Source of the DNA: Bolinopsis microptera
Taxonomy: Eukaryota > Ctenophora > Tentaculata > Lobata > Bolinopsidae
Reading direction: 5' to 3'
DNA: 64,000 nt
NCBI RefSeq assembly: GCF_026151205.1
Contig: NC_087080.1
Location: 10,525,837-10,589,836 of the forward strand
The notes beneath the pieces are model-generated. The model had not been told where the DNA came from. It did no database searches and saw only the letters and a list, made by a program, of their open reading frames with translations. Position numbers and translations under genes: made by a program. Numbering within the stretch: the stretch's first letter is position 1; each line of letters opens with the position of its first letter. Shown in pieces: positions 1 through 64,000 of the stretch.

Positions 1-35
1 TCAACCAAAATTAAGACAATTTTCCTGTTAATAAT

Positions 36-590
36 TTAACGGCACTCATAAGAGGTCATACTAGGTATAAGTCCAAATGCTGTGTCAGCAACCGTTTTTG
101 TTACTTTCTTTTCTTCTTGACTCCTCACACCATGAACTGATACCACTAAGCTTTTAAGCATAGCAAAGCATATCTTGGTCCTGATGTAGTTGATAACATC
201 TGTGTAGCTCTCCTTTCTCTTTTTTGATATCAATCTAGCAAGACGTTTGTGAAATCTGTCACATTCTGGTGCTGTAGTCCCTGCTGTAGAAAATACTAGA
301 GGAATGAAAGACGCTCTTTCAGTGTTGATGACTCGTGAGTTATACTTAGTTTTTTTTTCTTCCTCATTTCTCTTGTACAACTTGTCCAGGGGAACATTAA
401 GGTTTGATGGTGCATTTGGGTGTGTTATTCTTACATCCATGAAAGTCCTGGCATTCCTGCCATATAATCCAGTTGCAACAATATCTAGCCTTGCTCCGCT
501 GTCAGTAGTAGTTCCTTTGGGATGAAGTTCTGGAGACGTTGGTACCCAGTGACATAAAGTGAGGAATCTAAGAATCTAATTCCTAGCCAT
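36..590 (-). pseudogene. Reverse-transcriptase-element C-terminal fragment (distal half)
   Basis: An open minus-strand frame reads LDIVATGLYGRNARTFMDVR, then HPNAPSNLNV, and ends with ISKKRKESYTDVINYIRTK and a stop near 36. This matches the conserved tail of reverse-transcriptase ORFs common in cnidarian, sponge and echinoderm genomes (typical form DVRVFNPNAPS ... LSRKRQQNYS, recalled, not searched). The frame runs upstream of its first Met to about 545 without a stop. It is the downstream continuation of the fragment at 1195-1672, from which it is separated by an insertion. With no catalytic RT domain in the window it is a dead remnant. Confidence 0.7.
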
Positions 591-1198
591 ATTAATTTCC
601 ATAGCCACGCCGACTAATTTTTGTCAACAAAATTATTAAATCAACTTTAAAATAGTCGCTCTCGGTTGTTACACACTGTAACGCCGCGCACTGTACTTTA
701 ATTCTATATTTATCTGAGATGTTCGAATCGAGCGCAAATGCCAGATTCCTGTCAGGATCCTAGTTCTTGCGCTTAACTTGCGCGTTACCAAATAATCCAA
801 GATATTTCTGTCAGGATCCAAGATTTTCCTACTACCAGTATGGTAGTATGGACTGTTTGGTAGTATGGTAGTATGGTAGTTGCAGGAACGCGCGAAGACC
901 TATATGTAAATATTACTAAAGCGTACATGGAATCGTATCCTAGTCGGTTAATCCGTCGGTACTATATTAGCAGATCGCGAGTTCGAGACCCGGAAAGGAA
1001 TTTTTTCACAATCTTTTGGCAATTATGAATAACTATACTAATGAATTAATAACTATACTAATGAATAACTAAACCTCTGTAATATAACTAGCAAAGTAAA
1101 ATGAAATCGTTATCCGGCCGCGGAGCGGCCGAAAAATTTATGGTAGTCGTTTTAAAAATATATGGTAGCCGTTTTTTCTTTCCAGACTGGATTCCTAG
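579..1198. mobile_element. Insertion of about 600 bp flanked by an 8-bp direct repeat, splitting an RT remnant
   Basis: The octamer ATTCCTAG occurs at 579-586 and again at 1191-1198, at the two points where the RT C-terminal coding sequence breaks off. That is the pattern of an 8-bp target-site duplication, as made by hAT-type elements. The interior has no ORF. It contains short GGTAGTATG repeats (about 833-878) and a tRNA-like segment (931-1000). I see no convincing terminal inverted repeats, so the class is open. Confidence 0.45.
931..1000 (+). repeat. tRNA-derived (SINE-like) segment
   Basis: The stretch has a D-loop/A-box-like block, CCTAGTCGGTTAATCCG, and about 30 bases later a T-loop/B-box-like block, GCGAGTTCGAGACCCGG. 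The order and spacing are those of a tRNA. The acceptor stem does not pair and the middle is degraded, so it is read as the tRNA-related head of a SINE or a decayed tRNA pseudogene, not a working tRNA. Confidence 0.45.
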
Positions 1199-1672
1199 TC
1201 CCTTTTTAAATTTATGTCACTGGGCGTTGGTAAGAGAGCTGGCTCAGTATAAACGTTTCTACATTTAGCCTCACGTAGTAGATCTGCTTCGGTTTCTACA
1301 AGCACTGTATGTCTAAAGGAAACATACCCTCCTTTTTTACAAGATAGGGCATGATCGACGGAGTTTCTTTCTCCACACGCACAGTGTTTAGCAATATCTT
1401 GTATAGGCCAGCCATATCGCAAACATATACCATCTCTAAAGTCCTTCTTGTTCAAGCAGTAACCATAAGACTGCATTGGGAGGGCTGACAGCCAAGATGA
1501 ACTGCCTTTTTGTGTAGCCAGTGAGAACGATCTTTTCTTTGCTGGAGAACTTATTGCGTTTTCTATTCTGAGTCTCTCTGCTGCAAAATCTTTTTCTTTT
1601 TCAGTTTTCAGTGCTGCTTTGGTGTTTGCAATAGCTGTGAGGTCAAGTTTGCCTAGATCATATCTAACTGGT
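1195..1672 (-). pseudogene. Reverse-transcriptase-element C-terminal fragment (proximal half)
   Basis: The minus-strand frame runs from about 1672 to the stop at 1195 and contains GSSSWLSALP, then LNKKDFRDGICLRYGWP, then a Cys/His-rich part (CACGERNSVDHALSCKKGGY) and ending EPALLPTP. This series is the conserved region downstream of the RT domain in a retroelement ORF family; it normally continues into the sequence at 36-590. The 5' side is cut near 1672 where an unrelated LINE tail in the opposite orientation begins. It is a broken, non-functional piece. Confidence 0.7.
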
Positions 1673-1706
1673 CATATCTAAATTAGACTACTGTAATTCT
1701 CTTTAC

Positions 1707-2520
1707 ATGAATCTACCCAAGACCAGATTGAACAAACTTAGATCAACCCTTAATGGGGCAGTTCGTTTCATCTATAACATAGAAGAGAGGACCACAGACT
1801 TGGTTCCCTTCTATAAGAAGGCCCACATACTCCCTATAGACCAACGAATCTTCTTCAAAGTTTGTCTTTTAACCCACAAATCAGTTCACGGTACTACACC
1901 TGATTACCTCAAAGCACTACTGGATGTGGATGTAGTGGATATGATATAGAGCTTTCAAACACCATGACCAGGTCGAAGAGACCTGGTGACCATCTCATGC
2001 TCAAAGTACCAAAGAATAAAAGGTCCAAAGTTGATGACAGACGTTTCTCAAGCCATGCACCAATTGCATGGAACTCTCTTCCCCTGATGTTGAGATGTAC
2101 TACTGATACCAACTGTTTCAAGCGAATGTTAAAGAATCATTTATATAATCAGTTCTGATGTTTTTCTTTCCATTGTCTTTACTTTGCAAGACACATTGGC
2201 TTTTATTTTTACCGCACTCCATTTTATGTCTTGATCTCTTAATTTCTAGGATCTGTTTCTTTCTTGATTGGTTATGTCACTGTACTTACCTTTATTATAC
2301 CTACATGTATGGTATGGTTTCTGCTTCTATTTAGTTTAGTGTGGTTTACAATAAAAGATGTTTTACTTTTGTCTTTGCCTTATGATGAGTTATACTTTAG
2401 TTCACTTTTACACATTTGCTCGCATCACTCATAGTCAGCCGTTCTGACATGGTTAACCACCTTCCTTGTGTTGTTGGTTAATCATATGAGCGGGATATAA
2501 ATACCTCATTTCATTTCATA
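1707..2520 (+). pseudogene. 3' end of an L2/CR1-type LINE (ORF2 tail plus 3' UTR)
   Basis: Two frames, 1707-1949 and 1964-2158, joined by a frameshift, encode the end of a LINE ORF2. The marks are LNGAVRFIYN, LPIDQRIFFKVCLLTHKSVHG, APIAWNSLPLMLR and FKRMLKNHLYNQF, the pattern LP..R..FK...L..K...G...YL ... AP..WNSLP..LR ... FK..LK..L known from L2/CR1/Rex-like elements. A 3' UTR follows and ends near 2518 with GCGGGATATAAATACC and an ATTTCATTTCAT tail, typical of L2-like LINE ends. The RT domain is missing (5' truncation). Confidence 0.75.
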
Positions 2521-2526
2521 ATATGG

Positions 2527-2666
2527 CAATGACCCTATATAAAAATTCGATAAAAATCTTAGAAAATTTCATTTTTACAGTTTAGATTAGAACTTGGAGC
2601 CGCAAGGCCAAGGGTGATTTTAAAAATATTGAGTTTTTGAAGGGTTATTTTTATATAGGGTCATTG
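2527..2666. mobile_element. 140-bp MITE-like element with 20-bp terminal inverted repeats
   Basis: CAATGACCCTATATAAAAAT at 2527-2546 is matched by its exact reverse complement at 2647-2666. The 100 bp between is non-coding and AT-rich. The size and perfect termini are those of a short non-autonomous DNA transposon. No clear target duplication is visible, so the superfamily is unknown. Confidence 0.6.
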
Positions 2667-2699
2667 TGACATTATGTGTATACTGTTTGAAAAATATAT

Positions 2700-2870
2700 T
2701 GAGAATTTTTCAATTACCTTACCACTTACGAAAAATATTTATGTTCGACATAATTATGGTGACTTAGATGATTTGGGGACGAAAATATCGGAATTTTTAC
2801 CAAAATGCAAAAACCGCCACATTTCTTACCTTAAATTGAATCATGATATTTGCAATTTGGGGATTTTTAC
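2700..2870 (+). repeat. Diverged copy of the interspersed repeat also found at 18.3 kb
   Basis: The text TTATGTTCGACAT...GGTGAC...GATTTGGGG-ACGAAAATAT ... AAAACCGCCACATTTC..ACC resembles 18298-18400, inside the TIR-bounded element of the giant gene's intron. It is a second, degraded member of that family without visible ends. The open frame across it is unlikely to be a gene. Confidence 0.5.
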
Positions 2871-3061
2871 TTGTGAAACAAAGAAGAAATTTAGACGAGT
2901 AACATCCGTCAAGGTGAACACTCAGCCCGAATAGAAAGTCGGCGGAATGACAAGCTGAGTGCTGCCCAGTAAGGCCACGCCGAGCTGTGAAGGATAGACA
3001 TTGTGGATTAAGAAAAGTTGTATTTTGGGCCGAATTATACTGCATGGGCGGCGCTAGCTTT

Positions 3062-3450
3062 GTAGGTTTACAACTACCAGGACGCGCGCCGAGTTGGACT
3101 CGTCGACGGTCCAATACATGGAACAGATATTTAACGAGTATCACCCGTTAACGTCGGGCCACCTCATATATCCAAACCCGATTACTTATTCCCTAAGATC
3201 TTTTTGCCTTCGCGGCAAGAGTTAACGGGTGATACTCGTAAAATATCTGTTTAGTGTTCCATATATTGGACTTGCTCTAAGTCTAACCAGATAAGAGCTC
3301 TCTCGCTTGCAGTAGCGCGCGACCGCCGAAGGCGGCAAAAGAGTGAAACAAGCGCGTCACGCAGTACGCGTAGGCACATGACTATGTGAAATATTAGACC
3401 GTCGACGTGTCCAACTCGGCGCGCGTCCTGGTAGGTTGTAAACCTACAAG
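3062..3450. repeat. Long inverted-repeat element (arms of about 90 bp), founder of a local family
   Basis: The left arm at 3062-3152 (from TAGGTTTACAAC through GGACGCGCGCCGAGTTGG and ACTCGTCGACGGTCC to TATCACCCGTTAAC) is repeated as reverse complement in two blocks, 3221-3270 and about 3391-3450. An unrelated 120 bp with GC-rich spacers interrupts the second arm. Single arms recur at about 3758-3850, 4168-4235, 4660-4690 and 4768-4850, and a degraded one near 6985-7070. The arms are GC-rich (ACGCGCGCC) in AT-rich surroundings. A foldback or MITE-like origin is likely; no coding content is seen. Confidence 0.6.
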
Positions 3451-4359
3451 GCAAGATGCAAGAGTAAGAAAAAAATGTATGTTTGATGTATAAATTGTAT
3501 GATTAATTGACGATGTCAATTCATCGCAGCTCGGCGCGGCACAGTAGCACATTTCACCGATCGGTCGCTGTGAGAAGCCTCATTGAGTGCGCGGCGCGGC
3601 ACAGTAACGCAGCACGCTACAAATTATATGAATAATGATAAAATCAAATGTAATTTACTTGTATACTGCATAAGTGTGTAATTTAAACCAAAGCAAAATG
3701 CAAATTTAAATGCAAACATGTTAATTTTAGCTATTCATAATTTCACAATGTATTACATATTAACGGGTGATACTCGTAAAATATTTGTTCCATATAGGAC
3801 CGTCGACGAGTCCAACTCGGCGCGCGTCCTGATAGGTTCTAAACCTACAAATTACATATTAAGTTAATTGTCACCGTCGCGCGCTGAAAGGCGGCGACTG
3901 TAATCAAAAATATCAGTAATTGGTCCATTTTAATTTGTATATTGTATATTGTATAGCTTATCACACGCACGTACTTCGCGCCACACAATATACGTCGCAC
4001 AATATACGTCGTACTTTGACCATTGTTAATGATTTGGCCCGGCGCGCGCTACTTCGTAGCACTTGCCATCGGGAAGAAAGCGGCGCAAGCTACTTAGAAG
4101 GAATTTTGACGAGTAACATCCGTCAAGTTGTACTCCGTGTTGTAAGTTTATAACGTACCAAGACAGCTTAATATAAAAACGTGCGCCTAGTTGGACTCGT
4201 CGACGATCTTGGGACAAATATTTTACGAGCATAATTGATAACACAATTTAGGATTTAATTAATACATTTAATTATTACCCGTAAATAACAAGTACAAAAT
4301 ATCATACCGTACCCGTTAAACTCGCGTGACGCGCTTGTTTTCACAATTTACTGGGCCGC

Positions 4360-4440
4360 GCTCAGCCTGTCATTCCGCCTAATCTCTATTCGGTTGTTTA
4401 CCAACATTAAAGCCTGGGGTCCTCAGGTAATTCACAATAT
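4360..4440 (-). repeat. Interspersed repeat family R (CCCCAGG...GGAATGACAGGCTGAGCGC), cluster in 2.9-6.2 kb
   Basis: This copy reads, on the minus strand, CCTGAGGACCCCAGGCT, then CCGAATAGAGATTAGG, CGGAATGACAGGCTGAGCGC and GGCCCAGTAA. Plus-strand relatives lie at about 2927-2975, 4690-4775, 5485-5545 and 6123-6232, the last with its middle GGCGGAATAGAGGTT block duplicated. Members of the same family appear 50 kb away at 56.9, 57.9 and 60.8 kb. It has no ORF and is a non-autonomous repeat of unknown class. Confidence 0.6.
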
Positions 4441-4980
4441 GCAAATGGCGGACGCACGCCACTTGCCACTGCAAGCGCGGTGCGAGGATTTTGGTGACCG
4501 GTCATGGTTAACGCAAATTCCAATACAAATTCTACTAGTAATACAATCGGACCTATGATTTTTCTTTTTCTATAAAACCTTAATGCATGCTAGATCGAAA
4601 TTACCAAAAGTGATAAGGCTATAATATAATGGTCATAATAGCCTTATCTTCAAGATTGTAGGTTTACAACCTACCAGGACGCGCGTTACATGGGGACCTC
4701 AGGCTATTATGTTCATAAACATATAGAGCCGAATAGAGATTAGGCGGAATGACAGGCTGAGCGCGGCCCAGTAAGACGCGCGCCGAGTTGGACTCGTCGA
4801 CGGTCCAATATATGGAACAGATATTTTACGAGTATCACCCGTTAAGTTCAAGATCGAAATTGCGAGGTTAAATTATTGTTTGATTTTTGCCTCGCCTGCA
4901 GAGTGCAGATTCATTTATTGTGTTTTTTAAACACTTTTTTAACAAGTCCTTGAAGTTGGAAGTGACTCTAAATGATCATG

Positions 4981-5286
4981 ACGAAATGAAATGAAATGAA
5001 ATGAAATGAAATGAAATGAAATGAAATGAAATGAAATGAAATGAAATGAAATGAAATGAAATGAAATGAAATGAAATGAAATGAAATGAAATGAAATGAA
5101 ATGAAATGAAATGAAATGAAATGAAATGAAATGAAATGAAATGAAATGAAATGAAATGAAATGAAATGAAATGAAATGAAATGAAATGAAATGAAATGAA
5201 ATGAAATGAAATGAAATGAAATGAAATGAAATGAAATGAAATGAAATGAAATGAAATGAAATGAAATGAAATGAAATGAAATGAAA
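4981..5286. repeat. Pentanucleotide microsatellite (GAAAT)n, about 61 copies
   Basis: An uninterrupted run of GAAAT occupies about 305 bp with no variant unit seen. The reverse complement is (ATTTC)n, the same motif as the short tail of the LINE at 2520, so it may have begun as a LINE tail. The serine/phenylalanine/histidine reading frames across it are an artefact of the repeat. Confidence 0.95.
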
Positions 5287-5545
5287 GCATCAGCAAACAT
5301 ATATTAACTTGACTACATTGTAGAGCCAAAGTCCACGTTTCCCATTATGTATTAAGAATTGTATAGCGCCAGACACAAAGTAGCAGCTAAGTTGTCGTTG
5401 AATTGCAGCGATTAGAGATGAGATAAGAAAGCTCAATATTAATCAACGAGAAACAAAACTAAACACTACATTCACCTCACCGACCTGGGGACCTCAGGTT
5501 ATCATGTTCATAAACGGAATGACAGGCTGAGCGCGGCCCAGTAAC

Positions 5546-6923
5546 ATTAACCTAACCATGTGCATTCGCACCATTGCGGGCGCGCTTGTTTCACAACAAG
5601 GGAGGCGGGCGCCACTGCAAGTGCAAGGGATCTGGATCGGATAGAGCAACACACTACACACTACACAAAGCGAAAATGATAAATGATAGTTCGTGCGATG
5701 ACGTCCTCCAAGTAAAAGTCTTACTACGATCGCTAGCGTTAATTAAAGCAAATTTGTTGTTTGCACATTGCAGGGACGAATCAGGTGCTGAAAGTGAAAG
5801 CAAAAATGATATGATAAAATTGAAAACCAGTTTAAATGTTTAAATTAGGATTTTCATTGATTCACGATGTCAATCCTTCGCATCTCGCCAATCTGCATAT
5901 GTGGTTGCGAGAAGAATTATTTGATGCGCGGCGCGACCCAGTAGTGCATCGCGCTACAAGGATTTTCAAGACTATTCATGATTCGCGATTAAATGATTTG
6001 GATTGAAAAAAAGTATGAATAGTTTAATTAAAATGTTACTAACTTTAAAACATCTACCTTGAACTAAACACAAACTCAAAGTCATGATTGTCCTATTTTT
6101 CTCCGGATTACGTATACCATTACCTGGGGACCCCAGGCTATTTTGTTCATAAACATAAAGGTTCGGCGGAATAGAGGTTTGGTGGAATAGAGGTTCGGCG
6201 GAATTACAAGCTGAGCGGCGCCCAGTAACGCATATACCACAGTTACACATTTGTTGTCATACGTTGTATGACCCGCCGCGCACGAAGTGCGCGGCTCCCC
6301 CTGTAGCGTCGAAGACGCTACATAGTGAAACGACCGTGGGGGTCGCAACGTGATACAACACATTTGTACTTACTTTGTTATGAGCGTCTTCTATGATGAA
6401 TCGGTTCACAAAAGTATAGGAAAAATGTTTTTGTATATTTGCATATTGAGTAGGGACAGGAAAGACTGAGTAGACTGGCTAGGGCGCGTGCCTGGAAACC
6501 GAAAAGCGAAAAAGAAAATATAATGACACGTGATTTGGTCGGTGGTAAGATATCAGTCTTGAAATATTGATCAGTTATAACTTCCTATACGTTTCTTTAA
6601 TGTACACATAGTATTAGTATGTCAATGTGCATTGTAACTAAGTTATTGGATTGATTTTATTGATTTTGCCTTATGAAGTCAACTCAGTGATGAGTGAAAA
6701 GAAATTATTAGGAATTTGGAAATCAAATAGGACTTTTAAATTTTAATAGCGGTATAGTACACATTCGATTTATATTTGTTAAAGTATTGTTGAATAATAG
6801 CTGAATAATAATAGTTTTTAATTTAAAAGTATTAAAACTCAGCTCGCCATAACTATGCGTTATTCATATTAAATTAATAAGTTATATTGGACGTCTTGGG
6901 TCAATTTACAGTTGATACTTGAC
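5546..6923. other. Non-genic stretch upstream of the TSP1 gene
   Basis: Apart from the repeat copy at 6123-6232, I see only short accidental frames and GC-rich scraps (GCGCGGCGCGACCCAGTAG near 5930, CCGCCGCGCACG near 6270) related to the 3-5 kb repeats. The part from 6400 to 6900 is plain AT-rich sequence that may contain the promoter of the downstream gene. No specific regulatory site can be supported. Confidence 0.4.
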
Positions 6924-6975
6924 ACACGCTGTATACCTCTTTTCGCGAAGAAAAGATAAGAGGTATACAACGTGT
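6924..6975. other. Hairpin: 18-bp arms, one mismatch
   Basis: ACACGCTGTATACCTCTT at 6924-6941 pairs with AAGAGGTATACAACGTGT at 6958-6975. The loop itself contains a short complementary pair (CTTTTCGCGAAGAAAAG). It lies about 270 bp upstream of the start codon at 7244 and beside a degraded arm of the 3-kb inverted-repeat family (6985-7070), so it is more likely a repeat remnant than a regulatory element. Confidence 0.5.
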
Positions 6976-7243
6976 AGCAAGATGATACCCGTAAATATTT
7001 TTGCTTAAAATATTGATCCGGCAAGGAGACGCAACTCGGTGCGCGAGTCGGTAGGTTATGAACGTACAGTCTATATTAAAGACCCTTAACCACTGTTAAA
7101 AGGGCCAGAGCTCATTTTAAATTATAATTCTATGTTTTCAGATAATCAACCCTAAGTTATTAAAGTATTGATCTTTGAGAGCCACAATAAAATCGTATTC
7201 TAATCTCATCCAATTTAGCTAAGAAACCGATAGCAAGGTTGTG

Positions 7244-10200
7244 ATGAGGTTTTCGAAAGTGCTGATTCTTGTATGCCTTGTTTACAATGTAGACGCCGGG
7301 TTAAGAGTAAGGCGACGACGAAGATCATGTAAGTACCCCATACCGTAATCAAATAATTGGCTTCAGAGCCAGAGCTAACAAAAAGAAGATAAAAATCTAC
7401 ATGAAAGTAATTTAGAAGATTTACATTCGACTAATCATGTCATCCAGAGTTTATGCGAGAAAGTAATCCCCAGGTAGTCCAGTAAATGCTGGGTGGTCTG
7501 GGTGGGGTGGTTGGAGCAGTTGCTCCTGTAACCATGCCACTGGTACTGGTACCAGGAGTCATTCAAGATCCTGCAATAATCCTGTTGCTTCTTGTGGTGG
7601 CAGGTAATCATCACTAATTAATATGTTGAATCTTTCAGAACAAAAGAGTTTCAAAACTTTTTACAATAATGATATAAACCTCACCAACAAAATACTGAAC
7701 TATTCTAATAGAGTACTATCCGGAGAGACAGGATTACCTAACATCAGCAACCTCCCCGCCAAACTCCGTAGAAAAAACTACTCTACAGCAAAACCAAGCA
7801 ATGAACAAGCAGTCAATACAGCAGTGGACACAATGAGACGAGAACTCGACATCAAATTGAAGACTGCCGGAAGCCCACCTAAGCCCACCAACTTATCCTC
7901 TTCTGAGATAAAAGGACTCAAATGGTTGGAACAGCACATTAAAGATGGGACAATAGCTATCACTAAGGCAGACAAGGGTGGTGCAACCCTTATTATCGAC
8001 CCTGACCTCATCAAGCAACGGACACTGGAGAAACTGGAAAATCAGGAACTATATGAAAAGTTGGACTGTGACCCTACCCAACAGCTGTATGAGAAACTCT
8101 TCAAGCACTGGGTACAGGGAAAAGAAGAAGGACTGATATTAGCAAGGGATGCGAAAGAAGTAATGGGTGTTTCTGACAACACCAGAGCAGACCAAACTGG
8201 ACCAACAAACCGCCCCAGTACCCTCCCACACTATCGCCCTGGACAGCCGTATTTCTACCCTGCTTTTAAAATCCATAAGCTGAAAAAAGAAGACCTCATA
8301 CCAGGGGCAAAACCACCAGCTAGACTCATTACCGCCCTCCACGAAGGAGCCAGCAGACGACCGGATGTCTTCCTAGCTGATAAATACCTACGTCAACTAG
8401 AAAGGGATTTTTGCGAAGACCTTCTTATTGATAATAGAGACGCCTTAGTTTGGCTCGACAACATCAACAATACCCTGGACACAGAACTCAAAAGCAACAT
8501 TAAAGCATTCACATTTGATTACAAAGCTTTATATGATTCATTGAGCCCCCACCTTACAATCCAAGCTTTGAAGGTGGCCATGGAAGAAAAGAGACCAGAA
8601 TGGTCCGCCAAATTCAAGGAGTGGTTGATAAGAAGTGTTGAACTCAGCTTTGAGTCGTCTATAGGCAAATTTAACGGAGAGTGGTACAGACAGAAACGAG
8701 GAGTACCGACAGGAGGCAGTATCTGTGTACAACTTGCAAACATAGCAGTATACCATGTCATGCGTGAGCAAGTCTATACAGACACGGAACTAATGGAACC
8801 TGTAAAATCGGTCAAGAGATACATAGACGACGGCTGTGGAGTATTCCATGGTACGAAAAGACAGTTTTCAAAATTCATCGCGACTGTCAACTCAAGGCTA
8901 GCAGAACTTGGCCTCCACATTGATGAGAACATCATAGAAGATAACAATGTTTATGTGTCGTTCTTAGACATCAAATTTTGTTTCGATACCGCAGGTGATC
9001 TTCAGACAGACCTCCATGTTAAAGAGACTGATGCCCGCTCCTACCTGTACTTCGGTTCCCACCACCCGAACCATACATTCAGCAGCATAGTCTATAGTGC
9101 ATGTCTGAGACTCCGGCGAATCATCAATGATAACGACAGACTCCGAAAACAAATTGATGAATTAAAAACCTTTTTCTTCCAATCCAACTACCCTAAAACT
9201 ATGGTAGATAACATCAGTGAAAAGGTCAAAGGCTTCGAAAGATGTCTCAAACCACTGGACAACTCAAACAGCAATGTCCTGGTACCAAAGTCTCCAGAAC
9301 CAGCAGTCCGCGTTATTTCAACATTTGGCAGTGATCAAGAGTTAGTAGAATTGGTGCAAAGATTGGAACCAGAACTCAGTAGAACCAGGAGCTTCTCAGG
9401 ATTATCTGGTTCCCATACAAGTGGAAACACCCCAGGCTCCCCAATATCATCTAGAGCCGGTACATCACGCCCTATCTTCAAATTCGTCAGACGTACTGGA
9501 ACATCATTTAGAAGGAAGTTAGTCAAAGCAAAACAGTTTGCGGATGACTTAACCCAACCTCACACAAGACCATGTGGGGGCAGACACTGCGGTACCTGTA
9601 ACATCATATCTCCACATCCATCAATAACAGTCAATGGACAGCGAGCCAAAGCAGTGACTGGTACATGTGTCAGCTACAATGTTGTATACCTCTTCAGTTG
9701 CCAACTTTGTAACATGTGTTATGTAGGAAGAACGGTGCAGCCCCTCAGGGCACGAGTAAACGAACATCGCGCCCATTACTACAAACTCATTTCGGACAAT
9801 ACGTTTGTCCCTGAAGAAAACGACGACGGATTCAGCTTGGGTAAACACCTTGTAGAAGTTCATAACATGAAACAACGTGACAATTTTAACCAGGCTTATA
9901 AAGTGTCAATTCTCAGTAATAGTAGCCCAAGAACTCTAGAAGTGGATGAACACCGTTATATTCAGAAACTTAGAACTATACGTCCATTGGGGCTCAATGC
10001 CATGGACCCGTTTGGGATTCCATTATTGGATTTATCTTAAATGTTTTCTATTGCATTGGGGCACAAGAGTTATGTTTTTAAAAAATATTCATATCGTTTT
10101 TAGTTGTGTCATTTCATTTCCAATGTTACACTTTGTAGGAACTGATATTAACCGAGTTTCTGATTCAGGATGTTACTGAAGATAGTAATGAAAATGTTTT

Positions 10201-12666
10201 AACGCCTCAGTACTGTGTTTTACTACAGCTCAACCTGCTCAGTCTGACTATTTGGGAATTTAAACTCTTGAATGATATAAACCTTGAAGATCTTTAAATC
10301 TCAACGAATTCTCAACCCACAGTTCGTGTCCGGGATCTGCCTCAATGTCAGGGAGTTGTGATGATCAGTGCTGTAAGACGATTAACGGAGGGTTTTCTAA
10401 CTGGGGAAGTTGGGGAACCTGTTCCTGCAACCACGCTGTTGGTATAGGGACAAGGACCAGATCCAGATCTTGTACCAGCCCTACTCCTTCTTGTGGTGGC
10501 AGGTGAAGGAATTTAAATAATAGTTTGTCCTAGGTTTAGTATGAAATTATATTACTGTGGAAATATGGCCATTAAGCAAGGTTTGGTAACTCTTCAGCAT
10601 CGATCTTATAGTTATCGGACTTCATTTTGGGCGGAAATTCGATGGTCAACGGAAATAATTTTGGGTAGACATGATTATGGACACAAAAATGTTTTTGAAC
10701 GTACATCAACATGGAAGCCAAACTTTAAGTTTAAGTTTAATTTGGGCGGGAATTCCGCAGACTTTATTTAATCGGACATTACACTTATAAGGACGCCAGA
10801 AGGCTTAGCGCCTATAAATGTCCGCTCACGTAATTTCCGACCAGTTTATGCCAATGAACGCTTCTCACCGACATTTTATTTTCAGTTCCTGTGTTGGATC
10901 TACGATTGATACAGGACATTGTGACGATCAGTGCTGTCTTACCACTGACGGGGTTTGGTCTAAATGGGATGATTGGAGCAGTTGTTCCTGTAACCATGCC
11001 ACTGGTACCGGCACTAGGACTCAGTCAAGATCCTGCAACAATCCCGCTCCTTCCTGTGGTGGCAGGTAAGCATCGCATCGTAAAGTATCTTGAGTCTTTT
11101 AGAGCAGAGAAAAAATGATAGTGATACTGATATAAAGTTGAATTTGATTAAAAGCGCGAAGATCTTAAAATCTCAACGAATTCTCAACCCACAGTTCGTG
11201 TCCGGGATCTGCCTCAATGTCAGGGAGTTGTGATGATCAGTGCTGTAAGACGATTAACGGAGGGTTTTCCATTTAATGTTAATGATCGCTTCTTACCAGA
11301 AATCTATTTACAGTTTCTGTGTTGGAGTGACGAGTAATACAGGAAGTTGTGACGATCAGTGCTGTTTTACGACTAACGGGACCTGGTCTGAATGGGGTGG
11401 TTGGAGCGGCTGTTCCTGTGACTATACCGTTGGTACCGGCAACAAGTCCCAGTCAAGATCATGCAACAATCCTGCTCCTTCGTGTGGTGGCAGGTCAGAA
11501 TAACTTTTGATTCATTGACTCGTAATAAGCTACTTTCCAAATCATTCTTGATAACCAAGTTTGTTAAGAACAATTTATCTCTATAACATCCAGCACGATT
11601 ATAAATATTACCATGCAAAACATATGCTATAATCAATTGTCCTATTTTATTTCATCTTTTTGAATGTTGTGATGAACGTATTGTATCTTTTTTATCCAGG
11701 AAAGAAAATTTCTAAAATTACAAATGCAAAACCTTTTATCAGTTACTGTGTTGGCGCAACCGTAGAACTTTATTCATGTAATGATGGATGCTGTAAGTTT
11801 AACATTACATTGTATTACACATTCGGATTATCAATTATGGTTGGGAGTCTATATAGTCATATTTTTAGTCATCTGCCAATCATCATCCAGCAATAACTGA
11901 ATAACGATCAATCAGATCCTCAAACCAATGTCACGTGCCAAAACAATTATGACTCTCCTCGCCGTTTCACCAATTTATCTGATATCATATTTTATTTGAT
12001 CGTTATAAATTACGTAACTAATATTTTTATTCTTATTAGAAGTAGAACTTGGAGATTATGATTTCCTTTCTTGTTATAAAGGCTTCGTTTTAGTTTCAGT
12101 GATGAGCATGGTGGCACAAGTCGGAATTACAATTGCAGCAATTGTTTTCGCTGGAGTGGTTATCGGAACTGTGGTTTTCATAATCCGGCGAAAAAGGGTA
12201 AAATCGCTAACTGCTCCAGTTCAAGGTAGATACTAGATAATATAATTTAAAACTAATAAAAGATCACTATTATTACATTTTGTCGATCCAAATCGAATTA
12301 TTATTTCTTGATATGTTACTCAGACTCTAAAAATAATACAATCGCTTTTATTCAATGAAGATGCATATTTTAATTACACTGTTTTCAAATTCTTATCGCT
12401 CCCCCATAAATATCTGTATGTTACTGTTAGATCGTAAGATTCTGCTTATAATAATTTTCCTTTCAGTTGATCCTGATTCTATTTTGAAATCAACAGTGTT
12501 GTCTCAACTTCCGGTCGCTTCTAGCAAGGATAAGTGTCATGACTATAACAGTAGTCATGACTACTCTTCCTCCGCAGATTCTGATGGCCCTTGTCACTTG
12601 TATGAAACTGAAACTGAGTTTGAGCACGCCTATGCGACCTATAACATTAAGAAAATTGAAAACTAA
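7244..12666 (+). CDS. Type I membrane receptor-like protein with four TSP1-like repeats, 8 exons
   Basis: Proposed exons: 7244-7328, 7474-7603, 10323-10502, 10886-11065, 11314-11493, 11743-11792, 12100-12225 and 12467-12666. All have GT donors and AG acceptors, all phases agree, and they give 377 codons including the stop. The product has a signal peptide (MRFSKVLILVCLVYNVDA), a basic RVRRRRRSC stretch, and four TSP1-like modules such as WSEWGGWSGCSC...GTG...SRSC...SCGG. Three of these are preceded by a SCVG...CDDQCC motif. A half-module, a transmembrane helix (ITIAAIVFAGVVIGTVVFII), a stop-transfer RRKR and a 77-residue or so tail containing HLYETE and HAYATYNI follow. TSP1 modules typically bind glycans or protein ligands outside the cell; the tail tyrosines could be phosphorylated (inference). 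The 180-bp TSP1 exons are symmetric (phase 2-2), so duplications keep frame. Intron 2 holds a Penelope-like element. Splice sites were called by eye. Confidence 0.8.
7604..10322 (+). mobile_element. Penelope-like element lodged in intron 2 of the TSP1 gene
   Basis: The intron between the first and second TSP1 exons is 2.7 kb, while its neighbours are a few hundred bp. Nearly all of it is a Penelope-like ORF (7623-10040) plus about 240 bp of 3' flank containing GTTACTGAAGATAGTAATG and ATGTTTTAACGCCTCAG. It has the same orientation as the host gene. I could not find terminal repeats or a target duplication, so the exact ends are uncertain. Confidence 0.7.
7623..10040 (+). CDS. Penelope-like retroelement ORF: reverse transcriptase plus GIY-YIG endonuclease
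   Basis: An uninterrupted 805-codon frame. Around residue 116 it has ITKADKGGATLIID, a conserved N-terminal block of Penelope-like elements. The RT motifs are FDYKALYDSLSP (about 299, motif A), QKRGVPTGGSICVQLANIAV (about 360, motif B) and RYIDDG (about 400, catalytic YxDD). Near residue 649 is a Cys/His cluster, CGGRHCGTC. The C-terminus is a GIY-YIG nuclease: VVYLFSCQLC then CYVGRTVQPLRARVNEHRAHY (about 686-717). That RT plus C-terminal GIY-YIG order defines canonical Penelope-like elements, which copy RNA into DNA at a nick made by their own nuclease. The length is normal and there are no stops or frameshifts, so it may be recently active. A stop codon lies just upstream of the chosen ATG. 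Confidence 0.93.
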   Translation: MLNLSEQKSFKTFYNNDINLTNKILNYSNRVLSGETGLPNISNLPAKLRRKNYSTAKPSNEQAVNTAVDTMRRELDIKLKTAGSPPKPTNLSSSEIKGLKWLEQHIKDGTIAITKADKGGATLIIDPDLIKQRTLEKLENQELYEKLDCDPTQQLYEKLFKHWVQGKEEGLILARDAKEVMGVSDNTRADQTGPTNRPSTLPHYRPGQPYFYPAFKIHKLKKEDLIPGAKPPARLITALHEGASRRPDVFLADKYLRQLERDFCEDLLIDNRDALVWLDNINNTLDTELKSNIKAFTFDYKALYDSLSPHLTIQALKVAMEEKRPEWSAKFKEWLIRSVELSFESSIGKFNGEWYRQKRGVPTGGSICVQLANIAVYHVMREQVYTDTELMEPVKSVKRYIDDGCGVFHGTKRQFSKFIATVNSRLAELGLHIDENIIEDNNVYVSFLDIKFCFDTAGDLQTDLHVKETDARSYLYFGSHHPNHTFSSIVYSACLRLRRIINDNDRLRKQIDELKTFFFQSNYPKTMVDNISEKVKGFERCLKPLDNSNSNVLVPKSPEPAVRVISTFGSDQELVELVQRLEPELSRTRSFSGLSGSHTSGNTPGSPISSRAGTSRPIFKFVRRTGTSFRRKLVKAKQFADDLTQPHTRPCGGRHCGTCNIISPHPSITVNGQRAKAVTGTCVSYNVVYLFSCQLCNMCYVGRTVQPLRARVNEHRAHYYKLISDNTFVPEENDDGFSLGKHLVEVHNMKQRDNFNQAYKVSILSNSSPRTLEVDEHRYIQKLRTIRPLGLNAMDPFGIPLLDLS
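11157..11270 (+). pseudogene. Truncated duplicate of a TSP1 exon and its acceptor
   Basis: From 11157 the sequence repeats about 10283-10398 almost exactly: intron end, acceptor ACCCACAG and the exon start that codes for SCPGSASMSGSCDDQCC. It breaks off at 11270, before the TSP1 core, and no donor follows. It is therefore a dead partial copy of exon 3 inside intron 4, showing that these exons are being duplicated within the locus. Confidence 0.8.
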
Positions 12667-13130
12667 CTTAAGTTCTATGTCATCATTTTTTTATTATTTT
12701 TGGTATGCTTACTGAATAAGTGAATTTGGTTGAATAATTTTCATTTAAACCCCCAGTTTTGATCTGACACATGTGTTGAATTGTAAAGATCTTCCTAATT
12801 TCTAGTTTATAATATCTAATTTCTTATTTCTATGTGATGGTGCACTAACTTACGTGGCTACGCTACATAACAATTGCAATGGTAATGGTACCAGGGTAGA
12901 ACTAAAGATTTCAGGAGCCGTCATATCTGCTGATGGAACCCTGGATAAAATCTGGATAGTAGGGATAGGATTGGCAAGGCAGCGGGCGCCTTTAACTCTT
13001 TGACTTTTGAGTCTTTTTCCCGTGTCTGGTACAACGCAACCGTAACATCCTGACATAACATGCCAACAGAGATCAGAATCTACAAAGCTGCTGTACTAAC
13101 AGTATTGCTTTACGGAAGCGAGACATGTGC
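12667..13130 (+). pseudogene. 3' flank of TSP1 gene, then LINE reverse-transcriptase fragment (left part)
   Basis: From about 12900 the plus strand reads, with frameshifts and one stop, SGAVISADGTLDK, then RIGKAAGAFNSL, RVWYNATV and IRIYKAAVLTVLLYGSETC. These match the post-catalytic 'YLGS.IS.DG ... RI.KA..AF..L ... V......KL.LY...V...LLYGSE.W' region of LINE (RTE/craft-like) reverse transcriptases. The next conserved block is found only at 15257, beyond a minisatellite. The 230 bp before the fragment is AT-rich and non-coding, and would hold the 3' UTR of the upstream gene; no canonical AATAAA is obvious there. Confidence 0.65.
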
Positions 13131-15256
13131 ACCGTGTTATATAGAGTGTTATGTAGAGGTGTTATGTAGAGTGTTATGTAGAGTGTTATACATAGTGTTA
13201 TGTAGAGGTGTTATGTAGAGGTGTTATGTAGAGTGTTATGTGGAGGTGTTATGTAGAGGTGTTATGTAGAGTGTTATGTAGAGTGTTATACATAGTGTTA
13301 TGTAGTCATAGAGTGTTATGTAGAGGTGTTATGTATAGTGTTATGTAGTCATAGAGTGTTATGTAGAGGTGTTAAATAGAGTGTTATGTAGAGGTGTTAT
13401 GTAGAGGTGTTATGTAGAGGTGTTATGTAGAGTGTTATGTAGAGTGTTATGTAGAGTGTTATGTAGAGGTGTTATGTAGAGTGTTATGTAGAGTATTATG
13501 TAGAGTGTTATGTAGAGGTGTTATACATAGTGTTATGTAGAGGTGTTATGTAGAGGTGTTATGTAGAGGTGTTATGTAGAGGTGTTATGTAGAGGTGTTA
13601 TGTAGGAGGATGGTTATGTAGAGTGTTATGTATAGTGTTATGTAGAGGTGTATGTAGAGGTGTTATGTAGCGTGTTATGTAGAGGTGTTATGTAGAGGTG
13701 TTATGTAGAGGTGTATGTAGAGTGTTATGTAGAGGTGTTATGTAGAGTGTTATGTAGAGTGTTATACTAGTGTTATGTAGAGTTAATGTAGAGTGTTATG
13801 TAGAGTGTTATGTAGAAGTGTTATGTAGAGTGTTATGTAAGTGTTATTAAAGTGTTATGTAGAGTGTTATGTTAGTGTTATGTAGAGAGTGTTATGTAGA
13901 GGTGTTATGTATAGTGTTATGTAGAGTGTTTATGTAGAGGTGTTAGTTAGAGGTGTTATGTAGAGGTGTTATGTAGAGTGTTATGTAGTTTGTTATGTTG
14001 TAAGAGGTGTTCTGTAGAAGAGTGTTATGTAGAGGTTATTATGAGTGGTAATGTAGAGTTTATGTAGTTAGAGTGTTATGTAAGTGTTATGTAGAGTGTT
14101 ATGTAGAGGTGTTATGTAGAGTGTTATGTAGGGGTGTTATGTAATGTTATGTAGAGTGTTATGTAGAGTGTTATAGGTAGAGTGTTATGTAGAGGTTATT
14201 AGTTAAGAGTGTTATGTAAGTGTTAGTAGTGTTATTTATTGTTATGTAAGTGTTATGTAGTTAGGGTTTTTTTAGGGTTAGTGTTATTATGTGTTATGTA
14301 AGTTTTATGTAGGGGTGTTTGTAGAGTGTTATGTAGAGTTTAGTAGAGTGTTATGTAGAGGTTATTATGAGAAATGTTTGTAGGTTTATGATAGGTTATT
14401 TAAGGTGTTATGTATAGTGTTTGTATGAGTTTATGTAGAGGTGTTTTATGTGAAGTGTTTAGTAGAGTGTTATGTAAGGGTGTATGTAGAGTGTTATGTA
14501 GAGGTGTTATGTAGTGTGTTATGTAGAGGTTTTTGATGAGTTCTGTAGAGGTTATGTGGAGGTGTTATGTAGAGTGTTATGTAGAGGTGTTATGTAGAGT
14601 GGTATGTATAGTGTTATGTAGAGTGTTATGTAGAGGTGTTATGTAGAGGTGTTATGTAGAGTGTTATGTAGAGTGTTATGTAGAGTGTTATGTAGAGTGT
14701 TATGTAGAGGTGTTATGTAGAGGTGTTATGTAGAGGTGTTATGTAGAGTGTTATGTAGAGTGTTATGTAGAGGTGTTATGTAGAGTGTTATGTAGAGTGT
14801 TATGTAGAGGTGTTATGTAGAGTGTTATGTAGAGGTGTTATGTAGAGGTGTTATGTAGAGTGTTATGTAGAGTGTTATGTAGAGTGTTATGTAGAGGTGT
14901 TATGTAGAGGTGTTATGTAGAGGTGTTATGTAGAGTGTTATGTAGAGTGTTATGTAGAGTGTTATGTATAGTGTTATGTAGAGTGTTATGTAGAGTGTTA
15001 TGTAGAGTGTTATGTAGAGGTGTTATGTGGAGGTGTTATGTGGAGGTGTTATGTAGAGTGGTATACATAGTGTTCTGTAGAGTGTTATGTGGAGGTGTTA
15101 TGTAGAGGTGTTATGTGGAGGTGTTATGTAGAGTGTTATGTAGAGGTGTTATGTAGAGTGTTATGTAGAGGTGTTATGTGGAGGTGTTATGTAGAGTGGT
15201 ATACATAGTGTTCTGTAGAGTGTTATGTGGAGGTGTTATGTAAAGGTGTTCTGTCA
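13131..15256 (+). repeat. 2.1-kb minisatellite, 12/13-bp units GAGTGTTATGTA / GAGGTGTTATGTA
   Basis: The region is a continuous alternation of a 12-mer and a 13-mer differing by one G. The flanks (13.13-13.6 and 14.53-15.25 kb) are regular, while 13.6-14.53 kb is full of indels and substitutions. It lies between two blocks of one LINE RT coding sequence that are normally a few dozen bp apart, so it expanded inside that remnant. The open frame near 14.9-15.1 kb is a repeat artefact. Confidence 0.95.
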
Positions 15257-15300
15257 CTATCAGCGGTGTTTGAGGAGGATTCAATCACCAACATCAGACA
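15257..15300 (+). pseudogene. LINE reverse-transcriptase fragment (right part)
   Basis: Directly after the minisatellite the plus strand encodes HYQRCLRRIQSPT, matching the 'F...CLRRIL.I' block that follows 'LLYGSE.W' in LINE reverse transcriptases. It completes the fragment broken at 13130. Downstream coding similarity fades after about 15300. Confidence 0.6.
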
Positions 15301-15422
15301 TCAGACATGATTATTTCTGCAGGAGATAGGGAAGAGTGGCAGACATTAGCAATAATAAGCCAGACTGAGACAATGTATACCAGAGGCTGGCCATTCGAAT
15401 GATTGAGGAGACCGTTACAATT

Positions 15423-16275
15423 AGGTAAAGTTTTCGGTAGAACTATACCTTTCGGTAAAACTGACAATTTTATAGTTTTGACAGAATTTCCCGACGAAAA
15501 TTGAAAAATCATATTGTCCCATGATTTGTCCCATTTTTAGTTTTTGAAGACGAAATTTCCAGGACCAAAATTTTACAGTTTTGACTGAATTTCTCACCCG
15601 AAACCACTTAGTCAGTCAAATATAAATAGCATATGACACGATAGAGGTGCCGGAAATTTAATTTCTGCCGGAGGAAGCTCACAGCAGAAAGCTTAACAAA
15701 ACGAATATTCATATTTTCTAATTTCTGTCCCATTTTCAAATAGGAAAATTTCTTAACACAAATTTGACTGATTGGATGGACTTTTTGCCCCAAGACCAAT
15801 TATTCAGTTAATTGATGATGGTCTGAAACCAAATTATAGAGGTACTGGAAGTCAAAATTCCGAATAAAATTGAAAAATCCTAATCATATTGTCCCATTCT
15901 CTGTCCCATTTTCAGTTTTTGAAGATGAACTTTCAAGGACCGAAATTTTACAGTTTTGACTGAATTTCTCACCCGAAACCAATTAGTCAGTGAACTATAG
16001 ATGGCCTATGGCACGATTGAGGTGCTGAAAGTTTGATTTCGGTCGGATGAAGCTCACATCAGAAAGCTTAACAAAACGAAAATTCATATTTTCCAATTTC
16101 TGTGACTGTCCCATATTCAATTATAACAAAAATTTGACAGATTGGATGGTCTTTTTGCCCAGAGATCAATTAGTCAAATAAATGTTGATGATATGAAACC
16201 AAATTGAGGTACTGGAAGTCAAAATCACGAAGAAAATTGAAAAATAATATTTTCCCATTCTCTGTGCCATTTTCA
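15423..16275. repeat. 375-bp tandem repeat, a little over two diverged copies
   Basis: The segment around 15570 (ATTTTACAGTTTTGACTGAA, TTTCTCACCCGAAACCA, and later GAAGCTCACA and AAAGCTTAACAAAACGAA) recurs 375 bp further on at 15945. A partial third copy starts near 16230. Copies differ by scattered substitutions and small indels. There is no coding potential. Confidence 0.8.
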
Positions 16276-16280
16276 GTTGA

Positions 16281-16378
16281 ATGATTGAATACTGGAGATG
16301 AAATGAGAGTTTACACTCACTATAAGACAATATCCATCAGGTATCGAGACTCTCATTTCGTCACCAGTAATCAATCAT
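16281..16378. repeat. Foldback: 30-bp inverted repeat with a 38-bp loop
   Basis: ATGATTGAATACTGGAGATG continuing to 16310 pairs with 16349-16378, with about 4 mismatches in 30. It sits just beyond the likely 3' end of the giant minus-strand gene. It could be a small foldback transposon or a structured 3' flank. Confidence 0.6.
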
Positions 16379-16423
16379 AATCGGCCCACACTCAAGAGAG
16401 TGAAAAACGAAACATATCACTTC

Positions 16424-16429
16424 TTTATT
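16424..16429 (-). promoter_or_regulatory. Candidate polyadenylation signal of the giant Ig gene
   Basis: AATAAA on the minus strand (TTTATT on the plus), about 470 nt downstream of the stop codon at 16901-16903. It is the only canonical hexamer I found in the 3' flank. The stretch 16430-16900 would be the 3' UTR and shows nothing else recognisable. Confidence 0.35.
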
Positions 16430-16900
16430 AATATTAATATTTGAACTCCAGCTTGCTTCTTATAATGATTTTGGCTTTTTGGGAAGAAGAAAAACAGTGA
16501 AATTGGTGTGAAACATAATGTATAACATTACATAATTGTTAATAAAAATTCCAGTAGCTTTTAGTAAAAGACAATGTCACACCACGTAAAAATTGCATAT
16601 CATTATCAAATGCTCATTTGCTGTTTATAATATCTGACAATCATAAATTATCTTCTTACTGTAACCGCAATTTATAAAACACATACAAGCATAATTTAGA
16701 TGGGGTCAACTCTTAAAAATATTAAATTCAAAACAAACGATATACTATAGTCTTTGTACAATTGTTTTATGTGTTCCTTACGGTACAGTACTACTTCTAC
16801 GGTTTTAAATTAAGTCAATATTTTCAGTTAATCACTATTCAGTCCTATCCCTTATAATTCTTAACACTTTGTAAATTGTCTGCCAGTCTGGCAAAGTCGC

Positions 16901-19900
16901 TTACAACGCCTCAAGATCTTCAGATCGTTTTTGCTTCATCCTGAAACGTTTGTTATCAGTTATTTTCTTGTTATCTCAAATTAATCATCATAAAACTGAG
17001 TAGGAAAATGTATCTCATTTCTGAATATCCGTGGGATATTTCATAATCCCTTTTTATGCTATTTACGAAACTACAAATTGAATCGGAACAGAAAACAGTG
17101 GTTAAAATTAAATACTTGATAGAACAACCCAGAAATTATTACTATCTGAATAAATAAGTTACCTAAGAACAAGAACAGTAAGGAAGGCTGTCATCAACAC
17201 CACTGTGCACACACCGACGGTAGTGGCGGCCACAAAGTGAGTCGAATCACTGGTACTTGAGTCTGAGGGATTGAGTTATTATTAGCCAGGGCAGTCGAGA
17301 AGTTATCAATTAATTTTTGAAGTTATCAATTGGTTAAACATTTACTACTTCAGTGCTCAGTAACACGGACGTGTCGTAACGTTTATAAATTCCTATTCAT
17401 AACGTCCAATTTAGCTGTCGTGAAGATCATGATTTATTTAAATCTTAGTTGTTAATAAATTTCTAATGAAGCTTGGATAATTTAGGGTTAGTAAATTATT
17501 GCTAGTAAATTAATACTACCTTCAGCATCTGATCCGTTAACTGCGCGTTTCTCTATACTTTCGAAATCCTCGAAATCATTTTCAGCATCACGTCGTCTCC
17601 TGTAGTGATAGAAACAAACGTGAAATTGGTGCTAAAAACTTTGCAAATAAATCAGTTTTGATAATAATGTACATGAATCAAAAAACTTCATCGAATATTG
17701 GTAAAAAAACCAAAAGATATCATGGATCAATTTCTAACCTCTTATCATCATAAGTCTCCGAACATGACCAGAACTTAATTGTTTGATCATCCTTGTTGGC
17801 GAGAGCATCTCTCTCGGTGAATTTCCAGACTGGAGTGACGAAGTTTACGAAGTAGTTCATTGAGAGTTTTCCTGTAGCGTCGTCAAAGGTACATCCAGAC
17901 TTCTCTGTATCCAATGTGCAAGCTGAAAACATTTTTATTCATTTTGATGGCGTTTTGACAAATTGTGTACGATTCTGTAACAATTGTCGAATAATACAGC
18001 TCTGCTGTAACAGTCCAACTTTCACATTCCAAACTTCAATGTAAACTTCAGTAACAAATTCAGTGCAACCTATTGTGCATTGTACAAACGTCAGTACAAA
18101 AAACTTACCGCCACTTAGAAGACAGGGAACCCTGTGTTTAAATCCACAAGCGGTGTCAGTCATGGAGTTCAACTTAAGCTTCATGTTGGCGGGGGAGAAT
18201 TGTCCCACAGCACTTGCATGTGTAGAACTGCACGCCTGAAATTTATTAAATGAGTGGAATAGTTACTATGGGAAACGTGATACCTTACGAGACATATTTA
18301 TGTTCGACATGATTCCGGTGACCTAAATGATTTGGGAACGAAAATATGGGAATTTTGACCGAAAACCGCCACATTTCGTACCCCAAATTAAATCATGGTA
18401 TTTGGAGATTTTTTTCATCTCCTTATTTTATAAAAATGAAACCCAATATTTGAGACAATTAAATACAATAATCTTCTCTGATCAGCTGTTCCATCTTGTA
18501 AACAATTTCTCCGGAGCCTTTGAAAGTTAGCCTCAACTTAACTTATAATCCTCCAGAGGGTATAGGAGACCGAAAGTGTTTGTTATCTTCCACTAATCCC
18601 GAAATTTCACTGTCGTGGCCAATAAAGTAGTGACAGAGCTTGTTTATTTTTAATGGAACGTGTCCAAAATGATTTTTGAAGCAATTCATGATCGAATACT
18701 AGAGTTCATTGATTGTTTGATGAATCATATTTATATCTTACTATAAAATTTATATCTTATATTGATAAATTGATGGTAAATCGATAAAATCATAATTAAG
18801 GAAAATACGTGAAAATTAATTTGGGGAAAATAATGATGGCATGGTGACCTAAATTTTGGTAGTCCGAAAATATAGTGTTTTTTTTTTCGAAAAACCACCG
18901 ACTTTCGTACCATTTAAATATGTCTCGTAAGGTAGCTAGCATTTAAGTAAAATATTCTGACATGAAGATGTTTTTTATCAAATACTCAAAATGACAAATT
19001 CCCAGATTAGAGTTTGCGCACAGCCGACATCAACTGGCACTCAAAAACTTACCTTGGTTCCACTGGATGCCAAGTTCATAATCTGTGATCCTTGTCCTCC
19101 TGTGAATGGGTTTGTCTCCTTGCACCGTCCTAAGAACTGTGGTTCGTACTTGCCAGTCGTCTTCAAACAAGTTATACTTGCGGCCGAGTTGGTAGTGGCT
19201 GAAAAGAAGAACATATTTAACATATTTAACATATTTAACATATTTAACATATTTAACATATTTAACATATTTAACATATTTAACATATTTAACATATTTA
19301 ACATATTTAACATATTTAACATATTTAACATATTTAACATATTTAACATATTTAACATATTTAACACATTTAACATATTCAACATATTTAACATATTTAA
19401 CATATTTAAAGAAGAACATAAACATGGGTTATTTGAAGTTAGCGGAAAGCAACGGTATAAAAAAATTAAAACTTGATAAAGTTTTGTCGCAAATCGAAAC
19501 AATTAGATAAGTTTACAACATGGAGCTGACATAAAAACGTACTCATAAGTTCAAATCGTGCTGTAGTCGTGTCTGCAGCACAGGTAATAGTCTGAGTCAC
19601 GGAACCATCTCCGTTATCTGTAGCTGCTACACTTGCTCCGTTGTCAGCTGGGAAATGATAATGCAGGTTTAAATGAAACGAAACAAATATTAGTTTTCAA
19701 AATACCACATTATAAATCAGTATAATAGAATTAAATATTGATTGATTTCGCCCCCTGAGTTTTTTAAAACGTAAGAAAATTGATTGATACCTGGATTCAA
19801 AGACTTGAAAGGCGCATTATTACAATCGTAGTATGTAGTGACGGTTATTTCTTCAGTTGCTTTGCCCATTGCTCTTCCGTAATCGACCTGAACATAAATG

Positions 19901-22900
19901 GTTAGAGATAAAAAGGGTATTGACCGGTCGTTTGCGGAATCAGAGACACCAGACATGAGCCACAATTTTTTGAAGTTGCCTTAGAAACTAAAAAGCTGAA
20001 AGAAAGACGTCATATTTCTAGAGGGGGATTTGTTTTTAGCATATTTGTAGTCCGTATATTTCTCACCTCACAGGCTATTTTCTGGCCATTCCTAATAACA
20101 TTAGGGGCGATAGCTTTAGTAGTATATGTGGCTGTGTGGGTTGTCGCATCGGATGACACTTGTACACCTGTAACCAGCTCGTAGAAAGTGGTGTCGAATG
20201 TTTTCTTTCCAGAGGTGGTGAATTTGAAGGAAGGTGCTTTTTCTCCGGTAGCGATACAGGTCAGAATGATGGTATCTCCCTTGACAGGGTCGAGTTTAGA
20301 AGAGACAAATGAGGTGATGCTGGAGATCTTGAGCATCATGTCACCAGACGTAACAGTTGCTCCGAAGAAGTTGTTTGCAGCATCAGTTTGGTAAGCGATG
20401 TTGCATCTTACTTTGAGGCCGTCTTCGTCGGACTTCAACCCGCGGAGGAAGAGGGGTGAAACCCTTATTCCATTGTTTGCTACCAATGAGCCCTCAACTT
20501 TGAACCTGAAGCAAAATTGGAATTAGTGACATTGTTCGAACTTGTGACGTGTGTTTTTTGTGCACAGTTGTTGCCAGATGTGTTCTTGGCCCTCAAGTTG
20601 GAGCAACCTATTTATAACTCATCTATACTAATGAGTCATATTTCTCGACAAGCCCCTGATAACAGACAAGATGTTAAAGTTATTGTGACTTACCGGTTGT
20701 CCTCTGTAGAGGCTTTCCATGTTGAACTAGAAGTGTCGTAGTACTCCCAGGTTATTGCAGCAGTAGCTTGCACCTTTGTCATATCTACACTCTCTAAGTA
20801 TGCATCTCCAGCAGCATTCTTCTTGAGCAGCGCATCTGATTTACAAACGAATTGTGTAGACTTTGTAACCACTCCCCACGCAGCTGAAGAGATCTCTGTG
20901 ATCCCAAGGACAGATAGGTAGACGTTGGCAGATTTCACCTCATTGGCGTCCCAAGATGCCTTGCAGTAGTACTCAATACTCTCAGCTGCCTGAGCATTGC
21001 TGATGGTCAGAACTCCAGTTGTTGTGATAACTCCGGCGTTATCTGCCTGTGTTGGAACAACAGATCCTACCACCGTATCGTCTGTTGCTTTGTGGAATGT
21101 GATTGTTCCAGCAGAGTCTCCAGTGGTCTTACAGGTGAGCTGAGCCTCACCACCCTCGGCAACATTTGTTACTTGAGGTGGTTCCGAGATGGTCCTGACT
21201 GTCAGAGTGGCTGCGGACGATTTGATGAAGATCGTTCCCCACTTTATTGTACAGAGGTACTCTCCCGCGGCGTCAACGTTTATCTGATAAAACAAGAAAT
21301 ATAATACTAATAGAGAGTTGATGAAACGAATTTACAACAATTGTAATCGATCACTGAAGTAACGAAAGTAAATGTTATCACTCTTCACATGTTTAATTAT
21401 GATATGTCTTTTTTTACTTCAATTGAAGAATACTTACATTTGCGACATTGAGGGTAGTAGAAATCTCGCCGACTGTGGCATCATCCTTAGCGATGGCTCC
21501 GTCAATAACACGTTCGCCATCCTTGTATACGTCACCGTTTCCAATCATAGGCTGTAAAGGTGTGTATGTGTTAAAAGTGCAGAAAAAGGAAAACAATTAT
21601 GTTTCGCCCTTTTATCAATATTATGATTTATCTATCGCCAAATTGTAGTATAGATTCAATGGGGTGCATTTCAGCATGTTCAGGGAATTCTGTAAGTCTG
21701 TTATGAACATTAATACCAGCAGTTTGAAAAGTAAATCGGAGTAGGAATAAAAAGTTGATAGATGTACCTTAGCAGACGATTCACCAACTCCCTTGTAGGA
21801 CCAGACGATCTCGTAGGTCTGTCCACTGAAAGGATTGGGGAATTTGCAGGAGAACTCGTGACTACCACCACCGTAGGCTGTAGCGTCTTGCGGCTCTACT
21901 ATTGGTACAGCGGCGATTATCGTCAATACCACGTCTCCTGACTCAAACTGGTTTTGGGTGGCGCAGAAGTCGTCGTACTGTGTTCCTCGGCACTTGTAGC
22001 TTCCAGCAGCGTCATCTTCAATGTCAAATTCAATCTTTGAGACTAAATCGTCGGATCCGCTTGCCTCGACCTTTACCTTTTCGTAGTCTGTGTCTTCCAC
22101 AAGTACGATATTATCCTTGAACCTAGAAAATTTTATTTTCAATATAAATGCCACGCTTTAAAGAAAATGTATTTTGTGTTGTTGATGAAACAGTAATTAC
22201 CAATTAGACACCAACACACGAGCCTCGCGTGTTGGTGTCTAAATCGCGAGGATGTCTGAAATTTGGTCCTCTGTGCCTCTACTTACCACTCGATGCTCTT
22301 AGCACCAGACGCAACAGTACACGTGAGTGTAATTGAGGATCTGACGATCAGATTTGGAGTAAGTCCTTGAGAACTTTCAATGACGGCCTCTGAAAAAAAT
22401 AGTGAGATTTAGCAACTTGTGCGGTATCAGTAAAACAAAATATGGTACGTTTCTGAGGAAGGCTTTTCGAACTCGAGTTCGAACCAAAACATTTATTGAG
22501 AATTGGAAATCCCCTCTAGTCCAATAAATCATGACAAATGAAACTGGAATAAAATAAAAGTTGTATCTTACTTCTTGCTGTGAGTCTCTGTATGGCTGAC
22601 AAGGTGCTACCATCGTTCAGCGTGAAGGTGCACGTGTAGGATCCACTTGAAGCATCAGTAATACCGGTAACTGCGTAGCTGCCAATCTGGCTGCCAGGTG
22701 TATTAGCGTCAGCTCCTGGCGCGTAAACTCCCAGCTGTCCTGCCACCACTGAGTTGTCAGGCATGGTGAAGGACACTGCAGTTACTGTGTCTACTCCAGC
22801 GTAGCTGCAGGAGAGTGTTTTGCTGGTTTCTGTCATGAAGTCCACGAAAACACATTCATCGTTTGTTACGGCAGCAGAAACCACACTCACGGAAGCCTCC

Positions 22901-25900
22901 ACGTTGTTTACATCGTCGAACTCGAAAAGGCACTTGTAGCTACCCTGGTCAACAAACTCGAAGTCTTTCAATGTTATGTTACTGAAATACTTGATGCTGT
23001 TGTCTAGCTGCTTAGTGTTGGTGTTCTGCAGTTTTGTGATGGAATCAAACACAACCTCCTCTGCTTCCTTGAACCATTTTACACTGGCTGGAACTTTGTC
23101 TCCCTCAAACATGCACCTAGCGGACAGCTCCCCATCAGACACCACGATGGTGGATTCTTCAACTCCTTTGGTGTCTATGACGGTGGCTTTCCTCACCACA
23201 ACCTCGGTTGATGTCTCCAGGTTGTCGGTGTCACTGAAGGACAGTGAACATTTGTACTCTCCAGAATTATCCTCCGGGTTCACATTGGCTATTGTCAGGA
23301 TATACTTCTGGGCATTGGCCGCTAGTGAGCCGTCATTAATCGTAATGTCATCTTCAGCATTATCAACGAGCTTTTGGTCCCCGTAGAACCATTCCATTGT
23401 GCCGCTTGTCGTGCCCTCGTAGTCACATTCTACTGTTATTGTCCCGTCTGTGCTGTATGTGGTGGCAGTGGGTGTTGTCAGCGCTGAAATTTGAAACTTG
23501 TTAACATAAAAAAGCATCAATTTTAATGAAAAGTCATCTCAAAACTAAAATTCTGTTCAGTTTTGAGATTACTAGGCTAAGTTCAACAAGGCGATTAAAA
23601 TGTTACATGATTATACCACATAATTATTACTCATAAATATTAATTATACCACATAATTATACCACTATCCTGACTTACATCTTATAGCGACAGTCATTGT
23701 AGACTGGGGATCAAATGAGGTGGTGTCCCATTTACAAGTGTAGTCTCCACTGTCAGTTACAGCCACGTTTTTGAAAGTGATCACACTAGTCTTGGACCGA
23801 GATGCAGTGTCAAATGCTCCAGTTACAATTCCGTATTTCCCTCCATCAGCGATGATATCTCCAGCTGCGTCTGTTGACCCCTGCAGTGGAATGTTTTATA
23901 TTGTGGTGTGAAACTTTTCTAAACTAGAAAACTATTTATCATTCCATGTTAATGGTCACTGTGAAGGGACTAAATAGTAATAAAAATTAGTCAGAAATCT
24001 TACCTTAAACCATTCAACTTTAGAGGGATCTTCCAAACCATTGTAGACACAAGAGAATACCACGGAGTTGTCGTGAACAAAGTACGGTGAGGATGGCACA
24101 AATGAGGCAGCTGTAGAAATTTATTATAATTAATCAAATAATCAATCAATGTTAAATCATTAATCAACCACTCCATCATATCAAGTTCAAAACCTATCAA
24201 ATTTAATTAAATTGCATCATTGGCTTAACGGATATAATGAACATCAGCAGTAGTATAATCGTACTAAAAGTCAACGTTAACTCACATAACTTGGTGAGCT
24301 GGGTCACGAGGTCCTTAGGCACATCCCCTTCATTAAAGACAACGGAACAGGTGTATGCACCCTCGTCACCGAATGTCATGGCTTTGATGGTAAGTGTGTT
24401 TGTGTACACGGCGCCCTCTGTTGTTGAGCCGATGACTATCTGAGTATTTGCGCATTATTACACTAAATTAAAATATTGGTTGTTATATAATAAAGATAGT
24501 AGATACACTAAACTAGTTTATCATATCAACAGATGGAACCAATTGGAACATACTTTATCACAGCACATGTCAAGGTTCAAGATGATAAATACCTTATCTG
24601 CTACGTTATTGATAGCTTCATTGTTTTCATCTTTCCAGGACACAGTATATGGAGATGAGTCTCCCCAAACCAAGCACACCAGTTCTCCGTCACCCGTGGA
24701 ACCTGAACTGAACGTATCAGCGGCCATTGACGCTCCAATAGCGTTTATGTCAGTTTTCGTGTCAATTTCTGCGGCGTCTTCCCCGGTCCAGGTGGCCACG
24801 CATTTGAGCTCGTTATTAAAGATCTGGTTATTAGCGGGAATTGTCAACTTGCTCTTCTTTTCTGTAGTAGAAGAACTTTCTGATGTGTCTTCAACAGTGG
24901 CAAGTTTGAAGTCGTCGTTTATTGCAGTTTCTCCTGTTGAAGTGAAAACATTACACAAAACATTGAGTAGGTATGCAATTTTTAACGATCCCACAATAGG
25001 GTAACCAATCAAGCAGACAATTTCCGAAGATACAGTATCCGATGGAAACTATTGGTAACTATGGTTACTATGGTCATGGGAACTAACCGATCTGCCAAGA
25101 AATACTGAACAGAGATTTATCCTCTCCCTGTGCTGCGCAATTAAACTCTCTTGGGAAATCACTATCAACTACTGTCGCCGAAGCAGGCAAACTTGAACTG
25201 AATTCTGCGAATAAGATGGTTAATGTAGAATAAATTAGCATATAAATCAAATAAGAAACGAGTTAGTATTGCCCCATAAAAATTATGCCTACTGCTCATT
25301 CGTTCTATGAATGTTACATTTTTATAAAAATTATAACTCAGTTTATCACATTTAATCCAAAAAGTCAAATCTACTATTTAACAAACAATCTTTCTGATAA
25401 GTTAACTGATAAATAAATCAATTATTACCTCTCTTGTATATTGTAAACGGTCCAACAGGGAAAGTGGTGGCAGATGCGTCTCCCAAAGATATAGTTCCAC
25501 TGACAACAAACGGTGCCATAGTTGCTGGGAAGGCAGCCATGACAAAGGCGAGGTTAAACACCTTCTCAGTGCCGGACCACGCTGTAGTGACACTGGGGGT
25601 TAGGTTAGGATTACTACCCGCGCTATATGTCTGCCCTCCGACAATCCATACTATCTGTGGTTCATAACGTCCATTCACTGTCAACTCCACCTTTTCAGGA
25701 CTATAGTAAAAGTCATCCAGAGCAGAAAGTACTGAAATTAAAACATGATTAACGAGTGACGCTCAAATCAAATATAAAAGAACAAAGTCATTTTAATGAT
25801 ATGCTATGTGATAGATAATAATTTCTACGATAAGTTTTCTTAAATTGATTTCAAATTGCACTGGGTATAATTATTTACCATAAAAATAAAACATCTACAA

Positions 25901-28900
25901 TAGTACTTACTGAACACGTTTACGTCGACAGGAGTCTCTTCTGATGTTTTTGCATGCTCGTCAGATGTAATGACACAGGTGAAAACAGCATCAGCCTTGT
26001 TTTCAGCAGCAGGTACGGTCAGAATTGTAGTTTGAATGTTGGTGCCAGGATCGTAAGTTCCAAGGACAATAGCATAGCTGTCAGTACCGTCAGTTATAAC
26101 ACCACCCGAACTAGGTTTGTTCCATGTTACCGCCTCCAGCTGCTTACTCAAACCACTTACTACACAAGATATTGTAGCTTGTGTGTTTGCCAGCACTTCG
26201 CTACCCTTAGCTTCTACACCTGAAACAATCAGTCATTTAAAATAAGCCCGCAATAAAAAATATCAACAGTATTGTACAGGAACTGAATCATTGAACTTTC
26301 TCAACTAATTTCACTGGATCCTATGATGAGTTTAATTTTGTTTTAACAGTAGGATGTAACAAGTTATCTTAGATATAAAGTTAAAACAGCAGAGCATCAT
26401 TTATGGGCAGTTATAAATACCCACCAAGTCCTAAGAAACTTACCGAAAGTAAGGAAGTCGACAACAATGTCTTTGAAAGTAGATGTTGCTGAATCCGGAT
26501 AGACTGCAGATACCGCAGCACATTTGTATGTCGCGGGATTTGCAGCTCCAGCTACACTTGTAAGAGTGGCAACATCAATGGTCAGAGTTGATTTCTGAAT
26601 TCCGTCACCAGCAGAGTCAGCTGTTCCCTGTGCGATGGTGTACCCTCCAGTACCACTTGTTATAGCAACCCCATCATGACCCTTCCACGACACAGCGACA
26701 TCTGCAGCCACATCTCCGATATCACAAGTCAATGTCTGAGCCACAGCGATGGTGGCTTTTTTAGGAGTCTCCGGATCGACGGCTGAAATAATTTGATTCT
26801 TTCAAACTCACAAAACATTTGGTATGTTAAAGTATCATTACATGTAGTTGTAACTAAAATAGCCTAAATTAAGAAAGATTACTGCTGCAAAATTCGAATA
26901 AGACCTCGTTATACACATTGTGGTTCTCAAAATGTATCAAGATTACTCACTGAAAACGTTCGAGTTGACAGGAGTCTCTTCTGATGTTTTTGCATGCTCG
27001 TCAGATGTAATGACACAGGTGAAAACAGCATCAGCCTTGTTTTCAGCAGCAGGTACGGTCAGAATTGTAGTTTGAATGTTGGTGCCAGGATCGTAAGTTC
27101 CAAGGACAATAGCATAGCTGTCAGTACCGTCAGTTATAACACCACCCGAACTAGGTTTGTTCCATGTTACCGCCTCCAGCTGCTTACTCAAACCACTTAC
27201 TACACAAGATATTGTAGCTTGTGTGTTTGCCAGCACTTCGCTACCCTTAGCTTCTACACCTGAAACAATCAGTCATTTAAAATAAGCCCGCAATAAAAAA
27301 TATCAACAGTATTGTACAGGAACTGAATCATTGAACTTTCTCAACTAATTTCACTGGATCCTATGATGAGTTTAATTTTGTTTTAACAGTAGGATGTAAC
27401 AAGTTATCTTAGATATAAAGTTAAAACAGCAGAGCATCATTTATGGGCAGTTATAAATACCCACCAAGTCCTAAGAAACTTACCGAAAGTAAGGAAGTCG
27501 ACAACAATGTCTTTGAAAGTAGATGTTGCTGAATCCGGATAGACTGCAGATACCGCAGCACATTTGTATGTCGCGGGATTTGCAGCTCCAGCTACACTTG
27601 TAAGAGTGGCAACATCAATGGTCAGAGTTGATTTCTGAATTCCGTCACCAGCAGAGTCAGCTGTTCCCTGTGCGATGGTGTACCCTCCAGTACCACTTGT
27701 TATAGCAACCCCATCATGACCCTTCCACGACACAGCGACATCTGCAGCCACATCTCCGATATCACAAGTCAATGTCTGAGCCACAGCGATGGTGGCTTTT
27801 TTAGGAGTCTCCGGATCGACGGCTGAAATAATTTGATTCTTTCAAACTCACAAAACATTTGGTATGTTAAAGTATCATTACATGTAGTTGTAACTAAAAT
27901 AGCCTAAATTAAGAAAGATTACTGCTGCAAAATTCGAATAAGACCTCGTTATACACATTGTGGTTCTCAAAATGTATCAAGATTACTCACTGAAAACGTT
28001 CGAGTTGACAGGAGTCTCTTCTGATGTTTTTGCATGCTCGTCAGATGTAATGACACAGGTGAAAACAGCATCAGCCTTGTTTTCAGCAGCAGGTACGGTC
28101 AGAATTGTAGTTTGAATGTTGGTGCCAGGATCGTAAGTTCCAAGGACAATAGCATAGCTGTCAGTACCGTCAGTTATAACACCACCCGAACTAGGTTTGT
28201 TCCATGTTACCGCCTCCAGCTGCTTACTCAAACCACTTACTACACAAGATATTGTAGCTTGTGTGTTTGCCAGCACTTCGCTACCCTTAGCTTCTACACC
28301 TGAAACAATCAGTCATTTAAAATAAGCCCGCAATAAAAAATATCAACAGTATTGTACAGGAACTGAATCATTGAACTTTCTCAACTAATTTCACTGGATC
28401 CTATGATGAGTTTAATTTTGTTTTAACAGTAGGATGTAACAAGTTATCTTAGATATAAAGTTAAAACAGCAGAGCATCATTTATGGGCAGTTATAAATAC
28501 CCACCAAGTCCTAAGAAACTTACCGAAAGTAAGGAAGTCGACAACAATGTCTTTGAAAGTAGATGTTGCTGAATCCGGATAGACTGCAGATACCGCAGCA
28601 CATTTGTATGTCGCGGGATTTGCAGCTCCAGCTACACTTGTAAGAGTGGCAACATCAATGGTCAGAGTTGATTTCTGAATTCCGTCACCAGCAGAGTCAG
28701 CTGTTCCCTGTGCGATGGTGTACCCTCCAGTACCACTTGTTATAGCAACCCCATCATGACCCTTCCACGACACAGCGACATCTGCAGCCACATCTCCGAT
28801 ATCACAAGTCAATGTCTGAGCCACAGCGATGGTGGCTTTTTTAGGAGTCTCCGGATCGACGGCTGAAATAATTTGATTCTTTCAAACTCACAAAACATTT

Positions 28901-31900
28901 GGTATGTTAAAGTATCATTACATGTAGTTGTAACTAAAATAGCCTAAATTAAGAAAGATTACTGCTGCAAAATTCGAATAAGACCTCGTTATACACATTG
29001 TGGTTCTCAAAATGTATCAAGATTACTCACTGAAAACGTTCGAGTTGACAGGAGTCTCTTCTGATGTTTTTGCATGCTCGTCAGATGTAATGACACAGGT
29101 GAAAACAGCATCAGCCTTGTTTTCAGCAGCAGGTACGGTCAGAATTGTAGTTTGAATGTTGGTGCCAGGATCGTAAGTTCCAAGGACAATAGCATAGCTG
29201 TCAGTACCGTCAGTTATAACACCACCCGAACTAGGTTTGTTCCATGTTACCGCCTCCAGCTGCTTACTCAAACCACTTACTACACAAGATATTGTAGCTT
29301 GTGTGTTTGCCAGCACTTCGCTACCCTTAGCTTCTACACCTGAAACAATCAGTCATTTAAAATAAGCCCGCAATAAAAAATATCAACAGTATTGTACAGG
29401 AACTGAATCATTGAACTTTCTCAACTAATTTCACTGGATCCTATGATGAGTTAACAAGTTATCTTAGATATAAAGTTAAAACAGCAGAGCATCATTTATG
29501 GGCAGTTATAAATACCCATCAAGTCCTAAGAAACTTACCGAAAGTAAGGAAGTCGACAACAATGTCTTTGAAAGTAGATGTTGCTGAATCCGGATAGACT
29601 GCAGATACCGCAGCACATTTGTATGTCGCGGGATTTGCAGCTCCAGCTACACTTGTAAGAGTGGCAACATCAATGGTCAGAGTTGATTTCTGAATTCCGT
29701 CACCAGCAGAGTCAGCTGTTCCCTGTGCGATGGTGTACCCTCCAGTACCACTTGTTATAGCAACCCCATCATGACCCTTCCACGACACAGCGACATCTGC
29801 AGCCACATCTCCGATATCACAAGTCAATGTCTGAGCCACAGCGATGGTGGCTTTTTTAGGAGTCTCCGGATCGACGGCTGAAATAATTTGATTCTTTCAA
29901 ACTCACAAAACATTTGGTATGTTAAAGTATCATTACATGTAGTTGTAACTAAAATAGCCTAAATTAAGAAAGATTACTGCTGCAAAATTCGAATAAGACC
30001 TCGTTATACACATTGTGGTTCTCAAAATGTATCAAGATTACTCACTGAAAACGTTCGAGTTGACAGGAGTCTCTTCTGATGTTTTTGCATGCTCGTCAGA
30101 TGTAATGACACAGGTGAAAACAGCATCAGCCTTGTTTTCAGCAGCAGGTACGGTCAGAATTGTAGTTTGAATGTTGGTGCCAGGATCGTAAGTTCCAAGG
30201 ACAATAGCATAGCTGTCAGTACCGTCAGTTATAACACCACCCGAACTAGGTTTGTTCCATGTTACCGCCTCCAGCTGCTTACTCAAACCACTTACTACAC
30301 AAGATATTGTAGCTTGTGTGTTTGCCAGCACTTCGCTACCCTTAGCTTCTACACCTGAAACAATCAGTCATTTAAAATAAGCCCGCAATAAAAAATATCA
30401 ACAGTATTGTACAGGAACTGAATCATTGAACTTTCTCAACTAATTTCACTGGATCCTATGATGAGTTTAATTTTGTTTTAACAGTAGGATGTAACAAGTT
30501 ATCTTAGATATAAAGTTAAAACAGCAGAGCATCATTTATGGGCAGTTATAAATACCCACCAAGTCCTAAGAAACTTACCGAAAGTAAGGAAGTCGACAAC
30601 AATGTCTTTGAAAGTAGATGTTGCTGAATCCGGATAGACTGCAGATACCGCAGCACATTTGTATGTCGCGGGATTTGCAGCTCCAGCTACACTTGTAAGA
30701 GTGGCAACATCAATGGTCAGAGTTGATTTCTGAATTCCGTCACCAGCAGAGTCAGCTGTTCCCTGTGCGATGGTGTACCCTCCAGTACCACTTGTTATAG
30801 CAACCCCATCATGACCCTTCCACGACACAGCGACATCTGCAGCCACATCTCCGATATCACAAGTCAATGTCTGAGCCACAGCGATGGTGGCTTTTTTAGG
30901 AGTCTCCGGATCGACGGCTGAAATAATTTGATTCTTTCAAACTCACAAAACATTTGGTATGTTAAAGTATCATTACATGTAGTTGTAACTAAAATAGCCT
31001 AAATTAAGAAAGATTACTGCTGCAAAATTCGAATAAGACCTCGTTATACACATTGTGGTTCTCAAAATGTATCAAGATTACTCACTGAAAACGTTCGAGT
31101 TGACAGGAGTCTCTTCTGATGTTTTTGCATGCTCGTCAGATGTAATGACACAGGTGAAAACAGCATCAGCCTTGTTTTCAGCAGCAGGTACGGTCAGAAT
31201 TGTAGTTTGAATGTTGGTGCCAGGATCGTAAGTTCCAAGGACAATAGCATAGCTGTCAGTACCGTCAGTTATAACACCACCCGAACTAGGTTTGTTCCAT
31301 GTTACCGCCTCCAGCTGCTTACTCAAACCACTTACTACACAAGATATTGTAGCTTGTGTGTTTGCCAGCACTTCGCTACCCTTAGCTTCTACACCTGAAA
31401 CAATCAGTCATTTAAAATAAGCCCGCAATAAAAAATATCAACAGTATTGTACAGGAACTGAATCATTGAACTTTCTCAACTAATTTCACTGGATCCTATG
31501 ATGAGTTTAATTTTGTTTTAACAGTAGGATGTAACAAGTTATCTTAGATATAAAGTTAAAACAGCAGAGCATCATTTATGGGCAGTTATAAATACCCACC
31601 AAGTCCTAAGAAACTTACCGAAAGTAAGGAAGTCGACAACAATGTCTTTGAAAGTAGATGTTGCTGAATCCGGATAGACTGCAGATACCGCAGCACATTT
31701 GTATGTCGCGGGATTTGCAGCTCCAGCTACACTTGTAAGAGTGGCAACATCAATGGTCAGAGTTGATTTCTGAATTCCGTCACCAGCAGAGTCAGCTGTT
31801 CCCTGTGCGATGGTGTACCCTCCAGTACCACTTGTTATAGCAACCCCATCATGACCCTTCCACGACACAGCGACATCTGCAGCCACATCTCCGATATCAC

Positions 31901-34900
31901 AAGTCAATGTCTGAGCCACAGCGATGGTGGCTTTTTTAGGAGTCTCCGGATCGACGGCTGAAATAATTTGATTCTTTCAAACTCACAAAACATTTGGTAT
32001 GTTAAAGTATCATTACATGTAGTTGTAACTAAAATAGCCTAAATTAAGAAAGATTACTGCTGCAAAATTCGAATAAGACCTCGTTATACACATTGTGGTT
32101 CTCAAAATGTATCAAGATTACTCACTGAAAACGTTCGAGTTGACAGGAGTCTCTTCTGATGTTTTTGCATGCTCGTCAGATGTAATGACACAGGTGAAAA
32201 CAGCATCAGCCTTGTTTTCAGCAGCAGGTACGGTCAGAATTGTAGTTTGAATGTTGGTGCCAGGATCGTAAGTTCCAAGGACAATAGCATAGCTGTCAGT
32301 ACCGTCAGTTATAACACCACCCGAACTAGGTTTGTTCCATGTTACCGCCTCCAGCTGCTTACTCAAACCACTTACTACACAAGATATTGTAGCTTGTGTG
32401 TTTGCCAGCACTTCGCTACCCTTAGCTTCTACACCTGAAACAATCAGTCATTTAAAATAAGCCCGCAATAAAAAATATCAACAGTATTGTACAGGAACTG
32501 AATCATTGAACTTTCTCAACTAATTTCACTGGATCCTATGATGAGTTTAATTTTGTTTTAACAGTAGGATGTAACAAGTTATCTTAGATATAAAGTTAAA
32601 ACAGCAGAGCATCATTTATGGGCAGTTATAAATACCCACCAAGTCCTAAGAAACTTACCGAAAGTAAGGAAGTCGACAACAATGTCTTTGAAAGTAGATG
32701 TTGCTGAATCCGGATAGACTGCAGATACCGCAGCACATTTGTATGTCGCGGGATTTGCAGCTCCAGCTACACTTGTAAGAGTGGCAACATCAATGGTCAG
32801 AGTTGATTTCTGAATTCCGTCACCAGCAGAGTCAGCTGTTCCCTGTGCGATGGTGTACCCTCCAGTACCACTTGTTATAGCAACCCCATCATGACCCTTC
32901 CACGACACAGCGACATCTGCAGCCACATCTCCGATATCACAAGTCAATGTCTGAGCCACAGCGATGGTGGCTTTTTTAGGAGTCTCCGGATCGACGGCTG
33001 AAATAATTTGATTCTTTCAAACTCACAAAACATTTGGTATGTTAAAGTATCATTACATGTAGTTGTAACTAAAATAGCCTAAATTAAGAAAGATTACTGC
33101 TGCAAAATTCGAATAAGACCTCGTTATACACATTGTGGTTCTCAAAATGTATCAAGATTACTCACTGAAAACGTTCGAGTTGACAGGAGTCTCTTCTGAT
33201 GTTTTTGCATGCTCGTCAGATGTAATGACACAGGTGAAAACAGCATCAGCCTTGTTTTCAGCAGCAGGTACGGTCAGAATTGTAGTTTGAATGTTGGTGC
33301 CAGGATCGTAAGTTCCAAGGACAATAGCATAGCTGTCAGTACCGTCAGTTATAACACCACCCGAACTAGGTTTGTTCCATGTTACCGCCTCCAGCTGCTT
33401 ACTCAAACCACTTACTACACAAGATATTGTAGCTTGTGTGTTTGCCAGCACTTCGCTACCCTTAGCTTCTACACCTGAAACAATCAGTCATTTAAAATAA
33501 GCCCGCAATAAAAAATATCAACAGTATTGTACAGGAACTGAATCATTGAACTTTCTCAACTAATTTCACTGGATCCTATGATGAGTTTAATTTTGTTTTA
33601 ACAGTAGGATGTAACAAGTTATCTTAGATATAAAGTTAAAACAGCAGAGCATCATTTATGGGCAGTTATAAATACCCACCAAGTCCTAAGAAACTTACCG
33701 AAAGTAAGGAAGTCGACAACAATGTCTTTGAAAGTAGATGTTGCTGAATCCGGATAGACTGCAGATACCGCAGCACATTTGTATGTCGCGGGATTTGCAG
33801 CTCCAGCTACACTTGTAAGAGTGGCAACATCAATGGTCAGAGTTGATTTCTGAATTCCGTCACCAGCAGAGTCAGCTGTTCCCTGTGCGATGGTGTACCC
33901 TCCAGTACCACTTGTTATAGCAACCCCATCATGACCCTTCCACGACACAGCGACATCTGCAGCCACATCTCCGATATCACAAGTCAATGTCTGAGCCACA
34001 GCGATGGTGGCTTTTTTAGGAGTCTCCGGATCGACGGCTGAAATAATTTGATTCTTTCAAACTCACAAAACATTTGGTATGTTAAAGTATCATTACATGT
34101 AGTTGTAACTAAAATAGCCTAAATTAAGAAAGATTACTGCTGCAAAATTCGAATAAGACCTCGTTATACACATTGTGGTTCTCAAAATGTATCAAGATTA
34201 CTCACTGAAAACGTTCGAGTTGACAGGAGTCTCTTCTGATGTTTTTGCATGCTCGTCAGATGTAATGACACAGGTGAAAACAGCATCAGCCTTGTTTTCA
34301 GCAGCAGGTACGGTCAGAATTGTAGTTTGAATGTTGGTGCCAGGATCGTAAGTTCCAAGGACAATAGCATAGCTGTCAGTACCGTCAGTTATAACACCAC
34401 CCGAACTAGGTTTGTTCCATGTTACCGCCTCCAGCTGCTTACTCAAACCACTTACTACACAAGATATTGTAGCTTGTGTGTTTGCCAGCACTTCGCTACC
34501 CTTAGCTTCTACACCTGAAACAATCAGTCATTTAAAATAAGCCCGCAATAAAAAATATCAACAGTATTGTACAGGAACTGAATCATTGAACTTTCTCAAC
34601 TAATTTCACTGGATCCTATGATGAGTTTAATTTTGTTTTAACAGTAGGATGTAACAAGTTATCTTAGATATAAAGTTAAAACAGCAGAGCATCATTTATG
34701 GGCAGTTATAAATACCCACCAAGTCCTAAGAAACTTACCGAAAGTAAGGAAGTCGACAACAATGTCTTTGAAAGTAGATGTTGCTGAATCCGGATAGACT
34801 GCAGATACCGCAGCACATTTGTATGTCGCGGGATTTGCAGCTCCAGCTACACTTGTAAGAGTGGCAACATCAATGGTCAGAGTTGATTTCTGAATTCCGT

Positions 34901-37900
34901 CACCAGCAGAGTCAGCTGTTCCCTGTGCGATGGTGTACCCTCCAGTACCACTTGTTATAGCAACCCCATCATGACCCTTCCACGACACAGCGACATCTGC
35001 AGCCACATCTCCGATATCACAAGTCAATGTCTGAGCCACAGCGATGGTGGCTTTTTTAGGAGTCTCCGGATCGACGGCTGAAATAATTTGATTCTTTCAA
35101 ACTCACAAAACATTTGGTATGTTAAAGTATCATTACATGTAGTTGTAACTAAAATAGCCTAAATTAAGAAAGATTACTGCTGCAAAATTCGAATAAGACC
35201 TCGTTATACACATTGTGGTTCTCAAAATGTATCAAGATTACTCACTGAAAACGTTCGAGTTGACAGGAGTCTCTTCTGATGTTTTTGCATGCTCGTCAGA
35301 TGTAATGACACAGGTGAAAACAGCATCAGCCTTGTTTTCAGCAGCAGGTACGGTCAGAATTGTAGTTTGAATGTTGGTGCCAGGATCGTAAGTTCCAAGG
35401 ACAATAGCATAGCTGTCAGTACCGTCAGTTATAACACCACCCGAACTAGGTTTGTTCCATGTTACCGCCTCCAGCTGCTTACTCAAACCACTTACTACAC
35501 AAGATATTGTAGCTTGTGTGTTTGCCAGCACTTCGCTACCCTTAGCTTCTACACCTGAAACAATCAGTCATTTAAAATAAGCCCGCAATAAAAAATATCA
35601 ACAGTATTGTACAGGAACTGAATCATTGAACTTTCTCAACTAATTTCACTGGATCCTATGATGAGTTTAATTTTGTTTTAACAGTAGGATGTAACAAGTT
35701 ATCTTAGATATAAAGTTAAAACAGCAGAGCATCATTTATGGGCAGTTATAAATACCCACCAAGTCCTAAGAAACTTACCGAAAGTAAGGAAGTCGACAAC
35801 AATGTCTTTGAAAGTAGATGTTGCTGAATCCGGATAGACTGCAGATACCGCAGCACATTTGTATGTCGCGGGATTTGCAGCTCCAGCTACACTTGTAAGA
35901 GTGGCAACATCAATGGTCAGAGTTGATTTCTGAATTCCGTCACCAGCAGAGTCAGCTGTTCCCTGTGCGATGGTGTACCCTCCAGTACCACTTGTTATAG
36001 CAACCCCATCATGACCCTTCCACGACACAGCGACATCTGCAGCCACATCTCCGATATCACAAGTCAATGTCTGAGCCACAGCGATGGTGGCTTTTTTAGG
36101 AGTCTCCGGATCGACGGCTGAAATAATTTGATTCTTTCAAACTCACAAAACATTTGGTATGTTAAAGTATCATTACATGTAGTTGTAACTAAAATAGCCT
36201 AAATTAAGAAAGATTACTGCTGCAAAATTCGAATAAGACCTCGTTATACACATTGTGGTTCTCAAAATGTATCAAGATTACTCACTGAAAACGTTCGAGT
36301 TGACAGGAGTCTCTTCTGATGTTTTTGCATGCTCGTCAGATGTAATGACACAGGTGAAAACAGCATCAGCCTTGTTTTCAGCAGCAGGTACGGTCAGAAT
36401 TGTAGTTTGAATGTTGGTGCCAGGATCGTAAGTTCCAAGGACAATAGCATAGCTGTCAGTACCGTCAGTTATAACACCACCCGAACTAGGTTTGTTCCAT
36501 GTTACCGCCTCCAGCTGCTTACTCAAACCACTTACTACACAAGATATTGTAGCTTGTGTGTTTGCCAGCACTTCGCTACCCTTAGCTTCTACACCTGAAA
36601 CAATCAGTCATTTAAAATAAGCCCGCAATAAAAAATATCAACAGTATTGTACAGGAACTGAATCATTGAACTTTCTCAACTAATTTCACTGGATCCTATG
36701 ATGAGTTTAATTTTGTTTTAACAGTAGGATGTAACAAGTTATCTTAGATATAAAGTTAAAACAGCAGAGCATCATTTATGGGCAGTTATAAATACCCACC
36801 AAGTCCTAAGAAACTTACCGAAAGTAAGGAAGTCGACAACAATGTCTTTGAAAGTAGATGTTGCTGAATCCGGATAGACTGCAGATACCGCAGCACATTT
36901 GTATGTCGCGGGATTTGCAGCTCCAGCTACACTTGTAAGAGTGGCAACATCAATGGTCAGAGTTGATTTCTGAATTCCGTCACCAGCAGAGTCAGCTGTT
37001 CCCTGTGCGATGGTGTACCCTCCAGTACCACTTGTTATAGCAACCCCATCATGACCCTTCCACGACACAGCGACATCTGCAGCCACATCTCCGATATCAC
37101 AAGTCAATGTCTGAGCCACAGCGATGGTGGCTTTTTTAGGAGTCTCCGGATCGACGGCTGAAATAATTTGATTCTTTCAAACTCACAAAACATTTGGTAT
37201 GTTAAAGTATCATTACATGTAGTTGTAACTAAAATAGCCTAAATTAAGAAAGATTACTGCTGCAAAATTGTCTGCTGTATTTTATGGGTATATTAGTTAA
37301 ATCAAGAGAGTTTTTAAAATAGGACCACTGTAGGATAAAGGACCAATTTCTGGCGATAATGATTTTTTAAATGGTGGTCTCACGTGGTTGAGGATATTTT
37401 TATTATACATTACAAATTATTCACACAGCCTTACTTTTGCACTGTCGAAATTACTAGATTTATCACTTCTTTAAATTGGCGGAATCTTGTCAGTAAATTG
37501 ATAAACTTACTGAAAATATTCAATATAACCGGAGTTTCCAAACTCTGTACACCACGAGTTACGGCACATTTATAACTTGAATCAGCGGTGTTAATTCCAT
37601 TTTTGACAGTGAGTGTTGTGGTCTGAGATTTTGTTGCTCCGATGTAATCCCCCTCCACCACTTCGTAGTCTGTCATCAAGGCTGTTATGGTTTCACCTGT
37701 TCCTTTCTTCCAAGTAACAGTAGTCAGTTTTTCGAGTAAACCGGTTACATCGCAAGATATAACTACTTGAGATGCAGACAATACTTCCTTGTTGCCGGCA
37801 GTTGTTTCTGAAATGATGGAAAACATGTTTTAATCATAACACAGAATGATATTGTTAAATTGCCAAACTAATGTTTAATATTGAATACATTCGGCATTCC

Positions 37901-40900
37901 AACTTTAACAGTTTCAAAGTTGATATACTTATAGCAAAAATGTGCCCTGCCCAAGCAGCTGAGATGGTTACTACGATTATTATAGTTACTATGATACACT
38001 TTAAGAGCATGAGACGTCTGGTTTTCTACTAGTGAAGGCAATTTCAAAATTTGAAGAATGAGCACCAGTACGATACAGATCGCAAAATAGGGGAGGTAGT
38101 TCTTTCAATGTTTTGATCGTGTAGCATTAATTTCTCAGAGACATAATGCAAGGATCTAGCAAGGTTACAAACGTTGGACAAGAAAAATCTGTACGCGGTT
38201 GATAAGCGGTTAGTAAGCGGTTAGTAAGCGGTTAGTAAGCGGTTAGTAAGCGGTTGATAAGCAGTTAGTAAGCGGTTAGTAAGCGGTTAGTAAGCGGTTA
38301 GTAAGCAGTTAGCGGAACAAATCCCTAAGGCTTTACAGTACGGACAGGGCTAGGGTTTCGGGTTGGGTTAGAACAATCAACAAAAGGTGTTTCACTGAAA
38401 TATAAATATCTTTCTCACCGATAACCTCAAGAGCCATGACTCCAGATATCCCGATAGTTAAATCATAGCACTCGATATGGTCGCTGGTATCAGTGGCCGT
38501 TGGTGAACTCAAAGTTAGGGTGCTTTTTCTGGTTCCACTTCCAGTGTCATATGCCTCCTGTACACCAGTGAGTGCATCGAATTTTGGGGTCTCTGCGGAC
38601 CAATCAGCGGCTCTCTTTTGCCACAGTATATTAACAGTATTATCAGCTGTTGCAACACAGGAGAGAATGACAGATGTTGCAGCAAATGTTCGCACTGTCT
38701 CTGCCGAGCTGGTTACAATCTCTGTGGATAGAATGCGGTTAAGACGCAACTTAAAATTTATTGAGGTGATCACAAAAAAATTAAAATTCTCCTAAATTTA
38801 TTAAATGAACTTGGATGCTTATTTAATCATTTAACTATTTAACAAATTGCGAAACGAAATAATTGTTTACTGTATTGCGAACTTATTTCAAGGTATATCT
38901 ACGAAAGTTAAAGTGAAAATCATTGAAAAAACAAAATAGTTAAGATTTTCGAAAGTGTATTTCTAACGTTCTTAATTATTGCCGTTCAAAATTATATCCA
39001 CTCACACAAATAACTTCCGCTAAAAAATTAATTTAAAAAAAGAAAAGAAAAAAGGAAGGTGAAGTGCTGCGATAATTCGCTACAGTGTTAATGAGGATAA
39101 AAGTATTTCGGACGAGAAAGACACATAAAACATAATCGGCAGGCAAAAGTAAATGTTAAAATGATACTTACTGTTCATTGTAATGGTTGTTGTACTTTCA
39201 AGGTTAGTTCCAGCAGCAAGGCCAGTGTAAGTAGCAATGCACTTGTAAACGCTTGCGTCGTTGGCAGAGGAGATGGTGATGGGGAGAGTACTAGAAACCG
39301 AAGAGCTGTCTCCAGCAACCACATCTGCATTAGCTGTCTCAGTGGCAGCGGAGTTTCCTACCATCCACGAGAAAGTCGGAGCAGTGATGTCTGCATGGGA
39401 CTCTGCAACACAAACCAGGTTGGCGCTACTTGCGGAGTTGCCTCTAGTTGGGGTGACCAGAGGTGTGGATATGGAGAACACAGTCAGGGTGGTTGATGTT
39501 GGACTGAACTCCGTTACACTCTTTCTGCACGTGAAAGTGCCCGCTTTGTTTGCTGCGTCAACTGTTATCGCATACTCAGCTTTTGTCTTCCCATCTACGT
39601 ATGTTGTGGATGTTGCAGCAAGATCTTGGGAGCCATCGTGGAATCCAAGGACAAGTTGATCGGGGGAGGTAACTTGGCAGGTGAGTGTGACAGAAACTCC
39701 GGATCCGTAGGTGCTGTAAAGAGCAGCAGGGCTTACCATCTCTACCAGGTTCAAGTTCACATTGGAGAAGACACCTTCAGGTACTGTCGATGTCCCGTCG
39801 GCAAAGGCAAAGGTACATTTGTATTCGCCACTCGTGGCTGAATTTGCCAGGGAGAGGATGAAAATATTTGCATCGCTTGGGTCATTACTGTACAGTGAGG
39901 CGTCTATTGCGCCATCCGGACCTGTCCATGAAATGCTAGTCTGTACATCGCTGGCATCGAGAGTACAGCTCAACTTTAATCCCAAGTTAGCATAACTGTA
40001 GACATCAGCATCTGCTGGGGTCTTGGTGACAAGTCTTACAACTAATGCTCCTTCGGAATGGTAATTCTCAGTGGCAGATACAACAAACATGCACCGATAA
40101 TTTCCGGCGTTTGCTGTTGTGATACCGGCCGTTTTTATTGTTAATGTTGTCTTGAAGAGCCCGTTAGTGATGGAAGACTCGGTTTCTACGTCGTATGGGT
40201 CGGTGTCAGCAATTGGTGTACTGCCAGTATCAACGTAGTCCTTGTACCTGAAGAGAGAGAGAGAATCGTTTTAGTCATAACATTGAATGACATTATATGA
40301 TGATTATGCTGATTGGAACCAGTAAGTAAACCATCCTGCTTGAATTATTGGAACATCTCTTTTAAGAACATGCTACACAGTGATTGAATATAAAATATTT
40401 GCATACCAAGCAGTAGAGGTAGGTACCGCACCATCAGAACCCACACCCAGGGAGCACTCCATCGTGACGGCAGCCCCGATTGAGTAGTATTTGGTATTCA
40501 GTCCGGCGTTCAGACCTGAAAATAACAGCTTGAGAAACTAAATTTAAACGTTTAAATTATTGATCAAAATGTGAGTGCACTACACGGGGTATTAAGCCGT
40601 ACAATATTTCTATGTTTGTTAATATTAAGAAGTTTTTGAGATTCTGAGTCAAGAAGAATGATATCCTTCCAATGTATATAAAAATTCAATCAGTTATCTT
40701 ATCAAACCAACCTCTGAACTTTAGGACTGTATTTGCAGTAAGTTCCGCTGTAGGGTTGGTGAATGAGTACTTGCAGACAATTGCTTTGCTGGCATCAGAG
40801 TAGGTTCGTCCCGATATGGTGAGCTCATCAGACCTGAATTATCAGGTTTATAACTCTTTATAACAAACAAACCTGAATTAGTATAACTGTACTCGTCAAC

Positions 40901-43900
40901 GGTACCCACACGAACAATCTAACAGATTACGCAATACGCTGCTAAGGATAAAATGTTGTACCTTTCATTTGTTCCGGTATTCAAAGTTCCTGGAGTAATG
41001 GTTATTCCATCATCAGAGTCCGAAACAATTGCACCAGCTACAGTCCAGGATACAGATGGGTCGTCTGTTCCCTTGTAGTTACAAGTTATGGTGTGCGAGG
41101 CGTCGCTGGAGACTTCCTCTGCGGCCAAAGCGTCGACAGCTACAATGTAAGCGTGAATTTTAGGAAAAAAGTTAATAAAAGTAAACATGCAGTTAAGGAT
41201 TTTGATTGAATTTACTTGTTTTAGCTCACGACCTAAAACACTGAGAATGATACTTCTTCAAACAATGATGATATAAATTAACATTGTTTGTATCAACTTA
41301 CATCGAACCCTGAAGTTAGTGGTGGATGTGATGTCATCACCAGTTCCTGAGAAGGAGTAAGCACACTTGAGCACTCCTCCGCTGGATTTTATGATCGGGT
41401 TCAATGTTAAAACAGATTCCCACTTCTTGCTTCCAGTAACGTAACTTCCCTGAAGTATGTGAAATCGTAATAGGATGATTAAAAATAAAAATTAATAAAA
41501 AAAAACCATGTAACTACTCCCGCTATCCGCGGAAATAAAAGGGATAAGACATGATTAAACTTATATCGTAAAGGACCTTAACAGAAAGTTTAATACAGAG
41601 TAAAACTTATTTCTAACCTCAGTAATAGTATATCCAGCAGGCAGAGCTGCATCGTTATAAGTCCACGTGACACCATCCACAGCACTGTCTCCGTGATACT
41701 CACAAGTGAATGTTTGGGATCCCCCGAGAGCAGTGACAGCTGTATACTCGTCCAGCGACTTGGATAGCTCTGAGATGGTTTTAGCATTTAATTTCATGTA
41801 TTTTGGTTGTCTGGATAGAGTGGAGAGGGGGTACAATATTTATTGGTTAAAGATACTTCGCCACTTTGTCGTATGTAATCCATATTCCATAATATGCTCT
41901 CTTGTGTTTATTCCGATATTATATACCATGTCAATGTATTGATTTTATTGAATGATTTGTTTATTGCTTAAACAAGTAGGCTAACCTCGGATGTAGAGAG
42001 TTGCAGTTGTGCTTTCTCTAGTAAGGGTCGCATCTCCGATAGCGTACACAGCCTCGCATTTGTAAACACCCGCATTGGCCATGGTGGCACTGAAAAGTTG
42101 TACATTAAAATTAAAATTTCAGAGAAACGCCCTGATGATAACACAGGCCATGGTGTTCTTAACTCCTTACAATTTATTATGATGTTGTCACAACTCACAT
42201 GATATAAGATACTATACTGTGGTGAATTAGAGGATTATTGTTCTTCTGAGTCAATAGGAGAAAAGTCATCCACGATGCACCAGACAAATTACGCAATTTA
42301 TTACTCTGTTCAATGAAAGTAACTTAAATGTGACGGTCAAACTCACGATGAGAGTGTCAAAGTGGATGTTCCAGGGTTAGCGTTATCAAAGTTGATGAGG
42401 GACACGTCCATAGCGGTGCTGGTTCCATCCACAACCTTGTACCAGCTGAGACTGGTGGTGGCACTATCTGGGTTCTTAACCGTACAGGACAGTTCAGCGT
42501 CCTCCCCAACAAGATGGGCAACATCAGTAGGGTTTATTGTTATACCAATATCTGTGGGAAAGGAAACTGTTACGGATCAATTCATATAACCAACTGAACG
42601 CATATAACGAGTATTTACTGAATCAGAAGAGGCTAACAGAGCGATTGGAGATCAAGTTGGTGGGAGAACCAATGAAATCTTCAAAGAGGATAAGTTGACA
42701 TTTTCAAAAATAATTAGTATCATCTTCCATATAGTTTTAGTATAGCAGAAGAAGCAAAATCCCTACCATAAACAGCAATGGTAGCAGTGGCACTCTCAAC
42801 AGTAGTTCCTCCAAAGTCGGCTGTGCACTTATACACTCCACTATCGGCCTCTGCTGCAGTGGCGATTGTAAGGGTGCTCGTCGTTTTCGGGTCAGCGTAG
42901 GTATCTATATCACCAGACACGGGAGATGCATCTTTTGTCCTGATTGGATTTAAAGTAAGCTTTTGTGTAATGTTGACTTTGGTTGAAAACAAAATTGGGG
43001 CGAGCTAAAGAGCTGATTGTCACAGGCGAGGAGCATGAAAGAAACGAATCGGGTAAAAGGCATTATATTATAGTTATTGTGGATAAAACTCTATACATAA
43101 TCAGTATCACAGAGAATGCCTGGAATATCTTACCATGTGATGGTAGCTTGTACGTCTCCAACAACCACGCAACTGATTTCAAGTTGAGATCCTAGGTTAA
43201 CATTGGTATCAACTGGGTCAGTTTCAAATCCTCTGACTGTAACATCAATGGTTCCAACCAGGGATACTGCATTAGAACCGTCACTGTGGGAGTATTCGGC
43301 AGTGCATGTATAGGCTCCTGCATCAGCTAGTGCCAGGGTGGACAAGGATAGAACGCTGGTGTAGGCAGAGTCGGAGGTGGAGGTCGTAATTCCGGACGTT
43401 ATCTGAAGGGTGAGGAGGGGTGATGAGGGGGCAAGGGGGGTAAGGGGGGTAAGGGGGGTAAGGGGGGTAAGGGGGGTAAGGGGGGTAAGGGGGGTAAGGG
43501 GGGTAAGGGGGGTAAGGGGGGTAAGGGGGTAAGGGGGGGGTGAGGAAATAAGTGTGTAGCCCATTTTGGTCTGTACTCTGTACAAGGGACATTGGGGTAA
43601 CTCGTTCATTTTTAGCAATTAGCCTCTTCGTGTCGATCATCAATCCCTATTGCATAGCTTTTTAAACAATTAATTAAAGTAAAAATAAAAAGTGTACTAA
43701 CATCGGCGCCTCCGTCTAATTTCCAGGTTACTGCTCGTGTTACGAAAGTTTCATCCAGATTCATCGCACAGGACAGTTGAGCACTTGCTGCCGCCAACAG
43801 GATTTGGGCGGAGTCAGGTGTCACGACGAGACCTAGAAAAGTGTAAATTTAGATAACTTTAACATTCAGGGATATCACCATCACGTGGTAACATGTATTT

Positions 43901-46452
43901 ACTGAAAATATCGTGCATCATAGACGAAACAAGTGTTTCAAGCAATCAGCGAATGACATTGCAGATAAAATAATATATTCTATGGTAAAATAGTTACCTA
44001 ATATAGCTAGAGCTTGTTCGGCAGATTGGTCGTCCAAAATAGGGTCGGCGTAGTCCACTTTGCAAGAGTATGAGTCTACATCAGCAGAGTCAAAGTTGAG
44101 AATGCTCAGATCAGATGTTGACTGTTTTGTTTCGCCATCAGCTTCAAAGCTGGTGGCCAAGGTCGTGGCAATAGTATAAGCAGAGTCATCACTCACCAAA
44201 GCAGTTCCAGAATCACCTTTAAACCATAGGATACCATCTCCAACATCGTGTGCTTTCACAACACATGAGACAACACCGCTGTCACCGGATTTGATTGAGG
44301 GTGATGGGGCGGAAACTGTCACCTCTGAAATACGCATATTCCATTTAAGACCACTATAAAAAACGAACGGTATTCAAATAATTCAAGTTCGTCAATTAAT
44401 CAACATTTGATTCACTGAGTTGTAATGTGAACATTTTTTATCTGACTAAACATGTACTACTCACGTCTACAAGAAGCAGGGAAGTTGTTGGTGGAACTGG
44501 AACAGACTATGGTCTGTGAAGCGGCGCTACCGTAGGTGTAATCAGTATCACAAGTCATTTCTACGTTGCCTCCCTCCGCTACACGAGATACAGGATCTGT
44601 ACTGGCTACGAATTTCACCGTGGGCACGGTACAGACGGCTGAAAGCAGGTTTGAGTAAAGAAAATGATTAAGTTAAGTTGAGCTAGTGGCTTTTTTAGTA
44701 AAAAGCGTGAATCAAGATAATACGCATACAAATTTTTAAAAGTTAACATACCAATACAATCAGCACTGCTATCTGAGCCAATGTCCAAGGTACCAAGTCC
44801 TCCACCACAGGCTGTACATTCTGTTGCTTCATTAGCACTGTACGTGTCAAGGGCGCAAGAAGTACAAACTTGGTTATCAGGATCAGTAGTAGTGTCAGCG
44901 TAGGTTCCTGCTGTGCACGAGGTACAGGTATCGTCAGAGTTTTGGATCTGACCACTTTCACAACCCGTCTGCACAACGTCTTCAGTATCAGCATTTGCGA
45001 AATCATTCGGGTCAAAACGCTTCTTACGACTGTGTCCCTCCTGAAATTGAAATATTGTAAGACGTGCATTCATCAAACCGGCTCAAAATTAGTACATATA
45101 TTAGAATTGAGATAAATTCGAATTGAAACAAATTATCAAACGTGGATACCCTCGCGAATATGAAATACGACAACAGATTAGTAATATTAACATACCGATG
45201 GACCACTAAGCATCGCATGAAGTGGATAAGAGTTGAGATAATCGACTGCTGTCTCCAGAATGAGCCTCTGTCCCTGGACGTTCTGCGCTGATGTAGATGT
45301 AACCCTGACCGACAGGAATGTGTTTTCATCAGTAGCTTCACAAGACAGATCGCTGATTTTGCATTCTTCAGTTAAAACGCAAGGCAGGGACGTGGTGAGT
45401 CTCTCGTTGAAAGAGGAGATGACCTCTTCCTTAGAGGAAACATCGGAACACCCTTTAAAGTTGGGTCCGAGTTTGAAGCGCTGCATGACTGGTTGAGGAG
45501 TAACACCTGGAAATATTATCAAATGCAGGATTAACACGGAATAGGTTATGGTGGCAAGGTTCACGAGCGAATGTAATTTGCGGAGGAAATCTTTCAGTCC
45601 GAAAAACACAGTAGACATCAGTAGAGTGTTAAGGAAACTTACGAGCGCATCGGATGATAGGCATCCTGTCTCGGTGATGGTGACTCCACCTCCAAGTTCC
45701 TCGCTTCTCGTGATACGTACACCTGGTATAAACGTTTTGATAATCGTACAATAACGTGGTTTAACGAACTTTATATCACGTGATCTCACTTCCGATATCT
45801 ATATTTTATTCCACCTCTTTGTGGTTTATCTTCAAGTACTAGGAGTATAAATTACTTAAACATGGATATTCTTTAAAAAATTAAATTTACCTCATTTCAG
45901 CAAAGCGCTCGTCGATGAGGACAAAGCCCTGTTCATTGTCACAGATTGCCTGGGCAACTATGTCATTTCCATCTTTGGTAACTGATAAATGTCCTGCTTT
46001 CACATCGCTCCCATGTCTGCAAAGGAAAAAGATTTTTTAAAACTTTACTCGATTACGTACTCCATGTGGCTAATGAATAGTTGCTCGATCGTTTTAAAAT
46101 AAAATTTAAAAGTTAAAGATAAATAATTTATGTATTTAAAAAAATGGAATTTGTCGTACCTGAGAGGGTGTTGAGCTACAGGATCTTGTAGGGCGTTACA
46201 GTCGCCGAAATCGTAAGAGTCTGCTGTGACTCCCTAAAAAACGCAAAATTTGTATTAAAACTTAAGTCAATGCTAGATTTACGTTTAATTTACGAATTAA
46301 TTTCAATGATAAGTTGAGTCTTGTGACTGAATTCGATGACCTGTTTCCTGTAAAGATAAAACTAAATTATTTATTGTGCAAAAAACGATTAGGATTTGAT
46401 ATGCTTTAAGACTTACCGCAATCCAAACAAGAAGAAGAATGTGTTGCTTCAT
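16901..46452 (-). CDS. Giant type I membrane protein: sushi, TNFR-like and about 46 Ig domains, 63 exons
   Basis: I traced 63 exons from the ATG at 46450-46452 to the TAA at 16901-16903. All have GT-AG junctions, every phase matches its neighbour, and the sum is 16,428 nt (5,475 residues). Domain order: signal peptide MKQHILLLVWIAGVTA; sushi; an unassigned Cys-containing module ending in HSRKKR; TNFR/ephrin-receptor-like Cys repeats; sushi; Ig domains 1-12; 22 Ig domains from an 11-fold exon-pair array; about 12 more Ig domains, one without cysteines; sushi; a Cys-rich stalk ending DDKRRRR; one transmembrane helix; tail MKQKRSEDLEAL. Domain-boundary introns are mostly phase 1, so domain exons can be duplicated in frame. 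Long Ig chains act in adhesion, recognition or as elastic spacers; which applies here is unknown. The 13-residue tail has no tyrosine. Modules are detailed in separate entries. Confidence 0.85.
17163..17599 (-). CDS. Giant Ig gene exons 61-62: second basic site and transmembrane helix
   Basis: Exon 61 (17520-17599) continues DDKR with RRRDAENDFEDFESIEKR, creating a KRRRR furin-type site at the junction plus a possible second EKR site. Exon 62 (17163-17262) encodes SSTSDSTHF and the helix VAATTVGVCTVVLMTAFLTV, then LVLR. The final exon, 16901-16940, adds MKQKRSEDLEAL and the stop. Cleavage at KRRRR would free the ectodomain or leave it held non-covalently (inference). Confidence 0.85.
17739..18235 (-). 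CDS. Giant Ig gene exons 59-60: Cys-rich membrane-proximal stalk
   Basis: Exon 59 (18109-18235) encodes ACSSTHASAVGQFSPANMKL and later TACGFKHRVPCLLSG. Exon 60 (17739-17922) encodes ACTLDTEKSGCTFDD, then MNYFVNFVTPVWKF and IKFWSCSETYDDKR. There are six cysteines over the two exons. Lying just before an RRRR site and a transmembrane helix recalls the C-terminal half of zona pellucida domains, but the length and Cys spacing do not let me assign it. Confidence 0.75.
18281..18934. mobile_element. 654-bp MITE-like element with TA-flanked terminal inverted repeats, in an intron
   Basis: TACCTTACGAGACATATTTA at 18281-18300 is matched exactly by its reverse complement at 18915-18934. The outer TA could be the target duplication of a Tc1/mariner-type element with CCTTACGAG ends. 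Two subterminal blocks (18318-18382 and 18843-18911; GGTGACCTAAAT...CGAAAATAT...CCGACTTTCGTACC) are directly repeated. It sits between exons 58 and 59 of the giant gene and has no transposase. Confidence 0.65.
19053..19887 (-). CDS. Giant Ig gene exons 56-58: membrane-proximal sushi domain
   Basis: Exon 56 (19791-19887) ends the last Ig domain and contributes YYDCNNAPFKSLNP. Exon 57 (19543-19647) adds DGSVTQTITCAADTTTARFE. Exon 58 (19053-19198) adds AASITCLKTTGKYEPQFLGR and C. Four cysteines with GSV..ITC...F...ITC......F.GRC spacing fit a sushi/CCP fold, with tyrosine at the usual tryptophan position. The domain is split over three exons, as is the N-terminal sushi. Confidence 0.7.
19208..19408. 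repeat. 9-bp microsatellite (ATATTTAAC)n, about 22 copies, intronic
   Basis: A run of ATATTTAAC lies in the intron between exons 57 and 58 of the giant gene and starts about 10 bp upstream of the exon 58 acceptor (19199). Two units carry a C for T (near 19365-19380). The frames of INF/LNM/KYV repeats on both strands are artefacts. Confidence 0.95.
20067..22389 (-). CDS. Giant Ig gene exons 51-55: Ig domains 42-46
   Basis: Exons: 22287-22389, 21768-22122, 21438-21551, 20694-21283 and 20067-20505. The domains show ITLTCTVASG with SIEWFKDN and GSYKCRG; HEFSCKFPN with EIVWSYKG and GEYLCTIKW; AQLTCKTTG with EYYCKAS; TQFVCKSD with ITWEYYD and VRCNIAY; and IILTCIATGEKAP with KIACE. Most are split by an intron within the domain (phase 2 after the Trp codon, or phase 0). 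Exon 54 merges the end of one domain, a whole domain and the start of a third. The last domain runs into exon 56. Confidence 0.8.
22204..22242. other. Intronic hairpin with 14-bp perfect arms
   Basis: TTAGACACCAACAC at 22204-22217 pairs with GTGTTGGTGTCTAA at 22229-22242 around an 11-base loop that is itself partly complementary. It lies in the intron between exons 51 and 52 of the giant gene. A footprint of a foldback element or a structured intron segment are both possible. Confidence 0.7.
22572..23483 (-). CDS. Giant Ig gene exon 50: three Ig domains in one 912-bp exon
   Basis: The exon encodes Ig domains 39-41 with no intron between them. Marks are ITVECDYEG, MEWFYGD and GEYKCSLSF; then LSARCMFEGD, VKWFKEAE and GSYKCLFEF; then KTLSCSYAG and GSYTCTFTL. 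Ig exons elsewhere in this gene are one domain or half a domain, so this exon points to loss of several introns. Both ends are phase 1. Confidence 0.85.
23679..25204 (-). CDS. Giant Ig gene exons 45-49: Ig domains 36-38
   Basis: Exons: 25088-25204, 24593-24933, 24286-24439, 24004-24110 and 23679-23880. The domains show FNCAAQGEDK with SISWQIG and LKCVATWTG; ELVCLVWGDSSPYTVSWKD with AYTCSVV; and VVFSCVYNG with VEWFKG and DYTCKWD. The first acceptor must be at 25204, not the AG seven bases inside, for the phase to match exon 44. Exon 46 joins the end of one domain to the start of the next. Confidence 0.8.
25429..25731 (-). CDS. Giant Ig gene exon 44: cysteine-free Ig-like domain
   Basis: A 303-bp, phase 1-1 exon of the same size and position as neighbouring single-exon Ig domains. 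It encodes KVELTVNGRYEPQIVWIVGG, then VFNLAFVMAAFPATMAPFVV and FTIYKR. No cysteine is present, although a Trp sits where the core Ig Trp is expected (QIVWIV). It reads as an Ig-like fold without the intradomain disulfide, directly membrane-ward of the repeat array. Confidence 0.7.
25927..37269 (-). repeat. 11-fold tandem array of a 1,040-bp unit: two Ig exons plus two introns
   Basis: Each unit has exon B (339 bp; LTCDIGD, VSWKGHD, TYKCAAV), an intron, exon A (309 bp; ISCVVSG, VTWNKPS, FTCVITS) and a second intron. B exons: 36819-37157, then every 1,040 bp down to 29539-29877, then 28524-28862, 27484-27822 and 26444-26782. A exons: 36286-36594, every 1,040 bp down to 30046-30354, then 29031-29339, 27991-28299, 26951-27259 and 25911-26219. 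Both exons are phase 1-1. Reading line by line I found copies identical, introns included, except a 25-bp intronic deletion near 29452 with an adjacent C-to-T at about 29519, and divergence at the outer edges. The array contributes 22 Ig domains (2,376 residues). Confidence 0.95.
37511..38721 (-). CDS. Giant Ig gene exons 20-21: Ig domains 11-12
   Basis: Exon 20 (38419-38721) and exon 21 (37511-37807) are each a complete Ig domain in one phase 1-1 exon. Exon 20 has VILSCVATAD, NILWQKRA and HIECYDL; exon 21 has VVISCDVTG, VTWKKGTG and SYKCAVTRG. Exon 21 resembles repeat exon A (LSASQVVISCDVTGLLEKL compared with LANTQATISCVVSGLSKQL), so it is probably a diverged relative from which the array grew. 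Confidence 0.85.
38195..38312. repeat. 11-bp minisatellite (GCGGTTAGTAA)n, about 10 copies, intronic
   Basis: Units GCGGTTAGTAA, with GATAA and GCAG variants, fill this part of the intron between exons 20 and 21. The rest of that intron (37808-38194 and 38313-38418) shows nothing recognisable. Confidence 0.9.
39172..40247 (-). CDS. Giant Ig gene exon 19: half plus three whole Ig domains in one 1,076-bp exon
   Basis: The exon starts by completing Ig 7 (WYKDYVDTG, NYRCMFVV) and then encodes Ig 8 (LKLSCTLD, ISWTGPD, EYKCTFAF), Ig 9 (VTLTCQVTS, TFTCRKSV) and Ig 10 (ANLVCVAES, FSWMVGN, VYKCIATY). Ig 9 has no Trp in the core position (LVLGFHDG instead). As with exon 50, introns that would split these domains are absent. 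Confidence 0.85.
40407..44324 (-). CDS. Giant Ig gene exons 8-18: Ig domains 1-7
   Basis: Exons: 43998-44324, 43702-43832, 43134-43402, 42767-42939, 42347-42551, 41986-42089, 41618-41769, 41302-41449, 40962-41139, 40712-40833 and 40407-40515. Ig 1 is a single exon (VVSCVVKAH, ILWFKGD, SYSCKVD). Ig 2-6 are split into two exons within the domain, at phase 0 or 2, and joined at phase 1 domain borders; exon 10 ends Ig 2 and starts Ig 3. Typical marks are LSCAMN/VTWKLDGG/AYTCTAE, ISCVVVGD/VYKCTAD, LSCTVKN/LSWYKV/VYKCEAV, FTCEYHG/VTWTYN/LKCAYSF and ITCNYKG/VSWTVAG/IVCKYSF. Ig 7 finishes in exon 19. Confidence 0.85.
43424..43541. repeat. 9-bp G-rich microsatellite (GGGGGGTAA)n just upstream of an acceptor
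   Basis: About 11 units of GGGGGGTAA on the plus strand, which is (TTACCCCCC)n on the transcribed sense strand. The run starts about 20 bp from the exon 10 acceptor (43403), so it forms or extends that intron's pyrimidine tract. The G strand, with runs of six or more G spaced by TAA, could fold into G-quadruplexes. Confidence 0.9.
44465..45040 (-). CDS. Giant Ig gene exons 6-7: TNFR/ephrin-receptor-like repeats and second sushi
   Basis: Exon 6 (44752-45040) opens with EGHSRKKR, a furin-type RxKR site, and then encodes TCTSCTAGTYADTTTD, QVCTSCALDTYSANE and TECTACGGG, ending SSADCI. That C..C..GTY......C..C....Y spacing fits the ephrin-receptor-like/GCC2-GCC3 Cys family. Exon 7 (44465-44638) encodes VCTVPTVKF, NVEMTCDTDYTYG, IVCSSST and PASC, a short sushi/CCP domain lacking the usual Trp. 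Confidence 0.75.
45196..45506 (-). CDS. Giant Ig gene exon 5: unassigned Cys-containing module before the RKKR site
   Basis: A 311-bp exon encoding PVMQRFKLGPNFKGCSDVSS, SFNERLTTSLPCVLTEECKI and GQRLILETAVDYL. It carries four cysteines and predicted helices and strands but matches no family I recognise. It ends eight residues before a furin-type site, an arrangement that recalls SEA or GAIN-type autoproteolysis or processing modules, but no GSVVV-like motif is seen. Confidence 0.6.
45643..46452 (-). CDS. Giant Ig gene exons 1-4: signal peptide and first sushi domain
   Basis: Exon 1 (46417-46452) encodes MKQHILLLVWIA and exon 2 (46160-46233) continues GVTADSYDFGDCNALQD. Exons 3 (45891-46016) and 4 (45643-45722) add IVAQAICDNEQGFVLIDERF, EMRCTYHEKRGTWRWS and MPIIRCA. 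The four cysteines with C..GF.L......RC......W......RC match the sushi/CCP pattern well. The start ATG is chosen because it opens the signal peptide; the upstream sequence has no longer in-frame start. Confidence 0.8.
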
Positions 46453-47744
46453 CAACACTATAATACTTTTGTTGAACTTCTGTGACTATTATTGACAATA
46501 GTTTCTTGTACTACTAACTCTACAAATGTGGTCGTGTTAATAAATATAAGAATCGTTTTAAAATCAAAAACATATAATCAGTATTCAGTATGCTATCCTA
46601 ATTATGGTCAACTATTTATTGGCAACAATTTATTTTACACTTCGAAGCATAAGAGTGGAATGCGGACAAGACGTATATATGTTGAAATTTTATTTATTTG
46701 TTGAAATTATTGATCCCCTACGACTAAAATGAAAATGTGGTCCTAATTGATAGCGAGAGCGAAAAAAATTGAAATAATGTCAATGACATATGTCCGACTG
46801 ATACCCCAGTTATAGTCTGCCTAAAAAAGAAGCAACGCAAATTGTTAGAAACAATGAAAGCTAAATAATACAATTGCGTCGACCTTACGTCAGCAGGATC
46901 TTAAAAACAATGAACCATTGTCCGCCCCTCCCACTTGTCTCCCCTACACTTCCCCTATAGTTCACAATCGGCGGGGTCTACGGTGCATGAAAGGTGAATA
47001 GAGTTGCTATTTCGGGAGAAAGAATGGAATGTCCCCACGTACCAGCAGACACGTATAAAGCGCTAACGATAATTTCATAGATCATGGTGACGTACTAAAT
47101 TGATAGCATGGAAAAATTATCGAATGATCTAAAGTTTTATCGGACTTAGGCAGAAGTGAGGAGGAAAAAAAACGAGCAAACTTATTTAGAAGATGGAGGT
47201 TGAACAGTGCGGAATGTGGACTGAGGAAGTTGCTTTTATGCGTAGTGTTTACTTAGCACGACTTGGACCCGTCCGGCAGGACCACTTAATTGTTTTCATA
47301 ACGGGAGAAACGTTACGTTACCGTCAACTCAAAGGCGCTCTTTGTTTGGTTAAGAAGAAACACTATTCCCTAACGAGTACAATCGATATGAACCGTGACA
47401 GGCTCACCCACCTCATCTACACATACAAAGTAAACAGTTTGTTTTCAGTTCATGACTCACTTCCGCTTAAAAGAAAAATATTTATGTTTTCGATTTAGTT
47501 TGCGGTTTCAGGTGACTTGTTTCACCACAGAGAGTTTGATAGAACTAGAAGAGGCAATAAGCGAACTTTAACCTTGGTGGCCTACCAATTACCATTAAGA
47601 GTCACTGTTATGGCATTTACCATGCTAATTGATTATCAAGCAGTGATGAGGTTGTTCACCTTCACCTTACTGTATGGATTTGTGCAAACATTTCACATGT
47701 CATCAGATGAGTTGGTGTACACCTTGTTGATCAATGGGAACAGC
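46453..47744. other. 5' flank of the giant gene; weak ORFs of unknown status
   Basis: The first several hundred bp should hold the minus-strand promoter, but no TATA or other element can be supported. On the plus strand, 47193-47498 (101 codons, MEVEQCGMWTEEVAF...) and a frame from 47646 (MRLFTFTLLYGFVQTFHMSS, like a signal peptide) are open. The second runs straight into the 28-bp minisatellite. Neither matches a family I know, and no splice partners are evident. Confidence 0.3.
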
Positions 47745-48868
47745 TACGTCGCCAGCAATGAGGCAGAGAGGAGAAGTAGCCAGCAATGAGACAGGGAGGA
47801 GAAGTAGCCAGTAATGAGGCAGAGAGGAGAAGTAGCCAGTAATGAGACAGGGAGGAGAAGTTGCCAGCAATGAGACAGAGAGGAGAAGTAGCCAGCAATG
47901 AGGCAGAGAGGAGAAGTAGCCAGCAATGAGGCAGAGAGGAGAAGTAGCCAGTAATGAGACAGGGAGGAGAAGTTGCCAGCAATGAGACAGAGAGGAGAAG
48001 TAGCCAGCAATGAGGCAGAGAGGAGAAGTAGCCAGCAATGAGGCAGAGAGGAGAAGTAGCCAGTAATGAGGCAGAGAGGAGAAGTAGCCAGCAATGAGGC
48101 AGAGAGGAGAAGTAGCCAGCAATGAGGCAGAGAGGAGAAGTAGCCAGTAATGAGGCAGAGAGGAGAAGTAGCCAGCAATGAGGCAGAGAGGAGAAGTAGC
48201 CAGCAATGAGGCAGAGAGGAGAAGTAGCCAGCAATGAGGCAGAGAGGAGATGTTGCCAGCAATGAGGCAGAGAGGAGAAGTTGCCAGCAATGAGACAGGG
48301 AGGAGAAGTTGCCAGTAATGAGGCAGAGAGGAGAAGTAGCCAGCAATGAGACAGGGAGGAGAAGTAGCCAGTAATGAGGCAGAGAGGAGAAGTAGCCAGT
48401 AATGAGGCAGAGAGGAGAAGTTGCCAGCAATGAGGCAGAGAGGAGAAGTAGCCAGCAATGAGGCAGAGAGGAGAAGTAGCCAGCAATGAGGCAGAGAGGA
48501 GAAGTAGCCAGCAATGAGGCAGAGAGGAGAAGTTGCCAGCAATGAGACAGGGAGGAGAAGTAGCCAGTAATGAGGCAGAGAGGAGAAGTTGCCAGCAATG
48601 AGACAGGGAGGAGAAGTAGCCAGTAATGAGGCAGAGAGGAGAAGTTGCCAGCAATGAGGCAGAGAGGAGAAGTTGCCAGCAATGAGGCAGAGAGGAGAAG
48701 TTGCCAGCAATGAGGCAGATAGGAGAAGTTGCCAGCAATGAGACAGGGAGGAGAAGTAGCCAGCAATGAGACAGGGAGGAGAAGTTGCCAGCAATGAGAC
48801 AGGGAGGAGAAGTAGCCAGCAATGAGGCAGAGAGGAGAAGTAGCCAGCAATGAGGCAGAGAGGAGAAG
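47745..48868. repeat. 28-bp minisatellite, about 40 copies
   Basis: The unit is GCCAGCAATGAGGCAGAGAG followed by GAGAAGTA. Variants combine CAGC/CAGT, GGCAGAG/GACAGGG and GTA/GTT at fixed positions, and the variant units are interspersed in patterns suggesting block duplications. Because 28 is not a multiple of 3, all three minus-strand frames stay open for more than 360 codons; this is an artefact. Confidence 0.95.
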
Positions 48869-49029
48869 TCTCCCTTCATGATTAAATAGCTTTGCCTACC
48901 CTGACAATATTTTCCAAAGAGCTATTAGTAATTTATGCCTCTAAGGCTATTTTGTACCCAGGATGCCAGATAATGTGGCAAAATGCTTCAATTTTTCAAA
49001 GGTTTTCCAGAAGCTCCGCTCCCAGGCCC

Positions 49030-49155
49030 TCCACCGGGTCTCGCCTCCCTCCGGGTCTCGCCTCCCTCCGGGTCTCGCCTCCCTCCGGGTCTCGCCTCCC
49101 TCCGGGTCTCGCCTCCCTCCGGGTCTCGCCTCCCTCCGGGTCTCGCCTCCCTCCG
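49030..49155. repeat. 17-bp minisatellite (GGGTCTCGCCTCCCTCC)n, about 7 copies
   Basis: Perfect GC-rich units between 49030 and 49155 stand out against AT-rich flanks. The last unit runs into CCGGCAGATAATTCGGCAGATAAT, itself a short duplication. The frames across it are not coding. Confidence 0.9.
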
Positions 49156-50423
49156 GCAGATAATTCGGCAGATAATCCTGGCTACGTTTTTGGGAGCATC
49201 AGCTGATCAATCAGGCTATTTAGTATGCGAACTTATACTGAAAGTGATATATATGATCATTTCCTTGTCATTATGGGAATCATGTTAATGTTGGCTGAAA
49301 CTCCTCCCAAATTATTTTGAATTTTGGTGTATTTTAACCGTGTCAAATTGGCAAAAAACTGTATCTACTTCGGACACAAAGTGTTCACTGTCCAATGAGC
49401 ATCCTGCTATGCTGCCAGCTACCATTGTGTTACTATCGTGGTTGCCACATGACAGCTTACCTAACTGCTATTGGACAGCGCACTTTTGTCACGTGACGGT
49501 TTGGTTATTGATACTTATTGAGTACTGTATTTCATAAATCACATTCATCAAATGCAGTACTCCATAAATGTTAAATTCCCGTTAAATTCCTTTATGAAAG
49601 TAATTCCTTGGCGATAGATACTCCTCTAATTTCCAACGATTACAGCGATATTTCAATCTTGACTCAACCGGGTCAACCCTTGCTGTGTCTCATATATAAG
49701 GATGTGAATTGTGAAAATGATTTTGCTTGAGCATGAAATCCAGCCCTTCTCGTTGGCTAATATAGGTCACATAACACGTTATCAATATCTATGAAGTGAC
49801 TGTATACCTCGTGACTGCGTCCCTCTGTTACCACGTGCCCGACAAACTAGTGCAGTACCATAATGATAGTATTCTTTTGTGACATAAAAGAAATATCAAA
49901 TACTTGATCGGAGAAAGTTGTTAAACCACATTACTCTGTTCTGACGACAGAGATGAATTGTCCAGAACGCTTACTCAATCATCAGTGCCAGGAGGCATCT
50001 AAGATTCCTTTTTGTGATCTCAGTCCGTTAAATGAATCAACAGAAAGCAGCCGTTAATAACTGACCGGGAATCAGATATCATGTACCACGTAACAGCTTA
50101 GGTATCACGTTCAATTAGGAAGAGGAGGTATAATGATGACCTTGGCACCCGTATTTATTAGATCGATCGGATAAGAAATATGTGCCCAGTGAAAGCAGAC
50201 GAGATCAATCTAATTTAGCAAAACCAAAGCGGATATTATAGCTTTGTCACTTTATTCAGCGCTGCTATTTTCAAAGTTATGAATTGGAATGTACATGGAC
50301 AAATAACTTTTCAATTCCTGATCGAATGAATCGACATTTTGACACCGGCATGGATTTGTGAAAGATGATAAGCAATTATCGTTAGAGACTGAAATCGTAC
50401 GACTGAATCATACGACCAAATCG
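49156..50423. other. Non-genic stretch
   Basis: Plain AT-rich sequence. I see no coding pattern, repeat or element ends here. Confidence 0.5.
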
Positions 50424-50826
50424 GGGTTTTTTGCGGAAAGTCGTGTTAAGGTTGATGCCGCGGTGTCAGTAAAATGGCACAGATGTATAAACATATATAT
50501 AGCGTCTTGCTTTATAATTACTAGCAGGAACCCGTATAACCCTAAAATGGTGTCAAGACTCAAGAGACTAAAATAATTATTACCTATTTAATTCGCGTTT
50601 TTGACACCACTTGGGGGTCCAAATTTTGGGCTCTAAAATTCCTATTCCTTGGCCGATTTTTTATTTTTTCATGCTGATTTGGAGGCCATTAAAGTATTTC
50701 ACCCAGTCAAAAAAGTTTCAGTTGTATACTTTTACGGTTTTTGCGGAAAGTAGCGTTAAAGTTGATGCCGTGGTGTCAGTAAAATGGCACGGATAAACAC
50801 ATATATATCGTCTCGCTTTATATATA
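50424..50826 (+). repeat. Direct repeat pair of about 92 bp
   Basis: 50426-50516 and 50737-50824 share TTTTGCGGAAAGT, GTTGATGCCG, GTGTCAGTAAAATGGCAC and a TATATAT/GCTTTATA end, with scattered differences. They are 311 bp apart in the same orientation. Either a small interspersed repeat inserted twice or a decayed tandem duplication. Confidence 0.65.
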
Positions 50827-50899
50827 GTAAGATATATAGTAAGATTAATAACCCCAATAAATATGTGTGCACGAGTGTAATTTACGAGTGGCTTAATCA

Positions 50900-52110
50900 A
50901 GAAAACGCTTAAAGTTGGGGGGTTGATTTTTTTCGTTAAAGTTCCAACAAATCTTTGACGTAGCCAAATAGCCTAAGTTTTTTAAAACCTAGGTTGTGGC
51001 GCTGTTAAATGTTATGGCTGAAACGGTTCCAGTGGCAGAACTGCTAAAGATGGTTTGGAACTCCCGTATTCGTACGTGATTTCGAGATATGTGGATGTAA
51101 ATGGTTAAACGAATTGTTTCAAAATTTTGGAAATCCTCCGCGCACTCGATAATTTTCAAACTCAAATAGATCCGCATCGAGGAATTAAAATGAAATTAAG
51201 AAATAAGAGGAACGACCTGCACGTATATTCCATTGTAATATATAGTATAATTGTATCAGTGGAGTAATTTATAAAGTGCATTAGCAGACTAACAACATAG
51301 ACTGAATTGAAAAATGTTGATGATCTAAGCAAATTCAAATATCTAAATCGAATAATCCAAGGATTTCACCTCAAACCAGGACTTTGTACTGAACTGCCAG
51401 TCATTCTGTTTTACACGGCAGTTAAATCCATTTAAAATACGAGAATAAAGTAGAACAAAACCTAGTTTTCTCTGATAACTCCAAATAATTAAGATCTAGA
51501 TCAACAATTCTACGTATAGTATGCAAAAAATAAGGGTGGGGTATAAAATACTTGGCTAGTGCACTATAATTTGCATGCAAAGCACCGTTCAAATTTACGA
51601 GATTACGTCGTTCTCTGATCATTGATTGCACTATGGAGACTTAGAAAAAAACAAAAATGACATAGGCTCGAAGCTTGAGAAAAAGTTATAATTCTACTAC
51701 ACATCAAATAATTTGAGCTGAGGATGAAATTTAATTTACCAACTGTAAATATCACGTGCCTCTCTGCTCTCACACCAACTGATACGGATTACAAGTGAAT
51801 TCACCAAGTACGGTGATCCACAGATATAGGATACGGACACGTGCAGCTTCCATCGCGCACTTAATTGGCAGTTCCAGGTCCAGCGTGCAATTATTAGGAC
51901 CCTTAACCAAACAAAATTATCTAACATGGGGTTTTGGTAAGCATCCTAAGATCTGGACCTCTAAAGTCATCGTAACCTTGCATGATGGGGATCTAAAGGG
52001 AATGGCATCTTGCACGCTAAACAGGTAAAACAGATGGTGGAATCCTATGAATGTTCCCGGACACGTTCTACTTCACATGTCTGAGAGAATAAACCCTCCA
52101 AATTCTATAA
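50900..52110. other. Non-genic stretch
   Basis: AT-rich sequence with only short accidental frames on both strands. Nothing recognisable. Confidence 0.5.
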
Positions 52111-52117
52111 ATAAAAT

Positions 52118-52215
52118 ATCCTATAAGGTAAAATAAGGTAAAATAAGGTAAAATAAGGTAAATAAGGTAAAATAAGGTAAAATAAGGCAAAATAAGGTTA
52201 AACAAGGTAAAATCC
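52118..52215. repeat. 10-bp microsatellite (AAATAAGGTA)n, about 9 imperfect copies
   Basis: Units of AAATAAGGTA, with one 9-bp unit and C/T variants, run from about 52118 to 52215. Confidence 0.85.
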
Positions 52216-52751
52216 TATACAGTATTTTCAATTCTATTGGTAATGCCGTTGCAGTTTTTAAAGAAAGCAACGAAATGAAATATTATCTGCAAGCTGCAGA
52301 AGCCCGGCTTATGCCTATGGAACCGCGATTATATTACCTAAAGTAAGTAAGTATTGGTAGCTACACAGCATGGCACGAACACACAAGGTTCTTAAAAAGT
52401 AAATAAAATAAAATAAGCTTGAAGTGAAAATTCTATTTAACCACAGCTGACCACATTTCCTTCGTGGAGGAACAGGAATAGAGCGAACAATCAAGGACCC
52501 GGCTTATTTAAGGAGTGTGAATAAGATCACGCATAGTCTGCAGCGCAGGAACGCAGGTTTTGCGTCACAAACAGGAACGAGGAAATGCCAATCTTATTCT
52601 GGCTTATTAAGCGAGTAATTTGGGGCAAATTCCGGATCCAATTTTCGGAGGACAACGAGATTAAGGCACCGAGAAATATTTATTTAGCGCGTGAACCCTG
52701 CGTCAGTTTGCTGCAGATCACGACCAGTAATATCGTTAAGAACGTTTAGTG

Positions 52752-52798
52752 TCTGCGACGCAGTTTACATATCGTGGAGATATAAACTGCGTCGCAGA
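52752..52798. other. Hairpin with 16-bp perfect arms
   Basis: TCTGCGACGCAGTTTA at 52752-52767 pairs exactly with TAAACTGCGTCGCAGA at 52783-52798, with a 15-base loop. Each arm also contains the palindrome CTGCGACGCAG-like core. A related GTCTGCAGCGCAGG lies 200 bp upstream. It may be the end or footprint of a foldback element. Confidence 0.65.
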
Positions 52799-52799
52799 T

Positions 52800-53880
52800 G
52801 ATCTCATAGGCTCAAGGTATAACGAAGTTATGAATCCTCAGTCTCTTGTTCCTCAGAACTTACTGCCTTCTATCAAGGCTCTCGCTTATGAGGATCGTTC
52901 ACATATTACGTCAGTACGTCACCAGCCTAGGGAAGGCGATCAGCCTTCTTCAACCACACCTAAACTAAAACATATTGGTCGTTGTTGAAGGCATTGAAAT
53001 TTAGGTTACAAGCAATAAGGCAGATCGTTGAAATGGTTTGAACGAGTGGTCGGGTACCTAAAATAATAAAAATAACGCACATTTTTGTGGCAGACAATAT
53101 ATTTTCTCCTCGCATGCACTAATGACTGACAAGTTTTCCCATGATATCATGCCAATGAGCTGCATGGATTAAGCAGAACCATATATGTTCTCCATTGGAA
53201 TGACGTAAGGAAATTTATAATGGTAATTATTTAGTTTTATGGCCCTAAACTGTATATACTTATAGCTAAGCTAGAAATCCAATATTCTAATTCAGTGGTC
53301 GGAAACGGTTACTATGCCTTATATTCCCATCACTAGTCAAAGAAAGAGTGGAAGATCAAACGGCGACTCATATGTCGAGACGGTGACAACAGATCTACTT
53401 AGAACAACAAGGGGACCCATTTCGGCTATTCCGAGAGAAAGCTTCTCCTGGTAATGCCAAAAGAATCCCTCATATCATCTGGTTGCTATAGGTACAAATT
53501 GCGGCCTTGCAAGATCCACCTCCCGACCCAAACATGTGGGAGGGCTTCGGATGTATTGGGACGGGACAACTTTCAACTAGCATTGATCATGATATCAATT
53601 AGATACTCTACATTAACAATTTCGATGCATGTTAATGCTCATTCCTCACCCCAATATGATCCCTCGGATGCCAATAAAGCGGCGGATGGTTCCAGAGAGA
53701 GGGTATTATAAAGCAAATAAATTCTCCACTTTAGATCGGTTCCGTGTCTCGAGTGCCAGACAACGATTACATAGCTGCGTTCCAACGACCAGTATGATTT
53801 ATCATGATCAAAAGTACAAAGTACAGAGTATAGCTATGAATAGAACATACTTTTAGTGGGTTTACCACCCCGCTCCTACT
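52800..53880. other. Non-genic stretch
   Basis: Short open frames at 52749-52988 and 53454-53711 have no recognisable product and lack splice context. Nothing further is seen. Confidence 0.45.
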
Positions 53881-53968
53881 AAGCAAAGTGTTCGTACTCT
53901 CCATAACTTAGTGTACCCTGAGAGGGCGAGATACTTATAATAACATGGAATGTTCATACATTCCTCTA

Positions 53969-54549
53969 CAGGGTAATCGAATAGTTTTTAAAATAAAATA
54001 CGTACCTACATTTTTAATTTTAACATTTTTCGGCCCTTTCCTGGATTGTTTGCTGACAAGTACCGAAGTAAACGAATCGTTGAATTGTTTTTCAAGCACA
54101 ACGAATCAGTGACATTGACTAAACGTTCATATGAATCAGAAAAAAAGAACGTCTCGTAAAAAAAGAGCTTCTGGTGACAAAATTAATCAAAATACGGTCA
54201 GAATAATTATTGCGAAGTGGAGAAAAACAGGCCAGAATTTTGCTGATGATCGTTCAAGGAGTAGGAGACCTTAAGAAGGAAGATCAGTACCTAACGTATT
54301 TTATATCAAGAAAAATGCAACTGGAGCGGTACACGCCGACAAAATTTTACATACCGAGCCTAAAGAGACGAATTGTTTGTCAAAAATCATTTTCCAACAA
54401 AGATCTTCTTTTTTTTCAGCATACAAAATTCAGAAGTCGCCATTAAACCTTAGAACTACCAGTAACCTTTACAGTATCAAGTTTAGACAAATGGGTAAAA
54501 GGTTATTTAAAGAGTAGGTAGACCCTAACAAGATTATTGAAACACCCTG
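53969..54549 (+). mobile_element. Degenerate Tc1/mariner-type element with transposase remnant
   Basis: Outer ends CAGGGTAATCGAATA (53969) and the complement of TTGAAACACCCTG (54549) are imperfect inverted repeats, flanked on both sides by TA. Inside, the plus strand encodes INQNTVRIIIAKWRKTGQNF and DDRSRSRRP, then after a frameshift KKEDQYLTYFISRK. This fits the helix-turn-helix and GRP(R/K)..S.RED.YL.. linker of Tc1-like transposases. The catalytic DDE/D region is missing, so it is dead. Flanking 53880-53950 and 54590-54640 share GTGTTCGTACT and AAGTGTACCCTGAGA, so a second repeat surrounds it. Confidence 0.5.
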
Positions 54550-54749
54550 TACTTCTTTCAGAAGATTAATATGCGATTACTACAAAGAACGTGTTCGTAC
54601 TATCATCTAGTCGCGACTAAGTGTACCCTGAGAAGGAGGGATATCTGAACAATGAACACGTTTTTAAAACAAAATGCTTATTTTAACATTTTACGGTCCT
54701 TTCATGTGTTTCACGCTTCGTGACTTTACTGATTGTCAGCGGTGTAATT

Positions 54750-55803
54750 TAAATGATTTGGTCACGTTTCAAAGTTCAGTGGGTTTGGAGCAGTGAGCTG
54801 ATGGGCTTATCCCTAGTTTAGATGAAACAGTTCATATTATGGAGTAAAGACAAATGAGAGCCGCGAATAAGACTTCAAATCTCGGTCAAAATTAAAATAA
54901 CTTTTTTGTGTAATATTCCAAATTTTCGCAATGAAATTGTACCTAATTTTCGAGAGATGGTTTATAAAAATTGACAGATATTCTTAAACGAACGATAACC
55001 ATGGTTGCAATAACTAATCCATAGAGGCAAGATGAAGTTATATATACACATATAAAGTTAACCAATCAGTCACGAACACGAAAGTGAGTTAACAAATAAA
55101 ATCATTTCTCCCTTAATCCTTTGAAGTTTTATTTATATAGCTATTTAACGGATTCCGGCTTTTAATACATGCTTAGCTAGCACAATTTTAATCCCAATTA
55201 GCGTCTGCCAAAGCCTCACCACATACATAACAAGTTCCCATATTTCTTCGATTACGATATCCAGAATCTAAGATGATCGATTAATTCATGAGAAAGTTTG
55301 AATCATAAAAGAAATCCGACAATCAGCCCAGGGATCGGTAGTCAAACATCATTTTAAAGTTTGGCTTACACAATACACAACTTAACAAGATAACATCATA
55401 GCTTTAGGAAGCTACGAGATAAGCTTGGTGACGTTTACCATTGACCACATACTATTTCTATAGATAATTATATACTGTAGATATACAACCACATATACAA
55501 TATCCTTCACTAAAATAGTTTTGACTTCCTACGAGAAAAATTTTCCGAGCAAAAAGTTCTCCAGTTTGCCATAGCTGATCTGAACATTTTAGTATTTAAG
55601 TGAAATTATTTAATTTAAGTGAAATTATTTGCAGTTGAGTGGCACATAAAACCCAAATTTAGATCATTTTTTAAAAACATTTAAAATGTTATTTGGAACA
55701 TTACAGTAACTTTATTCAAATTACAAACATAAGAAGAATATTTCAAAGCTTTGTGTTTTGATCATATGATCGTGATTTTGATTGCATAATTTTAATTTGG
55801 GCA
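54750..55803. other. Non-genic stretch
   Basis: AT-rich sequence without a supported gene or repeat, apart from a short doubled AAGTGAAATTATTT near 55598-55631. Confidence 0.45.
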
Positions 55804-55867
55804 GTGAAAATGTTGGGAATGCCAGCCAGTAACTCGAGTTACTGGCTGGCACTCCCAACATTTTCAC
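55804..55867. other. 64-bp palindrome with no spacer
   Basis: The 32-bp arm starting GTGAAAATGTTGGGAATGCC at 55804 is followed immediately by its reverse complement ending at 55867, with a single mismatch (GGGAATGCC against GGCACTCCC). The centre is AACTCGAGTT. Such a long spacer-free palindrome is normally unstable and can form a cruciform. Confidence 0.9.
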
Positions 55868-56820
55868 AGATCTGTCAAATGAACAGCCCACTGAGGAGTG
55901 GGTGAGCGCAAACGCGAGAACAGCAGAGATGGCGGCACAAAACAGTGCACACGGAAAAGACAAACGGATCATGATATCATTATTTTGCAAATCGTCTTAA
56001 TATAACTGAGAATGTTAAAGATCCGCTGATCATACATATGATTTGTAGGTACGGTTAATCATTGATTGATTAGAAAGACAACCCGACGGCCCTTTTAAAT
56101 ATGATTATGGATGAACGTTCGCACTTTCGCCGCACACAAATTTAATTTTAAGCCTTTTACGATCATTAGGTGAAAGTTAAACCATGCATATAAAGTCCTA
56201 AAATCTTGAATTTATACTCAGATAAAAGCTGCCGTTGAGGATATACGGGCTTATTTAGAAGAGATGATTTAAAAATAAACTATAAAATTGGACAATGGAC
56301 ATCGAAATTATCACAAATTCAAGCTATTTATTGATTTTCAAACAATTCTTATTCACGAATAATTGAGTTCTTGATACGAAACAGTGTGACCCCTATAACC
56401 ACTGATAATCCTGTAACACATGGACTACATAACATTTTCTTTATATATTAATGCTTTTCATTCATACAAGTTAAAACAAATTCTTCTTGTAGTGCATCCT
56501 GGGTTTGGACAGGATATGCCCGCTTAAAATATTTCCATCACGTTACATTACATAATTCTCAATAAATGTAATAGATTTGTAGTGTTGTAATTAGTTTAAA
56601 AATAAAAAATAATTTAATTTGGTGTCAAACAAATTTTAAATTGTGCGGAAAGTGTTCCTATTTTATTGACCTAGTTCCACTCATTAAAAGCGAGAATAGA
56701 CAATAAATCTACTCAGCAGGTGCCTGTGTGGAAGCGAGGGGTCCGGAAGTGATAAACACTTTAAAGACACTTTAAAGACACTTAAAGGATATAGCGTGAC
56801 TTAGGGTCTAGACTCTAGAG
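55868..56820. other. Non-genic stretch
   Basis: A minus-strand frame (55721-55990) with a hydrophobic start, MIRLSFPCALFCAAISAVLA, runs through the palindrome and is not supported by any family or exon partner. The rest is AT-rich and empty apart from a short ACACTTTAAAG triplication near 56757-56785. Confidence 0.4.
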
Positions 56821-56829
56821 CAAAATGGG

Positions 56830-58234
56830 TCTAGTGTAGACGGAAATATTATTATTAGTTTAACAATTCTCTGCTCTTTTTCCATGTTAGGAATTTTTCC
56901 TGGGGACCAGGCTGATAGTGTTCATAAACACGATAGAAGCTGCGGCGGAATGACAGGCTGAGCGCTGCACAGTAATAGAAATTTGGCACCAGAATCACCA
57001 CAAAAATGCGAATGATAAACAATATTCCTATCTGGATATTACAGTTTGAATTCTCTGCAGTAAATTAATTAATAAATATAGTAAGTAAAGGGAGCATTGG
57101 ATTATGACTGCAGGATTCACCTAATATAGCGTGACTCAGAGTCTAGGACAAAATGGGTATAGTTGTGTATCACAGACTGAGATATTAGTATTAGTATTAG
57201 TATTAGTATAAGTATAAGTATAACAGTGTCCCTATTTTATTGACCTATTTCACCCTGACTTTTTGTGAAATTTAATTCCGAGATAGCAATTGACCAACAA
57301 ACTAGAGCCTGTGACTAAACTTTTGAGGAGGTTCCGGACTCCGGGTCATTCAGTCCGGGTGCCCACCGGTGCCCGCAGGACAGCCACGCCCATTATTGGT
57401 CCCAATTATGCCCAATTATGCCCAATTATGCCAAATCGCCTTAATATGCTTAAAAACCGGATTTTAGGTACCCTGAACTCGTATATGAATTTTCATCAAG
57501 ATATGACAAAAATGACTGAGTTATGAGCCAAAAACCTTTGAGGCCAAAATTCATACCTTAAAACTCAAAATTGAGAGAAATACTGTTCCAAAAAGTTGGA
57601 TATGATCATCAGCTACACTCACAAGAATTTTTGAAGCGATATCTTATGACATGGGTGATTGGTAAAATATACAACTTTGATAATATAGTAGGCAAAAATT
57701 TCAATTTTGCTTCTCTCGACCTTGTTAAACTTAACGTGACTGGGTTTACGTGACTGGGTTTACGTGACTCAGCCGGTCTAGAGCAAAATAGGTTTAGTGT
57801 AGAAGAAAATATTATTATTAGTTTAATAATTCTCTGCTCTTTTTCCTTGTCGCAATTAACGGAACTGCTAGGAATTTTACCTGGGACCCCAGGCTGATAG
57901 TGTTCATAAACCGATAGAAGCTGCGGCGGGATGACAGGCTGAGCGCTGCACAGTAATAGACATTTTGCACTAGAATCACCGCAAAAATGCGAATAATAGA
58001 CAATGTTCCTATCTGGATATTACAGTTTGAATTCTCTGCAGTAAATTATTTAATAAATATATGAAGTAAAGGGAGCATTGGATTAGCAATTGACCAACAA
58101 ACTAGATTTTTGTGGGAAATAATTATGGATATGGTCGGGAGAGGTCCCAGAAATATCTCTGCAAGTAAGCGCGTTCAGTACTGAGGTTTGATATAGTACA
58201 CGCAAGTAATCACTGTACTTGGGTAAAATATAAT
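56830..58234 (+). repeat. Composite dispersed repeat, copy 1 (contains family R twice)
   Basis: A block of about 300 bp (AATATTATTATTAGTTTAA, CTCTGCTCTTTTTCC, CCAGGCTGATAGTGTTCATA, GGAATGACAGGCTGAGCGCT, ATCTGGATATTACAGTTTGA) occurs at 56830-57130 and again at 57795-58120. Between them is a unique-looking 600 bp with GTCCCTATTTTATTGACC, CGCAGGACAGCCACGCCC and CCCAATTATG repeats. The 57220-58234 part recurs at 60130-61137. No coding content; the GGAATGACAGGCTGAGC core belongs to the repeat family seen at 3-6 kb. Confidence 0.75.
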
Positions 58235-59165
58235 TGGTACGAAAATATTTTGTTTAGAGTCGTGCGAAAATCATGTTGTTATTGCCACTTATAATTATCC
58301 AGAAAGATGTAAGTAGAAAAGATAAGTGAGTACTCACCAGGGACAAGACAAAATTGTTCTCTTTGAAAGCAGTTACGAAACTTTTTAAAGCGCATTAGTT
58401 AGCAAATCAAATTCGGGATGAGAAGCGTCACTTTGTGCAGCTAATGTTGTTATGACGTTGGCATGGTTATAGCAAATGAGTTATGAGAGTTTTTAAAATG
58501 GAAACTATTCACAATATTACATTTTTATAAATCATAGTATGTGTAATGTGACCTAACCTGAACAAACAAAACGTCACAAAATCAACAAAATGTTCTTAAT
58601 ATATTCATTATTCGATATTCATGTGCGCACATGGTGCCCCTTGCATAGGTCAAAATCCCATGCACGCAAACAAGGAATACTGAAATCGGTTTTACTTTTG
58701 GCCGTTCATTTCTTGTTTTATGCTTACCATGCCTATCCAGAAAAGAAGTATGCAACAGTGGCAAAAAGGGATTTTTTAAATTTGGGCGATTTCAGTCATA
58801 ACATATGCAACAGCCGCTATTATATATAATTATACTACAGAGGATTTAATTCATCCCCGTGTAGCTACAGTGGCGAATCGCCACTGTGGCGATCTCACTA
58901 GCGGTCAAATTGCTTCCATCACTAAATAGGTCTGGAAACCGGACTCGCACATCACAATGACCAATGTTTTGATAACTAAATATTGGTAACTTGAATCGTC
59001 AATGATCTGTTTAACCTTGAATCAACACCACTACACTCCTTCGTTTATAGAAGAGACACACAATGGAACTGTACAATAGGAGGAGCGGAACCACACTAAG
59101 TCTATAATCCACCTGGCAATTTTAGTGGGAAATCTTAGGTTCTGAGCTGGGTTCTGGACGTTACA
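58235..59165. other. Non-genic stretch with a 21-bp palindrome
   Basis: ACAGTGGCGAATCGCCACTGT at 58867-58887 is palindromic apart from its central base. Otherwise only short accidental frames are present. Confidence 0.5.
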
Positions 59166-59169
59166 CAGG

Positions 59170-59410
59170 GGGCTGGTAACCTGGTAACCTGGTAACCTGG
59201 TAACCTGGTAACCTGGTAACCTGGTAACCTGGTAACCTGGTAACCTGGTAACCTGGTGACCTGGTAAGTGGTAACCTGGTAAGTGGTAACCTGGTAAGTG
59301 GTAACCTGGTAACCTGGTAACCTGGTAACCTGGTAACCTGGTAACCTGGTAACCTGGTAACCTGGTAACCTGGTAACCTGGTAACCTGGTAACCTGGTAA
59401 CCTGGTAACT
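59170..59410. repeat. 8-bp microsatellite (CTGGTAAC)n, about 29 copies
   Basis: CTGGTAAC units with three central CTGGTAAGTGGTAAC variants. AGGGGGCTGGTAA occurs at both edges (about 59167 and 59411). The minus-strand frame of LPGYQVTR repeats is an artefact. Confidence 0.95.
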
Positions 59411-59754
59411 AGGGGGCTGGTAAATTTTTACCTCCCTCCCCCTCAGCGGTTCCGTGGAAAAATTACGAATCAACATCTTTCACCGATCTGTATTTTCTCT
59501 ACAATATATTGAACGATAATATTGAGATGATAAGAATTAATGACACTTTTTCCGCTGCTAATGTAGTTATACCCAATAGAGTAAAAGATGACCAATTATT
59601 GTTATTGTCTATCGAAATACGATAATATTTTAACCTCCTTACCTCTGCTGATAGCTGTGACGTATGACGGTGACCTCAGTCAGAGAAGGAATTCAGCAAA
59701 GTTGATTGGTGGAGGAAGCAACGAGAAGAACGCGAAAACTTTGTGCAGCTGATG

Positions 59755-60060
59755 TTGTTATTATCACTGTGCAGCGCTCAGTCAGTCATTCCGTAAAATT
59801 CCTAGAAGTTCCATTAATTGTGACAAGGAAAAAGAGCAGAGAATTATTAAACTAATTATAATATTTCTGGCTGCATAGTAATAGAAATTTTGCACCAGAA
59901 TCACTACAAAAATGCGAATAATAAACAATATTCCTATCTGGATATTACATTTTGAATTCTCTACAGTAAATTATTTAATAAATATAGGAAGTAAAGGGAG
60001 CATTATAATCCTTTTATAGATTAGGATTGCAGGATTTACCTAATATAGCGTGACTCAGAG
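59755..60060 (-). repeat. Partly inverted copy of the composite repeat
   Basis: 59755-59875 carries the reverse complement of the AATATTATTATTAG...AATGACAGGCTGAGCGCTG segment, while 59880-60060 continues with the downstream segment (ATAGAAATTTTGCACCAGAATCA, ATCTGGATATTAC) in plus orientation. An internal inversion or template switch is implied. Confidence 0.6.
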
Positions 60061-60129
60061 TCTAGAACAAAATGGGTATAGTTGTGTATCACAGACTGAG
60101 ATATTAGTATTTATAGTATTGGTATAAGT

Positions 60130-61137
60130 ATAACAGTGTCCCTATTTTATTGACCTATTTCCGCATTCCACTCATTAAGGGGGGGGGGGGGGGGGGGGTT
60201 CACCCTGACCTTTTGTGAAATTTGATTCCGAGATAGCAATTGACCAACAAACTAGATAAGAGCCTGTGACCAAACTTTTGAGGGGGTTCCGGACTCCGGG
60301 TGTCCACCGGTGCCCGCAGGACAGCCACGCCCATTATTAGTCCCAATTGTGCCCAATTATGCCAAATCGCCTTAATATGCTAAAACCCAGATTTTAGGTA
60401 CCCTGAACTCGTATATGAATTTTCATCAAGATTTGACAAAAATGACTGAGTTATGAGCCAAAATCCTTTTAGGTAAAACTCAAAATTAAGAGAAATCTTG
60501 TTCTAAAAAGTTGGATACGATCATCAGCTACACTCACAAGTGTATCTATCTTATGACCTGTGTGATTGATAAAATATACAACTTTGATAGTAGGCAAAAA
60601 TTTCAATTTTGCTTCTCTCGAGTCTCGACCTTGTTTACGTGACTGGATTTACGTGACTCAGCCGGTTTAGAGCAAAATGGGTTTAGTGTAGTCGGAAATA
60701 TTATTATTAGATTAATAATTCTCTGCTCTTTTTCCTTGTCGCAATTAACGGAACTGCAAGGAATTTTACCTTGGACCCCAGGCTGATAGTGTTCATAAAC
60801 ACGATAGAAGCTGCGGCGGAATGACAGGCTGAGCGCTACACAGTAATAGAAATGTTGCACCAGAATCACCGCAAAAATGCGAATAATAAACAATGTTCCT
60901 ATCTGGATATTACGTTTTGAATTCTCTGCAGTAAATTATTTAATAAATATATGAAGTAAAGGGAGCATTGGATTAGCAATTGCCAATTGACCAAAAAACT
61001 AGATTTGTGTGGGAAATAATTATGGATATGGTCGAGATATGTCCCAGAAATATCTCTGCAAGTAAGCGCGTTCAGTACTGAGGTTTGACATAGTACACGT
61101 GACACGCAAGTAATCACTGTATTTGGGTAAAATATAA
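60130..61137 (+). repeat. Composite dispersed repeat, copy 2, ending at the satellite junction
   Basis: It parallels 57220-58234 through CAGTGTCCCTATTTTATTGA, CGGACTCCGGGT, CGCAGGACAGCCACGCCC, family R, and the shared ending TAGTACACG...AAGTAATCACTGTA and GGGTAAAATATAAT, with small indels. A 20-base G run (60180-60199) is inserted in this copy only. Just after the shared AATATAAT the 335-bp satellite begins. Confidence 0.8.
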
Positions 61138-64000
61138 TCCGGTTAATTTTAATCATTAGGTCTTATTAAAGAACCTCTCACCCTCTAAGAATACTCCGTT
61201 TGGAGATATTCCTTGTTACGTTCTATGTTATTAATTTTTACTAAATTTTCTAACACGTGCATAATGCATTATAAAGGAGCAATAATGCCTCCGCAGGCAT
61301 TCTAGAACGGTATTTATTTTAACACTTCATGCACGGGTGCCATTCTGCTTATTTGGTTCACAGGTTTTTCCTAGACTCCGTGTTAGGACATTAGCTTTCT
61401 GTACCACTTTTTCGTTATCTTAGAATTTATTTCGCTTTTATTTTATTCCCACTCTCGATTCCTCGCTAGCAGTCCGGTTAATTTTAATCATTAGGTCTTA
61501 TTAAAGAACCTCTCACCCTCTAAGAAAACTCCGTTTGGAGATATTCCTTGTTACGTTCTATGTTATTAATTTTTACTAAATTTTCTAACACGTGCATAAT
61601 GCATTATAAAGGAGCAATAATGCCTCCGCAGGCATTCTAGAACGGTATTTATTTTAACACTTCATGCACGGGTGCCATTCTGCTTATTTGGTTCACAGGT
61701 TTTTCCTAGACTCCGTGTTAGGACATTAGCTTTCTGTACCACTTTTTCGTTATCTTAGAATTTATTTCGCTTTTATTTTATTCCCACTCTCGATTCCTCG
61801 CTAGCAGTCCGGTTAATTTTAATCATTAGGTCTTATTAAAGAACCTCTCACCCTCTAAGAATACTCCGTTTGGAGATATTCCTTGTTACGTTCTATGTTA
61901 TTAATTTTTACTAAATTTTCTAACACGTGCATAATGCATTATAAAGGAGCAATAATGCCTCCGCAGGCATTCTAGAACGGTATTTATTTTAACACTTCAT
62001 GCACGGGTGCCATTCTGCTTATTTGGTTCACAGGTTTTTCCTAGACTCCGTGTTAGGACATTAGCTTTCTGTACCACTTTTTCGTTATCTTAGAATTTAT
62101 TTCGCTTTTATTTTATTCCCACTCTCGATTCCTCGCTAGCAGTCCGGTTAATTTTAATCATTAGGTCTTATTAAAGAACCTCTCACCCTCTAAGAAAACT
62201 CCGTTTGGAGATATTCCTTGTTACGTTCTATGTTATTAATTTTTACTAAATTTTCTAACACGTGCATAATGCATTATAAAGGAGCAATAATGCCTCCGCA
62301 GGCATTCTAGAACGGTATTTATTTTAACACTTCATGCACGGGTGCCATTCTGCTTATTTGGTTCACAGGTTTTTCCTAGACTCCGTGTTAGGACATTAGC
62401 TTTCTGTACCACTTTTTCGTTATCTTAGAATTTATTTCGCTTTTATTTTATTCCCACTCTCGATTCCTCGCTAGCAGTCCGGTTAATTTTAATCATTAGG
62501 TCTTATTAAAGAACCTCTCACCCTCTAAGAAAACTCCGTTTGGAGATATTCCTTGTTACGTTCTATGTTATTAATTTTTACTAAATTTTCTAACACGTGC
62601 ATAATGCATTATAAAGGAGCAATAATGCCTCCGCAGGCATTCTAGAACGGTATTTATTTTAACACTTCATGCACGGGTGCCATTCTGCTTATTTGGTTCA
62701 CAGGTTTTTCCTAGACTCCGTGTTAGGACATTAGCTTTCTGTACCACTTTTTCGTTATCTTAGAATTTATTTCGCTTTTATTTTATTCCCACTCTCGATT
62801 CCTCGCTAGCAGTCCGGTTAATTTTAATCATTAGGTCTTATTAAAGAACCTCTCACCCTCTAAGAATACTCCGTTTGGAGATATTCCTTGTTACGTTCTA
62901 TGTTATTAATTTTTACTAAATTTTCTAACACGTGCATAATGCATTATAAAGGAGCAATAATGCCTCCGCAGGCATTCTAGAACGGTATTTATTTTAACAC
63001 TTCATGCACGGGTGCCATTCTGCTTATTTGGTTCACAGGTTTTTCCTAGACTCCGTGTTAGGACATTAGCTTTCTGTACCACTTTTTCGTTATCTTAGAA
63101 TTTATTTCGCTTTTATTTTATTCCCACTCTCGATTCCTCGCTAGCAGTCCGGTTAATTTTAATCATTAGGTCTTATTAAAGAACCTCTCACCCTCTAAGA
63201 AAACTCCGTTTGGAGATATTCCTTGTTACGTTCTATGTTATTAATTTTTACTAAATTTTCTAACACGTGCATAATGCATTATAAAGGAGCAATAATGCCT
63301 CCGCAGGCATTCTAGAACGGTATTTATTTTAACACTTCATGCACGGGTGCCATTCTGCTTATTTGGTTCACAGGTTTTTCCTAGACTCCGTGTTAGGACA
63401 TTAGCTTTCTGTACCACTTTTTCGTTATCTTAGAATTTATTTCGCTTTTATTTTATTCCCACTCTCGATTCCTCGCTAGCAGTCCGGTTAATTTTAATCA
63501 TTAGGTCTTATTAAAGAACCTCTCACCCTCTAAGAATACTCCGTTTGGAGATATTCCTTGTTACGTTCTATGTTATTAATTTTTACTAAATTTTCTAACA
63601 CGTGCATAATGCATTATAAAGGAGCAATAATGCCTCCGCAGGCATTCTAGAACGGTATTTATTTTAACACTTCATGCACGGGTGCCATTCTGCTTATTTG
63701 GTTCACAGGTTTTTCCTAGACTCCGTGTTAGGACATTAGCTTTCTGTACCACTTTTTCGTTATCTTAGAATTTATTTCGCTTTTATTTTATTCCCACTCT
63801 CGATTCCTCGCTAGCAGTCCGGTTAATTTTAATCATTAGGTCTTATTAAAGAACCTCTCACCCTCTAAGAAAACTCCGTTTGGAGATATTCCTTGTTACG
63901 TTCTATGTTATTAATTTTTACTAAATTTTCTAACACGTGCATAATGCATTATAAAGGAGCAATAATGCCTCCGCAGGCATTCTAGAACGGTATTTATTTT
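61138..64000. repeat. 335-bp satellite, 8 full copies plus a partial, continuing past the window
   Basis: Units start CCGGTTAATTTTAATCATTA at 61139, 61474, 61809, 62144, 62479, 62814, 63149, 63484 and 63819, a constant 335-bp period. I see one variable site, about 55 bp into each unit (AAGAATACTCC or AAGAAAACTCC), in the order T A T A A T A T A. Each unit has a hairpin AATGCCT-CCGC-AGGCATT and a palindrome TAATGCATTA. No ORF or known RNA gene was recognised. Confidence 0.95.

What the first reader, a model, noticed from the sequence alone, without database searches (positions are those of the whole stretch)
25927..37269. Homogenised 11-copy exon-pair array encoding 22 Ig domains
Seen: eleven 1,040-bp units, each two Ig exons and two introns, appear identical by eye including the introns, while Ig domains outside the array are strongly diverged. 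Both exons are phase 1-1, so any number of units keeps the reading frame. Inferred: very recent unequal-crossover expansion or ongoing gene conversion, giving a receptor whose length varies between alleles, as apolipoprotein(a) kringle-IV-2 does. An assembly artefact from collapsed or over-expanded repeats must be excluded.
Basis: partly seen in the sequence, partly recalled or inferred. Interest (0 to 1): 0.88.

Follow-up and report, generated by a model that had tools for sequence, protein, structure and literature searches.

The report
Shared, fast-evolving Ig repeats in ctenophore
A probable comb-jelly gene carries 22 immunoglobulin domains in a row, built from one almost unchanging pair, and the same pair recurs in similar genes on several chromosomes, kept uniform inside many of them but changing fast between them, which is how recognition molecules under pressure to keep changing tend to evolve.

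Summary
The array is real in this assembly: eleven units (1,040-bp period) at 25927-37269, minus strand, each with two one-exon Ig-like domains (309 and 339 bp, phase 1-1). Nine full units and the 968-bp end unit are identical; one unit has a 25-bp deletion and one substitution. The genome looks like a ctenophore near Mnemiopsis, probably Bolinopsis microptera (inferred). Arrays of the same exon pair, 2 to about 28 pairs long and several of them homogenised, occur on C1, C3, C4, C7, C9 and C10. They sit in at least two frameworks: short-tailed transmembrane (window, C7, C9_9.77) and sushi-ZP (C10, C1, C3). The window's units are sister to a unit of the ZP-type gene on C10 (support 100/99), so units move between chromosomes. 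Across seven related genes dN exceeds dS in 19 of 21 pairs and intron divergence in 21; omega is near 2 by profile (likelihood ratio 13), while the neighbouring Ig exon is little changed. More distant genes give dN/dS below 1. Best reading: concerted evolution within genes, exchange and diversifying selection between genes, as in Podospora NWD repeats. A recognition role is inferred; allele length and exact copy number are untested.

The parts
25927..37269 (-). tandem array of 11 exon-pair units (nine of 1,040 bp, one of 1,015 bp, last 968 bp)
25911..26219 (-). last (11th) exon A, 309 bp, phase 1-1; its final 16 bp lie outside the repeat and differ
26444..26782 (-). exon B, 339 bp, phase 1-1 (repeated identically 11 times up to 36819-37157)
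29047..30061 (-). the one variant unit: 25-bp deletion in the B-A intron and 1 substitution
26268..26439 (-). 172-bp stretch of the B-A intron that also occurs inside a dispersed repeat (five copies read, on C2 twice, C4, C10, C11; others on C3 and C11 seen as matches only)
46417..46452 (-). probable first coding exon, signal-peptide-like (MKQHILLLVWIA)
   Evidence: splice phases of the next exons not resolved
44752..45040 (-). Cys-rich exon, Ephrin_rec_like (TNFR-like), with an RKKR furin-like site near its start
44465..44638 (-). short Cys-rich exon, sushi-like by eye only (no Pfam match)
38419..44324 (-). diverged N-terminal Ig region (several Ig domains, some split over two exons)
37511..37807 (-). 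diverged A-like Ig exon just before the array (43% to exon A)
20072..25731 (-). diverged C-terminal Ig region
17739..19647 (-). Cys-rich membrane-near exons (19543-19647, 19053-19198, 18109-18235, 17739-17922), no Pfam family above cut-off; the last one has relatives downstream of the C7, C9_9.77 and C9_8.52 arrays
17520..17599 (-). exon completing an RRRR furin-like site
17163..17262 (-). transmembrane helix exon
16901..16940 (-). last coding exon: short cytoplasmic tail MKQKRSEDLEAL and stop

Best explanation
The array is one member of a dispersed family of Ig exon-pair arrays in a probable ctenophore. Three forces act on it. (1) Shown by pattern: inside many of the genes, unequal crossing-over or gene conversion keeps the units nearly identical and sets their number. 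(2) Shown by tree and by flanks: units are now and then copied between genes on different chromosomes, even between a transmembrane framework and a ZP-domain framework; the window array appears to come from one unit type shared with the ZP-type gene on C10, followed by amplification. (3) Shown by dN/dS and exon-against-intron contrasts among the closer genes: selection favours amino-acid change between genes, with the densest variation in the C'-C''-D segment of both Ig domains. Inferred: the encoded giant surface protein shows many copies of one gene-specific Ig surface, giving high-avidity recognition, and a new variant can sweep the whole array. The likely role is recognition under conflict (gamete, self/non-self, or microbes) rather than a fixed structural role.
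For: Homogenisation. Same exon pair in arrays on C1, C3, C4, C7, C9, C10. Incongruence: the window's flanking exons match the C7 gene, in order and on both sides of the array, at 43-71% aa, while its units are sister to a unit of the ZP-type gene on C10 (100/99) and far from C7. The transmembrane label needs at least 3 changes, the ZP label 4, on starred branches. Selection: in 21 pairs of 7 genes dN exceeds dS in 19 and exceeds intron divergence in 21; window against C1_1.16 gives dN 0.133, dS 0.040, introns 0.013. GY codon model: lnL -1970.28 free, -1976.81 at omega 1, -1970.32 at omega 2. Control: the Ig exon next to the array in five ZP-type genes has dN 0.004-0.049 and dS 0.012-0.082 (10 pairs). 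C'-C''-D: 41 of 65 columns variable, pN/pS 2.75 (B) and 2.01 (A). Frameworks.
Against: No expression, allele or protein data. Pairs with C7, C10_14.5 and C4 show dN/dS of 0.21-0.79, and the mean over all between-gene pairs is 0.63 (A) and 0.53 (B). Nonsynonymous against synonymous alone is below 0.05 in 7 of 21 pairs, and pairs share branches. In the control exon dN slightly exceeds dS in 2 of 10 pairs. The highest regional pN/pS ratios lie outside C'-C''-D, in exon A segments with almost no synonymous change. Silent exon sites are more diverged than introns in 21 of 21 pairs, so imported exon blocks or intron constraint contribute. Units of C9_3.66 differ by 6-9%: homogenisation is not universal. 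Six B copies (four in C7) and two A copies failed an open-frame test: decay, bad bounds or assembly error. Recombination violates the single tree of the codon model. The assembly method can distort repeats.
Confidence: 0.62

Rival explanations
1. Assembly artefact: a few diverged units were over-copied or smoothed to identity by the long-read assembler and short-read polishing.
For: The published B. microptera genome used wtdbg on PacBio reads, gap closing and pilon. Ten of 11 units without a difference, and 28 exon A matches mostly at 950-bp steps on C4, are what such smoothing could give. Some C7 B exons are out of frame.
Against: The same assembly keeps about 1-2% differences between units in C1_1.16 and 6-9% in C9_3.66. 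The variant unit with a deletion is kept. The between-gene results do not depend on within-array identity.
Confidence: 0.15
2. Structural protein: a titin-like or adhesive spring whose repeats are kept uniform for mechanical reasons; no recognition.
For: Long uniform Ig arrays; ZP module pieces in the C10 gene and its ZP-C exon beside four more arrays; short tail without a recognised signalling domain.
Against: Amino-acid change in excess of silent change between the closer genes, densest in one segment of the domain, is not expected for a spring.
Confidence: 0.2
3. No diversifying selection: introns are held constant by a splicing constraint, so exons only look fast.
For: Array introns (1-6%) are below the exon silent divergence in 21 of 21 pairs, and those of the ZP-type genes are mostly below their flanking introns.
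Against: dN also exceeds dS inside the exons in 19 of 21 pairs and omega 1 fits worse by a likelihood ratio of 13; introns of C7 and C10_14.5 differ by 11-19% from the window, so they are free to change.
Confidence: 0.12
4. Dscam-like: the exons are alternatives chosen by splicing rather than all joined.
For: Phase 1-1 exons in tandem would permit it.
Against: The B exons are identical and 10 of 11 A exons are too, so choice would create almost no diversity.
Confidence: 0.05

Closest known systems
Podospora anserina NWD/HNWD genes (het-d, het-e, het-r)
   Same: Repeats near-identical, exchanged within and between loci of a family of 10, selected codons in each repeat, repeat-number instability (abstract and passages of PMC1805685 and PMC2873952).
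   Different: WD40 repeats on a NACHT-type fungal protein; here Ig exon pairs with introns on extracellular animal proteins; function unknown.
Abalone VERL
   Same: About 22 tandem repeats with an Ig-superfamily-like fold in a giant extracellular protein, with positive selection (passages of PMC3567151 and PMC8830517).
   Different: VERL repeats are ZP-N domains, and positive selection is reported for its two N-terminal repeats; here it is seen between genes, and the window gene itself has no ZP match.
Apolipoprotein(a) kringle-IV-2 (recalled)
   Same: Tandem exon-pair units that keep frame; copy number expected to vary.
   Different: One gene, different domain, no family of dispersed arrays.
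Snake venom gene families (recalled)
   Same: Exons more diverged than introns between paralogues.
   Different: Whole small genes, not internal arrays.
Hydractinia Alr and arthropod Dscam (recalled)
   Same: Ig-based recognition proteins with fast or many variants.
   Different: No homogenised identical exon arrays, as far as I recall.

Membership tests
Immunoglobulin superfamily | Ig domain detected by profile above cut-off | tested here: inconclusive
   exon A best Ig_3/ig E 0.0019, below cut-off; exon B no Ig match; 3 of 6 flanking pieces and 2 of 5 above an Ig cut-off
Immunoglobulin superfamily | Cys(B)-Trp(C)-Cys(F) pattern | tested here: met
   first Cys and Trp invariant in the alignments of window Ig exons; second Cys present in both array exons
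Podospora NWD-type (works like) | repeats homogenised within genes | tested here: met
   (window, C9_9.77, C7, C3_10.75, C1_1.16; not C9_3.66)
Podospora NWD-type (works like) | repeat exchange between unlinked family members | tested here: met
Podospora NWD-type (works like) | diversifying selection on repeat codons | tested here: met
   among the seven closer genes; not among distant genes
Podospora NWD-type (works like) | repeat number differs between individuals and sets recognition specificity | not testable with these tools
   one assembly only
Podospora NWD family (membership) | WD40 repeats and NACHT domain | tested here: not met
   above cut-off, Pfam gives only Ig families and Ephrin_rec_like for the pieces of this gene scanned
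VERL / ZP egg-coat proteins | ZP module at the C-terminus | tested here: not met
   window gene no ZP match; pieces of the paralogue on C10 do match ZP-N and ZP-C
VERL / ZP egg-coat proteins | expression in the egg coat | not testable with these tools
   no expression data
Dscam-type alternative exons | alternative exons differ in sequence | tested here: not met
   B exons identical in 11 of 11

The most novel reading that the evidence does not exclude
Ctenophores have an independent germline recognition repertoire built from Ig exon cassettes: units spread between unlinked genes on two kinds of protein framework, are amplified and homogenised into multivalent arrays, and are driven to differ by selection, perhaps for gamete or self/non-self recognition in a hermaphrodite.
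Probability: 0.35. Interest if true: 0.92.

Novelty: new variant of a known kind. Interest (0 to 1): 0.77.

Why it matters
It joins three processes, rarely seen together, in one Ig gene family of a lineage often placed as sister to all other animals. If confirmed, it gives direct candidates for recognition molecules in ctenophores. It would make a question testable with long reads and crosses: do hermaphroditic ctenophores discriminate self from non-self gametes or tissue? M. leidyi spawning alone gave a lower percentage of developed eggs than pairs (passages of PMC4811168).

Tried and rejected
Nematostella was my first guess for the host; a STING family search found nothing but also rang in no control, so it is no evidence. 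The host was placed by ionotropic glutamate receptors. For one receptor (L010) the best PDB match is Mnemiopsis ML032222a; for another (L014) kainate receptor 2 scored slightly better than ML032222a. The best genome match to the ML032222a fragment is 80%. Size fits B. microptera (265 Mb in print), but the paper's table gives 346 scaffolds against 232 contigs here.

I took the 172-bp intron stretch for a small transposon; it is part of the intron in 9 array regions (window included), has a diverged match in C10_16.77, was not found in C7 and C10_14.5, and also lies in a larger dispersed repeat; origin unresolved. A ZP domain at the window gene's own C-terminus was suspected and not found. ZP-N searched six-frame gave 6 matches, none at the arrays, although the C10 pieces match ZP-N: exon splitting probably hides it. 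The ZP-C family search did not complete. A splice scan for flank exons of C10 returned nothing and was replaced by a search with the exon peptide.

Rows dropped: one search left out 8 exon copies without an open frame or with bad bounds (2 A, 6 B) and merged identical ones. The 7-gene set takes the commonest open exon per gene from 7 of 11 array regions (window included) and leaves out C7 and C10_14.5 (distant), C1_1.26 (exon A broken by a simple repeat) and C3_10.54 (near-duplicate of C3_10.75); for C4 only early units were used. C10_16.77 gave no exon match and was not analysed further. The tree used 72 units, 53 distinct, none from C1_1.26.
Full report
What is there. The array at 25927-37269 is real in this assembly. 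Lag analysis and BLAST give a 1,040-bp period. Nine full units are identical, the last unit (968 bp) is identical over its length, and one unit (29047-30061) carries a 25-bp deletion and one substitution. On the minus strand each unit holds exon B (339 bp) and exon A (309 bp), both phase 1-1 with AG...GT borders, all 22 open. B is identical in 11 of 11; A has two versions, because the repeat boundary lies 16 bp inside the last A exon. Ig exons around the array are 21-43% identical to exon A and 23-27% to exon B. Pfam gives exon A weak, sub-threshold Ig matches and exon B none; 3 of 6 flanking Ig pieces and 2 of 5 pass an Ig cut-off.

The gene. A signal-peptide-like exon (46417-46452), an Ephrin_rec_like Cys-rich exon behind an RKKR site, further Ig exons, the array, more Ig exons, Cys-rich exons, an RRRR site, one transmembrane helix (17163-17262) and a 12-residue tail ending at 16901 suggest a type I membrane protein. 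Splice phases of the second to fifth N-terminal exons do not fit together in my hand model, so that part is provisional. The short tail shows no known signalling domain.

The host. The genome has 264,652,675 bases in 232 contigs. One of its single-exon glutamate receptors has Mnemiopsis ML032222a as best PDB match, another has kainate receptor 2 slightly ahead; the best genome match to the ML032222a fragment is 80%. B. microptera is reported at 265 Mb, 346 scaffolds, 13 chromosomes (PMC11797021 and PMC10232365, passages). The species name is an inference.

A family of arrays. A DNA search with one unit gave 104 matches, many of them in arrays on C1, C3, C4, C7, C9 and C10. Protein searches, each listing at most 150 scored matches, add an array at C4:3.526-3.552 Mb with 28 exon A matches mostly at 950-bp steps (one with stops inside), five exon A matches at C9:8.52 Mb, and 32 listed, diverged (44-53%) A-like exons on C5. 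I fetched 10 array regions besides the window, and C10_16.77, which has diverged DNA matches but gave no exon match. Mean within-array divergence ranges from zero (window exon B) to about 17% (C4 exon B, a composite array). Window, C9_9.77, C7, C3_10.75 and C1_1.16 are homogenised; C9_3.66 (6-9%) is not, and the two units of C10_16.83 differ by 9% in exon B. Six B copies (four in C7) and two A copies failed the open-frame filter.

Two frameworks. The window's flanking exons match the C7 gene on both sides of the array, in order, at 43-71% amino-acid identity, and two 3' ORFs of C9_9.77 at 55-58%. A C-terminal exon of the window has 14 other matches in the genome; three lie 9-18 kb downstream of the arrays of C7, C9_9.77 and C9_8.52, the other 11 not near an array I know of. 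By contrast C10_16.83, C1_1.16, C1_1.26, C3_10.54 and C3_10.75 share another 3' part. Exon pieces of the C10 gene match Sushi, ZP-N and ZP-C above cut-off, and its ZP-C exon has 17 matches, five of them downstream of exactly these five arrays at 96-100%. On its 5' side C9_3.66 resembles C9_9.77 (60 and 84%); I did not establish the full framework of C9_3.66, C4_9.22, C10_14.5 or C4:3.5 Mb.

Exchange between genes. In a tree of 53 distinct units the window's three unit types form a clade with one of the two units of the ZP-type gene on C10 (100/99); the other C10 unit lies outside that clade, its own place being weakly supported. The C4 array holds units of two distant lineages, one next to C7 and one next to C3. 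On well-supported branches the transmembrane label needs at least three changes and the ZP label four. In four ORFs after the array C7 and C9_9.77 are 91-96% identical, yet their units differ by about 15-21%. Gene duplication alone does not explain this easily; transfer of units by ectopic recombination or conversion does.

Selection. For seven genes with recently shared units, dN exceeds dS in 19 of 21 pairs and exceeds intron divergence in 21 of 21; nonsynonymous against silent (synonymous plus intron) is below 0.05 in 18 of 21 one-sided Fisher tests, nonsynonymous against synonymous alone in 7 of 21. Pairs share branches, so the single test is the codon model: free lnL -1970.28, omega 1 best -1976.81, omega 2 -1970.32 (fixed runs with kappa on a grid; the free omega itself was not printed). 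The adjacent Ig exon of five ZP-type genes gives dN 0.004-0.049 and dS 0.012-0.082, with dN above dS in 2 of 10 pairs, and the sequence around it is mostly as diverged as the exon or more so. Within the array domains the C'-C''-D segment has 21 of 32 (B) and 20 of 33 (A) variable columns, the highest pN, and pN/pS of 2.75 and 2.01; higher ratios in two other exon A segments rest on very few synonymous changes. Against this: pairs with C7, C10_14.5 and C4 give 0.21-0.79, and over all pairs dN/dS averages 0.63 and 0.53 between genes (0.63 and 0.60 within). Silent exon sites are more diverged than introns in 21 of 21 pairs, so imported exon blocks or intron constraint add to the contrast.

Interpretation. 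Shown: within-gene homogenisation in several genes, dispersed arrays, unit-framework incongruence, accelerated amino-acid change between the closer genes. Inferred: the mechanism of transfer, multivalent display, and a recognition function. The closest known behaviour is that of the Podospora NWD repeats, then abalone VERL (passages). It is a member of neither. The main open risks are copy number and perfect identity, because of the assembly method, and function, because there are no expression or population data.

Noticed in passing
window 61138-64000: 335-bp satellite, 8.5 copies at 99%, running off the window edge.
   Followed up: no
window 13134-15254: 25/12-bp satellite with strong G over C skew.
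   Followed up: no
window 47751-48869: 28-bp minisatellite, 40 copies at 93%, about 1.3 kb upstream of the gene's probable first coding exon.
   Followed up: no
window 7608-10040: 810-aa ORF on the plus strand with a reverse transcriptase match and a weak, sub-threshold GIY-YIG match, Penelope-like.
   Followed up: partly
window 10288-12666: Plus-strand exons with thrombospondin-like patterns and a membrane-like helix, by eye; no Pfam match for the one piece scanned.
   Followed up: partly
window 26268-26439; L040-L044: A 172-bp stretch of the array intron also sits inside a dispersed repeat on several chromosomes; source or capture unknown.
   Followed up: partly
G000:C4:3526370-3552335: 28 exon A matches, mostly with the same score and at 950-bp steps, the longest such array seen; sequence not fetched.
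   Followed up: no
G000:C5:15999813-16047255: Long run of A-like exons (32 listed) at 44-53% identity, apparently not homogenised: a natural contrast.
   Followed up: no
L027 (C1_1.26): Exon A split by an in-frame simple repeat coding Gly-Ala-Asp-Gly.
   Followed up: no
L028-L029 (C4_9.22): One array made of two unit lineages, one akin to C3, one to C7.
   Followed up: partly
L034-L036 (C7_10.77): Four B exons of the C7 array failed the open-frame filter; decay or assembly error not told apart.
   Followed up: no
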